NCBI GenBank assembly: GCA_021777475.1
Contig: JAJYDM010000004.1
Location: 1 to 54,155, forward strand
DNA: 54,155 bases
Reading direction: 5' to 3'
DNA from: Actinomycetes bacterium
GTDB lineage: Bacteria > Actinomycetota > Acidimicrobiia > Acidimicrobiales > Acidimicrobiaceae
Of the stretch, positions 1 to 54,155 are shown in pieces. Position 1 is the stretch's first letter. Each line of letters opens with the position of its first letter. The position numbers were made by a program, and so were the translations under genes. The notes beneath the pieces were generated by a model. It was given only the letters and a program-made list of their open reading frames with translations. It did not search any database and was not told where the DNA came from.

Positions 1-1
1 G

Positions 2-2236
2 CTCGAATATAGGTCCTGGACAGAAATCTCGGTGAGTTTCGACGCACTTCATCTCGAAAATGGAGCGTCACTCCTACTCATCCTGAATGGCTTGCCAGCC
101 GAAATCCCCACCAAAGATCGGGCCCGTGGCAAGAACAAAGAGGCAGTTGAGGTCAAGTCAAAAACGGTGTTGTTTACTGAGCTAAAGAAAAATAAGTTCA
201 TCGGATTTATCCCTCCGGGGAGGTATCGCTCAATCCAACTGGCATTTGGCAATGCCGGTGCCTCCTTCACCAGCATTGAGCTTGAAAGCAGACGCTCCAG
301 TCGAATCCTTGCATCTCGGAATTTCGCGTTAACCACAGCGCATAGAATTGCCTCCTTGGCATATTCCCCTAATCCAGAAACTGTTCGACGGTTCAAGAGT
401 GCTGCTCATTCAGTTACCTCACTCCTTGCCAGCCTCAAAGACGATGCGATTGGTGTAAAACCCCTCGAAGAGATCCCTGATGGCCCGTATGGCCTTGAGG
501 ATTACGACATTTGGTTTGGCAAGAACTGCTCAATCGGAGCCAAGGAGGAGATCTTTGCAGACTATTTCCTCTCAACCTTTTTACTCAAACCGCTGGTATC
601 AGTTGTTCTTGGGGTCCGCGACGCCGATCCACTCCGCCTTGCAGCAACGGTACATTCCGTGCTGGACCAACTTTACGATCATTTTGAATTGATCGTGTCA
701 GATGCCGGATCCACATCGGAAAAGACCCTCAACTACCTTGCACAATTAGAGAACTCTGACCCTAGGATCAGGGTCCTACGACATAACGACATTCACGAGA
801 TTTCCTATGCCGTCAATCAGGCGATCACTGCGAGTCGGGGGGACTTCGTCGCGTTTGTAAATCAAGAAGATCTGCTAAATCGAGATGCCCTCTTTTGGCT
901 GGTGGAGAAGATCAATGAGTGGCCTGGAACGGAACTTGTTTATTCGGATGAAGACTACATAGACACAGATAATCGTTTTATATTGCCCCACTTCAAATCC
1001 GACTGGAATCTGTTACTCCTGAGTGGCTACAACTACGTGGGACATATCGTCATGACGAGTGTCAGAATTGCGAAAGCCCTGAAGCTGCGCGGTGGAGCGG
1101 AAAGTGCCCAAAGCTACGATTTCCTCCTCAGGGCAGCTTTGCAGATTGATGAGAAAAACGTCAAACACGTTCCCAGAATTCTCTACCACAAGCAACTAAC
1201 ACGGCATCCGCAAAATCTTCAGCCACCTGTCCTGGAGAGCGACAACATGAGCCGTTATGACGTGCTCGAGGAGTTTCTAAGTTCATGGAGTCCTGGTGCC
1301 AGGATAGATCGCAATCCCGACTCATTCAGTAACCGTGTTCATTTTCCGGTTCCTGAACCTGCACCACAAGTCGCAATCATAATTCCCACACGTGATACAC
1401 CCGAAGTGCTCGAGCGGTGCATAAATTCGCTTGTCAACTTCACCAAGTACTCAAATTACAGCATCCACATAATCGATAATCAATCCGTGGAGCCTAGAAC
1501 CCTGGCATTCTTTGAGGAACTCAAAGTGCTACACAAGGCCGAAATTCACACCTACGATAAGCCGTTCAACTATTCGGATATGCACAACTGGCTGATTGAT
1601 CAACTTGACAGCGAATTCATTTGCCTGCTTAACAACGATACCGAGATCATTGAACCGAACTGGCTTACTGAACTGGTCTCACTTGTCTCTCTTCCTGGAT
1701 TTGGTGCAGCGGGATCGCTGCTCCTCTATCCGGACCGGTCGATTCAGCACGCCGGCGTGACCCTAGGCATTAGCGGTATAGCAGCCCACATAGGCGTTGG
1801 AGACGCCTCGGATGACCCAGGTTACTATTCCAGGAACCTTCTGCCACAAGAACTTTCCGCGGTCACTGCAGCTTCCCTTTTGATCAAGCGCAAGCTTTAT
1901 CAACTGGTTGGTGGAATGAATGCCGAAAGACTTCCCATATCATTCAACGATGTTGACCTCTGCCTAAAACTGCGTGCGTCAGGACACAAAATCGCATGGA
2001 CACCGCACTCGCGTCTGATCCACCACGAGTCCAAAAGTCGTGGTATGGACTACGAGAATGAGTTAAAGAAGTTGCGTGCTGCGGGAGAGTTGAGTTACTG
2101 CGCATTGAAGTGGAGATCAGAAATCATGAACGATCCCTACTACAACCCCAATTTCGATCTTGAGTCCGATCCATATCTGATGCTGGCAAGTCTGCCCAGA
2201 CTCGAGCTCACGCTAAAACCATATAACAAGACCTAG
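2..2236 (+). CDS. Two-domain family 2 glycosyltransferase (5' end outside window)
   Basis: Probably transfers sugars from nucleotide-sugars to a cell-surface polysaccharide on the cytoplasmic side of the membrane. Numbering from the first in-window GTG (base 32), a first GT-A domain spans about residues 188-340 (VSVVLGVRD, later SDEDYID). A second spans about 450-690 (AIIIPTRDT, LNNDTEI, FNDVDLCLKL, HHESKSRG), the hallmark of O-antigen and rhamnan-type GT2 proteins. The frame is open back to base 2 with no ribosome binding site before the GTG, so the true start most likely lies upstream and the gene is partial. It converges with DUF501, whose stop lies 28 bp away. Family assignment is firm; the sugar donor and acceptor are unknown. 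Confidence 0.85.
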   Translation, partial: LEYRSWTEISVSFDALHLENGASLLLILNGLPAEIPTKDRARGKNKEAVEVKSKTVLFTELKKNKFIGFIPPGRYRSIQLAFGNAGASFTSIELESRRSSRILASRNFALTTAHRIASLAYSPNPETVRRFKSAAHSVTSLLASLKDDAIGVKPLEEIPDGPYGLEDYDIWFGKNCSIGAKEEIFADYFLSTFLLKPLVSVVLGVRDADPLRLAATVHSVLDQLYDHFELIVSDAGSTSEKTLNYLAQLENSDPRIRVLRHNDIHEISYAVNQAITASRGDFVAFVNQEDLLNRDALFWLVEKINEWPGTELVYSDEDYIDTDNRFILPHFKSDWNLLLLSGYNYVGHIVMTSVRIAKALKLRGGAESAQSYDFLLRAALQIDEKNVKHVPRILYHKQLTRHPQNLQPPVLESDNMSRYDVLEEFLSSWSPGARIDRNPDSFSNRVHFPVPEPAPQVAIIIPTRDTPEVLERCINSLVNFTKYSNYSIHIIDNQSVEPRTLAFFEELKVLHKAEIHTYDKPFNYSDMHNWLIDQLDSEFICLLNNDTEIIEPNWLTELVSLVSLPGFGAAGSLLLYPDRSIQHAGVTLGISGIAAHIGVGDASDDPGYYSRNLLPQELSAVTAASLLIKRKLYQLVGGMNAERLPISFNDVDLCLKLRASGHKIAWTPHSRLIHHESKSRGMDYENELKKLRAAGELSYCALKWRSEIMNDPYYNPNFDLESDPYLMLASLPRLELTLKPYNKT

Positions 2237-2263
2237 CTATCAGAGGCAGGCAAAAAAATCGGT

Positions 2264-2722
2264 TCAGCTCGATTGTAGTCGGGTTGCTCGAATCTCTTCG
2301 AGAGTCCATAACCCAACTGGATCATTTCCACCCACCAGTTGCCAGGCTACATGGGCATGCAGACACTTGACCCCAATACGTGTTCCACCGACACCGCCAT
2401 ACGGCCTTATTCCAGAGTAGTCATCTGGTATTTTGGAGTCTCTGCGGTGTCGATAACGCTCATGGGAATCCGCGACTGCCTGCAGGTCGATGTGAGTATC
2501 GGCCCATTTGACTCCCCCACGTGACTCCACTCTGGATACCTCTTGACGCAATTCCTTACCCAGAAGCCAAAAAATCGTTGGCATTGGAGTACCGTCCTCC
2601 AAAATCGGTGATGTTTCCAATACCAGTGGTTCGCCGTCAAGGTCATAAAGGCACACAGACCAGGGGCCTTTTGGCTTTCTGCCAAGAAGCCTTTCGACTG
2701 CCTTTGCTTCGGTTTCAACCAT
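2264..2722 (-). CDS. DUF501 family protein
   Basis: Conserved actinobacterial protein of unknown biochemical role. The region GVGGTRIGVKCLHAH...GGNDPVG (about residues 110-140) is the DUF501 signature. The frame opens with TTG-AAG-ATG directly after the coxG stop; I chose the ATG at 2722, though the TTG at 2728 is possible. In mycobacteria and relatives this gene follows eno and the FtsB/DivIC gene and precedes ppx. Here it is the last gene of the cox operon, some 12 kb from eno-divIC. That suggests the cox block was inserted between divIC and DUF501, and that DUF501 is now co-transcribed with coxG. No catalytic motif was recognised. Confidence 0.85.
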   Translation of the reverse strand: MVETEAKAVERLLGRKPKGPWSVCLYDLDGEPLVLETSPILEDGTPMPTIFWLLGKELRQEVSRVESRGGVKWADTHIDLQAVADSHERYRHRRDSKIPDDYSGIRPYGGVGGTRIGVKCLHAHVAWQLVGGNDPVGLWTLEEIRATRLQSS

Positions 2723-2728
2723 CTTCAA

Positions 2729-3451
2729 CTAACTCTTGTGCGCCCGCCGGACCTTGTTCTTCCGCCTGCGCCGCCCAAGCAAGAACAGGACCAGGATGGC
2801 TGCACCCAAGCCACCTGGGACTAACCGTTTTTTAAGTGAGCTGCCAGCCATGTTGAGAAGGTCAACTGGTTCAGCCTCCTTATGGGCTATCTTCCTTGGG
2901 CCTTCACTTGTGGCCGCAGCGGCTTGGGAACTGTTCCCGGCCTCAATCGGCACCTCCTGCTTGGCCTCTGTCGACGTGGTCGCTTGGGCAGGTGAAGGTT
3001 GAACGTCATGTTCGATCAACTCCTCAAGCGAGTTCACGAACTGACCCATTAGTTTCGAAGAGACGTCCGAAAGGACTCCGCGTCCGAACTGAGCAACCCT
3101 ACCAGTAATGGCAAGATCTGTCGTCACCTTTACCTTGGTCTTATCACCATCCTCCACCAGTTCGGCTGTGATAGTCGCGGATGCATTGCCTTGACCCTTA
3201 GTATCCCTGCCTTCGGCCTTCAGCACGGCCTTATGAGTGGCATGGTCCATCTCGACGAAGCTCGCCTTCCCCTTATAAGAAGCCACGATCGGGCCGACTT
3301 TAACCTTAACCGAACCGGAGTAGGTCTCACCATCGATCTCCTCAAGGGCGGCCCCAGGAAGACATGGCGCGATCTTTTCGATATCCGTCAAAATCCTCCA
3401 TGCCTTTTCAATCGGTAACGCAACGGAAAACTCATTCAAAAGCTGTTCCAC
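2729..3451 (-). CDS. coxG: CoxG-like SRPBCC protein with C-terminal membrane anchor
   Basis: CoxG proteins are needed for maturation or membrane attachment of aerobic CO dehydrogenase-type enzymes. Residues 1-150 form an SRPBCC/CoxG fold (start MEQLLNEFSVALP, then CLPGAALEEIDGETYSGSVKVKVGP). A low-complexity linker follows (about 150-205), then one hydrophobic segment (about 213-227, LGAAILVLFLLG) and a basic RRRRKNK tail that would lie in the cytoplasm. The start is GTG with GGAGG about 10 nt upstream, overlapping the end of the mocA-like gene by 16 nt. The protein probably tethers the hydroxylase or its maturation factors to the membrane (inference from the family). Confidence 0.85.
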   Translation of the reverse strand: MEQLLNEFSVALPIEKAWRILTDIEKIAPCLPGAALEEIDGETYSGSVKVKVGPIVASYKGKASFVEMDHATHKAVLKAEGRDTKGQGNASATITAELVEDGDKTKVKVTTDLAITGRVAQFGRGVLSDVSSKLMGQFVNSLEELIEHDVQPSPAQATTSTEAKQEVPIEAGNSSQAAAATSEGPRKIAHKEAEPVDLLNMAGSSLKKRLVPGGLGAAILVLFLLGRRRRKNKVRRAHKS

Positions 3452-4008
3452 TTGATTAAATCCTCCAAGGTATCAATGTCACGTGGATCCCCCATGCAAT
3501 CCACTTCTTCCACCAGCTCTGGATATGCTCTGAATAGAGTTCTAGCCCCTTCATCACCTGATCGAGGCAGCAGATCCCATACCGAGCTGTCAAGTCTGAC
3601 TGGGTTCCTTCTTTGTCCATGATAGGTCGCAACCGCTATCGGTCGATCACTTGACTCCGCTACTGCCATCCAACTGCTACTTAGAATTCCGGGCTGATCT
3701 CCCAGCCCAACAACAACGCTTTCGACTCCTAATTTTCTTGCAACATCTATTCCGCACTGTAACGATGATGCCATACCATTGCTCCAGTTGGGATTGTGCA
3801 CATGAATTACTCCGGTGGTCAAATAGGGGCCAACATCGACGGCTCCGTCAACCACAATATTGAACTCGAACCCGGCCCCCAACAGCGCCGCCAGAGACAT
3901 GGAGATCACGGTCGAATCATCCAAAGGATAAACAAGCTTATTCACTTTGCCATGAAACCGGCGACCTTCGCCACCACATAAAAGCAATCCGGAGGTGGTC
4001 AATTCCAA
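3436..4008 (-). CDS. MocA-like molybdenum cofactor cytidylyltransferase
   Basis: NTP-transferase fold of the MobA/MocA type, expected to convert Mo-molybdopterin to the dinucleotide (MCD) cofactor used by xanthine oxidase-family enzymes. The N-terminal LLLCGGEGRRFHGKVNK is the nucleotide-binding loop, and GLGDQPG (about residues 120-126) is the acidic metal site typical of MocA. At 190 aa its length is normal for the family. The TTG start abuts the TGA stop of the upstream XdhC gene. Its place inside the cox operon fits dedicated cofactor supply for CoxL. A GlmU/IspD-type activity is less likely because of the context. Confidence 0.8.
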   Translation of the reverse strand: MELTTSGLLLCGGEGRRFHGKVNKLVYPLDDSTVISMSLAALLGAGFEFNIVVDGAVDVGPYLTTGVIHVHNPNWSNGMASSLQCGIDVARKLGVESVVVGLGDQPGILSSSWMAVAESSDRPIAVATYHGQRRNPVRLDSSVWDLLPRSGDEGARTLFRAYPELVEEVDCMGDPRDIDTLEDLIKWNSF

Positions 4009-5259
4009 TCACGTTCTGTCGTGGATTGAACCATCTGTGGTACTCAATGATACAGCTGACCGGCCAGTCCTCTTAGAAATAATTTCAGCACAAATCGAGA
4101 TTGCCGTCTCCTCGGGAGTCCGAGCCGCAATATCGAGACCAATCGGTCCCGAAACCCTTTTTTCAAGAGTCTCTAAAGGAATCCCTCTCGCAATTAAGCG
4201 CTCTGTTCTCTCCCTGTGAGTCCGACGGGAACCCATCGCACCGATGTAGCCGACCTTGCTCTGCAGCGCTTTCTGAATGGCAGGAATATCAAACTTTGGA
4301 TCGTGAGTCAGTACGCAAATTGCGTCACGTTCGCTCAACGAGTCCAAGTAATTATTCAAATATCGATCTGGCCAATCGACAACCACCTCATCGGCCATTG
4401 GAAATCTATCCTGCGTGGCGAAAATAGGTCGGGCATCGCAAACGGTGACCCTGTATCCAAGTACTTTCGCCACCCGCACTAGGGCCGCGGTGAAATCCAC
4501 CGCTCCGAAAATGATCATCCTTGGAGGAGGAGCGAACACTTCAAGAACCACTCCCACCTCCTGGTGTCGGGCCTGACCATTGCGGCCATAATGACGCAGG
4601 TCGGTTCTCCCAACAGCCAATGCACCAAGTGAATCGCGTATTACGACTAGGTCGAGATCATCCCTTCCCAGCGAGCCGGTGTGAGTACCATCCTCATATA
4701 CCAACATCGACGCACCCAAGACTGGAAGTTCCCCACTTAGTGAAAATGCATCCCTTCCCTCAGGTGAAATTTCGCTTATCTCATAATCGCCGGCCTTAGC
4801 TGGATTTAGGGAACTCACGGTGACCCAAACGAAGGGACGCTCATTCTGTATATTTTCCTCGAGTTCGTCATAGAAATCAGGAAGATCCGGGTCAATCAAT
4901 ATGTGCAGTGTGCCCCCACATGTCAGTCCCACCGCAAAAGCCTCGTCGTCAGAGTATCCAAATGTTTGTATCGTTGGACAGCCGATTGCCTCCGGGTCAA
5001 CGCCACCAAGATCACCCATGGCAAAGGTGAAGCCCCCAGCGGGCATCGAAGACACGCCCATGATCTTAAGCGCCTCGGTCACAACCGCGCCTTCGACACA
5101 ACCTCCAGACACTGATCCGGCGACCTCTCCAACGTCAGATACAGCCATAGTTGCGCCAATATCACGGGGACCCGAACCCTCGATCCCAACCACGCGCGCG
5201 ATTGCCACTCGTTTTCCCTGGCTGCGCCATCGGTCAATATCTGACAGAATCTCTCTCAT
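4009..5259 (-). CDS. coxF: XdhC/CoxF family molybdenum-enzyme maturation factor
   Basis: XdhC-like proteins bind molybdenum cofactor, promote its sulfuration and insert it into xanthine dehydrogenase-type apoenzymes. The N-terminal half has the XdhC/CoxI motif (EGSGPRDIGATMAVS, about residues 27-41; GSVSGGCVEGAV, about 48-59). The C-terminal half is the XdhC_C Rossmann domain (MIIFGAVDFTAALVRVA, YIGAMGSRRTH). The ATG overlaps the coxE stop by 4 nt (ATGA), implying translational coupling. At 416 aa it is on the long side for the family, because both domains and a middle segment are present. Confidence 0.88.
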   Translation of the reverse strand: MREILSDIDRWRSQGKRVAIARVVGIEGSGPRDIGATMAVSDVGEVAGSVSGGCVEGAVVTEALKIMGVSSMPAGGFTFAMGDLGGVDPEAIGCPTIQTFGYSDDEAFAVGLTCGGTLHILIDPDLPDFYDELEENIQNERPFVWVTVSSLNPAKAGDYEISEISPEGRDAFSLSGELPVLGASMLVYEDGTHTGSLGRDDLDLVVIRDSLGALAVGRTDLRHYGRNGQARHQEVGVVLEVFAPPPRMIIFGAVDFTAALVRVAKVLGYRVTVCDARPIFATQDRFPMADEVVVDWPDRYLNNYLDSLSERDAICVLTHDPKFDIPAIQKALQSKVGYIGAMGSRRTHRERTERLIARGIPLETLEKRVSGPIGLDIAARTPEETAISICAEIISKRTGRSAVSLSTTDGSIHDRT

Positions 5260-6374
5260 TTGGCTATCACCTCAGCAAGCTGGACAAGTGACCGAAGTGA
5301 ATGTCCCTCAACGAAATCGCTCACGTATGGCAGCGCAGCCGACATTCCTCGGGCAAGTGGCGCATAACCAGGAGTGTGCTTGAGTGGATTCACCCAGATT
5401 ATCCTCTGAGCAACACGTCTCAACCTGGCCATCTCACGTGATACTAATTCTGGTTCGCCCCTATCCCATCCATCAGACATGATTACCACGACCGCGCCCC
5501 TAGCCATTCCTCGAATGCCAAAACGCTCATTGAACTCCAGCAATGCCTCCCCTATACGGGTACCACCTGACCAGTCTTTCACAGCCTGGCCCGCCCTTGA
5601 CAGCGCCACGTCAGGATCCTTCCAATCCAGCTCCCTGGTTATTCGCGTCAGACTGGTGCTGAAAGTGAAGGCTTCCACCCTTATTCCACCGATCACCGCC
5701 GAATGCAAGAAACGAATCATTGCCCTTGCATATGGGTCCATGGAACCAGAAATATCGCATAAAAGCACGATTCTCCTTGGCCGCTCCCCATGATTCCGAT
5801 GCCGTACGCGTACCGGCTCGCCATGATGCGATATCGCTTCCTTTGCGGTTTTTCGGATATCAATGGGCCCCTTGCGCGACCGCGATGAGACCATTCTGGT
5901 GGTATGCCGCCGGGGCACAACCAAAGCAATCCTGTCCATTGCCTTAGCAGCCTCTTCCAGCTCTGCCACCGTGCACTTCGCAAAATCCTTGCTCGCCAGG
6001 ACCTCGGCCCCTGAAAATTTTAGGCGCATTGTAAGGTCCGGCTGGAACTCCTCCCATAACTCCTCCGAGTCCGGGAGCGGTTCATCGTCAGCAGAATCAA
6101 CTTCTATGGCGACTTTAAGTTCATCTGCTGCCATCTCAAATGAATCTGCCCGGTGTAAAAGCCACCATAAATCGAAACAGATGTTTAGAACCGCAAAATC
6201 CTCCGGTCTGGAAATCAGAGTAGCCTTTGCGCAAATGTAAACGCTCTCCCTTGACTCAACACCTAGGATCCCGAGAGACTTGGCAAACCAAGCGACCCGA
6301 TCGGTTGGAACTCCGATTCCAGCGCCTCTAAGCACCCTCGCAAACCCAACAGCTGCTCTAGTGAAATCCTGCAC
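5256..6374 (-). CDS. coxE: CoxE, von Willebrand factor A domain protein
   Basis: Works with the AAA+ ATPase CoxD in maturation of the Mo/Cu or Mo active site of CO dehydrogenase-like enzymes. The C-terminal VWA domain holds a metal-ion-dependent adhesion site (DISGSM, about residues 211-216; then GGTRIGEAL and MSDGWDRGEPE). The N-terminal ~200 residues match the CoxE family region. The GTG start lies 7 nt after the coxD stop, and the stop overlaps xdhC. The MoxR-VWA gene pair next to coxSLM is the standard arrangement, so the assignment is strong. Confidence 0.9.
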   Translation of the reverse strand: MQDFTRAAVGFARVLRGAGIGVPTDRVAWFAKSLGILGVESRESVYICAKATLISRPEDFAVLNICFDLWWLLHRADSFEMAADELKVAIEVDSADDEPLPDSEELWEEFQPDLTMRLKFSGAEVLASKDFAKCTVAELEEAAKAMDRIALVVPRRHTTRMVSSRSRKGPIDIRKTAKEAISHHGEPVRVRHRNHGERPRRIVLLCDISGSMDPYARAMIRFLHSAVIGGIRVEAFTFSTSLTRITRELDWKDPDVALSRAGQAVKDWSGGTRIGEALLEFNERFGIRGMARGAVVVIMSDGWDRGEPELVSREMARLRRVAQRIIWVNPLKHTPGYAPLARGMSAALPYVSDFVEGHSLRSLVQLAEVIAK

Positions 6375-6381
6375 GGCTCAG

Positions 6382-7329
6382 CTATCCCTCTGTCGCACGT
6401 TTCACTGCGGAGCGCACCAGATCGCTGATTGAACTCGACCTGACACGTTCAGAATCTTCTTTGTACTTCAATACACTCCCCAGAGTCTCTTCAACCAACC
6501 GATCATTGAGTTCCATCACACCTAAGATCGCCAGAGACTGTGCCCAATCGATAGTCTCCGCCACCCCGGGCGGTTTGAATAGGCCCATTGTCCGGAGCCC
6601 CTCCACCATGGCTGCAACCTGACGGGCAAGGGTGACACCAACCTGCGGAGCCCGCAAATTGACAATTTCCACTTCCCGTTCAAAAGTCGGATGTTCAACC
6701 CAACAGTACAGGCATCTCCTTTTCAAGGCATCGTGGACATCTCGGGTCCGATTTGACGTGATCACCACTATCGGTGGCACTGCCGCTCTGATCTGACCAA
6801 GCTCGGGAATCGTCACAGAGTATTCGGACAATACCTCCAGTAGGAAGGCTTCGAACTCGTCATCAGCTCTATCGAGCTCATCGATCAAAAGTACCGGCGG
6901 CCTTCCACTAGGAGCCGATAGAGCTGTAAGAATGGGCCGCTTCAGAAGGAACCTCTCACCATAGAGTTCGTGTTCCAGCGCTTCAATGCTTGGATGCCCA
7001 CCCGCGCCGGTGGTTGTCTCTGCTGCCCTCAAGTGCAGTAGCTGTTTGGAGTAGTCCCATTCATATAGCGCCTGGGAAACGTCGATGCCCTCATAGCACT
7101 GGAGACGTATCAGCTCCGTCCCAAGCCATCGGGACAGCGCTTTGGCCACCTCAGTCTTTCCCACTCCGGCCTCTCCTTCAAGAAAGAGAGGCCTGGCAAG
7201 CGCCAATGAAAGAAATATCGTCGTTGACAGAGTCTCATCCGCCAAGTACTCATAGTCAGCTAGCTTCGCCTGAAGCTCCGCAGGTGAGGTCACGCCAAAA
7301 GGCTTGTTATTGATGCTCGAGAACGACAA
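6382..7329 (-). CDS. coxD: CoxD, MoxR-type AAA+ ATPase
   Basis: AAA+ chaperone of the MoxR class that, with CoxE, remodels the CO dehydrogenase-type active site after cofactor insertion. Walker A is GEAGVGKTEVAKAL (about residues 55-68), Walker B is LLIDELDRADDEFE (about 146-159), and the sensor region is VVITSNRTRDVHDALKRR. The TTG start is preceded by GGAG at 8 nt spacing. At 315 aa it is typical. It sits between coxM and coxE, separated from coxM by 70 nt. Confidence 0.9.
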   Translation of the reverse strand: MSFSSINNKPFGVTSPAELQAKLADYEYLADETLSTTIFLSLALARPLFLEGEAGVGKTEVAKALSRWLGTELIRLQCYEGIDVSQALYEWDYSKQLLHLRAAETTTGAGGHPSIEALEHELYGERFLLKRPILTALSAPSGRPPVLLIDELDRADDEFEAFLLEVLSEYSVTIPELGQIRAAVPPIVVITSNRTRDVHDALKRRCLYCWVEHPTFEREVEIVNLRAPQVGVTLARQVAAMVEGLRTMGLFKPPGVAETIDWAQSLAILGVMELNDRLVEETLGSVLKYKEDSERVRSSSISDLVRSAVKRATEG

Positions 7330-7399
7330 TACTAAGACTCCAAGTCTCTGTGATACAGCACATTACTAGCCTAGGCCATGCCGCTCAGTATCAGAATCA

Positions 7400-8215
7400 C
7401 TATCCAAGAGCTTCAGCAAGGGCCCTTTTAACCAATACTTCAGCAAGATGCCTACGATAATCTGAAGAGGCATTCAGATCTGAAGGCGGGTCGAGTCCAT
7501 CGCTCGCTCTGCCACTGGCAACCTCGATTGAGGCACCGTCAGCCAATGCGGCTTCCACGGCAGTTGCGCGTAGCGGGGTGGGTCCCATGTTAATAAGCGA
7601 TATCCTGGTATGACCATTATTCACCGCGACGACGCCAACAATCGCCCAGTCCTGTGCTCTCCTATTGAACTTCTGAAACGACCAGCCTCCGCTAAACTTT
7701 GGCACCCTAATCTCGGTTAGTAGTTCATCTGAGCCAAGTACCGTCTCCAGAAATCCAACGAAGAACTCTGATGCCGGAACCACCCGCTCCCCTCTCAAAC
7801 CCGTCAGAACCAATTTGGCATCCAAGGCAAGCACCGCTGCAGGCAAATCGCTGGCACCATCTCCGTGAGAAATTGAACCGCCAATTGTGCCGCGGTGACG
7901 GACCGCGGGATCCCCCACCTTTGACGCCACGTATGGCAGGATCGGCACGGCAGACTTTAGAAGATGCGAATTCTGAACATCGTGGTGACGGGTCAGCGCT
8001 CCTATTGCGACGTAGTCACCCTTGTCTTCGATATAGGAGAGATCAGTTAATGACCCAATATCAACAATCATGCTGGGACTGGCCAAACGCAGTTTCATTA
8101 GCGGCAGCAGAGAGTGGCCACCAGCCAACAACTTGGCATCGTCGACAGAAGAAAGTATTGATATTGCATCTGCCACAGAAGTGGCCTTCGCATAATCAAA
8201 TGAAGCTGGAAACAT
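7400..8215 (-). CDS. coxM: CoxM-like FAD-binding medium subunit
   Basis: Flavoprotein subunit that passes electrons from the [2Fe-2S] clusters of CoxS to the quinone pool or another acceptor. The first FAD motif is AGGHSLLPLMKLRL (about residues 32-45) and the second is TIGGSISHGDGASDLPA (about 110-126). The C-terminal CO_deh_flav domain follows. The ATG has TTAGGAG upstream at 5 nt spacing and follows coxL by 18 nt. At 271 aa it is slightly short compared with the usual ~285. The cox order S-L-M differs from the M-S-L order of classical form I operons. Confidence 0.9.
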   Translation of the reverse strand: MFPASFDYAKATSVADAISILSSVDDAKLLAGGHSLLPLMKLRLASPSMIVDIGSLTDLSYIEDKGDYVAIGALTRHHDVQNSHLLKSAVPILPYVASKVGDPAVRHRGTIGGSISHGDGASDLPAAVLALDAKLVLTGLRGERVVPASEFFVGFLETVLGSDELLTEIRVPKFSGGWSFQKFNRRAQDWAIVGVVAVNNGHTRISLINMGPTPLRATAVEAALADGASIEVASGRASDGLDPPSDLNASSDYRRHLAEVLVKRALAEALG

Positions 8216-8233
8216 GGAGACTCCTAACTCGAC

Positions 8234-10618
8234 TTATCGGCTGTTGCCACCGGACAAATGAATGGCTGACCATACCTTCTCCGGCGAGGCTGGCATGTCA
8301 ATATGTTCAATCCCAAATACAGAAAGGGCATCGACAATTGCATTGATTACTGCGGGAGGAGAAGCTATGCACCCAGCTTCACCCACACCCTTCGCTCCCA
8401 GCGGATTCGTTGGAGAGGGAGTTACGGTGTTTCCCAACTCAAAACTCGGAAACTCTGAGGCAGACGGAACGAGATACTCGAGAAACGTGGTGTTAAGGAG
8501 GTTACCAGACCCGTCATAGATTGCCTCCTCAAAGAGCGCTTGGGCCACACCTTGGGCAATTCCGCCCTCAATCTGACCTTCTACGATCATCGGATTGATC
8601 TGATTGCCGACATCGTCGATCGAGACGTAACGCAGCAGCTCCGTTTCGCCAGTTTCCTCGTCCACCTCGACGACGGCAATGTGGGTTCCAAACGGAAATG
8701 TGAAATTCGGAGGATCCCAGGTCACCGTGGCCTCCAGGTTGGGCTCAAGTCCTTCGGGCAAATTATGAGCTGTGAAAGCCTCGAACGCAACTGAAGATAG
8801 GAGCATCACCTTGTCAGGCGACCCCTTGACTGCGAAACTCCCATCCTTGTAGCTCAGATCCTCGGCCGCGACTTCGAGATGGTGAGCCGCAATCAGTTTG
8901 GCCTTTTCCAGCACCTTTTCCGTAGCCAAGTACACCGCAGATCCGCCAACTGCAAGGGAACGCGAGCCGTATGTGTCAAGCCCGTAAGGTGCGATTGCGG
9001 TATCGGAATGTAGGACCTCGATATCGTCAGGACTTATTCCCAGCCGATCGGCCACAATCATCGACCAGGACGTCTCATGCCCCTGACCGTGCGGTGCAGT
9101 GCCCGTCACTACCTGGACTTTTGACGTCGGAAGAATTCGAATTGTTGCCGACTCCCAACCACCGGCAGAATAGCTGAGTGAACCAAGGACCTTGGAAGGC
9201 GCCAGTCCGCACATCTCCACATAGCACGAAATGCCAACTCCGAGATGTTTTTTCGAGCCGTCAGAACGCTTTATTTGCTGTTGGGCACGAATTTGCGCAT
9301 ATCCAACTTTTTCTAGGCCCTGCTCCAAATTTGGCAGGTAGTTTCCAGAATCAAAAACCAGTCCGGGGGCCGAGGGATAGGGGAACTTTTCCGGAGGTAT
9401 GAAATTTATTCTCCGAATTTCTGCCGGATCGATTCCAACCTTCCTCGCAAGGCTGTCCATGCTTCGCTCTATCGCAAAAGTTGCCTCAGGCCGGCCCGCA
9501 CCCCGGTAGGCGTCGGTAGGAGTCTTATTCGTAAACACGCCTGTACAGGTGAAGGAGTAGGCTGGAACGTCATACAGGCCATGATAGAGAAAACCTCCCA
9601 GCAGCGGTACTCCGGGAGTCAACAGCTGCAGATATCCGCCCATGTCGGCAATCAAATTCACTCTGACCGCCTTCAACCTTCCGTCGGCCTCCGCAGCGAG
9701 CTCAATCTCTTGGATCTGACCCCTGCCGTGAATAGTCGCCAGGGCACCTTCACTTCGTTCCTCTGTCCATCGAACGGGCCTGTGAAACTTGCGGGCCAAA
9801 GTGAGGGCTAGGACCTCTTCGGAATAGACGTTCAACTTTGAGCCAAAGCCTCCGCCCACCGCAGGCGCTATCACCCGCAATTTTGCTTCCGATATACCAA
9901 CTGTCAGACTTAGCATGATTTTCAGTATGTGAGGTATCTGCGTGGAGCTGTAAATGGTGTACTCACTGCCATAAAGCTGAGGAACCACTAGGACTCCTCT
10001 TGGCTCCATCGCTGAAGGCAGCAGTCTTTGCTGCACATAGCGGCTCTTAACTACATGGACGGCGGAAGCGAAAGCCTGGTCCACCTTGCTCTTATCTGGT
10101 TCCAACTTCCAAACGTAGCTGGTGTTGGTTCCCAGTTCCGGATGCACCAGCTCCTTGTTGGCAAGAGCATCCTCCAAATCGACAATGACCGGAAGCTCCT
10201 CGTATTTCACATCGATTGCAGCAAGCGCGTCGATGGCAGCAACCTTGTTTGAAGCCAGCACGACCGCCACGATATCGCCCACGTACTTGACAACGTCTGC
10301 TGCCACTGGATAATGAGGCGGGTTCTTCATCTCTCCAGTGACTGGCCAAGCACAGGGCATAGGCGCAAACCAGTCAGACTTGAGTTCCGCTCCAGTCATC
10401 ACCGCAAAGACTTCGGGCATGTGTTTAGCAATGGCAGTGTCCACTGCGACTATCCTTGCATGGGCCATTGGCGATCTGAGAAGTGCCATATAAAGAGCAT
10501 CCTGACGAACGATGTCGTCTACAAACTTCGCCTCTCCAGTGAGCAGTTCCGGATCTTCCCGTCGCAACAAACGCTTTCCGGTCACCCGTTCAGATGAGCC
10601 GGTTTCCAAGATCGTCAT
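8234..10618 (-). CDS. coxL: Form II aerobic CO dehydrogenase-like molybdenum hydroxylase, large subunit
   Basis: Catalytic molybdenum subunit of a xanthine oxidase-family enzyme. I start it at the ATG at 10618, which overlaps the coxS stop as ATGA; the open frame extends 23 codons further but those lie inside coxS. Residues 370-376 read AYRGAGR, the motif of form II (CODH-like) enzymes. Form I enzymes proven to oxidise CO have AYxCSFR, whose Cys binds Cu. Cofactor contacts include [10 protein letters not shown] and the late GAKGVGEAG, which holds the conserved active-site Glu. At 794 aa its length is typical. CO may therefore not be the substrate, and aldehydes, nicotinate- or purine-like compounds are alternatives. 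Confidence 0.92.
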
Positions 10619-11088
10619 TGAACCACCCCTTCCAGTGCGACGGCAGCTGCCAAAACAGACTTGACGATATTGTGGTATCCGGTGCATCTGCAGAGATTGC
10701 CCTCCAATGCTTCACGCACCTCACGTTCCGTAGGTTTAGAGTTCTCTTTGAGGAACGAAGCCGCGGCCATAACCATCCCTGGAGTACAGTACCCGCACTG
10801 CAGCCCATGGTTCTCCTGAAAAGCCTTTTGAATAGGATGAAGGCCGGCCTCGGTCGCCATACCCTCAATGGTCGTAAGTTCCTTGCCATCCGCTTGTACA
10901 GCGAGAACCGTGCAAGACTTCACTGACTCACCATTCAGGTGTATCGTGCAGGCGCCACACGAAGTAGTGTCACAGCCAACGTTGGTTCCGGTCAGTCCGA
11001 GCACATCTCTAAGGAAGTGAACGAGCAACATGCGAGGCTCAACTTCTCCAGTGAATGAACGGCCATTGACAGTTGTTGTAATTTGCAT
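10615..11088 (-). CDS. coxS: CoxS-like [2Fe-2S] small subunit
   Basis: Iron-sulfur subunit that relays electrons from the Mo site of CoxL to the FAD of CoxM. The N-terminal plant-type ferredoxin domain has [16 protein letters not shown] (about residues 39-54) and a further Cys near 61. The C-terminal [2Fe-2S] domain has QCGYCTPGM (about 97-105) and [11 protein letters not shown] (about 130-140). All eight cluster cysteines appear present. At 157 aa it is standard. It is the first gene of the operon, and the regulatory DNA should lie in the ~1 kb between it and the IclR gene. Confidence 0.92.
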
Positions 11089-12127
11089 GATGCCCCCAAT
11101 GCACTATGGTCAAATCCAGCATAACTTTAAGTCAAATTGTTTTGCCGTCAGGTTGGCCTGACAAACAGATTCAGCAACCTCACGAGAGCCGAATAACCGT
11201 CCGTACCATCGTTGGTTCGTCCTCGACATCAGTCAACTAACACTATCTCTAGTGGGCACACCAATAAACCCCGATTAATTGGGATAGTCGCGCGCCGTGG
11301 TTCAAATAGCTGCGAACACAGACCACAACATGACCGAATCCAGCCCGCAAACCCCTGGACTCATCGGTCGAATCAACGGTCGCAGCAACGGTCACGAAAC
11401 CGTCGCACCCAGAGGACAGGGCCCTCACATCAGCATGCCCCCATGACTGAACCTTGAATTAGACCCACCCCGCATTACACCTACTTGACATCAGATCGAC
11501 GCCTCCATTCCCCAGCCAAGATGACTCTCAATTGCTCGGGTAGTAATACCTGAGCTTCACTCAGCCTGCTCCACGCTTCAATGCGACCACGCACGACCTG
11601 CAGCCGGCATAGATATAGGAATATCCTCCACCATCACGACTTCCGATGGCAGCCGCCTATTGATTCTTGTGGTTCCACTTCCTGGCAAGACCATGCTCGA
11701 ACTAAGATTCCAACGAATGCTCGCTGGAAAGAAGAGCTGCTCAAACGGCAGGAACTGCATCAAGCGCTAAATCGCCAAAGTCTTTGCCTGAGAGGCAAAG
11801 AAGCGGAGGACTTAAATCGAAAAGGCTAACACTGCAGAGGTGCAAAACCGCCGCCTGGGCACCACCGAAGACTTCGAGTTGAAGACCATGGCACCAAAAG
11901 GATGGTAGATAACCCTGGAATGAACTATCACTGTATGGCTTGAGATTGAATTATGCAATTCAATCTCAAGCTCGGTCACCGTTGAGAAAGGGATTGGAAA
12001 ACACGACCACTAATGCCACTACTCCATTCCTGTTTGTAGCCTTAAGCTGTTGATTCTCATCTCAATTAGGCCCACATGTGAAAATACGTGGGTCCATAAC
12101 CCAAGCAGACCGGAGATCGATCTCCCG
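11089..12127. other. Intergenic region upstream of coxS, no convincing gene
   Basis: About 1 kb without a coding region I can support. Short open frames on both strands resemble no family I know. It must hold the cox promoter; a TTGACT lies about 50 nt before the coxS start, but no well-spaced -10 was found. A perfect 15-bp hairpin lies at 11938-11971. The region may be decayed sequence. Confidence 0.5.
11938..11971. repeat. Perfect 15-bp inverted repeat with ATGC loop
   Basis: GCTTGAGATTGAATT at 11938-11952 pairs perfectly with 11957-11971 around a 4-nt loop. It lies about 155 bp beyond the iclR stop and 850 bp before coxS, both on the minus strand. There is no T-tract on either side, so it could be an RNA hairpin closing the iclR transcript or a long operator. 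Confidence 0.7.
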
Positions 12128-12907
12128 CTACTTACGGGAATTCCTGGCTATTCCAAGAGAAGCCTCAGCCCGTGACGCATACTCCATCATGCGACGACCC
12201 AGCTTCTCTGTGTCAGATAACTTGAGCCTTACAGTAGGCATTGAGATTGAAAAGGCGGCAATTTGCCGGCCAGTCCATGTCTTGACACATGCGCTGATTG
12301 AAACCAAACCGGCCTCACTCTCCTCCAAATTGAGGCCGAAACCTTGCTGACGGGTCTTTTCAAGTTCGTTCAAGAACTGATCGAAATTACCAAGGACCTC
12401 TTTTGCCGAAGATGAGTTGTAGGAGGAGTAGAGATCCCGGACCTCCTCATTGGCAAGATTGCTCAGCAAGGCTTTGCCGCTTGAAGTCCTATGCGCCGGA
12501 AAGAGTCGTCCGGCTCTTGAATTGACCTTGAAGTCCCTGTTTGCCTCGACACTCTTTAAGAATCTGATGCTACACCCTTCAAGTACCACCAAGTGAGACG
12601 TCTCACCAAGATCTTTGGTGATTTCTTCTAGCCACGGACCGAGGAGTTTCCTCAAGGTATTATTGGTCTGAATACTCCCATCACCCAGCCAAAAGAAGGC
12701 TGGGCCACGACTGTACCTTCTATGCGGTGCTTGAACAGCGAAATTACAGCTGCACAGAGTCTTCAGTAGTCGATGCGCACTCGACGGTGCGATCCCAACC
12801 GCTTCTGCAACTTCGCTGACGCCCACAGTCTCATTCCTCGACAGCATGAGAAGCAGCTCCAGAGCGTTCTCAACCGAGCCGATGCCATATTTGCTAACTT
12901 TCTGCAT
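12128..12907 (-). CDS. IclR-family transcriptional regulator
   Basis: DNA-binding regulator. The winged HTH covers about residues 10-60 (VSEVAEAVGIAPSSAHRLLKTL), and the IclR ligand-binding domain covers about 80-250 (GETSHLVVLEGCSIRFL, FPAHRTSSGKALLSNL, GLNLEESEAGLVSISACV). It starts at an ATG and is 259 aa, normal for IclR. It lies upstream of the cox operon on the same strand, so it is the obvious candidate regulator, although the ~1 kb gap means separate transcription units. Its ligand is unknown. IclR proteins often bind aromatic or short carboxylic acids. Confidence 0.9.
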   Translation of the reverse strand: MQKVSKYGIGSVENALELLLMLSRNETVGVSEVAEAVGIAPSSAHRLLKTLCSCNFAVQAPHRRYSRGPAFFWLGDGSIQTNNTLRKLLGPWLEEITKDLGETSHLVVLEGCSIRFLKSVEANRDFKVNSRAGRLFPAHRTSSGKALLSNLANEEVRDLYSSYNSSSAKEVLGNFDQFLNELEKTRQQGFGLNLEESEAGLVSISACVKTWTGRQIAAFSISMPTVRLKLSDTEKLGRRMMEYASRAEASLGIARNSRK

Positions 12908-13143
12908 TGCAGAAATTCTAGCCCATCATCTTGATGAGGTCGCAGCAACAAACATGTTTTGACCCTATTTCAACGACATTTGGCGGTCAATTCCTGGACA
13001 CCAAGACTTTCTGGCCGAAGTGTGACACCTTTTCATCAGCCAATTGATAACCAGTGGGCCGGAGCAAGGCGCAATGCCCATAAGAACGCAGCACAAGGCC
13101 ACAGATAATGAGATCGCCACATTGAGCGTCAAAAAAGGAATCC

Positions 13144-14100
13144 CTATTCGTGGCCCCCTTGCACGTTATCTACTTGAGTCGCCTTTAATTTGATGGCCCC
13201 CAACGAGGCCGTCGCGACGATGACACTCCACAGAGCGGCGCCCAACGCAAGATGAACGTCCGCCAACGCATCTGGCGCCTTTGTAATAGCAACAACCGCT
13301 CCAGCGGCAATTTGAACAGCCAGTAGAACCAGGGAGGTCATCGCTAACCGATATTGTGAATTCGGTACCGTCTTCAGCCGAATCACTCTGACCAGGAAGA
13401 TTACTGCAACGATAGTTCCCAACAGCACCATAGCCCGGTGAACCAGCTGCAGATCTATCAGCCCACCTTGAGCGTGTGAACCTACACATACTGGCCAGGA
13501 GGGGCATGCTCCTTCTGCTCCCCCGTCCACAACCAGCGATCCTGAGATCAACACGAAAAAAATCCCTGTTACAGCCCACAAGGCCATCCGGTCAATACTC
13601 TTTATTGGGCGCCACGAACCTTTGCTGCCTGCAAATGCGCGAACGGTCGTAATCGTAACAATACCCAGGAATAGCAGTCCAACAATAAGGTGTAGAGCAA
13701 CTGTCACTGGGGCATTATTTGTAAAAACTGTGATCGCTCCCAACACTATCTGGATCACGATCACCCCCACTCCGGCCAGCGCCAAACGCTTCAGAAAGTG
13801 TGCCTTTTGTCCGGCACGCCAAACCACAATCGCAACAGCACAGATGAGTATCGTCACAACTGTCGCCAGATAACGGTGTGACTGCTCAAGCAGTGGGTGG
13901 AGATGATCGATTGGTCCAATCTGCCCTGAGCACAGCGGCCATCCATTGCAGCCCATACCTGATTCCGTTACACGAACGGTGCTTCCAAGGACGATCAGCA
14001 GGTAGGTCGCTATCAACGTTGTCAGGGTAAGTATGCGGAGGCCTCGCTCCAAAGACTCCTTCTCGTTGGTCGAAATCGGCCTTTCGTTCACGTTCTTCAT
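13144..14100 (-). CDS. ctaA: Heme A synthase (CtaA/Cox15)
   Basis: Integral membrane enzyme converting heme O to heme A for aa3-type cytochrome c oxidase. About eight hydrophobic segments alternate with short loops. The heme-ligand histidines sit in EQSHR (about residues 72-76) and LVHRAM. The paired-cysteine loops GCNGWPLC and CPSWPVC match the disulfides of actinobacterial CtaA. At 318 aa it is typical. It stands alone between iclR and divIC on the minus strand. Its presence shows the host makes an aerobic heme-copper oxidase, in contrast to the oxygen-sensitive enzymes of the distal island. Confidence 0.92.
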   Translation of the reverse strand: MKNVNERPISTNEKESLERGLRILTLTTLIATYLLIVLGSTVRVTESGMGCNGWPLCSGQIGPIDHLHPLLEQSHRYLATVVTILICAVAIVVWRAGQKAHFLKRLALAGVGVIVIQIVLGAITVFTNNAPVTVALHLIVGLLFLGIVTITTVRAFAGSKGSWRPIKSIDRMALWAVTGIFFVLISGSLVVDGGAEGACPSWPVCVGSHAQGGLIDLQLVHRAMVLLGTIVAVIFLVRVIRLKTVPNSQYRLAMTSLVLLAVQIAAGAVVAITKAPDALADVHLALGAALWSVIVATASLGAIKLKATQVDNVQGGHE

Positions 14101-14326
14101 CGGGTATAACCTATACGTTCAGGCCGCAGGCCACAAATTTGCAAGCCGGTTCTTAAAGTAATTTATCCAGACCAAATCCCGTCCTCGGGATTGTGATTCA
14201 ACAAGGAGTTAGATGCCAGGTCTCATGGCGAGGTCTCCGCTAAAGATCAGACTTACCCCAACGTCAGAGGCAGCGCTTGATCCAAGGGTGCAGCGATAAT
14301 TCATCACAAGATGAAACAGCTGGCTG

Positions 14327-14644
14327 CTACTTGTGCGTCGAAGCGGGCGCTGAGGTAGAGGTAGTCGATGAGCCTGGAGGCAACACTACAAAAGCCTTTT
14401 CGCCTGGTTTGATCAACCCATATTGACTCCTTGCGACACTTTCAATCTCCGAAGGGGAATTCATCGAATTGATTTGGCCTTGCAAAGCATTATTGGAGTT
14501 TTCAACTGCCTTGACTTGGGAAATTGTATTTCTGACTTGACTTCGCTGAAGCAGATAGGAGCGGGTAGGAAAGACGGCCAGAAGGTAGACCGTAAGACCG
14601 ATCAAGGCAATCAAGAGTGTCACAACCCTACTTCGCCTGAACAA
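14327..14644 (-). CDS. FtsB/DivIC septum formation initiator
   Basis: Single-pass cell-division protein of the divisome FtsQ-FtsL-FtsB/DivIC subcomplex. It has a short cytoplasmic N-terminus, one membrane helix (about residues 8-26), a coiled-coil (about 30-65) and the family motif ARSQYGLIKPGEKAFVVLP (about 70-88). A Ser/Thr-rich tail follows. The TTG start lies 3 nt after the eno stop, with GAAGGG upstream. The eno-divIC pair is conserved in Actinobacteria. DUF501, the usual next gene, is missing here and found at 2264. Confidence 0.88.
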   Translation of the reverse strand: MFRRSRVVTLLIALIGLTVYLLAVFPTRSYLLQRSQVRNTISQVKAVENSNNALQGQINSMNSPSEIESVARSQYGLIKPGEKAFVVLPPGSSTTSTSAPASTHK

Positions 14645-14647
14645 TGC

Positions 14648-15991
<1,344 letters not shown>

Positions 15992-16020
15992 TTACAACAC
16001 TGGCAAATACGGGCAACCTT

Positions 16021-17415
16021 CTATCCCTCAGCTGCTTTGATTGCTTCCATGAATTCCTTTGTCTTAGATCGTAAAGCTGATTCGAGGTCAATTCCAATTT
16101 CTTTTGCAAGATTCGCAACCCACCAAAGCAATTCGCCGAATTTATCCGACATTTCCATAGTGCCGGATCCAACAGCTGCGAACAGACTTTGCTGAGCCAT
16201 TAAAATCTCCTTTAACGATGTCTCTGCGCTGGGAATGTCAAGACCAACAGCCGTGCCTTTGCGCAACACCTTTGAAGCCAGCAGCAAAGAGGGCAGCGAC
16301 TGGGGAATTCCCTCCAGTACGCTGGATCTTCCCTCCTGAGTCTGCTTTATTTTCTCCCAATTTGATATGACCTGTTCAGAACCGCTCACTTCAAGTTCCG
16401 AGAAAACATGCGGATGTCGACGAATCAGTTTCCGAGTTACCGTCTCGGCAACCTGCGCCAGGTCAAAATGGCCCCCCTCCATGGCAAGATTCGCGTGAAA
16501 ATAAACTTGTACCAAAAGATCGCCAAGCTCACCTTTTAGATCTTCGAACAAGCCTGATGACTGCTCGCTATATGGGTTTTCGCCCAGCCTTTCGATGGCA
16601 TCTACGACTTCATAGCTCTCCTCGATCAAATGCATGACCAGGGATTGGTGAGTCTGTTCTCGGTCCCAGGGACACTCGTTCCTCAACCTCGCGATTATCT
16701 CGTACAGCTCAACGAGAGCTGGACCCGGCACGGCTGGAATTCGTGAAACGTAAACAGTTGTCAGATGGTCCGGATCCACCGCTCTATCCAGTTCGTCCCA
16801 AGGTAATTCCACAACTCGCTCCGAAAATGTACCAAGACCCTGCATTACGACAGCCTTTGTGTCTTGGGGATCCGACAGAGAGAGTTTGACCTCCGACATT
16901 ATCTGCTTTGACCAGACCTGAGTCAGAAGAAATGGTCCAACGTGCAATTTTGCAGAAGCAGGGAAGTCGACAGCATCCAGCATCATAACGCCCGAACCAA
17001 AAGGATCGATTTCCAATCTTGCCCACACCAACTCCAGAAATGAAAGCCCCGGCACTATCTCAAGCTGATCACGCACTATTGATCTGAGCAGATCAACACT
17101 CTTCTCCGCAACCAGAGGAGAGCCTGGAACTAAGTAGAGCACCACCTCTTCAGTCGCGTCAGCCAACTTTACAAGCTGCTGAGCCATTTCCCGATAGAGA
17201 CCTTCGAAGCTGCCAGCACGTTCGTAGAGTGGATCAAATGTTGTAAATCTGACCGATGGCTTCCTTTCAGCAATCTCTATCCGAGCGGTTGGAACACCTG
17301 GATGAACCTCGGTTCTAAAAACTACGACTGCGACATCGTTGAGGACATCCCAAACCCTCTTGTCGATGACGGGAATCTCGCCTGGACCGAGACCGGCTAC
17401 AACGATCCTACCCAT
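16021..17415 (-). CDS. mazG: MazG-family pyrophosphohydrolase with N-terminal tetrapyrrole-methylase domain
   Basis: Two-domain YabN-like protein. Residues 1-215 form a SAM-type tetrapyrrole methylase fold (VAGLGPGEIPVIDKRVWDVL, YLVPGSPLVAEKSVDLL). Residues ~235-460 are a tandem MazG NTP pyrophosphohydrolase (LRNECPWDREQTHQSLVMHLIEESYE; ELGDLLVQVYFHA). MazG hydrolyses nucleoside triphosphates to monophosphates and pyrophosphate, and acts in nucleotide-pool cleansing. The ATG has GAGG at 6 nt. It lies 86 bp upstream of eno on the same strand, matching the actinobacterial order. Whether the methylase domain is active is not known for this family. Confidence 0.93.
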   Translation of the reverse strand: MGRIVVAGLGPGEIPVIDKRVWDVLNDVAVVVFRTEVHPGVPTARIEIAERKPSVRFTTFDPLYERAGSFEGLYREMAQQLVKLADATEEVVLYLVPGSPLVAEKSVDLLRSIVRDQLEIVPGLSFLELVWARLEIDPFGSGVMMLDAVDFPASAKLHVGPFLLTQVWSKQIMSEVKLSLSDPQDTKAVVMQGLGTFSERVVELPWDELDRAVDPDHLTTVYVSRIPAVPGPALVELYEIIARLRNECPWDREQTHQSLVMHLIEESYEVVDAIERLGENPYSEQSSGLFEDLKGELGDLLVQVYFHANLAMEGGHFDLAQVAETVTRKLIRRHPHVFSELEVSGSEQVISNWEKIKQTQEGRSSVLEGIPQSLPSLLLASKVLRKGTAVGLDIPSAETSLKEILMAQQSLFAAVGSGTMEMSDKFGELLWWVANLAKEIGIDLESALRSKTKEFMEAIKAAEG

Positions 17416-17491
17416 GGGCTACCTCGCCTTACGGTGTTTGGTTTTCCTCTGCGGAATCCTCGTACGTATACCCAACGTAACCGACAGGCAC

Positions 17492-18508
17492 CTAGCTGGC
17501 GGCTGGAACAAAGAAATTCAGAAGTGATGGTGCAGGACTTGCCATTGGAGCCACCCCTGATCCTGAACTGGTCGCAGATATTTGCCCATAGCGAGGGTTA
17601 ATTGAGATTGCAGCAGTTTTGGCATTTTGATTAACCAGATTGGTCAAAGCAGTTTGGCCTTTGGTACCGAGAATTGCCGCCCTGATTTGCGGTGTTAATT
17701 GATCGAATGGAAGTGTGCTGCGTGAAGTCACCTCAATGATCGCCCATCCAGTAGGCAAATGTGCGGGTGGCGCGATCGAGTTCGGCGCCAGGGTCTTTAC
17801 GATCTGTGCATACTGACTCCCCAAAGCTGTCACATAATTTGAGTAGGTGCCACAACCAACCGCCCCGCCGTTTGGAGCTGTATTGGGATCGCCTGAATCT
17901 GCCTTGGCAAGGGCGGCAAAATTGCCGTTGCCTTGCAGCTGTTGATAAATGGAGTTTGCCTGCGCCTGCGTACTAACAAGAATCTGCGAGGAGCAAATGT
18001 TGTCAAATGCCGAAGCGTGTGCAGAATAGTAGCTGCGCAGCGCATTCAGGGAAATGTCGGCATTCACGAGGCGCGCCTCGACCACGTCGAGTATTGCCGA
18101 ATCTTTGATCAATTGCGCCTGATACTCTTTGGAAAACTGGCTGAAAACGGACGCACCTCCAAAGGTCTGCTCGGCATCGACACGTCCCAAAGCAATGTCT
18201 TGAGATGTCAGCTTTATGCCAAGCTTGTGAGCTTCTTGATTGATCAGGTTCATCGATATTCGCCTGTTGAGCACTTCGTCAACGAACGCCATACTGTAAG
18301 TGTTGCCACCACTCCCTTGGCCGTAGACCTGCTGGGATGTCTCAAGTTGTTTCACAAACGCCTGGTTGGCGGTAATCGATTTGACTTCGGATAGAAGCGC
18401 GGAGGTGCTGATCGCCGTGCCGTTGACGGTAGCCGCGACCGATGACGAAACACATCCGGACAACGCAACACCGACACCTAACAATCCCAACATTTTCGAC
18501 AATCTCAA
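17492..18508 (-). CDS. SurA-like lipoprotein with rotamase-type domain
   Basis: Predicted exported lipoprotein folding factor. The signal peptide is RLSKMLGLLGVGVALSGC with lipobox LSGC, so it should be anchored outside the membrane. The N-terminal SurA_N-like region covers about residues 25-160 and a degenerate PPIC/parvulin region about 165-260 (SSQILVSTQAQANSIYQQL, GGAVGCGTYSNY, GWAIIEVTSR). I chose the TTG at 18508, because GGAGG lies 7 nt before it and it gives a compact basic signal peptide. A TTG 6 codons upstream overlaps that site. A lipoprotein gene also sits near mfd-mazG in mycobacteria (lpqU). Peptidyl-prolyl isomerase activity is uncertain. Confidence 0.8.
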   Translation of the reverse strand: MRLSKMLGLLGVGVALSGCVSSSVAATVNGTAISTSALLSEVKSITANQAFVKQLETSQQVYGQGSGGNTYSMAFVDEVLNRRISMNLINQEAHKLGIKLTSQDIALGRVDAEQTFGGASVFSQFSKEYQAQLIKDSAILDVVEARLVNADISLNALRSYYSAHASAFDNICSSQILVSTQAQANSIYQQLQGNGNFAALAKADSGDPNTAPNGGAVGCGTYSNYVTALGSQYAQIVKTLAPNSIAPPAHLPTGWAIIEVTSRSTLPFDQLTPQIRAAILGTKGQTALTNLVNQNAKTAAISINPRYGQISATSSGSGVAPMASPAPSLLNFFVPAAS

Positions 18509-18824
18509 CTCGAATCCTCCAAACAATCGCGAGATGGCAGTCTATCTAGCTAGATCTCGCCGTGCTCCTCAAAGTCATACTCATGCACTCAAAGAGGCCC
18601 GCCGCATAGATGCCACTAAACTGCCACTTTGCGTGCGAACTCTTACCTCAATCTGATATGGCGGCAAAGCTATCGTTCGCAAACTACTGCCACTCCGCCT
18701 TAATGTCCAATCACCGCGTCGCAGTGACCAGGCGGAACTTAAGCTCCAGCCCTCAACGCGCTGCAATAAAGTACTTTGCCAAGCCACCAATCAACACAGT
18801 AAAAACAAAATAGTCGATCAGAAA

Positions 18825-21800
18825 CTACACCTCTATCAGTTCTTCGAACACCTTCTCCACGGCTTCCATCGGATCAGCCCCTTTGGAAATGGGGATCAAG
18901 ACTGTCTGTTCTTTCTCCTTATAGATCCCTTTCGGAAAGACACGCTTCATGCGCATCGTCCGCGACGCCTTCAGCTCCACCGGCGCCATTCTTACCGAGG
19001 GGCTCACCAAGGACGATCTTCCCAAACCAGCGACAATCACCTCTTTTATCTGTGCACGAATGGCACGAGCCCTAATCTTAGCCAACCGCAACAACAATTT
19101 GGTTTCATCCGGGAGAGGTCCAAACCTGTCAATCCACTCCTGTCCCACGATGTCGATATCCTCGGTACTGGTGCACATGGCCAAGCGCCGATAAGCTTCA
19201 AGACGAAGGTCAGTTCGCGAGATATACATTTCCGGAATCACGGCTCCCACCGGCACTTCAATCTTGATCTCAGGTAGGGGCGGCTCCAACTCACCCTTGA
19301 GTTCCTTTACTGCCTCCTCCACCATTTTCACATAGAGGTCATACCCAACAGCGGCAATATGACCGGACTGGTCATCGCCAAGAATGTTCCCAGCTCCTCT
19401 AATTTCAAGATCCCGCTTTGCAATTCTAAATCCGGAACCCAGTTCCGTGTATTCTCCGATGGTCTTCAGTCTTTCATAGGCATCTTCGCTGAGCGACTGT
19501 TCAGCGGGATGAAAAAGATACGCATATCCCCTTGTTCCTGACCGTCCAATCCGACCCCTCAATTGATGCAACTGTCCTAGGCCAAGGAGATCAGCCCGAT
19601 CTACAACAAGGGTGTTAACTGTTGGCATGTCGATTCCGGATTCAATGATTGTGGTGCATACAAGCACGTCAGACCGGCCTTCCCAAAAGTCCACCACGGT
19701 TTGCTCAAGGATTCCCTCATCCATCTGCCCATGGGCAACCGCTATTCGGGCCTCTGGCACCAAACCGGCGAGTCTATGGGCGACGACATCGATGTCAACT
19801 ACCCGGTTATGCACAAAAAATACTTGGCCCTCGCGCATTAGCTCACGACGTATGGCTTCAGATACTGCTAGTTCGTCATACTCACCAACGTATGTCAAGA
19901 TTGGCTGCCTCTTCATTGGCGGGGTACTCAACAGGCTCATGTCCCTTATTCCGGTGAGAGACATCTCAAGAGTCCGGGGAATCGGCGTCGCTGTCAATGT
20001 CAAGACGTCAACGCCAGCCTTCACCTGTTTGATCGACTCTTTGTGAGTTACGCCAAAGTGCTGCTCCTCGTCGACCACCAAAAGACCAAGATCGGAAAAG
20101 ACCACGTCCTGGCTCAATAGTCTGTGAGTCCCAATCACCACGTCAACGCGTCCGGCGGCGACCCTCTGCAACACCGCCCTGGTCTTTGCTGGCGTGAGAA
20201 ATCTGGAAATCACCTCCACACGAACCGGAAAGCTCGAAAACCTGTCGGAAAACGTCTGAAAATGTTGCTGTGCCAACAAAGTGGTTGGTACCAGGACAGC
20301 AGCCTGTTTCCCGTCCTGAATTGCTTTAAAGACCGCCCGGATTGCAACTTCAGTCTTGCCGAAACCGACATCACCGCACACAAGTCGATCCATCGGCCTC
20401 TCAGACTCCATATCAGCCTTTACATCCACAATGGCCCTCGCCTGATCTGGAGTCAGGTCATACAGGAAGAGGTCCTCCATCTCCTTTTGCCATACCGTGT
20501 CGGGGGAAAATGCAAATCCCTTTGTCACAATCCGCTTTTGATACAGGACAATGAGCTCCTGGGCAATTTTGGATACCGCCCGACTGACTCGAGACCTCGT
20601 CTTCTGCCATTCAGCGCCGCCAAGTTTGGAAAGGGTTGGCGTTTCTCCGCCGAGATAAGGAGTTATCGACTCCATCTGATCTGAAGGTATGTAGAGTCGG
20701 TCCCCACCGCGGTATTCAATCAAGAGATAATCTCTCTCGACGCCTCCCAACTCTTGCTTTACCATTCCAGCGAATCGTCCCACCCCATGGTGGCTGTGCA
20801 CCACATAGCCACCGACGGTAAGTGAATCAAACACCTGGACTCGTGTTTGATGCTTGACACGCGACGTCCGCTGTGACCTCCTCTTATTGGTCAAGTCGCT
20901 AAGGCCAATCACTCCGACCTTTACTTCCGGAAATATCGCTCCATGCTCAAGATCGCTTACGACAACGAATAGTCCGGATCTCGGCCGCTCCAACAGTGAG
21001 TCAAGTTCCTCCTGGCTCTGAACCGTAACTGGCCCAAATCCGCTTCCGCTCAAAGACTCCGCCAACCTATTTGCAAGTGCCCGGTTGGCAGCACAAAGCA
21101 GAACAAAGTAATTCCCTCTAACAAGCTTGGAAAGTCGGGCAACGATTGCTTCTGGGTCTTTCAAAGCAAAATCGACGCCCCAAGCCGAAACCTCCGTTTG
21201 TACCGACGTATCTTTAACGGTGTTGGCAAACTGCACCTTGGATTTGGTGGCTGAAAATACATTGTCCAACTCCACAAAAAATTCTGGGAACTTCTCATGA
21301 TCCTCTGGAACCATCCATGTGGAGCTAAGGACGTCTACAATCGAATTCTCCTCCTGGAGCAGATCGGCAACCCGGGCCCTCAATCTGGCAGGTTCGAATA
21401 GGACTGTTCTGGTATTCGGCCCCAGAAACTCGCCAAAATTCTTGGCCGACTCGTCCAGCCATGGGAGCCAAGACTCCATTCCTTCAAAAAACATCCCATT
21501 TGAAATCTTTTCCCACGTGGAGCCAGCATAAGAAAGCTGATCGCGAAGCATAATGGCCCTGTTTCTAATGGCAGGGGTAAGCAGCAGCTCCCGTGCCGGG
21601 AAGAGGTTAACCTCGCTAAGGGCTTCGAAGGATAGTTGGTCAGACGGATCGAAAGTTGATAAGCGGTCGACCTCATCGCCAAAAAAATCAGCCCTTATAG
21701 GGAGGTCCTGTTCGGATGGAAACACATCAACAATCGATCCACGAACCGCAAACTCCCCCCTGCTCTCCACCTGGTACTCTCGCCGGTAGCCACTGTCGGC

Positions 21801-22271
21801 CAACCACTGGACCAGACTCTCCAGCTGAACCGAAGCTCCAATCGCCAGACGCCTGAATCCAGCATCCAGGGCAGAGCCTCCTACCAGCTGAGATACGGCG
21901 CGAACTGGAGCAACGACGACAAGACGTCTGGAGAGCGGAACCTTATAAGTCAGCTCGTTTAACACCTTGAGCCGTCTTCCCATTGTTTCGATCGACGGAG
22001 AAACCCGCTCGAGCGGGAGTGTCTCCCACGACGGGAAAAGCCGGGTACTTTCGGAGCCCAAAAGTACCTTCAACTCTTGATAGAGCTCGAATGCCAGCTG
22101 CCTGGTCGCCACAACCGCCACGATGTGACCATCTTCTGAAGTCTCGTGCATTGCACCAAGAACAAATGGCACAGCTGCACTTGGCACGTAGAAGCTCTCT
22201 GATGGAGCGCTGTTAATCTTCTCCAGTGATGCGATTTGACTTAACGGACCAAACAGGTTTTTGAAGTGCAC
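18825..22271 (-). CDS. mfd: Transcription-repair coupling factor Mfd
   Basis: DNA translocase that removes RNA polymerase stalled at lesions and recruits UvrA. At 1148 aa it is full length. Regions in order: UvrB-like N-terminus (SFYVPSAAVPFVLGAM, about 25-40), RNA polymerase interaction domain (about 480-560, HHGVGRFAGMVKQELGG), translocase with Walker A GDVGFGKTEVA (about 640), DEEQ box VVDEEQHFG, helicase C-terminal half with TTIIESGIDMP and QLHQLRGRIGRSG, then TRCF C-terminal domain. The GTG start is 10 nt after the pth stop. pth-mfd adjacency is common in bacteria. Confidence 0.97.
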   Translation of the reverse strand: MHFKNLFGPLSQIASLEKINSAPSESFYVPSAAVPFVLGAMHETSEDGHIVAVVATRQLAFELYQELKVLLGSESTRLFPSWETLPLERVSPSIETMGRRLKVLNELTYKVPLSRRLVVVAPVRAVSQLVGGSALDAGFRRLAIGASVQLESLVQWLADSGYRREYQVESRGEFAVRGSIVDVFPSEQDLPIRADFFGDEVDRLSTFDPSDQLSFEALSEVNLFPARELLLTPAIRNRAIMLRDQLSYAGSTWEKISNGMFFEGMESWLPWLDESAKNFGEFLGPNTRTVLFEPARLRARVADLLQEENSIVDVLSSTWMVPEDHEKFPEFFVELDNVFSATKSKVQFANTVKDTSVQTEVSAWGVDFALKDPEAIVARLSKLVRGNYFVLLCAANRALANRLAESLSGSGFGPVTVQSQEELDSLLERPRSGLFVVVSDLEHGAIFPEVKVGVIGLSDLTNKRRSQRTSRVKHQTRVQVFDSLTVGGYVVHSHHGVGRFAGMVKQELGGVERDYLLIEYRGGDRLYIPSDQMESITPYLGGETPTLSKLGGAEWQKTRSRVSRAVSKIAQELIVLYQKRIVTKGFAFSPDTVWQKEMEDLFLYDLTPDQARAIVDVKADMESERPMDRLVCGDVGFGKTEVAIRAVFKAIQDGKQAAVLVPTTLLAQQHFQTFSDRFSSFPVRVEVISRFLTPAKTRAVLQRVAAGRVDVVIGTHRLLSQDVVFSDLGLLVVDEEQHFGVTHKESIKQVKAGVDVLTLTATPIPRTLEMSLTGIRDMSLLSTPPMKRQPILTYVGEYDELAVSEAIRRELMREGQVFFVHNRVVDIDVVAHRLAGLVPEARIAVAHGQMDEGILEQTVVDFWEGRSDVLVCTTIIESGIDMPTVNTLVVDRADLLGLGQLHQLRGRIGRSGTRGYAYLFHPAEQSLSEDAYERLKTIGEYTELGSGFRIAKRDLEIRGAGNILGDDQSGHIAAVGYDLYVKMVEEAVKELKGELEPPLPEIKIEVPVGAVIPEMYISRTDLRLEAYRRLAMCTSTEDIDIVGQEWIDRFGPLPDETKLLLRLAKIRARAIRAQIKEVIVAGLGRSSLVSPSVRMAPVELKASRTMRMKRVFPKGIYKEKEQTVLIPISKGADPMEAVEKVFEELIEV

Positions 22272-22281
22272 TACCTAAACG

Positions 22282-22842
22282 CTATCGAACATTAAATCGG
22301 TTCATTGCCGCTTCCAAGCCGTTGACAATTATCTCCTCGACCGCATCTGCCGCCTGGGTAACACCGACTGCCAACATCTCCCGCTCCTTAGGGGGAGGAG
22401 CGGCCAACACATAGTCAACAATGGCCCCAGAAGCTATCGGCCTCCCAATTCCAATTCGAATTCTAACAAAATCAGACGACCCATAAAGAGCCACAATTGA
22501 CTTGAGTCCATTGTGGCCTGCAACCCCGCCTCCCTTTTTGACCCGGACGACTCCTGGCGGCAAATCCAACTCATCGTGAATTACGAGCAAGTCTTCTGGC
22601 GATGCGATCGGATACTTCTTGGTAAGTCCCCGCAAGGCTTGGCCGGAGTTATTGACGTAGGTCTGCGGAAAAGCGAGTGCCACCACCTCTGACCCTATCT
22701 TGACTTCAGCTAGCAGAGCTTTCGACCTCGTATTGGGAACAAGATGTTCGCCATGCCGGGAGGCAGCTTCCGCTACAGCCATGGCGCCTAAATTGTGCCT
22801 GGTCCTCTCATAAGCCCTCCCGGGATTTCCCAACCCCAGCAC
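22282..22842 (-). CDS. pth: Peptidyl-tRNA hydrolase
   Basis: Cleaves peptidyl-tRNAs released from stalled ribosomes. The coordinates use the GTG at 22842, giving MLGLGNPGRAYERTRHNLG, with the catalytic His in TRHNLG, the conserved HDELDLPPG and GGGVAGHNGLKS. This start is 18 nt from the only good ribosome binding site (AGGAG at 22861-22865). It also cuts off the usual 2-4 residues before LGLGNPG. An ATC codon at 22854 is in frame, sits 6 nt from AGGAG and would give the family-like start (M)SVIVLGLGNPG. It may be the real initiation codon. The gene follows rplY. Confidence 0.93.
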   Translation of the reverse strand: MLGLGNPGRAYERTRHNLGAMAVAEAASRHGEHLVPNTRSKALLAEVKIGSEVVALAFPQTYVNNSGQALRGLTKKYPIASPEDLLVIHDELDLPPGVVRVKKGGGVAGHNGLKSIVALYGSSDFVRIRIGIGRPIASGAIVDYVLAAPPPKEREMLAVGVTQAADAVEEIIVNGLEAAMNRFNVR

Positions 22843-22899
22843 GATTACGCTGATTTCAGTCTCCTAAAGCTGGAAATGGAGCGATATCAAAACTTACTT

Positions 22900-23193
22900 C
22901 TAATTCAGAACCTGAAAATCAATATGGAGAACTTCTTGACGAACAGGGTGTCGCTGGATTTCCTTGACAATTGCGTGACGCTTTTCGCCATCGAGGTCAA
23001 GCTGGACAACCATTCCGACCAGCTGTTGCTTTGACATTGCTGCGCGCAATTCACGACTATCGCAAACAACAGAAACCGGGTTAGTCTTCGCTCCATACAC
23101 GACGCCTGGTATCTGACCATCTAGACGCATACGGCGAGATGCGGGGCTCCCTGATAACCGACCAGACTTGGCTACAAGCTCTAGCTCAGACAC
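22900..23193 (-). CDS. rplY: Ribosomal protein bL25 (short form)
   Basis: 5S rRNA-binding protein of the large ribosomal subunit. SGSPASRRMRLDGQIPGVVYGAK (about residues 14-36) and HAIVKEIQRHPVRQEVLHIDF (about 73-93) are the typical L25 motifs. At 97 aa it has only the N-terminal 5S-binding domain and lacks the C-terminal CTC extension that many Actinobacteria have (~200 aa). It is followed 45 nt later by pth, and the rplY-pth pair is conserved. A ~235 bp gap separates it from prs, so its own promoter is likely there. Confidence 0.93.
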   Translation of the reverse strand: MSELELVAKSGRLSGSPASRRMRLDGQIPGVVYGAKTNPVSVVCDSRELRAAMSKQQLVGMVVQLDLDGEKRHAIVKEIQRHPVRQEVLHIDFQVLN

Positions 23194-23430
23194 CTAATTC
23201 TCCTAAAATTAACTTACCTACGAGATTTGGAACAAATAACTTGCTTATTCTAGTTACTCATTCATTAAGCTGGGCACTTCAGCCAATTCTCATGCATGCA
23301 ATCGTTAAATCAAGAAACACACTGCCACTAGGCGCGGTCACGGGCAAAATCCGAACAGGAAGCACACGTAACAGAAACCCTAATAGGTACCCTTGCTAGA
23401 ATTTATTTAGCCCGAAGCTAAAATTTCAAC

Positions 23431-24402
23431 CTACGAGAGGTTCTCGCCACCAAAAATCTCAGACACGGATGAGTCCTCGAATACCGCGCCAATTGCCTGC
23501 GCAATTATCGGCGCAACCGACAGGACCTCAAGCTTGTCTATCATCCTGTCATGCCTAAGCGGGAGTGTGTTAGTGATCACCACTCTTGAGATTGCGGAGT
23601 CGTTCAGCCTCTTAGTGGCAGGGTCTGAAAGCAGACCATGGGTTGCCATGGCCCAAACTTCCGAAGCGCCTCTCGACATCAAGAGGTCTGAAGCGGCACA
23701 AATGGTTCCAGCCGTATCGATCATGTCATCAATGATCACGCAACGCCGACCCTCAACTTCACCAACAACATCCAACGCCTCGACTGTATTGGCGGTGCCC
23801 CTGGGCCTGCGCTTGTGCACAAAGGCAAGGTCGCAATTAAGCACCTGAGAAAATCTCGAGGCAACCTTTACCCTACCTGCATCCGGCGCAACGATAACTG
23901 TCTCCGAATCCGCGTTCTGCTTCAAATAATCGATGAGCACCGGCATCGCCGTTAGATGATCGACAGGACCATCGAAAAATCCCTGTATCTGACCGGAATG
24001 AAGGTCCAAGGCGATTATCCGGTCCGCACCAGCAACCGCCATCATGTCCGCTACAAGCTTGGCAGTGATTGGCTCCCGGCCGGATGCCTTGCGGTCCTGC
24101 CTGGAATAACCGTAATAAGGACAAACAGCAGTTATCCTTTTTGCCGACGCGCGCTTTGCGGCATCGATCATTATGAGTTGCTCCATTATGGAGTCATTGA
24201 CAGGTCCCGAATGGGTCTGAATTATGAATATGTCTTTGCCTCGGACGGACTCACCAAACCGGCAGTGAATTTCACCGTCGGCAAACTCCCTTAACGTTGC
24301 GTTGCCCAACGTGACGTCGAGATTTGCCGCTATTTCAAGTGCAAGCTGAGCATGAGATCTACCCGAATAGAGTTCAAGCCGCTTCCTAGGAACTAGCTCC
24401 AC
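23431..24402 (-). CDS. prs: Ribose-phosphate pyrophosphokinase
   Basis: Makes PRPP from ribose 5-phosphate and ATP for nucleotide, His and Trp synthesis. Motifs: FADGEIHCRFGESVRG, QTHSGPVNDSIMEQL, PYYGYSRQDRK (about residues 96-106), the flexible catalytic loop KRRPRGTANT, and the PRPP loop VIIDDMIDTAGT (about 217-228). I chose the GTG at 24402, 4 nt after the glmU stop, with TGGGG upstream. The alternative start at 24459 would overlap glmU by 53 nt and add non-conserved residues. At 323 aa it is normal. glmU-prs adjacency is typical of Actinobacteria and Firmicutes. Confidence 0.95.
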   Translation of the reverse strand: MELVPRKRLELYSGRSHAQLALEIAANLDVTLGNATLREFADGEIHCRFGESVRGKDIFIIQTHSGPVNDSIMEQLIMIDAAKRASAKRITAVCPYYGYSRQDRKASGREPITAKLVADMMAVAGADRIIALDLHSGQIQGFFDGPVDHLTAMPVLIDYLKQNADSETVIVAPDAGRVKVASRFSQVLNCDLAFVHKRRPRGTANTVEALDVVGEVEGRRCVIIDDMIDTAGTICAASDLLMSRGASEVWAMATHGLLSDPATKRLNDSAISRVVITNTLPLRHDRMIDKLEVLSVAPIIAQAIGAVFEDSSVSEIFGGENLS

Positions 24403-24406
24403 TTTG

Positions 24407-25507
24407 TTACCCCAGTGTTTTGAAAGATCCAGTAGAAGTATCGGGTTCAACCTTAGCACCCCGCGTCAGCACAACCCAAGGTCCGACGATGGCACCTGCT
24501 GCAACATCGGCCGCATAACCCTCACATCGACTAACTCGTGCACCGTCCCCGACGGTGCAGTCCAGGAGCCTAGTATCCGGCCCAATCTCGACAGAACTGC
24601 CAATCTGAGTGTTACCGGCCAAGTGGGTACCAGGCCATATGGTCGTGTCCGGTCCAATCTCGACGGTAGCTGCTATGTACACCGACTCTGGATCGACCAT
24701 GGTTACGCCTTGCGACATCCAACGACGGTTGATTCTGCGGCGAAACTGCTTTTCAGCCTCGGCAAGCTGAATCTGATCGTTGACACCCAACGCCTCGACC
24801 CCGTCATCGATCTGAAGGGCGGACACAAGATAACCCATCGCCGAAAGAATCGCTATTGAATCCGTCAGATAGTACTCCTGTTGAGCATTCTTTGGCGAAA
24901 TTCGCCGCAGCGTTGGTGCCAGAACATCGAGATTGAATGCGTAAATGCCGGTATTGATCTCCTTAATCTGTCGCTCCTCGCGCGTCGCGTCGCGCTCTTC
25001 AACGACATTGGTGACTCTCCCATCTTTTCCACGCACAATTCTGCCGTAACCATATGGATCATCCAGCACAGCTGTGATCAGTGTTGCAGAGGCCTTTGTT
25101 TCAATATGATTCTCGACCAGCATCCTCAGAGTCTCTGGAGTGATCAGAGGCGTATCGCCTGGCACAACTAAAACGACGGGAGTCTCATTGCCGCTGTAGT
25201 TCAAGACGTCGGGCAATACGGTCAATGCAACGCTCAACGCATCACCTGTTCCCAGAAGTTGCCGCTGTTCGACGAAATGAACTTTCGTCTCCGATGGGAC
25301 GGATGCGGACAGTGACGCCTTGACTTTCTCTGCCTCGTGGCCGACGACCACTACAGCATCTTCGACTCCCGCCCCAGATAATGCCTCCAACACGTGTATC
25401 CCCATCGGTTGACCGCAAATTCTTGCTAAAGTCTTTGGCCTTGAAGACCTCATTCGTGTACCTTCGCCAGCCGCCAGCATTGCTGCGAATAGGGGTCGGA
25501 ACGTCAC
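24407..25507 (-). CDS. glmU: GlmU-type N-acetylglucosamine-1-phosphate uridylyltransferase, C-terminally short
   Basis: The N-terminal pyrophosphorylase domain makes UDP-GlcNAc for cell-wall synthesis. It is complete (LAAGEGTRMRSSRPKTL, GDTPLI, DPYGYGRIVR, NTGIYAF, QQEYYLTD). The left-handed beta-helix begins (VEIGPDTTIWPGTHL) but stops at GSFKTLG, about where GlmU reads GNFVEMKKA. The acetyltransferase active-site segment (KAGHLxYxGD, NYDG) is therefore missing. The length is 366 aa instead of ~455. prs follows after 4 nt, leaving no room for a lost C-terminus. I chose the GTG at 25507 (GAGGTG at 6 nt); an ATG 13 codons upstream has no clear binding site. Acetylation of GlcN-1-P must come from elsewhere. 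Confidence 0.88.
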   Translation of the reverse strand: MTFRPLFAAMLAAGEGTRMRSSRPKTLARICGQPMGIHVLEALSGAGVEDAVVVVGHEAEKVKASLSASVPSETKVHFVEQRQLLGTGDALSVALTVLPDVLNYSGNETPVVLVVPGDTPLITPETLRMLVENHIETKASATLITAVLDDPYGYGRIVRGKDGRVTNVVEERDATREERQIKEINTGIYAFNLDVLAPTLRRISPKNAQQEYYLTDSIAILSAMGYLVSALQIDDGVEALGVNDQIQLAEAEKQFRRRINRRWMSQGVTMVDPESVYIAATVEIGPDTTIWPGTHLAGNTQIGSSVEIGPDTRLLDCTVGDGARVSRCEGYAADVAAGAIVGPWVVLTRGAKVEPDTSTGSFKTLG

Positions 25508-25653
25508 CGATAGCACCTCGACATCGATCAATTTTAATCTGCCCATACAAGGACTTCTATGACGTGATACTAGCCGTTGACCAATGGAGATGTCTTAGCA
25601 ACGAAAATTGCCCCAGGATACAGTCGTTCATTAACTAACGGATTCTTCAAGCA

Positions 25654-26646
25654 CTAACTCTTCGACCGTTTTGAGACATACATGGCTTCATCCGCCTCGG
25701 TCCAAGCGTCGGTGAGCGATTTCGCAAGTGTTCTAGTGCTGGTACCAACCGAGGCGGACACACCAGCGACCATTAAGGCAATTCTGATCCTGCGGGCAAA
25801 TGCACGCAGCCCTTCCGGGCTAATACCCTTAGTCAGCACAGCAAACTCATCTCCGCCTGTTCTCGCAACCACATCGTCAGACCTGCAAGTCTGCTCAATG
25901 ACTTCCGCAGCGTTTCTGATCAGATCATCACCGGCTTTATGGCCTTGTGTATCGTTGACAACTTTCAGATTGTCCAGGTCAATAACCATAACTGAAGCAG
26001 AAAAGCCATACTGGGCACAGAGAATCTCCTCCTCATGAAGGGACCTATCCCAACCTCTCCGATTGAGAAGTCCCGTCAATTCATCACTCTCCGATTCCAT
26101 TTTGGCTCGTTCATAGCTTCGCCTCTGATCCAAAGATTGGAGTTCAAGCGAGAGAATCGTAGAAAGCATCCTGGCAACAAGCTCAATCGTGCTTTTCTGC
26201 AGCGCGCTCAACTCAGGCATCGGATCAGGGTTGATGGCACAAATCGTTCCGAATAGGGATCGGTCCGCCAGGACAAGGGGCACTCCGATGTGAGCCCCTA
26301 CCTTCCGCGTTAGACCGATAGCTTTCAGGTCGTTGGCGGAAAGACAACTTGAAGCGTTGGCAAGGTATCTCGGATACTCACCCGAAAGCACTTTCGAACA
26401 CATTGTCCGGTCAAAAGACAACCTGTCTCCTGACTTGATCTTGTAATCAGAGTCGTTGACACTCAGAAAAAGAGACTCAGTCCCATCAATTCGCATAACT
26501 GCACAAAGCTCGTAACTAGTCAGATTTCTAAGGAAAATCACGGCAGCCCTTGATGCAGCGGAAAAATCCGAAAAGGGGAGAACGGGCACGGAAAGAATCG
26601 GCGAAGACCTCAAATCATCAGTTGAGCTGTGAAAATCGTCTTGCAT
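25654..26646 (-). CDS. GAF-GGDEF diguanylate cyclase
   Basis: Predicted cytoplasmic c-di-GMP synthase. Residues ~25-170 are a GAF-like sensory domain (VGAHIGVPLVLADRSLFGTICAIN). A short coiled linker follows (SLDQRRSYERAKMES) and then the GGDEF domain (DELTGLLNRRGWD, VIDLDNLKVVNDTQGHKAGD, RTGGDEFAVL at about 260-269). The active-site GGDEF is intact. The RxxD inhibitory site is not evident. I chose the ATG at 26646, which has GAGGGG at 8 nt; a TTG two codons before is possible. It stands alone at the end of the housekeeping block. Confidence 0.9.
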   Translation of the reverse strand: MQDDFHSSTDDLRSSPILSVPVLPFSDFSAASRAAVIFLRNLTSYELCAVMRIDGTESLFLSVNDSDYKIKSGDRLSFDRTMCSKVLSGEYPRYLANASSCLSANDLKAIGLTRKVGAHIGVPLVLADRSLFGTICAINPDPMPELSALQKSTIELVARMLSTILSLELQSLDQRRSYERAKMESESDELTGLLNRRGWDRSLHEEEILCAQYGFSASVMVIDLDNLKVVNDTQGHKAGDDLIRNAAEVIEQTCRSDDVVARTGGDEFAVLTKGISPEGLRAFARRIRIALMVAGVSASVGTSTRTLAKSLTDAWTEADEAMYVSKRSKS

Positions 26647-27500
26647 CCTCAAAACCCCTCTGATACAACAGAAAAAACTTATCTCACAAAATCCGGCTAA
26701 AGGAACTCATAGCAAATTTGATATAGAAAAGTGGGCCGTAACCACACCCTGAGGTGTGCCCAACAGGGGGTACAACCCGATACTGCGTCGCGCCTTAATC
26801 AACAGCTCACATAAATGACCCCGCCAAGAACCATTTAGGCAACTCAAAATTATAGGAAAGATTATCACTCGCAGTGCTAGAAAAATCAAAAATTAGCCTT
26901 ACCAGCCGTATTTCACCTCTATTTACAGCAAAATCGCCCGACTACTGGACTCTTCTCTTCGGGCCTGACGGCTCCTACTTGTCCGTCGTATAGCCAAAGC
27001 CAATCCATTTCCACATAGTCTCCATGCAGACCAAGGTCCTCCTAGACGCATAAACCACTCGCTTCCCTGGTACCCTTAGTGGCCTAACATCTTCACCCCT
27101 AATCATTCCTTGCCAGGTATCGCTTTGGTGACGTCGGAATATCGAATTCGGTAGGAATTGCCTTGAACGTAGGTAGACCAGGCACCAGGCCCCCTACCAG
27201 CACGACCCAGACCTTAAGCCGTAATTCAATCGGTAATAATTCGTAGATCCTCATCCATTCATACGACAGTCGAATGATAGCGAGTTCCATCGACATCACT
27301 TCTAACCTCTGCTCAGCACTCAGAGGATAGGCGCGAATGCAACAGGATCCATCGCACAGTTCACGAGGTTCCAACACCTGGGTAGAGCTTCTGCATACTG
27401 ACCTAAACCGACCTATCAGAATCTTTGCAAATTAGATCTCTATCGCAGTCATTTGCAGCGGTAAATAAATCAACAAACATCACTCCGCATACCTGACGTC

Positions 27501-27529
27501 TACGTGAGAACCGGCACGATTCTCACGTA
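27501..27529. repeat. Perfect 10-bp inverted repeat, hairpin
   Basis: TACGTGAGAA (27501-27510) pairs with TTCTCACGTA (27520-27529) across 9 nt. It lies about 50 bp beyond the end of the hypothetical minus-strand frame 27581-28021 and could be its transcript end, but no T-tract follows. Confidence 0.55.
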
Positions 27530-27580
27530 TGTCTAAAGCCAAACTTGGCCACCTTGGCGAGTCCGCATCATGTTGATCAA

Positions 27581-28021
27581 TTAATGGGGACCCGCCACAG
27601 GCTTGTCATAAGGAGCACCAGGCTTATCGGCAAACAGGCCAAACTCTGGCCTAATTGGAGATACTTTGGGTTTCTTACTGATTTGTGTGGAGCCACCATT
27701 GAGGTTGACCAGTTCCAAAGAAACCTTCAGTGATCCAACTTTCAATCTGGGACTTGAAGGATTCAGCTTTGAGCACCTTCCCAGCGAGAACTTCTCTGCG
27801 AATGGGGCCGGGCTGGCATCGGGGTCCATTACCCACAACGTCTTACACTGGTTCGCACTTCTCTGCCAGATTACAAAGCCGGGAAAACTTACAGTTTCCC
27901 AGACGATATAAACGAGATTCATCTCAATTGCAGCACGTTTTGTAAACACCTCAGGAAGACTGGTTCTCCAAGGACCGAAGAGGGGTCCACGGGTGCAGCA
28001 ATTCCTAAGCGCAGCTTCCAA
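27581..28021 (-). CDS. Hypothetical protein or gene remnant
   Basis: I do not recognise this 146-residue frame. It begins at TTG without a clear ribosome binding site, and a second minus-strand frame (27919-28185) overlaps its 5' part in another phase. A frameshifted older gene is therefore possible. The sequence has ordinary globular composition (VYIVWETVSFPGFVIW; a Lys/Pro-rich C-terminus). A perfect hairpin sits shortly after its stop. The opposite strand also stays open over part of this stretch, so coding status is doubtful. Confidence 0.25.
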   Translation of the reverse strand: MEAALRNCCTRGPLFGPWRTSLPEVFTKRAAIEMNLVYIVWETVSFPGFVIWQRSANQCKTLWVMDPDASPAPFAEKFSLGRCSKLNPSSPRLKVGSLKVSLELVNLNGGSTQISKKPKVSPIRPEFGLFADKPGAPYDKPVAGPH

Positions 28022-28357
28022 CCTGCGTGCAATTCAACCCGCAACCGGATAAGGCATTGCAATCGAAGGTCCCGCACCACCCCAAGAGAGGATTTACTCG
28101 ATCCCGATGTGCCAATAACAGAAGTGGAACAAAGATCCATTGACGCCTCAGGCCTTTGGCGGGTCTGAATTCGTTCCGTTGTCATTTCTCCACGTCAAGC
28201 GATAGGATGTCACGAATAACAAGCCCAAAGTCGGTTTCCGCGGAGTCGTTCGGTGGATTCAGAAAAAAGTACCTAAGGTTTTGCTCCCACGTCCGGCAAC
28301 GCCAATAAATATCATCATGACGAAATATTATGGTAAACAATTATGATAATGTTCACT

Positions 28358-28384
28358 GGAATTCTCCCGTTAATGGGGAATTCC
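28358..28384 (+). promoter_or_regulatory. Inverted repeat in the aldehyde dehydrogenase leader region
   Basis: GGAATTC (28358-28364) pairs with GAATTCC (28378-28384), with an inner CCC/GGG and a single bulged T. It lies about 150 bp before the gene in A/T-rich DNA. An imperfect copy of the island palindrome (TTCACTGGAA, 28352-28361) touches it. Could be an operator or a leader hairpin. Confidence 0.4.
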
Positions 28385-28535
28385 ATTTCAAATTACATGT
28401 GGATCACTTGAAAATCTTTGAGGTGTCTTGAGTCAAGCAGTACTGAGATCAACAATTTCAGAGTCGAGTATCAGTGGATTAATCGATTAGGAAGCCTGTA
28501 TTGACTCAAGGCAGCAGCAAAGCGGAGGAATAAAC

Positions 28536-29978
28536 GTGAGAGAAAACAAAATGTGGATTGGCGGAGAATGGGTTGGTGCCGATTCAGGCAAGACATTCGC
28601 TGTCTTCAACCCGTCGACAGAGGAGGAGATCGGTCAGGTACCCCTAGGTGGTGTATCTGATGTTGACAAGGCAGTGGAGGCTGCACGTAAAGCATTTCCA
28701 ATCTGGTCCCGCAAGCCGCAGGCTGAGAGGTCAAAACTTGTAAGTCAAATTGCGGAAGAAATGAGAAAAAATAGCAAGGAACTTGCAAGGCTCGATACTC
28801 TCGAGCATGGTACCCCAATAGATGTTGCCAACATGCTAACGATGTGGTCTGCAGAAATGATTGAATATGCTGCGGAGGCTGCAAGGACGCTCATGGGCGA
28901 TGTCATATCTGCATTTCCAAATACAATGTCCTATTATCGGAGAGAGCCGGTGGGGGTATGTGGTCTAATCGCACCTTGGAACGTTCCGCTAATGATGATG
29001 GCCGCAAAACTTGGCCCTGCCTTAGCCGCTGGTAACGCATGTGTGGTAAAACCCCCTAGTATAAATTCGCTGATCGGTCTTAAATTTGCGGAGATAATTT
29101 CAAAGGTTGATTTACCACCTGGTGTCGTAAATTTAATTACAGGACCTGGAGGGAGCGTTGGTAACGCTCTATCTTCTCACCCACACGTTGACATGATAGC
29201 TTTCACTGGAAGCACCGAAACCGGGAAGGCAATTATTGAAGCGTCAAGTAGATCGGTTAAGCGGCTCATGCTTGAGTTGGGCGGTAAAAACCCTGCCATT
29301 GTCCTTGAAGATGCCGACCTAGATCATGCCGCTACCATTTTAGCCGAAAAGCAGTGCCTCAACAGTGGCATGACCTGTGGATCTCCTGGAAGAATTTATG
29401 TTCACGAAAATGTCCACAATGAATTCCTAGAAAACTTTGTTGCGGCGATGGAGAAAATTACGGTCGGAGATCCTAATGATCCCGAGACTGCAATTGGCCC
29501 AGTCGTTAGTGCTGAGCACAGGGACAAGATAGAACACTACATCAAATCTGGAGTTGAGGAAGGTGCAACTCTAGTGCTCGGAGGAAACCGGCCAACTACT
29601 GCGCCAATGGACAAAGGTTTCTATGTCATGCCCACGGTCTTTACTGACGTAACTCAGAATATGACAATCGCTCGTGAGGAAATCTTCGGTCCCGTCGCTT
29701 GTGTCATGAAATTCTCATCGGAAAACGAAGTTTTAGATCTTGCAAATGACAATATTTATGGTTTGTGTGCTTCCGTATGGACCAAAGATATAGGAAAAGG
29801 AATAAAGTACGGAAACGAACTCCGCGTTGGCTCGTTTTGGGTAAACCAACATAACCACATTACTACGGCCTTACCATGGGGCGGGATAAAAGAGAGCGGA
29901 ATTGGCAAAGAAGGCGGTGTTGAAGGCCTTAAAGAATTTACGACACTCAAACTGATGTGTTTTGAAATGCCACAGTGA
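28536..29978 (+). CDS. NAD(P)-dependent aldehyde dehydrogenase
   Basis: Oxidises an aldehyde to the free acid. Full-length ALDH superfamily protein of 480 aa: IAPWNVPLMMMAAKLGPALAAGN (about residues 143-165), FTGSTETGK cofactor loop, catalytic Glu in LELGGKNP, nucleophile Cys in GMTCGSPGR (about 283-291; many ALDHs have GQxC), and EEIFGPVACVMKF. The GTG start has GGAGG at 7 nt. It is the first island gene on the plus strand, with about 1 kb before the alcohol dehydrogenase, so the two probably have separate promoters. Its substrate is unknown; together with the Fe-type ADH it suggests alcohol-aldehyde-acid conversion. Confidence 0.92.
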   Translation: MRENKMWIGGEWVGADSGKTFAVFNPSTEEEIGQVPLGGVSDVDKAVEAARKAFPIWSRKPQAERSKLVSQIAEEMRKNSKELARLDTLEHGTPIDVANMLTMWSAEMIEYAAEAARTLMGDVISAFPNTMSYYRREPVGVCGLIAPWNVPLMMMAAKLGPALAAGNACVVKPPSINSLIGLKFAEIISKVDLPPGVVNLITGPGGSVGNALSSHPHVDMIAFTGSTETGKAIIEASSRSVKRLMLELGGKNPAIVLEDADLDHAATILAEKQCLNSGMTCGSPGRIYVHENVHNEFLENFVAAMEKITVGDPNDPETAIGPVVSAEHRDKIEHYIKSGVEEGATLVLGGNRPTTAPMDKGFYVMPTVFTDVTQNMTIAREEIFGPVACVMKFSSENEVLDLANDNIYGLCASVWTKDIGKGIKYGNELRVGSFWVNQHNHITTALPWGGIKESGIGKEGGVEGLKEFTTLKLMCFEMPQ

Positions 29979-30228
29979 AATGCTGGAACTCCGGCTGCAA
30001 TTGATCGACCTGGCTTCCGCAATTGTGGACTGAAATGGCTTGCTTGAATGGTACTTCTCGAACCTAGACAACAAACGTTAATGAATCAAACCCCACGTCG
30101 TTGATTGTTGCCTGTCTTCCATGCATTCAAGCATCCTGTGTCAGATTGACAACTAGAAGAAATCCTAGGTCGATGGCAATGTGGAGTTGCCACTTGACCC
30201 AGCCCGTTGTTTGGAGTGCATTAACAGT

Positions 30229-30265
30229 CAAGTAGCTGGAGGGTCAGATTCCCTCCGGCTACTTG
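30229..30265. repeat. 15-bp hairpin
   Basis: CAAGTAGCTGGAGGG (30229-30243) pairs with 30251-30265 with a single G-U wobble and a 7-nt loop. It is very stable but has no T-tract. It may end the aldehyde dehydrogenase transcript (stop at 29978) or be left over from a mobile element. Confidence 0.65.
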
Positions 30266-30689
30266 CAGGCCCCGACGCGACAATCTCTCGTCGCAAGATT
30301 CCTACGATCCAATCCAACCGGCGGTTGACCAACCTGCCAATCGGCGATTATCGATCGTAAATTTCCCTTGACACCGAACAGCCGGCAGATCCCCATTAAC
30401 TGCTCCATTTGATCAATTTCTTCGGAGCTGATTACAGCCACTTTGCAACTGTCTATGGGCTCGCACTTAGTCGTCTATATTTCATACGGACCCAACGAAT
30501 CACGTCTCCGTCAATGGGTTTAGAAGTGCCGAGTAACCTTTATCGACAGGAGCATCCTGAATAGTTGATTCACTTCAGCAAAATTGCCAGCGGTGAGAAA
30601 CCGTTTTCTCGTCTCGAGCAAGTCTTAGTGACCCAACCTCTATAAAGTTTGCTAATGTCTGGGTTTTTAGGCTAATCTATTATAAAATG

Positions 30690-30698
30690 TTCATTGAA
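30690..30698 (+). promoter_or_regulatory. Candidate island operator (TTCA-T-TGAA)
   Basis: TTCATTGAA next to a TATAAAAT stretch, about 275 bp before the alcohol dehydrogenase. It matches the core of the palindromes before the GRE operon (48742-48754) and the ABC operon (53485-53495). A 9-bp core can occur by chance, so support comes from the repetition. Confidence 0.35.
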
Positions 30699-30813
30699 TT
30701 GTCCCTGATAGATTCTATAATCTTTTGCTACGGGTCGGTAACATCAATTCAAGTCATTTGAACATCGAAGTGACCCCAGGTGAGGGGATTGGCCTGTCAC
30801 CACGGATTGTTTG

Positions 30814-30845
30814 TTGACAATAGCTGCTAAAAGTGAAATTAGCAG
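30814..30845 (+). promoter_or_regulatory. Candidate promoter with 22-bp palindrome before the alcohol dehydrogenase
   Basis: A consensus -35 TTGACA (30814-30819) is followed by a weak -10 (AAATTA at 16 nt or AATTAG at 17 nt). Between them and across the -10 lies CTGCTAA-N8-TTAGCAG (30824-30845), a perfect inverted repeat of the size used by TetR-type repressors. The TetR gene at 32274 is the obvious candidate binder (inference). Confidence 0.4.
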
Positions 30846-30971
30846 ACTTTTGCAATTACCGTTAGCGGCAATCATGAGCCGTGGTCTCGGGCTGTTGTTC
30901 AGATGAGCATTTTTTTAGGTTGTACCTGAGGCGCCATGCCATGAGACAAAGCTTTGTGAAGAGAGGTTCCG

Positions 30972-32129
30972 ATGCCAAGTGTTTTCGCGAGTCCCAATCC
31001 CGTACTTTTCGGGCGAGGCACATCAAAGGAAATTGGGGAAAAACTTAAAGAGTTTGGATGCACCAAAGTTCTCGTCATTTTCGACCAAGGAGTTAAGAAA
31101 GCTGGAATAGCCGATACTGTCATAGCGAATATCAATAGAGCAGGCATAGGAACCGTTGCCTACGATGATGTTTTGCCTGACCCACCAGACTGGTCTATAG
31201 AAGAGGCCGCCGCCTTAGGTCTACGGGAAGACGTTGATGGAGTCGTTGGGCTAGGTGGTGGCAGCTCCATGGACACAGCGAAGGGAGCAAAGCTGCTGCT
31301 AAGCAATCCTCCGCCCATAAATCAGTATTTTGGACGAGACGGTGTTGTCAAAACTGCAGGTAAACCACTCATAGTTATTCCAACTACGGCTGGGACTGGC
31401 AGCGAAAATACTCCGGGCGGGGTGATTACGGATACTCGACGAAACGTAAAGGATGTCGTCGTCGGTCCCGGTTGCGCTGTCAGCTTGGGTATCGTAGATC
31501 CGGAACTAACGGTCGCGCTGCCCCCAGAAATAACAGCATCTACGGGTATGGATGCGTTCTGCCATGCGGTGGAATCGTTTACGTCCAAACGGTGGAACTC
31601 CTTTAGCGATGTAGTCGCTAAGGAAGCAATCACACTCATCGGTAAAAATCTAACGCGTGCCTACCATGAAGGATCTAATATCGAAGCCCGTGAGGCCATG
31701 CTTTTTGCGTCATCATTAGGGGGAATTGCTATGTCCGGTCCGTTATGCCATTTGGGACATGATATAGGGAAGCCTCTTGGTGCGAACTTCCATATTCCCC
31801 ATGGCACCAGCGTAGCTTCATGTCTTCCCCAAATCTTAGAATATATCGCGCCAGCAGTTCCAGAAAAGATCCGATTCATAGCTGAGGCTTTAGGTAATCA
31901 CGTTCCCGAAACGGCGTCAGTCGATACAATTGGTGAACTTGCTGGTGCCGCTGTCAAAGCACTTATGAAGGAGATAAATCTCCCTAACTTCAAATCGTAT
32001 GGGTTGACTAAAAGTGAGGTACTAGGCATCGCGCCGGATGTCATAAAGTTTGGCTTAGCACTTGCCCCCATGCCCACAACTGAAGACGTAGTACGGAATC
32101 TCTTAAGTCAAGCTTTCGAGGAAAACTAA
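30972..32129 (+). CDS. Iron-type (group III) alcohol dehydrogenase
   Basis: NAD(P)-dependent dehydrogenase of the Fe-ADH family, 385 aa. NAD-binding GLGGGSSMDTAKG lies at about residues 96-108 and the PTTAGTGSENT loop at about 138-148. Metal ligands come from the Asp in the DPELTV region and from the His set in HDIGKPLGANFHIPHGTSVA (about 259-278). ATG start with AGAGAGG at 5 nt. It likely interconverts a small alcohol or hydroxyacid and its aldehyde or ketone. Gene order ADH-TetR on the plus strand, pointing toward the convergent SDR gene. Confidence 0.92.
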   Translation: MPSVFASPNPVLFGRGTSKEIGEKLKEFGCTKVLVIFDQGVKKAGIADTVIANINRAGIGTVAYDDVLPDPPDWSIEEAAALGLREDVDGVVGLGGGSSMDTAKGAKLLLSNPPPINQYFGRDGVVKTAGKPLIVIPTTAGTGSENTPGGVITDTRRNVKDVVVGPGCAVSLGIVDPELTVALPPEITASTGMDAFCHAVESFTSKRWNSFSDVVAKEAITLIGKNLTRAYHEGSNIEAREAMLFASSLGGIAMSGPLCHLGHDIGKPLGANFHIPHGTSVASCLPQILEYIAPAVPEKIRFIAEALGNHVPETASVDTIGELAGAAVKALMKEINLPNFKSYGLTKSEVLGIAPDVIKFGLALAPMPTTEDVVRNLLSQAFEEN

Positions 32130-32191
32130 TACATTGTGAAGGACCTGAGGTTCAATTCGAATTTCAACATACTGACAACCTAAAAAGACCT

Positions 32192-32222
32192 ACAGATGAT
32201 GAGTCCGTGAGACGTATCATCT
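32192..32222. promoter_or_regulatory. Inverted repeat before the TetR gene
   Basis: CAGATGAT pairs with ATCATCTG across a 15-nt loop that itself contains GTC-CGTGA-GAC. It lies about 50 bp before the TetR start, where an autoregulatory operator would be expected. The loop resembles hammerhead stem II but the ribozyme core is not intact (see rejected items). Confidence 0.4.
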
Positions 32223-32273
32223 GGGGCGATACATTGGCAAACAGGTGCAGCTTCTAGAGGGTTGGAGAACAGC

Positions 32274-32867
32274 ATGACAAGTAGACAGCTTCAAGCTGTA
32301 GAAACACAAAAGAGGATTTACGAAGTAACAAAACAACTTGTGGATACTTATGGAATTGATGGCGTCAGCATTCGAGGAATTGCGGAAGGTGCTGATGTCT
32401 CCGTCGGAACCTTTTACCACTACTACAATTCCAAAGACGAAGTTATCTACAGCATGCTCATCTACATCAAACAGAGGTTTCTAGACGAACTCAAACTAAA
32501 TCTGAGTGGCGTTACTTATACCGACAAGATATTCACATTGATTATAAGTGATCTCAATTTTATGAAAGACTATATAGATTCCTACAAAACCACGATCAGA
32601 AGAATCCTAAAGAATAGATCAAGTGATTACGTTTTTTCGGACTATCTGTTTTCGGACTTCAATCCGACATTTATGGCCTTGCGCGAATTGCTAACAACCG
32701 CGAAGGAATCTGGTGAAATTTCCAAAGATATCGAGGTCAATGATGTCTGCGTTATGCTTCAGACGATGATTTGGGGGCTTGTCGATCTTCAAAATGTAAG
32801 CAGCGAATTTGATTTAATTGGCACCGCACGGGCAATAACAAAAGTTGTCTTGACTTCGCTCCAATAA
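32274..32867 (+). CDS. TetR-family transcriptional regulator
   Basis: Predicted one-component regulator, 197 aa. The N-terminal TetR HTH covers about residues 10-55 (IRGIAEGADVSVGTFYHYYNSKDEVI). The C-terminal ligand-binding helices are variable. I chose the ATG at 32274 because GGAG lies 6 nt before it; a TTG four codons earlier overlaps that site. It follows the Fe-type ADH by about 145 bp on the same strand and is the only regulator in the island, so it probably controls some or all of the pathway genes, possibly through the palindromes described elsewhere (inference). Confidence 0.9.
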   Translation: MTSRQLQAVETQKRIYEVTKQLVDTYGIDGVSIRGIAEGADVSVGTFYHYYNSKDEVIYSMLIYIKQRFLDELKLNLSGVTYTDKIFTLIISDLNFMKDYIDSYKTTIRRILKNRSSDYVFSDYLFSDFNPTFMALRELLTTAKESGEISKDIEVNDVCVMLQTMIWGLVDLQNVSSEFDLIGTARAITKVVLTSLQ

Positions 32868-32874
32868 GGACCAC

Positions 32875-33096
32875 TAGCCAGACAAGGCGTGCAGGTCTTC
32901 CAAAACAGGGAAGATCTCTGATCTCGACGCGCGTCCTGTCTTTGGCTTGCGTCCTTACTCCACATTCTGGACAGCCAACGATAGAGCTTTTTGTCTCGAT
33001 ATTTATTATCAGCTCGTCTGCGGTCTCGTGAACTTCAAGTATTTGGAACCCGTCAAGTCCGAGCAGTTATTCGGCCAAGGAAGTAGGATCGTTCAT
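32875..33096 (-). pseudogene. ISL3-family transposase fragment
   Basis: Minus-strand translation gives a start MNDPTSLAE, then an in-frame TAA (33069-33067). After it come LLGLDGFQILEVHETADEL and a zinc-ribbon-like GCPECGVRTQAKDR, then RDLPCFGRPARLVWL. This is the N-terminal part of an ISL3-family transposase (zf-ISL3). The rest is missing, since the TetR gene ends 8 bp away. Both the stop and the truncation show it is dead. It sits at the convergent junction between the plus and minus halves of the island. Confidence 0.75.
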
Positions 33097-33335
33097 AGTT
33101 AGGGGCTCTCCTTAGTGAAGTCTTAGATCAACCTCAATTATGGTAGAGTCCCTAACTCTTTCGTCGACCCGCCAACTGCAGCACTCCCCACTTGGACGCG
33201 AACAGCCATTAAAGTGGAGCAGGTTTTCAAGGTCCTTTAATGTCCTCTCAACAATGCTCCGTGGGCGTTACCCAGACACCTGGTACTCAACTCGCCAATG
33301 TCATCACTACCGCTGCATAAATGGTTCTAAATTAT

Positions 33336-34145
33336 CTAACCTTTGTTGGATACCATTCCAGGTGATAGAGGCATACCTCCACTTACCGGTAATACGGCAC
33401 CTGTAACATACGATGACAAGTCCGAAGCCAAAAAGACTGCTGCACCTGCGATATCTGCTGGAGTTCCAACTCTTTGCAACGGCGCTAATTTCCCTAAGTT
33501 CCTGAAGAATTCTTCAACCTCGTCTTCCGGCATGTCTTTTAGCATTGGGTCATAGAACGGGGTACGAATTGGTCCTGGCATGATTGCATTCACTCTAATG
33601 TTGTCTGGACCCAATTCAGAAGCCATATCATATGTAAGGCCGAGGATCCCCGCTTTCGCGGCATGATAATGGGGCTGGGCCTTGGGAGGGTGAACAGCAC
33701 CAAGCGAGGAAATATTGACAATCTTCCCGCTATTATTCTTCCTCATATTTGAAACCACTGCCCTGCTACAAAGGAATGCACTTTTAAGATTCAGCGCGAC
33801 CACTTGATCCCAGTCCTCTTCTGGGAGCGTCCCAATGCTATTAAGCATTGCCGCGTGAGAACCTATGATATTCCCCGCATTATTCACCAAAATATCGACA
33901 CGGCCAAATTTTCCAATAACCTCCTCAACCATGGCTGCCACTTGACCACTACTGGTAACATCACAGGAAAGTGCCAACCCATCGCTACCAATTGACTTCA
34001 CTTCATTAAGTGTTTCACGGGCATGCTCGTCACGGATATCAGCTATGGCTACAAAACAACCCTCTTCAGCGAACTTAAGCGCAATACCTTTGCCAATACC
34101 CTGTGCTGCCCCTGTAACAATGGCCACCTGGTTTGAAAGTAACAT
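33336..34145 (-). CDS. Short-chain dehydrogenase/reductase
   Basis: Classical NAD(P)-dependent SDR, 269 aa. The cofactor motif TGAAQGIGKGIA is at about residues 11-22 and NNAG at about 88-91. The catalytic Ser lies in NISSLG and Tyr/Lys in YHAAK (about 159-163). C-terminal substrate loop PGPIRTPFYDPMLKDMPEDE. ATG start with GAGGGG at 5 nt. It is the last minus-strand gene of the hyuA-hyuB-gamma set. In acetone and acetophenone pathways an SDR makes the ketone from the secondary alcohol, which is a possible role here (inference). Confidence 0.92.
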   Translation of the reverse strand: MLLSNQVAIVTGAAQGIGKGIALKFAEEGCFVAIADIRDEHARETLNEVKSIGSDGLALSCDVTSSGQVAAMVEEVIGKFGRVDILVNNAGNIIGSHAAMLNSIGTLPEEDWDQVVALNLKSAFLCSRAVVSNMRKNNSGKIVNISSLGAVHPPKAQPHYHAAKAGILGLTYDMASELGPDNIRVNAIMPGPIRTPFYDPMLKDMPEDEVEEFFRNLGKLAPLQRVGTPADIAGAAVFLASDLSSYVTGAVLPVSGGMPLSPGMVSNKG

Positions 34146-34378
34146 CTTTTCCCCTCTTCACTTATTTTTCTAATTTCCAGAATTCTGATCTGTACCCAGG
34201 TCAAACACCTCACAGGCTGCTTTGACATTTCACGCTTCCATGAGCTCTATTATCAGACCCGTATACCCAACTGCTAAGTCGGTCACCGCTTTTTTTCCAA
34301 ACAATCGTCAACGTTTTAGTAACTCATTCATACTGCCGAAAAACGGCATCTTCTAACATTTATACAATTGTCAGATAA

Positions 34379-34681
34379 TCAGAGCCTGGGCTGAATATCT
34401 GACAGATACGGATCACCAACTCGAGCAATTTCTGTCGCTTGTCGGAGACCACACGACGGACAGAAAAACTCCCTAAAACATACCTGATCGGCCATTCCTT
34501 GGTCAGATGCTTTGTAACCAGCACCAATAGACGCAGTGGCAGACTCCTCGACTAGGCAATAATCCTTAAAATTCTCATCACCGCTTCCCAAAGTCTGACC
34601 GCATGCACAAATGAAATAGATTGCACCTTCGACTCGTGCCAAACGCAAATTATCCCCTATCAGCACCTGCTGTCGCTCCAT
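34379..34681 (-). CDS. Acetone/acetophenone carboxylase gamma-like zinc-binding subunit
   Basis: Small protein (100 aa) with paired cysteine knuckles, CACG (about residues 26-29) and CPSCG (about 74-78) preceded by REFF. This layout is like the gamma subunits AcxC/ApcC of ATP-dependent ketone carboxylases. I chose the ATG at 34681 because AAGGAGG lies 6 nt upstream; an ATG 7 codons earlier would include that site. It lies 119 bp after hyuB. The gamma-like gene suggests that the HyuAB pair is a carboxylase more than a hydantoin or 5-oxoproline hydrolase. Similarity is judged by eye. Confidence 0.6.
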   Translation of the reverse strand: MERQQVLIGDNLRLARVEGAIYFICACGQTLGSGDENFKDYCLVEESATASIGAGYKASDQGMADQVCFREFFCPSCGLRQATEIARVGDPYLSDIQPRL

Positions 34682-34800
34682 TTTCCGCCTCCTTACAATC
34701 ATTTAAATCATGCAGACCCAACTACGATCCATTTGAGGGTTTACCAATATGCTGTCAATAATCTCGTAGCAGATGCACCCGATAGCTTCCCTCGAAAGTT

Positions 34801-36783
34801 TTAACTTGACGACTTCAAAGGACTTTTTGCAATTGTTCCCAAACGTTTCAGGTATCTACTTTCTCGATACGCACTAGTCCCGTCAACGTCGACGCTACCG
34901 TCGGTCGCCAAGACTAATCCGTATACAATCTGGGCTTCGTGGACAGTCAACTTGCCATCAGCGAGGTCTTTAGCCACTAATTCTGGATCTCTACGTAATG
35001 GATCGCCAAAACCGGCAAAATTTGGAAGGTTCGTACACCATATGTCTCCTCTTTTTAGGACTATTGGTGGACCTTTAAAAAATGTCTTCTCCTCCTCCCC
35101 TTTCAGCTCGTCATAATTCTGCGGAATGCTGCCATTAGCAAGCATTTGATTAACGTCCGTGCTTCGTTTCACCTTGAAAAAAGCTCGGCCACCTGGATTT
35201 CCGCCCATCATCCCTTGATTCTTTACAAAGCTCTCATCCATATAGACATGCACGTCCATCTGCTCCGTACCGTGCAGTATCCAGGCCTCCTCAGCACCTA
35301 ACCCACTTCGAAACTTTCCTGCCCCAGCAGCGCCGGCAGCATTTTCACGGCGATAAAGCGTAAGGACTGGCCAAGCCATCTCATTTTCTTCCACGTTTGA
35401 CGCTTCCATGCCAGGAACCCAAAACAGACCACCAGTGTCAACCCCATCTCGCACTGGAGAAGCCGGAAGCGCGCCAGTTGCCATTCCAGCACTCATTCCG
35501 ACGAAGAATTGACCATGCTGATTGATTCCGTTAAAGATCCAGCCCCCGTAGGCATGGACGTCGGCCATACCGATAGCCTTCTCACGCAGTGGGGAGTCTG
35601 CACACGCAATCATCTTTGCGACAGCCCCTGTAGCCGTTGCAACAACCATCGGCATGTTATACACACCTGCAGTGCTAATTGGGGCTGGAAAATCAGCACA
35701 AGTGATTGTGCCAAAAACAGGCCGAAATTTCACCCTTCGGTAAAGACCACCACTAGTCCCCGCCAAATCGTAACCCAACATGATGGTAAGTGGTGCCAGG
35801 ACTCCACCTGCCAGTCCGGCGTATGTATTGTTAATTGCACCTACCTGTGGAGACGTTCCTTCATTGTCAACATACAGGTATTCACCTTCCTTTACAATAT
35901 TAATTTGACTAACATAAATACCGCGATCGCCTGGCACTGATACTTCCGTGTAAACTCGCTCGGACCATCGACCGTCTGGTATCATCTGCAGTTTCTCGAC
36001 AACTGCCCTTTCACCCGCGTCCATTACCTCATCAATTACTGCCTTCACAATTTCCGGGCCATAGCGCTGAATCAGCTTGATAATCCTTTCCCGGGCCAGA
36101 TTCAACCCAGCGATAGCAGCGTGGAGATCCATATCCACCGTGCTAGGTAGCCTTGATTGACGAAGAAAAAGCTGTTCCACATCCACTCGCAATTTGCCAG
36201 CTTCCGCAAGCTTCATCGGGGGGAAACACGGTGGATCCTGTCTAATGTCCTCCGAAGCTAGGCAGAAACTTCCGGGAACTGGTCCTCCAACGTCACTGTA
36301 ATGAACACTATTAGCAACCCAGCAAAACAATTCACCTTCCCAAAACACTGGGCTTGTCAATCCTGTATCCTGCTGATGAGAGGTGCCTACATACGGGTCA
36401 TTACATAGGAACACATCCCCATCCTGGATCCCAGGCTCGTCACTACGGTTCTCCAAAATCCACTTTGTAATTAATGCGAGCATGTTGCCAAGGTACAGCA
36501 GGTAGGGACCAAGACACATTACGTCTCCAACCTCTGTAAGGATCGCACATTGGAAATCCCGCACAATCATGGTGATTGGCGAAATACTTAGTTTCTGAAT
36601 CGTTTGCCCATGTTCTAAATTGATATTAAGGAGTGTGTTGCGAATAACCTCGTAGGTAATCGGATCTACTTCAGTTGCCGAGCTGGAGCTGTAAAGACGT
36701 AGCCTTGGACTGATGCTGAGCACTTCAGGTGGGACATAACCGCGAGCTATTCCATCGCACACCAACTTTTCAGGTTCTTCCAT
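34801..36783 (-). CDS. Hydantoinase B / acetone carboxylase alpha-like subunit
   Basis: HyuB-family protein of 660 aa. Characteristic start of domain VDPITYEVIRNTLLNINLEHG (about residues 38-58), then GDVFLCNDPYVGTSHQQD, HYSDVGGPVPGSF and a C-terminal glycine-rich part (GGNPGGRAFF). Members act with HyuA in ATP-dependent hydrolysis of hydantoins or 5-oxoproline, or in carboxylation of acetone or acetophenone. ATG start with AGGGG upstream. It lies 105 bp after hyuA. In acetone carboxylase the matching subunit binds the metal; no metal site could be confirmed here by eye. Confidence 0.88.
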   Translation of the reverse strand: MEEPEKLVCDGIARGYVPPEVLSISPRLRLYSSSSATEVDPITYEVIRNTLLNINLEHGQTIQKLSISPITMIVRDFQCAILTEVGDVMCLGPYLLYLGNMLALITKWILENRSDEPGIQDGDVFLCNDPYVGTSHQQDTGLTSPVFWEGELFCWVANSVHYSDVGGPVPGSFCLASEDIRQDPPCFPPMKLAEAGKLRVDVEQLFLRQSRLPSTVDMDLHAAIAGLNLARERIIKLIQRYGPEIVKAVIDEVMDAGERAVVEKLQMIPDGRWSERVYTEVSVPGDRGIYVSQINIVKEGEYLYVDNEGTSPQVGAINNTYAGLAGGVLAPLTIMLGYDLAGTSGGLYRRVKFRPVFGTITCADFPAPISTAGVYNMPMVVATATGAVAKMIACADSPLREKAIGMADVHAYGGWIFNGINQHGQFFVGMSAGMATGALPASPVRDGVDTGGLFWVPGMEASNVEENEMAWPVLTLYRRENAAGAAGAGKFRSGLGAEEAWILHGTEQMDVHVYMDESFVKNQGMMGGNPGGRAFFKVKRSTDVNQMLANGSIPQNYDELKGEEEKTFFKGPPIVLKRGDIWCTNLPNFAGFGDPLRRDPELVAKDLADGKLTVHEAQIVYGLVLATDGSVDVDGTSAYRESRYLKRLGTIAKSPLKSSS

Positions 36784-36888
36784 TTACTTTCCCCTTTTTA
36801 GATCTTTTATATGTACGCTTTTGGAAGCGACAGTTTCTAACCCACAATCTCACTGGCAAACCTTTTATTGCGGCTCAACGTATGGTTA

Positions 36889-38991
36889 TTAAAGATCAAG
36901 TACCATGTTCCCCAATACATCGCAACTCAACGTCTGCCCTTTCCCCACCGCAACTGAAGTATGCGGTAACTCCACTACCGCTGGCCCGGTGACACGATTG
37001 CCGAAACGGAGATAGCGCCCATCAAAAACTTCACTCGATACCTTTTCGATATCATCTGGCCACACAATTGTTCGATGACCTAACCTTGCAGCTTCATCGA
37101 TCCGACTTTCTTTTTTAATATGAAATGCCTGTTCAGGCCGACGAAGATAAGCTGTTGCACGAATTCGAACCGAAAACAATTCGACGCCTTGAGACACCCG
37201 TCCCGCACCACTTCCATAAAGTGCATCGTAAGTAGCTTTGAACTCATCGACTATTTGTCCCATTTCAGCTTGACCATATACGCCGCCTGGAAGCTTCCTC
37301 AACAAGCTATGCAACCACTGACCGCTATAGCGCATTTGGGCAAATCGCTCTAAAGAAATATCCTCTGGAGCTCGACCCATCTCGGTCAAAGCTCCGTGCG
37401 CTTCTGCTTCCAGTTTGTTTATTAAACCGTTAAGTTCTTCCAAAGGAAACGGATAACGGAACAGTTGCTCCTTCTCAAAAAACCGCACTAAATTTGAGCT
37501 CGCTGAACCATAGGCCGAAAGGGTGGATGCACCATTTCCTAGTGGTATTACTACTCCTTTGACACCAAGTTCACTGGCATAGGCAAAAGCATGTAGAGGA
37601 CCCGCGCCCCCGTAGGCAAACAACATGAAATCTCTGGGATCATAGCCACGTATAACCGTTTGCTGTCTGATAAGTTCCGCTGCTTTGGCATTGTTGATCT
37701 TCAAAATACCAGCAGCCGCCTCCTCGGCGCTAAGACCGACCTGCCGTCCTAGGTTTTCCATGGCCCTCACTGCCGCATCGCGATCAAGCGGCATTTTTCC
37801 CCCAAGGAATGTATCTGCCGAAATCAGCCCGAGCACGACGTCCGCATCAGTTACCGTTGGCTCCGTGCCGCCCCTCCGATAACACACCGGCCCCGGATTC
37901 GCGCCAGCACTTTGCGGCCCGACACGAATTGATCGGCTATACGGAGCTAAATAGGCCACACTTCCGCCACCGCAGGCGATTGATGTTGTTTGCAACTGCA
38001 GCTGCTTGTAACGATATTGACTGACAACGTTTTCATCGCTGACGAGCGGTTCGCCATCGACTATCAAGCCAACCTCAAATGAGGTTCCCCCCATATCGGT
38101 AGCAATGACGTTGGAATGACCAAGCTGATTCGCCAGAGCCGCCGATCCCATTAGTCCACCAACCGGACCCGATCCTAGGGAAGTTAGCGGAACCTCAAGT
38201 GCCGCCTTGACTGGCAAAATACCACCCGTCACTTGCATCACTAGGAGTGGATGGTTGAAACCAGCCTCTTTCAAGCGCTCAGCAGCGCCAGCAAAATAGA
38301 TAGCTGTTTTCTGGGCTACATAGCTATTAATAACAGTTGCCACGGTTCGTTCATACTCACCCATACGTGGAGCAACTTTATGAGAGCAAGAGACATAGAC
38401 ATTTGGGGCAATCCGATTGATAATCCTCATTGCTTCAAGTTCGTGGTCCGGTCTGCGAAAAGACCATAGAAATGAGACCGCAATTGCTTCGACTCCCTGA
38501 TCCTCCACCAGGCTGCGAACGGCGTCCTCAACTTCTTGCATATTTAGGGGAACCACAACCTCCCCCTCGCAATCAACCCGCTCATTAACCTCTCTTATGA
38601 GATTTTTGGGAACAAGTGGCTCAGGTTTATCAGTTGCCTGCGGATGATAGTACAGTTCAGGGTCCAAGCCGGTTATTCGTCCCGAACCTCTCATCATTAG
38701 TATTGCATCCCCATGCCCGGCAGTTGTCAAAAGACCCGTGCGGGCCCCTTTGCGCTCAACAAGCAAATTAGTTCCAACTGTGGTGCCTAGGCTAAAGCGC
38801 TCCGTTGAGGTAATCAGGTCGGACAACGTAATGCCCCATTCCTCAGCCAAGGCAGTTAGTGCGTCAAACATTCCATCTGAAAAATTTTCTGTCGTAGTCG
38901 GTGCCTTGGCGAAACGTATCTGACCATCACTATCCATAGCTACGCAATCAGTAAAGGTCCCTCCTCCATCTAGACCGATGTAGTATCCCAA
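36889..38991 (-). CDS. Hydantoinase A / acetone carboxylase beta-like subunit
   Basis: HyuA-family ATPase subunit, 700 aa, of the ASKHA-like fold. N-terminal phosphate loop GLDGGGTFTDCVAMD (about residues 6-20), FSLGTTVGTNLLVERKGA (about 66-83), central ATDMGGTSFEVGL and IACGGGSVA, and C-terminal FAYGGAGPLHAF. It would activate substrate or bicarbonate with ATP. The TTG start is preceded by a purine-rich GGGGG. A ~690-bp leader separates it from the MmgE/PrpD gene and contains a structured RNA candidate followed by a terminator-like stem, so expression may be controlled there. Confidence 0.9.
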   Translation of the reverse strand: MGYYIGLDGGGTFTDCVAMDSDGQIRFAKAPTTTENFSDGMFDALTALAEEWGITLSDLITSTERFSLGTTVGTNLLVERKGARTGLLTTAGHGDAILMMRGSGRITGLDPELYYHPQATDKPEPLVPKNLIREVNERVDCEGEVVVPLNMQEVEDAVRSLVEDQGVEAIAVSFLWSFRRPDHELEAMRIINRIAPNVYVSCSHKVAPRMGEYERTVATVINSYVAQKTAIYFAGAAERLKEAGFNHPLLVMQVTGGILPVKAALEVPLTSLGSGPVGGLMGSAALANQLGHSNVIATDMGGTSFEVGLIVDGEPLVSDENVVSQYRYKQLQLQTTSIACGGGSVAYLAPYSRSIRVGPQSAGANPGPVCYRRGGTEPTVTDADVVLGLISADTFLGGKMPLDRDAAVRAMENLGRQVGLSAEEAAAGILKINNAKAAELIRQQTVIRGYDPRDFMLFAYGGAGPLHAFAYASELGVKGVVIPLGNGASTLSAYGSASSNLVRFFEKEQLFRYPFPLEELNGLINKLEAEAHGALTEMGRAPEDISLERFAQMRYSGQWLHSLLRKLPGGVYGQAEMGQIVDEFKATYDALYGSGAGRVSQGVELFSVRIRATAYLRRPEQAFHIKKESRIDEAARLGHRTIVWPDDIEKVSSEVFDGRYLRFGNRVTGPAVVELPHTSVAVGKGQTLSCDVLGNMVLDL

Positions 38992-39268
38992 GTCTCTTCC
39001 CCCTTTTCGCCTCTTGAATTAACTCGGACTTTCCCCAGGCAGTGAATACTCATTTGAAATTTAAGCATTAGCTCGTATCCCACATTTTTTAGGCTCAGAA
39101 CGCCCTAATTTATTTCTGGATAGCCCATAAATGAGCCATCGACATCCTGCATTCCATTGAACATCTTCACAATTGTTTACCACAATTTCCCACTTTTGTA
39201 AAATTATTACGTTAAGAAGACCATTTAATGAATCATTTAATCTCAGTGGGTCGGCATGGCCGGCTCGC

Positions 39269-39295
39269 AAAAATTAATCACTTTGATCAGTGACT
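39269..39295 (-). terminator. Terminator-like stem with U-tract before hyuA
   Basis: On the minus strand, TCACT...AGTGA forms a short stem followed by TTAATTTTT. It lies just downstream of the structured candidate at 39310-39420, as an attenuator would, or it may end read-through from the GRE operon. The stem is only 5-6 bp, so the call is tentative. Confidence 0.4.
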
Positions 39296-39309
39296 GGGGA
39301 CTCGCAAGA

Positions 39310-39420
39310 TTACTCGATACGGACTCCGTCAGACTGTAATTCCGGTAAATGGATCAGGTTCAACTGCGTCCCTTCAGCCGGGGCATAAGGACACCTGGTT
39401 TACATCATCAGCCAGGAGAA
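39310..39420 (-). ncRNA. Possible TPP-like riboswitch or other structured leader RNA
   Basis: Reading the minus strand, GGTGTCCTT...GGCTGA...GGGACGCAGTTGAACCTGATCC contains pieces of the THI-box consensus: a GGTGTCC-like 5' strand, GGCTGA, and an exact TTGAACCTGATCC. GTGTCC pairs with GGACGC, and CCTGG pairs with CCAGG just before it. The final GCGxAGGGA part is poorly matched and P1 does not close well, so it may be a degenerate or different element. Position before hyuA with a terminator-like stem downstream supports a cis-regulatory role. Confidence 0.3.
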
Positions 39421-39688
39421 ATACACAATCTTGCCTCCAAGTTCGCCTGATCGTCACGAACTCGACGCTCTGGTTTAGCACATTTAACTAATAATTAGAT
39501 AACGCCCAATTAAATCATGGAGAGCTGATCTGACCCATTTGTAAGGCAAGTATGCGATTCATAAATCACAGCCGCCAACGATCCTCCAACCGGTCATACC
39601 GATTTCACTTCTTTTCAGGCTGTGCCTAGCTGTGCCGACAAAAAGACTGCCTAATTAGGTCACCCGATAAGATCCGATGCCAAACAAA

Positions 39689-41080
39689 CTAGCTCCAGGC
39701 CAGAAGATCGACCAAGGACTTTACATCACGCACATTCTCCAGCTCTGCCACAAGTTCTACCAGATCTGTGGCATTCTCTAGCGACCTAGGATTTTTTGCG
39801 TGAGCGACACAGTCAAGAAATTTTCGCTCGCAGTCGGCAAATGATAACGGCTTAGATGGCGTTCCTGTTGGCAATTCAACTTGCTCAACATAACAATCTC
39901 CATTCGTCAACGTAACTCTGACACGGGCGGGTTCAATGACATCAGTTCTGTTCAAAGTTGGATCGATCTCCACGTGAATTTTTGCCGCAACATCCAAAAT
40001 ATCTTGGCTTCGAATAGCGGCTTCCGTGAAGTCATCTATTACTGCTCGCTTGCGGGCGACCGCGGTTGCCACGCCCCATGGCACGCTGAACTGACTATCA
40101 ACAAAGTTTCGTGGCCGTGCTTTCACTTCTGGTGGAGATGCAAGCAAGCCAAATGTCCCCTCGCCACAACCAACAAGGATGCTCTCAATGTCTTTCACCA
40201 GGAAATCATGCTTATTTACGATTGCCAAAGCAGCATCGACAAAAGGATGTACCCCCCGACAGCACGGATACGGCTTAATCGAAACATTTACCCCTTCAAA
40301 TCTTTTGCCCAACTCTCCGACTAAGGCATTTCGAGAGTAACTTCCCTGGTGATACACGTTATAAATGCCATGTTTTCCCTCTAAACAATTTCTTGCACCC
40401 GTTATACCTTTTTTAGCCATTAGGGCAGCCGTTATTCCGCCTTTGACGGCCATGCCAGGACCCATTCTTTTGGTCAGGGCCCCATCCTGTACACATTGCC
40501 CGTTACCTGCAGACTGATGGTAACCAATTCCAATTGCGTCAACCATCTGATCTTCATCCAGCCCCAAGATCCTGCCCGAAACAGCAGCAGCAGTCATGTA
40601 ACCGTACAAACTCGTTAGATGCCAGCCAAAGCCATGGATATTTTGACCAGGCCTCGTTGCTAACCCGAGGCGACAAATTAGGTCAGTGCCCAAAGCGATA
40701 GCCGTTATAAACTCTTCACCGCTAAGGCTCCCTTTGTACTCAGCCATAGCCAAGGCCGTAGGAACTGTAATCACCCCAGGGTGCATAACGGCAGTCTCAT
40801 GCACATCGTCATAATCAAGACTGTGCCCCATCGTCGCATTCAACTGCGCCGCAATTGGTGCCGGCAATTTATAACCCCAGTAAATAACCGTACTTTGAGG
40901 TGCCCCTCCCCATTCCAGTGCCAGGTCTGTCATTTCCTTTACGCCTGCCTCTGAAGATCCTCCCACGGCCACACCAAAAAAGTCCAAGACTTGTTTTTTC
41001 GTTGCACTCACAACATCAGGAGGAAGGTCTTCGAACTTCAAAGTCGCGAAGTTCCTAGCAAATAGGTATGTAGCATCCAA
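39689..41080 (-). CDS. MmgE/PrpD family protein
   Basis: Family includes 2-methylcitrate dehydratase, cis-aconitate decarboxylase and iminodisuccinate epimerase, all acting on di- or tricarboxylates. The 463-residue protein has the family core (KKQVLDFFGVAVGG, about residues 28-41; GHSLDYDDVHETAVMHPG, about 85-102; KPYPCCRGVHPFVDAAL, about 270-286). TTG start with GGGG 8 nt before. It follows mutL by about 320 bp and likely belongs to the GRE-mutase operon. A dehydratase, isomerase or decarboxylase step on the branched acid made by the mutase would fit (inference). Confidence 0.88.
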   Translation of the reverse strand: MDATYLFARNFATLKFEDLPPDVVSATKKQVLDFFGVAVGGSSEAGVKEMTDLALEWGGAPQSTVIYWGYKLPAPIAAQLNATMGHSLDYDDVHETAVMHPGVITVPTALAMAEYKGSLSGEEFITAIALGTDLICRLGLATRPGQNIHGFGWHLTSLYGYMTAAAVSGRILGLDEDQMVDAIGIGYHQSAGNGQCVQDGALTKRMGPGMAVKGGITAALMAKKGITGARNCLEGKHGIYNVYHQGSYSRNALVGELGKRFEGVNVSIKPYPCCRGVHPFVDAALAIVNKHDFLVKDIESILVGCGEGTFGLLASPPEVKARPRNFVDSQFSVPWGVATAVARKRAVIDDFTEAAIRSQDILDVAAKIHVEIDPTLNRTDVIEPARVRVTLTNGDCYVEQVELPTGTPSKPLSFADCERKFLDCVAHAKNPRSLENATDLVELVAELENVRDVKSLVDLLAWS

Positions 41081-41403
41081 AACAAAATCCCCAATCCAAA
41101 TTATCAGTTCATCAAACTTGGACGCCGGTTGAGAATAGCCGACACCCTCGATCCTTTTTAAAACATAAATTGACTTTTTTAGCCACTCAACGGAAAGTCA
41201 GGGCTCTAACCAAAAACTGCAAAACGCATATCGAAAATCGATTACCTTGACTTACCCTTAATACTGAAGTCCTTTGAAATCACAAATGAACGCCCAAATA
41301 GGACGAGCGTGCCCGGAAAACTAAACGTCACTTGATCGACGAGCAAATAAGCGACCAAGCTCTACTTCACATGCCCACACAACACTTTTTTGAAAGTCAC
41401 CCC
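41081..41403. other. Gap between mutL and MmgE/PrpD gene
   Basis: About 320 bp with no coding region. No terminator hairpin was seen, so read-through from mutL is possible. A weak palindrome ATCGA-N3-TCGAT was noted and not pursued. Confidence 0.4.
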
Positions 41404-42774
41404 TTACAGCTTGACGACATATTTTTTGATAAGGTTCATTGCCTTAATTGGATCGCTCTGGGCCAGTAATCCCAGCGCAAACATTATGTAATTTTTGTCG
41501 ATCATTAGTTCGGCGGTTTTTGGTTTTAGCAAACCTGGCGAACCATCTTGACTTAGCGCTCCCGCCAAGACCAACCGTGGCTCACGGGAAAACACAATAG
41601 GTCCACCAGAGCCGACAACCCATTTCACGTTCCCAAGGTCTTTACCTCTCTGCGCATACATCTCCCCATTTGGAAAAACACGTGCCTCGATTCTCCCGAC
41701 ATGTCGCTCCACCGCCGTCTTTACTGCCAAATGTGACAACCAAATGTGGATTTGCTGCTGTTTTTCCCCAACAGGGACTCTACCGATTTCAGAACTGCTC
41801 GAGGCAAATTCTCCGAAGTTTGCCGTTGCGCTTGTCGACTTTGAAATCTCTTGTAACGTCGCCAGGTTGTATACCAATCCAAGATCCCCTTCTACGGTCC
41901 GCTTGGCATATGGCTCCGGTAATCCGACTTGGTTCACTCCAGTTCTGGTAGGAAGTCCATCAGCAACGGAATATACGTCTGTCGTTGCCCCTCCAACATC
42001 AACAAGTATTAACTCCCCAAATCCTTCAGTTCCCGACACTCCGTCAGCCATCAGTTTTGCCGCCGCCAGCACGGCTGAGGGAGTTGGCATGATCACATCG
42101 CGAATTTTCGATTTAACCTTTGCTATTCCTTTTGCATCAGTAATGTGTCGAAGGAAGATTTCCCTGATTGTACGATTAGACGATTCAATATCAAGGACAC
42201 CAATTTCCGGCATAACATTTTTCGCAAAAATCAGGTTTTTCGCCGTACCGGCAAAAATGTCCCTAATTGCGTCATAGGCGGATTTATTACCGGCTATCAC
42301 AATATTCTTTACACGGGGTCCGGTTGCAGCAAGTGCTTTTGCATTATGGCAAATAACCTTTTTGTTCCCGCCATCCGTCCCTCCGGTTAGCAAAACAATA
42401 TCTGGTCTTATCTCCTCTATCTCCGCGATTTCCCTGTCAGATAGCTCAAACGAATACACTCCAACAATTTTTGCCCCTGCCCCCAATGCGGCAATGCGCG
42501 CAGCTTCGGTCGTGAATTCGCTCACCAATCCCACACAAATAACCCTCAGCCCACCCGCGGCACTGCTGCACGCAACGGCTTGTTCCCGCTCAGCATTGCC
42601 AATACCAATGTCCTCGGCTAACAATGAAAAGGCCTGGTCTAGCCCGATGGTAATGTCCGAATCCACTGTCGACGGCACCTGAACCCCTGCAATCAACTCC
42701 TCAGCATCAAGGTCGAAAGCAACCATTTTTGTGAATGTGCTACCAAAATCAATAAAAATTCCAGTATTCCCCAT
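41404..42774 (-). CDS. MutL/GlmL-type B12-mutase reactivating chaperone
   Basis: ASKHA ATPase family (MutL/GlmL) encoded with glutamate mutase subunits and thought to exchange damaged cobalamin. The N-terminal phosphate loop FIDFGSTFTKMVAFD covers about residues 7-21, then LLTGGTDGGNK (about 128-138), DVGGATTDVYSV (about 249-260) and C-terminal GSGGPIVFS. At 456 aa its length is normal. Its presence beside the E and S subunits strongly supports a functional AdoCbl-dependent mutase, even though glm genes are more usually ordered S-L-E. It lies downstream of the GRE gene, separated by 155 bp containing a hairpin. Confidence 0.9.
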   Translation of the reverse strand: MGNTGIFIDFGSTFTKMVAFDLDAEELIAGVQVPSTVDSDITIGLDQAFSLLAEDIGIGNAEREQAVACSSAAGGLRVICVGLVSEFTTEAARIAALGAGAKIVGVYSFELSDREIAEIEEIRPDIVLLTGGTDGGNKKVICHNAKALAATGPRVKNIVIAGNKSAYDAIRDIFAGTAKNLIFAKNVMPEIGVLDIESSNRTIREIFLRHITDAKGIAKVKSKIRDVIMPTPSAVLAAAKLMADGVSGTEGFGELILVDVGGATTDVYSVADGLPTRTGVNQVGLPEPYAKRTVEGDLGLVYNLATLQEISKSTSATANFGEFASSSSEIGRVPVGEKQQQIHIWLSHLAVKTAVERHVGRIEARVFPNGEMYAQRGKDLGNVKWVVGSGGPIVFSREPRLVLAGALSQDGSPGLLKPKTAELMIDKNYIMFALGLLAQSDPIKAMNLIKKYVVKL

Positions 42775-42882
42775 AGGTCATCCATGTGCAGTTCCAACAT
42801 TGCTAGTCAAAGTCGACTCAAACTTCTTCCCCTCCTCGACTTTCCTACTTCCGAGGTGGTTCATTCCCGAATTTGCACCTGT

Positions 42883-42915
42883 CAATGAGGCCGTCGTCAT
42901 ATGGCGGCCTCATTG
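42883..42915 (-). repeat. 11-bp hairpin between the GRE gene and mutL
   Basis: CAATGAGGCCG (42883-42893) pairs perfectly with CGGCCTCATTG (42905-42915) with an 11-nt loop, starting 15 bp past the GRE stop. No T-tract follows, so it is more likely a partial terminator or an mRNA-stabilising element that sets GRE above mutL levels. Confidence 0.65.
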
Positions 42916-42929
42916 AGCTGTAAACGAAT

Positions 42930-45461
42930 TCAGTACACTTCGTGTAGGGTACGAGCAATGATTTCATCCTGCAGTTCCGGTGGCAGATCTACAAAATATG
43001 CGCTATAGCCGCCCACTCTGACAAGGACATTTTTATATTGCTCTGGATTTTCCTTTGCCTTCAATAGTTCATCTGAGTCATGAATATTAAATTGAATATG
43101 CCAACCACCCCGGGCAAAAAATATCTTCACTAACGCCGCCAAGTTCTCCAACTTTGCCGTGGAAGTCAGCATCGCTTTTGGAAACTTCATATTATGTGTA
43201 ATACCTACTGTCTCCCATGCGTGTGGTGCCTTAGTGGCTGAATTGATGAGCGCTGTTGGGCCTTCCACATCCATCCCCGGCATAGCAGAGGTTCCAGCAT
43301 CATTTAGCGGAGTTCCGGCCTTGCGTCCGTTAGGCAAGGCGCCAACCGAAGCACCTTGCGTGACGTGCCCAGCTGCCGCTCCTTTAAATAACATCGGCTT
43401 TTCCCCAGTAAAAGGATCTGGCCGACCGGTAAGAATCATTTGTGTCGTCAATGAAACACGATTGAAGATCTCATCCACAAAATCATCATCATTGCCATAT
43501 TTTGGTGCGTTCAAGCACATCTGGCGTATATCGTCGTGACCTTCCCAGTTGGCTGCCATAGCATCCAGCAACTCTGCCATTGTGAACTTGTTCGAGCGAA
43601 ACACCAGGTGCTCTATGGCCGCCAAATCATCTGCTACGTCAGTAATTCCCCTGTCGCCGATCCAGGATGCACGACATACCGGGTATCGTGCTCCACCTTC
43701 CCTCGACGTCAAACCCGCTGGTATGCAGTCCTCGTAAAGCATGGCCGCTCTAAGTCCACTCATGGGACTATTCATGTTCTCGCTACTCCACCAGATAAAA
43801 TAATGCTTCCGCAGAATTTCAGCAAAATAATCTTCTTGCTGAAAGAACGCCTCGTAAAATTGTTCCAAAGACGTAAATTGAGTCACATCACCTGTTTGGA
43901 GACCTAACTGTTTTTTCGTTCTCGGGTCAAAACCGTTATAAAGAGTCAACTCAAAAATCTTTGCTTGGTTGATACTGAACATCCCAGCCATGTGCTCACC
44001 GCACTCAAGGTGATAACCAAGACAGCCACTAGCTAACCAGTTTGTCGCATCTTCAGGTTTGACACCTCTAGCCAAATACCTATCCGTTCCCAACTTGTCA
44101 TTGAGAAATGCAGGATTCCCCCCACCAAAATCTCGGTTACACTCCAGTGCATGCAACATAAAATCTTCATCCATGCCTTCGTGCCACCGAATGTAAACAG
44201 CTGGTTCAGATAGCTTTATCTGCCTCATGACTTCAAGCACCAGCCACGACAGTTCATTGGTTAAATCCCTACCATTTTCATCGATACCGCATAGAGTGAC
44301 GTCAGGAAGTAGTGTTCCGGGGGCTGCGCGGTGCTCACGCTTGATAGTCACTAGGTTTTCCGTCTCGCGGATCTTTAACCAAAAAGCTCCCAGCAACTCG
44401 CCAGCTTCCTGCCTTGTTAGCCGACCCTGAGCGAGATCCTCTTCGTAAAATGGATACAAAATCTGGTCAATCCGACCAATCCCAACTTCCGGACGCTCGG
44501 AACTCTCCTTCCAGCAAGCTAGATGAAGGAAACGTAGGGACTGAACCGCCTCCCAATAATTACGCGGCCTATTTCCCGGAACCCAATCGCAAACCTCGGC
44601 AATTTTTTCCAGCTCCTGCTTTCGCACTGGATTTCTTTCCTTCAAAGCCAAGTCTCTAGCTAAATCGGCATATCTGTGCGCGTATGCAATTATCGCCTCA
44701 CAAGACACAATGGTGGCCTTCAGCAAATAATATTTGCGCAACGCAGCCGCAGACGCACCTGGTAAGCACGCTCCTTGATCTACCATTTTATCGATTTCTG
44801 CTTTAGCCAAATTAATGACATGGTTAAGGCCATTGTGTATTACAGGCATGGTTGGCTGTGCGATACCCCCTCCAAAAGCACCCCAGCCTTGGAACAGACC
44901 TCGATCAGGATCGACCCTAACGGCACGACCTTCGAAAACCATGCCTCGATCGAACATCAAATCGAAATGCCCCTCACCAAGTTCCTCTTTCAACGCCTCA
45001 TTGACATAATTAACAGTCGGCATATGTTGAACCCAATATTCGGCATCCTCGATTAAGAGCTTGAGATCTTCCGGGTCAATATAGGTCGCCGAAATATCAC
45101 TGAGTTTCCGGTCGAAACGTCCCGTCTTAGCCATTTCGAGCACTTCACGCGGCTTCATGGCAACCAGAACGTTATTCCCCCTCGTAAATTTTGTTAGCGA
45201 ACCTACGATTAGCTCGTCATCTCGAAGTAAAATCGGGCATTCTTCCAGCCGCTTTGCAAAAGCCTTTGCCCATCTAAGATCCACAGGCAAACCATCAGTT
45301 TCTTTCCAGGATTTCGTGAACAATAAAGTATCGTCAACGTATACGACCGGGTCCGCGTCCTCCCACTCTCGCTTCAGCTTCTTCAACCTCTCGGTCATTA
45401 CGACTACACTTTTGATTTCCTTGGCATTTGCCTTGGATAGCATTGAATCGGTTATTGTCAT
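42930..45461 (-). CDS. Glycyl radical enzyme of unknown substrate
   Basis: PFL-like glycyl radical enzyme, 843 aa. The radical glycine is Gly818 in VRVGGYSAYF, 26 residues from the C-terminus. The thiyl Cys is probably Cys480 in ASGCLGYHLECGE. Known dehydratase, lyase and decarboxylase GREs carry Cys-x-Glu (CVE); here the +2 residue is Gly, so the chemistry may differ. FGGGNPAFLND and LPNGRKAGTPLNDAG fit the diol dehydratase/choline lyase side of the family. Pyruvate formate-lyase (CC) and benzylsuccinate synthase (CMS) are not matched. ATG start with AAAGGAGG 8-9 nt upstream. Oxygen would cleave the active form at Gly818. Confidence 0.92.
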   Translation of the reverse strand: MTITDSMLSKANAKEIKSVVVMTERLKKLKREWEDADPVVYVDDTLLFTKSWKETDGLPVDLRWAKAFAKRLEECPILLRDDELIVGSLTKFTRGNNVLVAMKPREVLEMAKTGRFDRKLSDISATYIDPEDLKLLIEDAEYWVQHMPTVNYVNEALKEELGEGHFDLMFDRGMVFEGRAVRVDPDRGLFQGWGAFGGGIAQPTMPVIHNGLNHVINLAKAEIDKMVDQGACLPGASAAALRKYYLLKATIVSCEAIIAYAHRYADLARDLALKERNPVRKQELEKIAEVCDWVPGNRPRNYWEAVQSLRFLHLACWKESSERPEVGIGRIDQILYPFYEEDLAQGRLTRQEAGELLGAFWLKIRETENLVTIKREHRAAPGTLLPDVTLCGIDENGRDLTNELSWLVLEVMRQIKLSEPAVYIRWHEGMDEDFMLHALECNRDFGGGNPAFLNDKLGTDRYLARGVKPEDATNWLASGCLGYHLECGEHMAGMFSINQAKIFELTLYNGFDPRTKKQLGLQTGDVTQFTSLEQFYEAFFQQEDYFAEILRKHYFIWWSSENMNSPMSGLRAAMLYEDCIPAGLTSREGGARYPVCRASWIGDRGITDVADDLAAIEHLVFRSNKFTMAELLDAMAANWEGHDDIRQMCLNAPKYGNDDDFVDEIFNRVSLTTQMILTGRPDPFTGEKPMLFKGAAAGHVTQGASVGALPNGRKAGTPLNDAGTSAMPGMDVEGPTALINSATKAPHAWETVGITHNMKFPKAMLTSTAKLENLAALVKIFFARGGWHIQFNIHDSDELLKAKENPEQYKNVLVRVGGYSAYFVDLPPELQDEIIARTLHEVY

Positions 45462-45542
45462 TTCCGACCCCTCCTTTTTGAAAACCTTGATTTAATTCGC
45501 CAAATTAATAACCCAAAACTTGCCGCTCATTCGCAGCAATTG

Positions 45543-45749
45543 TTACCGAAGTATTTTTCCGCTAGCTACTTGTCCGATCTTTGCCTTTCCTGTCGACAAA
45601 CAACGACTTGTCATGACATCACAGCATTGATGCAACTCCACGGCCTCGATTTGTCTGCTTGATGAATGTTCCGCAATTGCCCACCTGCATGCCGCATTCT
45701 CAGAGTCATTGTTCTTCGTCATTTCGATGAACAGCACATCTGCCGTCAA
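45543..45749 (-). CDS. Possible small Cys-containing protein between mutS and GRE genes
   Basis: A 68-codon frame whose TTG start overlaps the mutS stop (TTGA), so translation could be coupled. It contains Cys21, Cys42, Cys43 and Cys50 but no family I recognise. Several GREs (4-hydroxyphenylacetate decarboxylase, benzylsuccinate synthase) have small Cys-rich subunits encoded next to the catalytic subunit, which makes the position suggestive. The rest may be random: there is no good ribosome binding site and the C-terminus is basic and low in structure. Confidence 0.35.
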   Translation of the reverse strand: MTADVLFIEMTKNNDSENAACRWAIAEHSSSRQIEAVELHQCCDVMTSRCLSTGKAKIGQVASGKILR

Positions 45750-46192
45750 CTCTCCATCACAAGGTTTGCAAACTTCCGCTTGCTCATGAGATCGCCCCGC
45801 AAATCTTGAATGGCAAGCTGTATGTCAGATTCAGGAGGATACACCCGGTCGAAACCCATTTCCTTGAACCTCTTTTCGTCATCTTGAAAATTGTGCCTCG
45901 ATACACCTAAAATCCCACCGATATAAAGAAGCACCTCTTCCAACCCTGCTTCAATGCATTTTTCTTTGAATCCCTGTAAGTCCATCTCTGCCATCCCGTA
46001 TAAAGAACTCATAAGCATCGCATCAGCATCTGTTTCCTGCGCAACCTTGATAAACTCTTCTGGCGGTGTCTGAGCGCCTAATTCCACTACCGCATAGCCA
46101 GCATCCCGCAATGCGCGCGATACAATTTTGGTTCCAATCACATGTGCGTCCACGCCAACGGTCCCGGTGATAATTGTGGGCTTAGCCTTCAT
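45746..46192 (-). CDS. B12-binding subunit (S) of a glutamate-mutase-like enzyme
   Basis: Cobalamin-binding Rossmann-like protein, 148 aa. The base-off/His-on motif DAHVIG is at about residues 15-20 (DxHxxG, the His that ligates cobalt), with SSLYGMAEMDL (about 62-72) and IGGILG (about 91-96) completing the site. It matches the small subunit MutS/GlmS of methylaspartate mutase. The ATG follows the mutE stop by 2 nt, with GGA repeats upstream. It combines with the E subunit to form the AdoCbl-dependent carbon-skeleton mutase. Confidence 0.93.
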   Translation of the reverse strand: MKAKPTIITGTVGVDAHVIGTKIVSRALRDAGYAVVELGAQTPPEEFIKVAQETDADAMLMSSLYGMAEMDLQGFKEKCIEAGLEEVLLYIGGILGVSRHNFQDDEKRFKEMGFDRVYPPESDIQLAIQDLRGDLMSKRKFANLVMES

Positions 46193-46194
46193 TC

Positions 46195-47688
46195 CTAATC
46201 CTTCCCTCTACGCCCGTTATTGTTGTTGAAATTAGGCATCCCGAGCAGGTTCCCCTTGCTAATTGCCCAAAAATCGTCAATTGAAACGTAATAGTCCATC
46301 TTTCTTCCCTCAACATTTTCTCGCTCGGCCACCTTGTCCCGATGAAACTGTTTTATTTCCTCAGGAATCGGCAAATTGCCAAATTCGATGTACCGACATG
46401 CCCCTTTTAGATCACGGACACCTAACACCTGGTCTTTAGCATGGATATTTATAGAAAATGGAGAATCGAGGACCCCCGCCTCAACTGCCCTAATAGCTCC
46501 TACTGCTATATCACCTTCACCAAGTTCGAGAACTTTATCCAGAATTGCCGTCACCTCGGCTTCGGTTATGCTCTCTTCCTGGCGAATATCCTCATTGTCA
46601 ATTTCAAATTCTTGCGTACGGACTACATCAAGAACCCACTTCGCAGCCTGATAACTCTCGATATGGGACTCTTTGGTCGGGATTCCTATCGCTTCGTCAA
46701 TAGTTTTTACGAAACATGCATCGACCTGTCCCAGTGCAGCGACAGTCGCAGTGTAGACAATGTAACCAAATGCGCTTCCCATGCCTCGGGGAAACGCATA
46801 GAGCGGTACTTGACTTCCGACAATACCCGGGATCATCACATCGCTGTGGCCTAACTTATCCAAATATTTCCGATAAAGCCTTGGCGTCACCCTGATGTCT
46901 CCAAGGTCTTGAGCGATGCTCCCCTGAAGGTTAACCTGGGGCATCACGCTTTTTACACCTTGTTCAGCTGAAATGAGCGCTTCAATTATTTGCGTCGCGA
47001 TATTAACGCTCATCGGAATGACGCCGTTTGGCAACCATCCGTGACAATCCGTAGTTATAATGACACCTTTGCTGGCATAATACCCAATTAACCTGCCCAA
47101 ATACTGCGCGGTATCTATGCACTCCTCGACGGTGGCTTTCTTATCGTAGCCACCAATCCAACCAAAAAAACTGTTTGGCATTGCAGTCATACCCGATGCA
47201 AAAGCGACCTCCCCAACCAGGCTATTGGCTAAACGAGAGGATCTAGGAGAAAAAGCGCCATCACACGCCTCGACAACTTTGCGCGTGGTCAGCACGCCAT
47301 GGTTGACGATCGGATACCCGTTCAACATTGAACGCCCGGCCTTGATGCTGTCTTCCAATCCGCGTTGTGCTTTGTCCAACTGGAGATTACGTGTGTAGCT
47401 ATCGGTCGTGAACGGAATCAACGGTATTCCGAGATCATTCAGCGAACGTACAAGTTCAATTTCATCTTCTACGATTGGAGTGCCAGACCGAGGAAACAAA
47501 ACCGTTCTGCCTTCCTCGTGTACTTTCTGTAACACTTTGTAAAACTTCTTACTATCCGGCAAGTTTCGCTGATATTCCACCGCCTCATCCAGATCTACTT
47601 CCTGCCCGGTAGGCCATAGGGACAGCACATCCTTTCGCATGGCCAAAAAATCATCTTCATCAATTTGCTTTTGCCGAACCTTAATCAC
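46195..47688 (-). CDS. Catalytic (E-like) subunit of a divergent B12-dependent carbon-skeleton mutase
   Basis: Related to methylaspartate mutase epsilon (GlmE/MutE), 497 aa. Conserved features: WPTGQEVDLDEAV near the N-terminus, Arg67 (FPRSG), Arg100 (DSYTR) and Arg149, equivalents of the three substrate-carboxylate arginines (66, 100, 149) of the Clostridium cochlearium enzyme, and VKTIDEAIGIPTKE near the cofactor. The enzyme's Glu171 and Tyr177 appear to be Pro171 and Trp177 here, and a 4-residue loop after Arg149 is lost. The amino-group contact is therefore missing and glutamate is an unlikely substrate. GTG start, AAGGAG at 9 nt. Alignment made by eye from memory. Confidence 0.9.
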   Translation of the reverse strand: MIKVRQKQIDEDDFLAMRKDVLSLWPTGQEVDLDEAVEYQRNLPDSKKFYKVLQKVHEEGRTVLFPRSGTPIVEDEIELVRSLNDLGIPLIPFTTDSYTRNLQLDKAQRGLEDSIKAGRSMLNGYPIVNHGVLTTRKVVEACDGAFSPRSSRLANSLVGEVAFASGMTAMPNSFFGWIGGYDKKATVEECIDTAQYLGRLIGYYASKGVIITTDCHGWLPNGVIPMSVNIATQIIEALISAEQGVKSVMPQVNLQGSIAQDLGDIRVTPRLYRKYLDKLGHSDVMIPGIVGSQVPLYAFPRGMGSAFGYIVYTATVAALGQVDACFVKTIDEAIGIPTKESHIESYQAAKWVLDVVRTQEFEIDNEDIRQEESITEAEVTAILDKVLELGEGDIAVGAIRAVEAGVLDSPFSINIHAKDQVLGVRDLKGACRYIEFGNLPIPEEIKQFHRDKVAERENVEGRKMDYYVSIDDFWAISKGNLLGMPNFNNNNGRRGKD

Positions 47689-47715
47689 CGCTTGTTTCTC
47701 CTTACTGAAAATCGG

Positions 47716-48627
47716 TCATACAGCTACTTCGCATGCAAGTCCGAACGACTCGATAATTTCCTTAGCTTTTGACAGATCTTCTTTCGAAGGCGGCAGCAAT
47801 TTAGCAAGCTCATATCTCCGGTCCAACATCGCGTACTTGCCCATTCCAAACCTGTGGTAAGGCAGAAGGTTAACTTTTGCCTCTTTTGACATTCCAGAAA
47901 CGGTTTTTGCTAAGGCTTCAATATTCTCTTTAGAGTCGTTATGGCCAGGAATATACGGAACTCGAATTACAACCGGCACACCGCTACGAATAATTAACTC
48001 CAAATTCCGCATAATCAGCCCATTTTGTTTCCCAGTCAACTCGCGATGAATTCTTGCATCAAGATGTTTGATGTCGTAAAAAACCAACGATGTGTATTGC
48101 AGAATCCTCTGAAGAGCCGATGATGTGCCATATCCGGCTGTATCAAGACAGGTGTGGATTCCAACCTCACGACACCGTTTCAGCAGTGCAAACGTAAACT
48201 CTGGCTGATACAGAGCCTCTCCCCCGCAAATTGTTACGCCGCCGCCAGAACTCTCGTAGTAATCAGTATCTCGTTGGAGCTGTGAAAACACCTCTTCAAC
48301 AGTCATACTCCTTCCCATAAGTTCAAGAACCTCTCGATCACAAGCGTCAATGCACTTACCGCAGACATTGCAACGATCACGGTCAATGTGCACTCCAGCT
48401 TCATCGACCGTGATTGCAGCGGCTTCGCACACTTGGACACATATTCCACACTTGCTGCATAATGAATCTCTGTGCGATATTTCCGGATTTCGATTTTGCG
48501 ACTCGGGATTCGAACACCACTTGCAGTTCAATGGGCACCCCTTCAAGAAAACCGTGCTCCTAATCCCGGGCCCATCATCGATGCTGTATCGCTGAATGTT
48601 AAAAACGGTCCCCATTATCTCGCCCAT
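47716..48627 (-). CDS. Glycyl radical enzyme activating enzyme (radical SAM)
   Basis: Uses SAM and a [4Fe-4S] cluster to place the radical on the GRE glycine. The radical SAM motif is CPLNCKWC (CxxxCxxC), about residues 28-35. Two ferredoxin-like clusters follow, CSKCGICVQVC and CNVCGKCIDAC, as in non-PFL activases, and GGGVTICGGEAL is the SAM-binding GGE region. I chose the ATG at 48627, with GGGGAG upstream; 35 further in-frame codons upstream look non-conserved. It is the first gene of the GRE-mutase operon and follows a strong promoter. It precedes mutE by 27 nt. Confidence 0.93.
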   Translation of the reverse strand: MGEIMGTVFNIQRYSIDDGPGIRSTVFLKGCPLNCKWCSNPESQNRNPEISHRDSLCSKCGICVQVCEAAAITVDEAGVHIDRDRCNVCGKCIDACDREVLELMGRSMTVEEVFSQLQRDTDYYESSGGGVTICGGEALYQPEFTFALLKRCREVGIHTCLDTAGYGTSSALQRILQYTSLVFYDIKHLDARIHRELTGKQNGLIMRNLELIIRSGVPVVIRVPYIPGHNDSKENIEALAKTVSGMSKEAKVNLLPYHRFGMGKYAMLDRRYELAKLLPPSKEDLSKAKEIIESFGLACEVAV

Positions 48628-48741
48628 AGAACTCCCCTTGCAATCGACTCTTGGAACCCCGTGCCCACGAACTACCTGCAGCAGCCCCACTGGGCCGACC
48701 ATACTGCACCTATCTGAACCGTTGATGAACATTTCACTTTT

Positions 48742-48754
48742 TATTCACTGAATA
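48742..48754 (-). promoter_or_regulatory. Palindromic operator candidate overlapping the GRE operon start site
   Basis: TATTCA-C-TGAATA, a perfect 13-bp palindrome directly downstream of the -10 and covering the expected transcription start. A repressor bound here would block initiation. The core TTCA-Y-TGAA also occurs before the ABC genes and the alcohol dehydrogenase. Confidence 0.5.
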
Positions 48755-48755
48755 T

Positions 48756-48784
48756 ATTATTGACGGTTTATTAATCGGTGTCAA
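48756..48784 (-). promoter_or_regulatory. Strong sigma70-type promoter of the GRE-mutase operon
   Basis: Minus strand: -35 TTGACA (48784-48779), 17-nt spacer, -10 AATAAT (48761-48756). Only one base differs from the combined consensus. The leader to the activase start would be about 120 nt. The quality of the promoter together with the overlapping palindrome suggests tight repression and strong induction. Confidence 0.65.
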
Positions 48785-49150
48785 GTCTGTATGAACTTTT
48801 TCACAAATCAGTCGTGGTGGAGGTCGACCATTACTAGCATTCGTATCCAATATGCTGCCTATACCTAAATACGTCCTACAAAACAGTTGACTCCCTGACT
48901 GTTCCTCCGCGTCCAATCAACAGGACGCCTTATGTCAGCAGCATGATCCTGGGAAACATTCCATTTCTCGCTAGACGCCAAAAAACATCGTTGGATAAAA
49001 TAACAACGTCCCCCTGGTTCAAAAGAAGTCAATAGTCGTGCGAGGCCTATTATCTCTTCCCTTCATAAGCAAGGTACGAATTGATACATCCAATAATCGA
49101 TTAATTCCATCATTCCTTCGTTACCATCTTTAAAAGTGCTCGCTGTATAA

Positions 49151-49184
49151 CCGACCGAAATGATCTATCTATCGTTTCGGTCGG
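49151..49184 (-). repeat. 10-bp hairpin beyond the ABC operon
   Basis: CCGACCGAAA (49151-49160) pairs perfectly with TTTCGGTCGG (49175-49184) around 14 nt. It lies about 150 bp past the permease stop and is a candidate transcript end, without a T-tract. Confidence 0.6.
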
Positions 49185-49256
49185 TCCGTCACTTTTGGCA
49201 ACACCTCCACCTGAAGTACCAAATATTGGACAGTGCGAACCGTCTGGGTATTCATT

Positions 49257-49307
49257 CACATGATGACATACCCTGCAAGGGCATGTCATCATGTGGCATG
49301 CCCTTGC
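49257..49307 (-). repeat. Interleaved inverted repeats, pseudoknot-like
   Basis: CACATGATGACAT (49257-49269) pairs perfectly with 49283-49295 (13 bp). GCAAGGGCATG (49275-49285) pairs perfectly with 49297-49307 (11 bp). The arms alternate A-B-A'-B' and overlap by 3 nt, so the RNA can form either hairpin or an H-type pseudoknot. Located 24 bp past the permease stop. Confidence 0.65.
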
Positions 49308-49330
49308 ATCGGCAGGGGAAGGACTGCTGC

Positions 49331-50437
49331 TTACTTTCCTCGCGCTACACCATTTCTCACCACGGTGGCAATTGCGACCGCCACCACAAGTCCAGCACCA
49401 TAAAAGACATCTTGGACCCAACCGCTATATCCGAAGAGTTCCAGACCGAAAATACCAGTCTCGAGGAAATAGATACCAACAAGCGTCCCAACTGGGTTAA
49501 AACGACCAGGCTGCACGACCGCAGTCCCGAGAAACACCGCGGCAAGCGCTGGTAACAAATAATTTGCCGAACCAGTAGCATTAAAGCCTCCGGTTGATGA
49601 AACCAGAAGCAATCCGCCAATGGCCGCTATAACAGATGCGACAAGGTATGATCCCACCCTTATACGATTGACCCGGATCCCAGCCAGCCGCGCAACTTCC
49701 CTATTTGATCCGACGAAGAGCAAATGCCGACCGACTGGCGTCCATAAACTTACATAGGCGAACAAAGCCACAAGGATTACGCCATAATAGAACGAAATCG
49801 GTAAATCCAGAATCGGATACAGTGCAACTTTAGAAAATGCTACGTTAGTAATTGAAACGGAAGCTGAATCTGAGATCCACATTGCAATACCAATGAGCAG
49901 AGTGCCAGTTCCCAAGGTCACGACCAAGCTTGAGACACCCACCTTGACAACGAAAAATGCGTTAAGCAACCCGGCCCCTAAGCACGCGACAATTGCTATG
50001 ACACAGGCCACAACTATATTAACGTGATGCTGACCAGCAAGCACTGGAACGATCGTTGCAGCAAGACCCATGATCGAAGCGATCGATAGGTCAAACTCCC
50101 CGACCCAAAGGGTTGTCAACGCGGCAATCCCCAAGAACACAAGAACCTGCTGAGAGCCAAAGATTGATTCAACTGTTGCCAATCGACCAAACTTGGACGG
50201 CATCGATAAATAGAAAAACAGAGCCATAGCTAGCCACACAAGCAACAACGCGTACTTGCTTAGAAATGTTCGGTGATGAATTGCTCGCCAAAAATAAAGC
50301 CGACGCAAAGAATCCGCAGTATTTTCAGCCTCGAAAGTCTGTGGAATTATCTGCCCACCATCTCTTTGCACCTCCGATTCTACGATTGACTTACCTTTCT
50401 CATCCGCATCATCAGGTGCAAATCGGGGCGCGATCAT
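49331..50437 (-). CDS. ABC importer permease, ribose type
   Basis: Membrane subunit of a carbohydrate-class (CUT2/RbsC-like, BPD_transp_2) importer, 368 aa. It has a hydrophilic N-terminus of about 60 residues, then about eight to ten hydrophobic segments. The family signature VGEFDLSIASIMGLAA (about residues 111-126) corresponds to the GGIDLSVG segment of RbsC. The ATG overlaps the ATPase stop by 4 nt (ATGA). It is the last gene of the three-gene importer operon. Family members carry sugars, autoinducer-2, purines or polyols, so the cargo cannot be named. Confidence 0.9.
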   Translation of the reverse strand: MIAPRFAPDDADEKGKSIVESEVQRDGGQIIPQTFEAENTADSLRRLYFWRAIHHRTFLSKYALLLVWLAMALFFYLSMPSKFGRLATVESIFGSQQVLVFLGIAALTTLWVGEFDLSIASIMGLAATIVPVLAGQHHVNIVVACVIAIVACLGAGLLNAFFVVKVGVSSLVVTLGTGTLLIGIAMWISDSASVSITNVAFSKVALYPILDLPISFYYGVILVALFAYVSLWTPVGRHLLFVGSNREVARLAGIRVNRIRVGSYLVASVIAAIGGLLLVSSTGGFNATGSANYLLPALAAVFLGTAVVQPGRFNPVGTLVGIYFLETGIFGLELFGYSGWVQDVFYGAGLVVAVAIATVVRNGVARGK

Positions 50438-51960
50438 GCTGCACCAGACCTTGAGTAAACCATGTCCATGATCTCATCTACATCAAGGCTCGAAATCTCG
50501 ACAAGTTTCCGACTGCTAGAGAAAACTAGCACACGGTTGCATACAGCAGCTAGATCAGAGACGTCAATACTCACGACCAGCACTGATATGCCTGATTTAG
50601 CAACTTGGTGAATCTGCCCAAGTATGTCTCGTTTAGCTCCAACGTCAACGGCCTGGGTAGGCTCGTGGAGCACTAGCAATCTCGGTCCAGCCGAAAGCCA
50701 CTTTGCTAATAGCACTTTCTGCTGATTTCCTCCACTAAATTGCTTTACCAACAGCGAGGGATCGCTTGGTCGAATTCCTAGATCGTGACTCATACGCTGA
50801 GATTCCTCATCTTGCCATCGCCTGGAGACGAACCACGATTTTCCCCGCGACCTCAGTGTTGGCAAAGTGATGTTTTCGCTCATGGAGAGTTCGAAGGCTA
50901 AGCCGTCTTGCTCTCGTCTCTCCGGAACCAGTGCAATCCCTGCACGTATGCACCTATGAACCGATGCCTTCGACAAACATATGGTCTCGTCGGCAATCCT
51001 CACGGTGCCGCCTGCTACAGGGCGGGCTCCAGACAAAAGATAAGGTATATGTTCGAATCCACTCCCGGACAAGCCGGTTATCCCCACCACCTCTCCTTTG
51101 CCTATCGAAAAATCAAGATCTTCCATGCCATCACCGGTAAGCCCCGTAATGGCAACAGCAGGTACGTAACCATTTTGAACAGTACGCACAGCAAGATTAG
51201 ACACCTCTTTACCGAGCATGCGTTGCATAAGTTCTCGCTCGGAAAGTTCAGAGGTCAGAAGGCCGCTACCCACCACAACCCCGTCGCGCAGTACTGTCAC
51301 ACGGTCAGTCTGAGCCAAGACTTCTTCAAGGTTATGGCTCACCAATAGAACCGATGTGCCCTGATTAACTACCTCATGAAGCATGCCATAAAAACGAACC
51401 ATCTCATCTCTTGTAAGCGAACGTGTTGACTCGTCCAGAATGATCAGCCCTGATCCCAACTTATGATCTCGCAATGCTCTCGCAACAGCTACTTCAGCTC
51501 GCTGCGCAGCCGAAAGAGACCCGACCAAGGTCCTCGGGGCTATTGATGACGAAAGTCGTTCCAAAGCTGCGACAGCGACTTCCTCCTGTAATTTCCAGTC
51601 AATGGTGTGAAACGGGCCTCGAACAGGATAGCCCCCGACCCCAATATTTTCGGAGACGGTGAGATCATCTATGAGACCAAGATCCTGGTGAACCACCGAG
51701 ATACCTGCCTTGTGTGCCTCCTCCCAGCGAAGAGGCACGGATAGCGCATTCCCGTCCAATGAAATCGAAGCACCTTTATCACACCCGTGGTAACCGGTTA
51801 ATATCTTTACCAAAGTTGATTTCCCGGAGCCATTTTCACCCACCAAGCCATGGATCTCACCAGGTTGGATTATTAGGCTGACTGCACTCAACACCTGCGA
51901 ACTCCCGAAAGACTTCGTAATGTCATTTACTTCGATACGAGGCCTGTCTGACTTTAGCAT
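50434..51960 (-). CDS. ABC importer ATPase with two nucleotide-binding domains, ribose type
   Basis: RbsA-like fused ATPase, 508 aa. First domain: Walker A GENGSGKST (about residues 38-46), a degenerate signature LSAAQRAEVAVARAL, Walker B LIILDEST. Second domain: degenerate Walker A ITGLSGSGFEH, signature FSGGNQQKVLLAKWL and Walker B LLVLHEPTQAVDVG, where His replaces the usual acidic residue before Glu. One intact and one degenerate site is normal for this subfamily. Starts 9 nt after the binding-protein stop. Confidence 0.92.
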   Translation of the reverse strand: MLKSDRPRIEVNDITKSFGSSQVLSAVSLIIQPGEIHGLVGENGSGKSTLVKILTGYHGCDKGASISLDGNALSVPLRWEEAHKAGISVVHQDLGLIDDLTVSENIGVGGYPVRGPFHTIDWKLQEEVAVAALERLSSSIAPRTLVGSLSAAQRAEVAVARALRDHKLGSGLIILDESTRSLTRDEMVRFYGMLHEVVNQGTSVLLVSHNLEEVLAQTDRVTVLRDGVVVGSGLLTSELSERELMQRMLGKEVSNLAVRTVQNGYVPAVAITGLTGDGMEDLDFSIGKGEVVGITGLSGSGFEHIPYLLSGARPVAGGTVRIADETICLSKASVHRCIRAGIALVPERREQDGLAFELSMSENITLPTLRSRGKSWFVSRRWQDEESQRMSHDLGIRPSDPSLLVKQFSGGNQQKVLLAKWLSAGPRLLVLHEPTQAVDVGAKRDILGQIHQVAKSGISVLVVSIDVSDLAAVCNRVLVFSSSRKLVEISSLDVDEIMDMVYSRSGAA

Positions 51961-51969
51961 TACGATTAC

Positions 51970-53190
51970 CTAATTAGCCTTCCATGCCCTCAGGTACGGT
52001 GCTTCAAATGCGCTCTCCGCTACTCCATAGAAACTCATGTTCAGATAATTAGCATGTGTGAGGTCCAATGACTTAATATTGTTTGGGCCAAAAACCCGAG
52101 TCGGGCCATCTCCCTGGGCGGGAACCTTCAGACCTGATAACATTCGAATCACCGCGTCAGCATCTTGCCAACCCTGCCACTCGATAGGACTACCTGGATC
52201 AAATGCCACAGTTCCAGCGGCAACATCCTTCAGCCCAGCTAACCCGCCATCTGCTGTGATTACCTTGACTTTACCTGCAAAACCAGCAGACTGGATTCCA
52301 CCCATTGCCGGGGGAAGAAAAGCGTCAGCCTGGACCACCACGTAATTCGTATTAGGGTGGCTCACAAGCGCAGCAGACAGGGTGGAAGGCATTTGAGAGA
52401 TTGTTGCCGTCTGCATCTGAATGGAATTCACAGTGCACTTTGGGCAGTACTTTTTGAACACGTCAAGCTGTGCCGCATTGGCATTCTTGGTCTCCGAAGA
52501 GTCAGTTAACTGTATCAACATTACATGGGCTTGGCCTTTGCTATCTGAAATTACCAGATCCGCAACCAGCTTCTGGAACAGGTCTGTCTGCTTATACGGA
52601 TCGAGAAACTGCAGCTTGGAGTTGGGAACTGCACCTGCGTCTACCGGCTCTCCTGCCACGAGAACAGGGATATTCTTAGCCTCAAGAGCTTGGAATGCAG
52701 TTGGAACCATTGCATAGTCAATATAAGAAGTAACAACCAGTGCTGCTCCTTGCTGGGCAGCTGTAGTCATGCAACTGACAATGGTAGTGGGCAGTGCGCC
52801 TCCGTCACAGACATGCACCTTGACACCCACATGGCTAAGTGCTGCTGCCATGGTAGTTCCAATGCCTGCGAGTGAGTCAACACTGTTCGTGATAGGTATG
52901 TACCAAACTGTTTTCCCTTTAAGATCTACAGGATTAGCAATTGGGGCTGGCGTATTAAGCGACACCGGCCCCGAATACTTCTGCACCTGAGCGTCGGCGT
53001 AAGCCAATCCACTATTCGAACCACTATTCGAAGAAGTAGAAACACCTGAACTTGAACTAGAACTAGAACTAGAACTAGAACTCGAAACCGAACTCGAAGC
53101 TCCGCATGCTGAAGCGAGCATTGCAAGCGAACTAAGGACGACAAGCGCTGCACCTGATCGCCGTCGAATCCTTCTAACCCGAAATACCAT
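51970..53190 (-). CDS. Substrate-binding lipoprotein of the ABC importer
   Basis: Periplasmic-binding-protein-like type 1 fold (ribose/AI-2 class), 406 aa. Signal peptide with twin basic residues and lipobox LASAC, so lipid-anchored outside the membrane. A Ser-rich linker (about residues 34-60) holds a run of about 13 Ser and is encoded by a slippage-prone hexamer repeat. The binding domain begins at KGKTVWYIPITNSVDSLAG. I chose the ATG at 53190 because GAGGGGG lies 6 nt before it; a GTG nine codons earlier would include that site. It starts the importer operon behind its own promoter. Confidence 0.88.
   Translation of the reverse strand: MVFRVRRIRRRSGAALVVLSSLAMLASACGASSSVSSSSSSSSSSSSSGVSTSSNSGSNSGLAYADAQVQKYSGPVSLNTPAPIANPVDLKGKTVWYIPITNSVDSLAGIGTTMAAALSHVGVKVHVCDGGALPTTIVSCMTTAAQQGAALVVTSYIDYAMVPTAFQALEAKNIPVLVAGEPVDAGAVPNSKLQFLDPYKQTDLFQKLVADLVISDSKGQAHVMLIQLTDSSETKNANAAQLDVFKKYCPKCTVNSIQMQTATISQMPSTLSAALVSHPNTNYVVVQADAFLPPAMGGIQSAGFAGKVKVITADGGLAGLKDVAAGTVAFDPGSPIEWQGWQDADAVIRMLSGLKVPAQGDGPTRVFGPNNIKSLDLTHANYLNMSFYGVAESAFEAPYLRAWKAN
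53048..53083. repeat. Hexamer tandem repeat (GAACTA)n inside the binding-protein gene
   Basis: About six units of GAACTW on the plus strand encode alternating Ser codons of the linker. Slippage would change the linker length by two residues per unit without breaking the frame. Confidence 0.7.
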
Positions 53191-53392
53191 CAATTTCCCC
53201 CTCAATACGTGAGCCACTCGTAATGGCCCACAACTAAGAACACCGTGCCAACTTTGCTACTCATACAGCTGGAACTCCGTCAATTCCATAAGTGATCCTA
53301 AGTAATCTTTTATGGTCGTCACCTCGCCCTATAAGCAGAGCTAACCCCATCCGTTGACCTCAATCCCACTTACTTTAGAGATCTGCGACTCA

Positions 53393-53443
53393 CTTATATA
53401 GTCTTTGACTTAACGTTCAAACAAGTCATAAGAGTACATGACT
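53393..53443 (-). promoter_or_regulatory. ABC operon promoter with upstream inverted repeat
   Basis: Minus strand: -35 TTGAAC (53420-53415), 16-nt spacer, -10 TATAAG (53398-53393). The inverted repeat AGTCAT-N8-ATGACT (53424-53443) ends just before the -35, a typical activator position. Leader to the ATG is about 195 nt. Confidence 0.5.
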
Positions 53444-53484
53444 GCAATATTTAGATCAAGCCAAATCTGAACTTTTCTTATTAT

Positions 53485-53495
53485 TTTCACTGAAA
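53485..53495 (-). promoter_or_regulatory. Candidate island operator (TTTCA-C-TGAAA)
   Basis: Perfect 11-bp palindrome about 65 bp upstream of the -35 of the ABC operon. Shares the core TTCA-C-TGAA with the palindrome at the GRE operon start site. Confidence 0.4.
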
Positions 53496-53654
53496 TTATG
53501 TCTTATTATTCGATTTATCGGCTAAGACCATCCCGTTCCCGCGCCATGCCATTCATGAACCAACCAAGCAACTTTCGCCGTATTTGGTTCAAGCCTTAGA
53601 GAGGTTCTTTGAAGAACCCGGTTACACAGCTTTCAAGCGTTTGGCGTCAACTAA

Positions 53655-54155
53655 AAAAGGTTCTACTGCCCATCTCGTAATCGAGACGGAAAGTCCATAA
53701 CCGTCACCAGCCAGATCAAGATCGAGGCCGGACAGGTCACCAGAGGCGACCTGAAGACCGACTGATCAAAGAGACGACTAAAGCCCTAACGGAATTCCTG
53801 ATTTCAGACCTGGAGGCCCACAGACGCACACAACTCGAAACGGCGGCTAAACACGGGAGGGAACCTCCGGAGTTGGTTTTCCCTAGGTCAAAGGGTTTTT
53901 ACGTAAGACCTGACAATTTGCGGAAGCGCTTTATCTCCGCATGCCAGAAATCAGGAATAGAACCTCACGAGGACGGACGACCCTGGGGTGTCCACGAGCT
54001 CAGGCATACAGCCGCAAGCCAGCTTCTGAATGATCGCGTACCGATGCAGAGAGTTTCCAGAATTTTAGGTCTTAGCTCAATAACCGTGACATTAGATGTT
54101 CATTCTCACTTGACCGACCAAGAGAGCGAGCTCGTCGCGGACTCCATGGGCAAGC
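53655..54155 (+). pseudogene. Tyrosine recombinase (phage/island integrase) pseudogene, runs off the window
   Basis: Reading frames give SITVTSQIKIEAGQVTRGDLKTD, then an in-frame TGA at 53763-53765, and after a frame change about 53780 LTEFLISDLEAHRR... to HELRHTAASQLL, LGLSSITVTLDVHSHL. These are the integrase beta-sheet region, Box II with the HxLRH motif, and the C-terminal box. The usual LGHSS is LGLSS, and the catalytic Tyr of TLDVYSH is His (CAT). Stop, frameshift and loss of the nucleophile show it is inactive. No N-terminal half was found upstream. It marks the right flank of the island. Confidence 0.75.

Follow-up and report, generated by a model that had tools for sequence, protein, structure and literature searches.

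A GlmE-type mutase of probably new specificity, linked to a glycyl radical enzyme in a gene cluster of an Actinomycetes bacterium

Background

To our knowledge, few natural AdoCbl mutases act on free (non-CoA) acids. The closest described system is the glutamate mutase of Clostridium cochlearium, formed by E and S subunits (GlmES) and accompanied by the GlmL protein. In the classical fermentation, the product of glutamate mutase needs methylaspartate ammonia-lyase. The 2-methyleneglutarate mutase of the Eubacterium barkeri nicotinate pathway is also an AdoCbl enzyme; it takes an amino-free dicarboxylate, is a single chain with the B12 domain at its end, and is accompanied by the nicotinate-fermentation genes. 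The described glycyl radical enzymes (GREs) include eliminases, such as glycerol and propanediol dehydratases, HypD, CutC and isethionate lyase, and the X-succinate synthases (BssA/TutD, MasD), in which the Glu two residues after the thiyl Cys is absent. Nothing was found in the literature that joins a glutamate-mutase-like enzyme and a GRE in one pathway. The substrate contacts of glutamate mutase were described in a 2022 study, in which R66 and R149 hold the glycyl moiety, E171 holds it via its amine, and the acrylate part is bound by R100 and Y177 (PMC9545868).

Genome organization

The window, which is the whole stretch of 54,155 nucleotides analysed here, carries on its minus strand, in this order, an ABC importer, a GRE activating enzyme (activase), the mutase subunits MutE and MutS, the GRE, GlmL, a PrpD protein, a hydantoinase A/B-type pair and a short-chain dehydrogenase/reductase (SDR). 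Just past this cluster, on the opposite strand, are an iron-type alcohol dehydrogenase (Fe-ADH), an aldehyde dehydrogenase (ALDH) and a TetR gene. The features are as follows.

49331..53217 (-): ABC importer, with permease, ATPase and solute-binding protein (sugar-type)
47716..48732 (-): GRE activating enzyme, with radical SAM CxxxCxxC and two ferredoxin clusters
46195..47688 (-): variant mutase E subunit (GlmE-like, MutE), 497 aa, GTG start, intact ORF
45746..46192 (-): mutase S subunit (MutS), B12-binding, with a DxHxxG motif (DAHVIG at residue 15)
42930..45461 (-): GRE, with C480 in SGCLGYHL and the radical Gly in RVGGY (815-819)
41404..42774 (-): GlmL/MutL accessory protein, NCBIfam accessory_GlmL 524 bits (cut-off 475)
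39689..41080 (-): MmgE/PrpD family protein, with closely related proteins in 19 of the 41 other variant genomes
36889..38991 (-): hydantoinase/oxoprolinase A-type subunit (caprolactamase / acetophenone-carboxylase-like)
34801..36783 (-): hydantoinase/oxoprolinase B-type subunit; the A/B pair occurs with PrpD also in L044
33336..34145 (-): SDR, probable pathway member
30972..32129 (+): Fe-ADH, with close relatives adjoining the GRE in many genomes
28536..29978 (+): ALDH (betaine-aldehyde/semialdehyde type), probable pathway member

The MutS gene starts 2 nt past the MutE gene. The features of the AdoCbl carbon-skeleton mutase class are present, namely the DxHxxG B12 domain, the K326/E330 contacts and the accessory GlmL. 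The substrates of the MmgE/PrpD family are di- and tricarboxylates, and the importer probably takes up the pathway substrate.

The core set in other genomes comprises Fe-ADH (relatives in 27 of the 41 other variant genomes), GRE, activase, MutES and GlmL, and it is accompanied by aldehyde:ferredoxin oxidoreductase (AOR), OYE-type or FAD enoate reductases, SDRs, CoA-transferases and various importers. In L103 and L104, an XdhC-type gene adjoins the GRE and an OYE reductase. Even in distant lineages (L041 and the Gordonibacter loci L050 and L051), PrpD is found near the mutase; where the two are apart, PrpD is often accompanied by a zinc ADH, an ALDH and an AhlS-type lactonase. Sets of a zinc ADH, an AhlS-like lactonase and an Fe-ADH or ALDH, often near PrpD, were seen in L112, L115, L118, L122 and on contigs C127 and C7 of genome G300, resembling a gamma-lactone degradation set. 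A search of the window genome found no close match to the lactonase or the zinc ADH.

Adjoining the ABC importer (53873-54155, +) lies a phage-type tyrosine integrase, represented by its C-terminal part and still open where the window ends, and the G+C content is 46-50% across 28000-53300 against 51-52% upstream. Both observations are compatible with a transferred island. A molybdenum hydroxylase cluster is located at 3436-10687 (-), with CoxL/CoxM-like, XdhC-like and MobA-like genes and AAA and VWA maturation genes.

Fold and substrate pocket of the mutase E subunit

The 497-aa protein matches Pfam Met_asp_mut_E with E=2e-151 and aligns over its full length in HMMER with C. cochlearium GlmE (1cb7_B, 1ccw), gap-free across the pocket region; of 412 aligned positions, 37% are identical. 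Superposing the predicted model (pLDDT 92) on 1cb7_B gives Z 54.8 and an rmsd of 1.7 A for 481 residues, and this overlay fits the register of the sequence alignment; the second-best fold family is that of lysine 5,6-aminomutase (Z 26). MutE is a true GlmE-fold mutase, homologous to GlmE throughout.

In the HMMER alignment, R66, R100, R149 and Y181 of GlmE correspond to R67, R100, R149 and Y181 of MutE, and the Lys and Glu close to the cofactor are kept (K326 to K328, E330 to E332), while E171 and Y177 are changed to P171 and W177. The sequence-only reading had matched the same three arginines by hand, and this placement is correct, since the HMMER alignment and the overlay of the E subunit model alone on the glutamate mutase structure concur with it. 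Its two substitutions and the kept Y181 are likewise borne out by the gap-free alignment and by the homologues considered below. The loss of the amino-group contact, which it also claimed, stands as regards E171, which bonds the amine and is now P171, and does not extend to Y177, which bonds the acrylate part together with R100 (PMC9545868); W177 is therefore a change at the pocket's other half, away from the amine. As aligned, the pocket appears to keep both carboxylate sites, to have lost the amine contact and to have one acrylate contact changed.

Further differences from C. cochlearium GlmE are found at H150 (Ser) and F216 (His). Residues 174, 175 and 177 are larger than in GlmE, and the replacements at the amino site are hydrophobic (P171, F174, F175). 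D182, conserved in the variant subfamily and Ser in ordinary GlmE, could reach the substrate amine, which would count against the amino-free reading. MutE would work like glutamate mutase, and we do not file it as a strict glutamate mutase (EC 5.4.99.1) because a residue that helps to define this enzyme, E171, was looked for and is replaced.

Conservation and distribution

A genome-collection scan with six search peptides, one of which (MPNSFFGW) contains P171 and thus biased the retrieval toward this residue, yielded about 40 close relatives with 55-82% identity, mostly from metagenome-assembled genomes. No relatives were found in the viral contigs scanned. R67, R100 and R149 are present in all 42 homologous rows covering the site, and P171 with W177 in 41 of them, the exception being L041 (G171, E177). 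P171 and W177 also occur in six variant rows without the exact MPNSFFGW peptide (L027, L033, L040, L042, L043 and L044), and ordinary GlmEs from the same phylum have E171 and Y177. Such conservation, with the arginines all kept, indicates neither a chance change nor a sequencing error.

In the phylogenetic tree, the variants form one clade (support 99/99) spanning about seven phyla, with members in Actinomycetota, Bacillota, Chloroflexota, Acidobacteriota, Spirochaetota, Bacteroidota and a Deltaproteobacteria/Myxococcota bin. The carriers come from guts, digesters and sediments, and one is cultured, the type strain Sporobacter termitidis DSM 10068, in which the mutase is fused. E-S fusions of about 640 aa occur in most Bacillota members.

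This fused layout matches the single chain of 2-methyleneglutarate mutase, an enzyme that likewise depends on AdoCbl and takes an amino-free dicarboxylate, so the variant could be that enzyme or a near relative, converting 2-methyleneglutarate to 3-methylitaconate. The gene context differs from that of the Eubacterium barkeri enzyme: its nicotinate-fermentation genes were not recognised in the mutase neighbourhoods, and the nicotinate pathway involves no GRE. On gene context, this assignment seems to us quite improbable.

More divergent mutases were also seen. In the MutE of Gordonibacter L050 and L051 (10001-11434), two of the claw arginines are gone (Q66, N149), and N171, E177 and H181 are present; its neighbours are MutS, MutL, PrpD and a fumarate-reductase-like flavoprotein, and it probably represents a further non-glutamate mutase subfamily. 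Another divergent mutase, in L052 (Prauserella flavalba, 10001-11401), has Leu at claw position 66 and T171, with its own MutS and MutL adjacent.

Association with the glycyl radical enzyme and genome-level controls

The larger finding, and the strongest clue to the pathway, is the conserved mutase-GRE pair, which the sequence-only reading did not include. A GRE of the window type, with 59-77% identity, is present in 38 of the 41 variant-mutase genomes; one of the three exceptions, L033, has a contig that starts with the activase gene, just at the place expected for the GRE. The GRE and the mutase are on separate contigs in several genomes, which argues that their co-occurrence is not merely a matter of shared location. 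The window-type GRE is absent from Gordonibacter, which has the distant mutase. As a control, 295 genomes of Sporobacter's order were searched: the variant mutase was found in two, which are the only positives of this comparison, and the GRE in exactly these two; six other genomes carry an ordinary GlmE, all of them without such a GRE.

Methylaspartate ammonia-lyase is encoded in all nine ordinary-GlmE genomes, adjoining the GlmE genes; the window genome lacks it, as do 40 of the 41 other variant genomes. Together with the clade-wide loss of E171, this absence gives good support to a dicarboxylate other than an amino acid as the likely substrate, as the sequence-only reading had proposed.

MutE is nevertheless accepted by TIGR01503, the NCBIfam equivalog of methylaspartate mutase E (402.8 bits, cut-off 390.1), and all three claw arginines, Y181 and the cofactor residues are kept, as would be expected if MutE were an ordinary glutamate mutase whose pocket tolerates the changes, P171 and W177 being neutral drift and glutamate still the substrate. 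Across the entire clade, P171 and W177 vary no more than the catalytic arginines do, which speaks against drift, and with methylaspartate ammonia-lyase missing from the variant genomes and the GRE missing from the six ordinary-GlmE control genomes, we hold this explanation to be very improbable. Given that TIGR01503 accepts MutE, the public annotation of the variant clade as methylaspartate mutase is probably wrong, and glutamate fermentation is probably misassigned to the carrier genomes.

The glycyl radical enzyme

The operon GRE has the Gly radical loop, the thiyl Cys and the cognate radical SAM activase of its superfamily, and it shares with the eliminases the fold, both loops, the adjacent activase and the Fe-ADH neighbour. 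None of the NCBIfam GRE models reached its cut-off with this protein. The SGCLGYHL segment, including Gly482, is invariant in 17 family members; after the thiyl Cys it gives Leu-Gly, whereas the best-matching PDB relatives, which are eliminases, have Val-Glu (GC-V-E). The eliminase Glu at Cys+2 is thus replaced, and the His-Ser pair of glycerol dehydratase becomes Pro-Glu. Two arginines, R571 and R604, do not vary within the family, and the best PDB relatives differ at these positions. A diol dehydratase, suggested by overall similarity, was set aside on the replacement of the Cys+2 Glu and of the His-Ser pair.

The sequence scores are 463 bits against 8iof and 336-340 bits against the X-succinate synthases (BssA/TutD, MasD). 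The GRE model gives Z 28.6 against 5i2g and is modest (pLDDT 70.6, low at the active-site loops), so that the reaction type is read from the alignment. These residues suggest that the substrate is carboxylated and that the reaction is not one of the usual eliminations. In L015, a second GRE (29% identity) with its own activase (14610-18083) adjoins the first GRE-mutase cluster.

The GRE could act like an X-succinate synthase, adding a group to succinate or removing it, with the mutase rearranging the free substituted succinate, for example when a plant compound that forms lactones or diols is degraded. The operon GRE has the fold of those synthases and, like them, no Glu two residues past the thiyl Cys; the invariant R571 and R604, unlike those of the best PDB relatives, are compatible with a carboxylate substrate, and lactonase, zinc ADH, Fe-ADH and ALDH sets lie beside PrpD in several genomes. 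The scores, however, place the GRE nearer to diol-dehydratase-type enzymes than to BssA/MasD, no BSS-type small-subunit gene was found among ORFs of at least 80 aa from the activase to PrpD, the window genome has no close lactonase or zinc ADH match, and the larger residues 174, 175 and 177 suggest no space for a large group in the mutase. We consider this scheme unlikely.

A limonene-type fumarate addition was rejected, that route using enzymes different from the mutase-GRE pair, namely a BssA-like enzyme and methylmalonyl-CoA mutase (PMC12583861). A lignan substrate (dibenzylbutanediol or its lactone) was suggested by the lactonase and ADH genes and is kept as no more than a guess because of the larger pocket residues and the lack of a close lactonase or zinc ADH in the window genome.

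Proposed pathway

We propose, with reasonable though incomplete confidence, that the variant is an AdoCbl mutase of new specificity acting on an amino-free dicarboxylate, in one anaerobic degradation pathway with the operon GRE. As in glutamate mutase, the 5'-deoxyadenosyl radical would abstract a hydrogen and a carboxylate-bearing fragment would migrate between two carbons, the arginine claw holding a dicarboxylate that presumably has no amino group. The mutase and the GRE, whose active site is unlike that of known eliminase GREs, would share one pathway, in which an alcohol or lactone would be converted to a semialdehyde and then to a dicarboxylate, probably by ADH and ALDH, or AOR. The mutase product would then probably be handled by PrpD, as a dehydratase, and by an enoate reductase, in a step order that is likewise provisional. 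PrpD may not be a core step, since only half of the variant genomes have a close match to it.

An oxygen substituent would make the migrating radical more stable, and a hydroxy-dicarboxylate such as 2-hydroxyglutarate fits both this requirement and PrpD. Methylsuccinate/glutarate and 2-methyleneglutarate are further candidates. The examples first put forward, 2-hydroxyglutarate to 3-methylmalate or an alkylsuccinate, are one guess among several, and nothing here singles them out. A 2-hydroxyglutarate/3-methylmalate mutase, with PrpD dehydrating 3-methylmalate, would agree with the two carboxylate sites kept in MutE, with the stabilised radical and with PrpD near the mutase even in L041 and Gordonibacter L050 and L051. 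Such a scheme leaves the GRE unexplained and lacks an identified 2-hydroxyglutarate-forming gene, and the replacements at the amino site are hydrophobic; we regard it as unlikely.

For the proposed mutase-GRE pathway, S. termitidis offers a lead to the substrate source: methoxylated aromatics are the sole compounds on which it grows, via demethylation and ring cleavage (PMC4585845).

Conclusions

The variant clade resembles C. cochlearium GlmES and GlmL in fold, subunits, arginine claw, Y181, K326/E330 and DxHxxG, and differs in P171 and W177, in the missing methylaspartate ammonia-lyase, in its link to a GRE, often in the presence of PrpD and often in the E-S fusion. With its altered amino site, it would represent an added specificity and a test case for the role of E171 in setting it. 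We are evenly divided on whether these genes form an anaerobic pathway that is both widespread and undescribed, with one metabolite acted on by a GRE of new reaction type and by an AdoCbl mutase whose specificity is new. If true, two different radical cofactors would serve one catabolic route. The mutase-GRE pairing marks a degradation pathway across guts, digesters and sediments, which can now be tested, as the carriers include a type strain in culture, S. termitidis DSM 10068.
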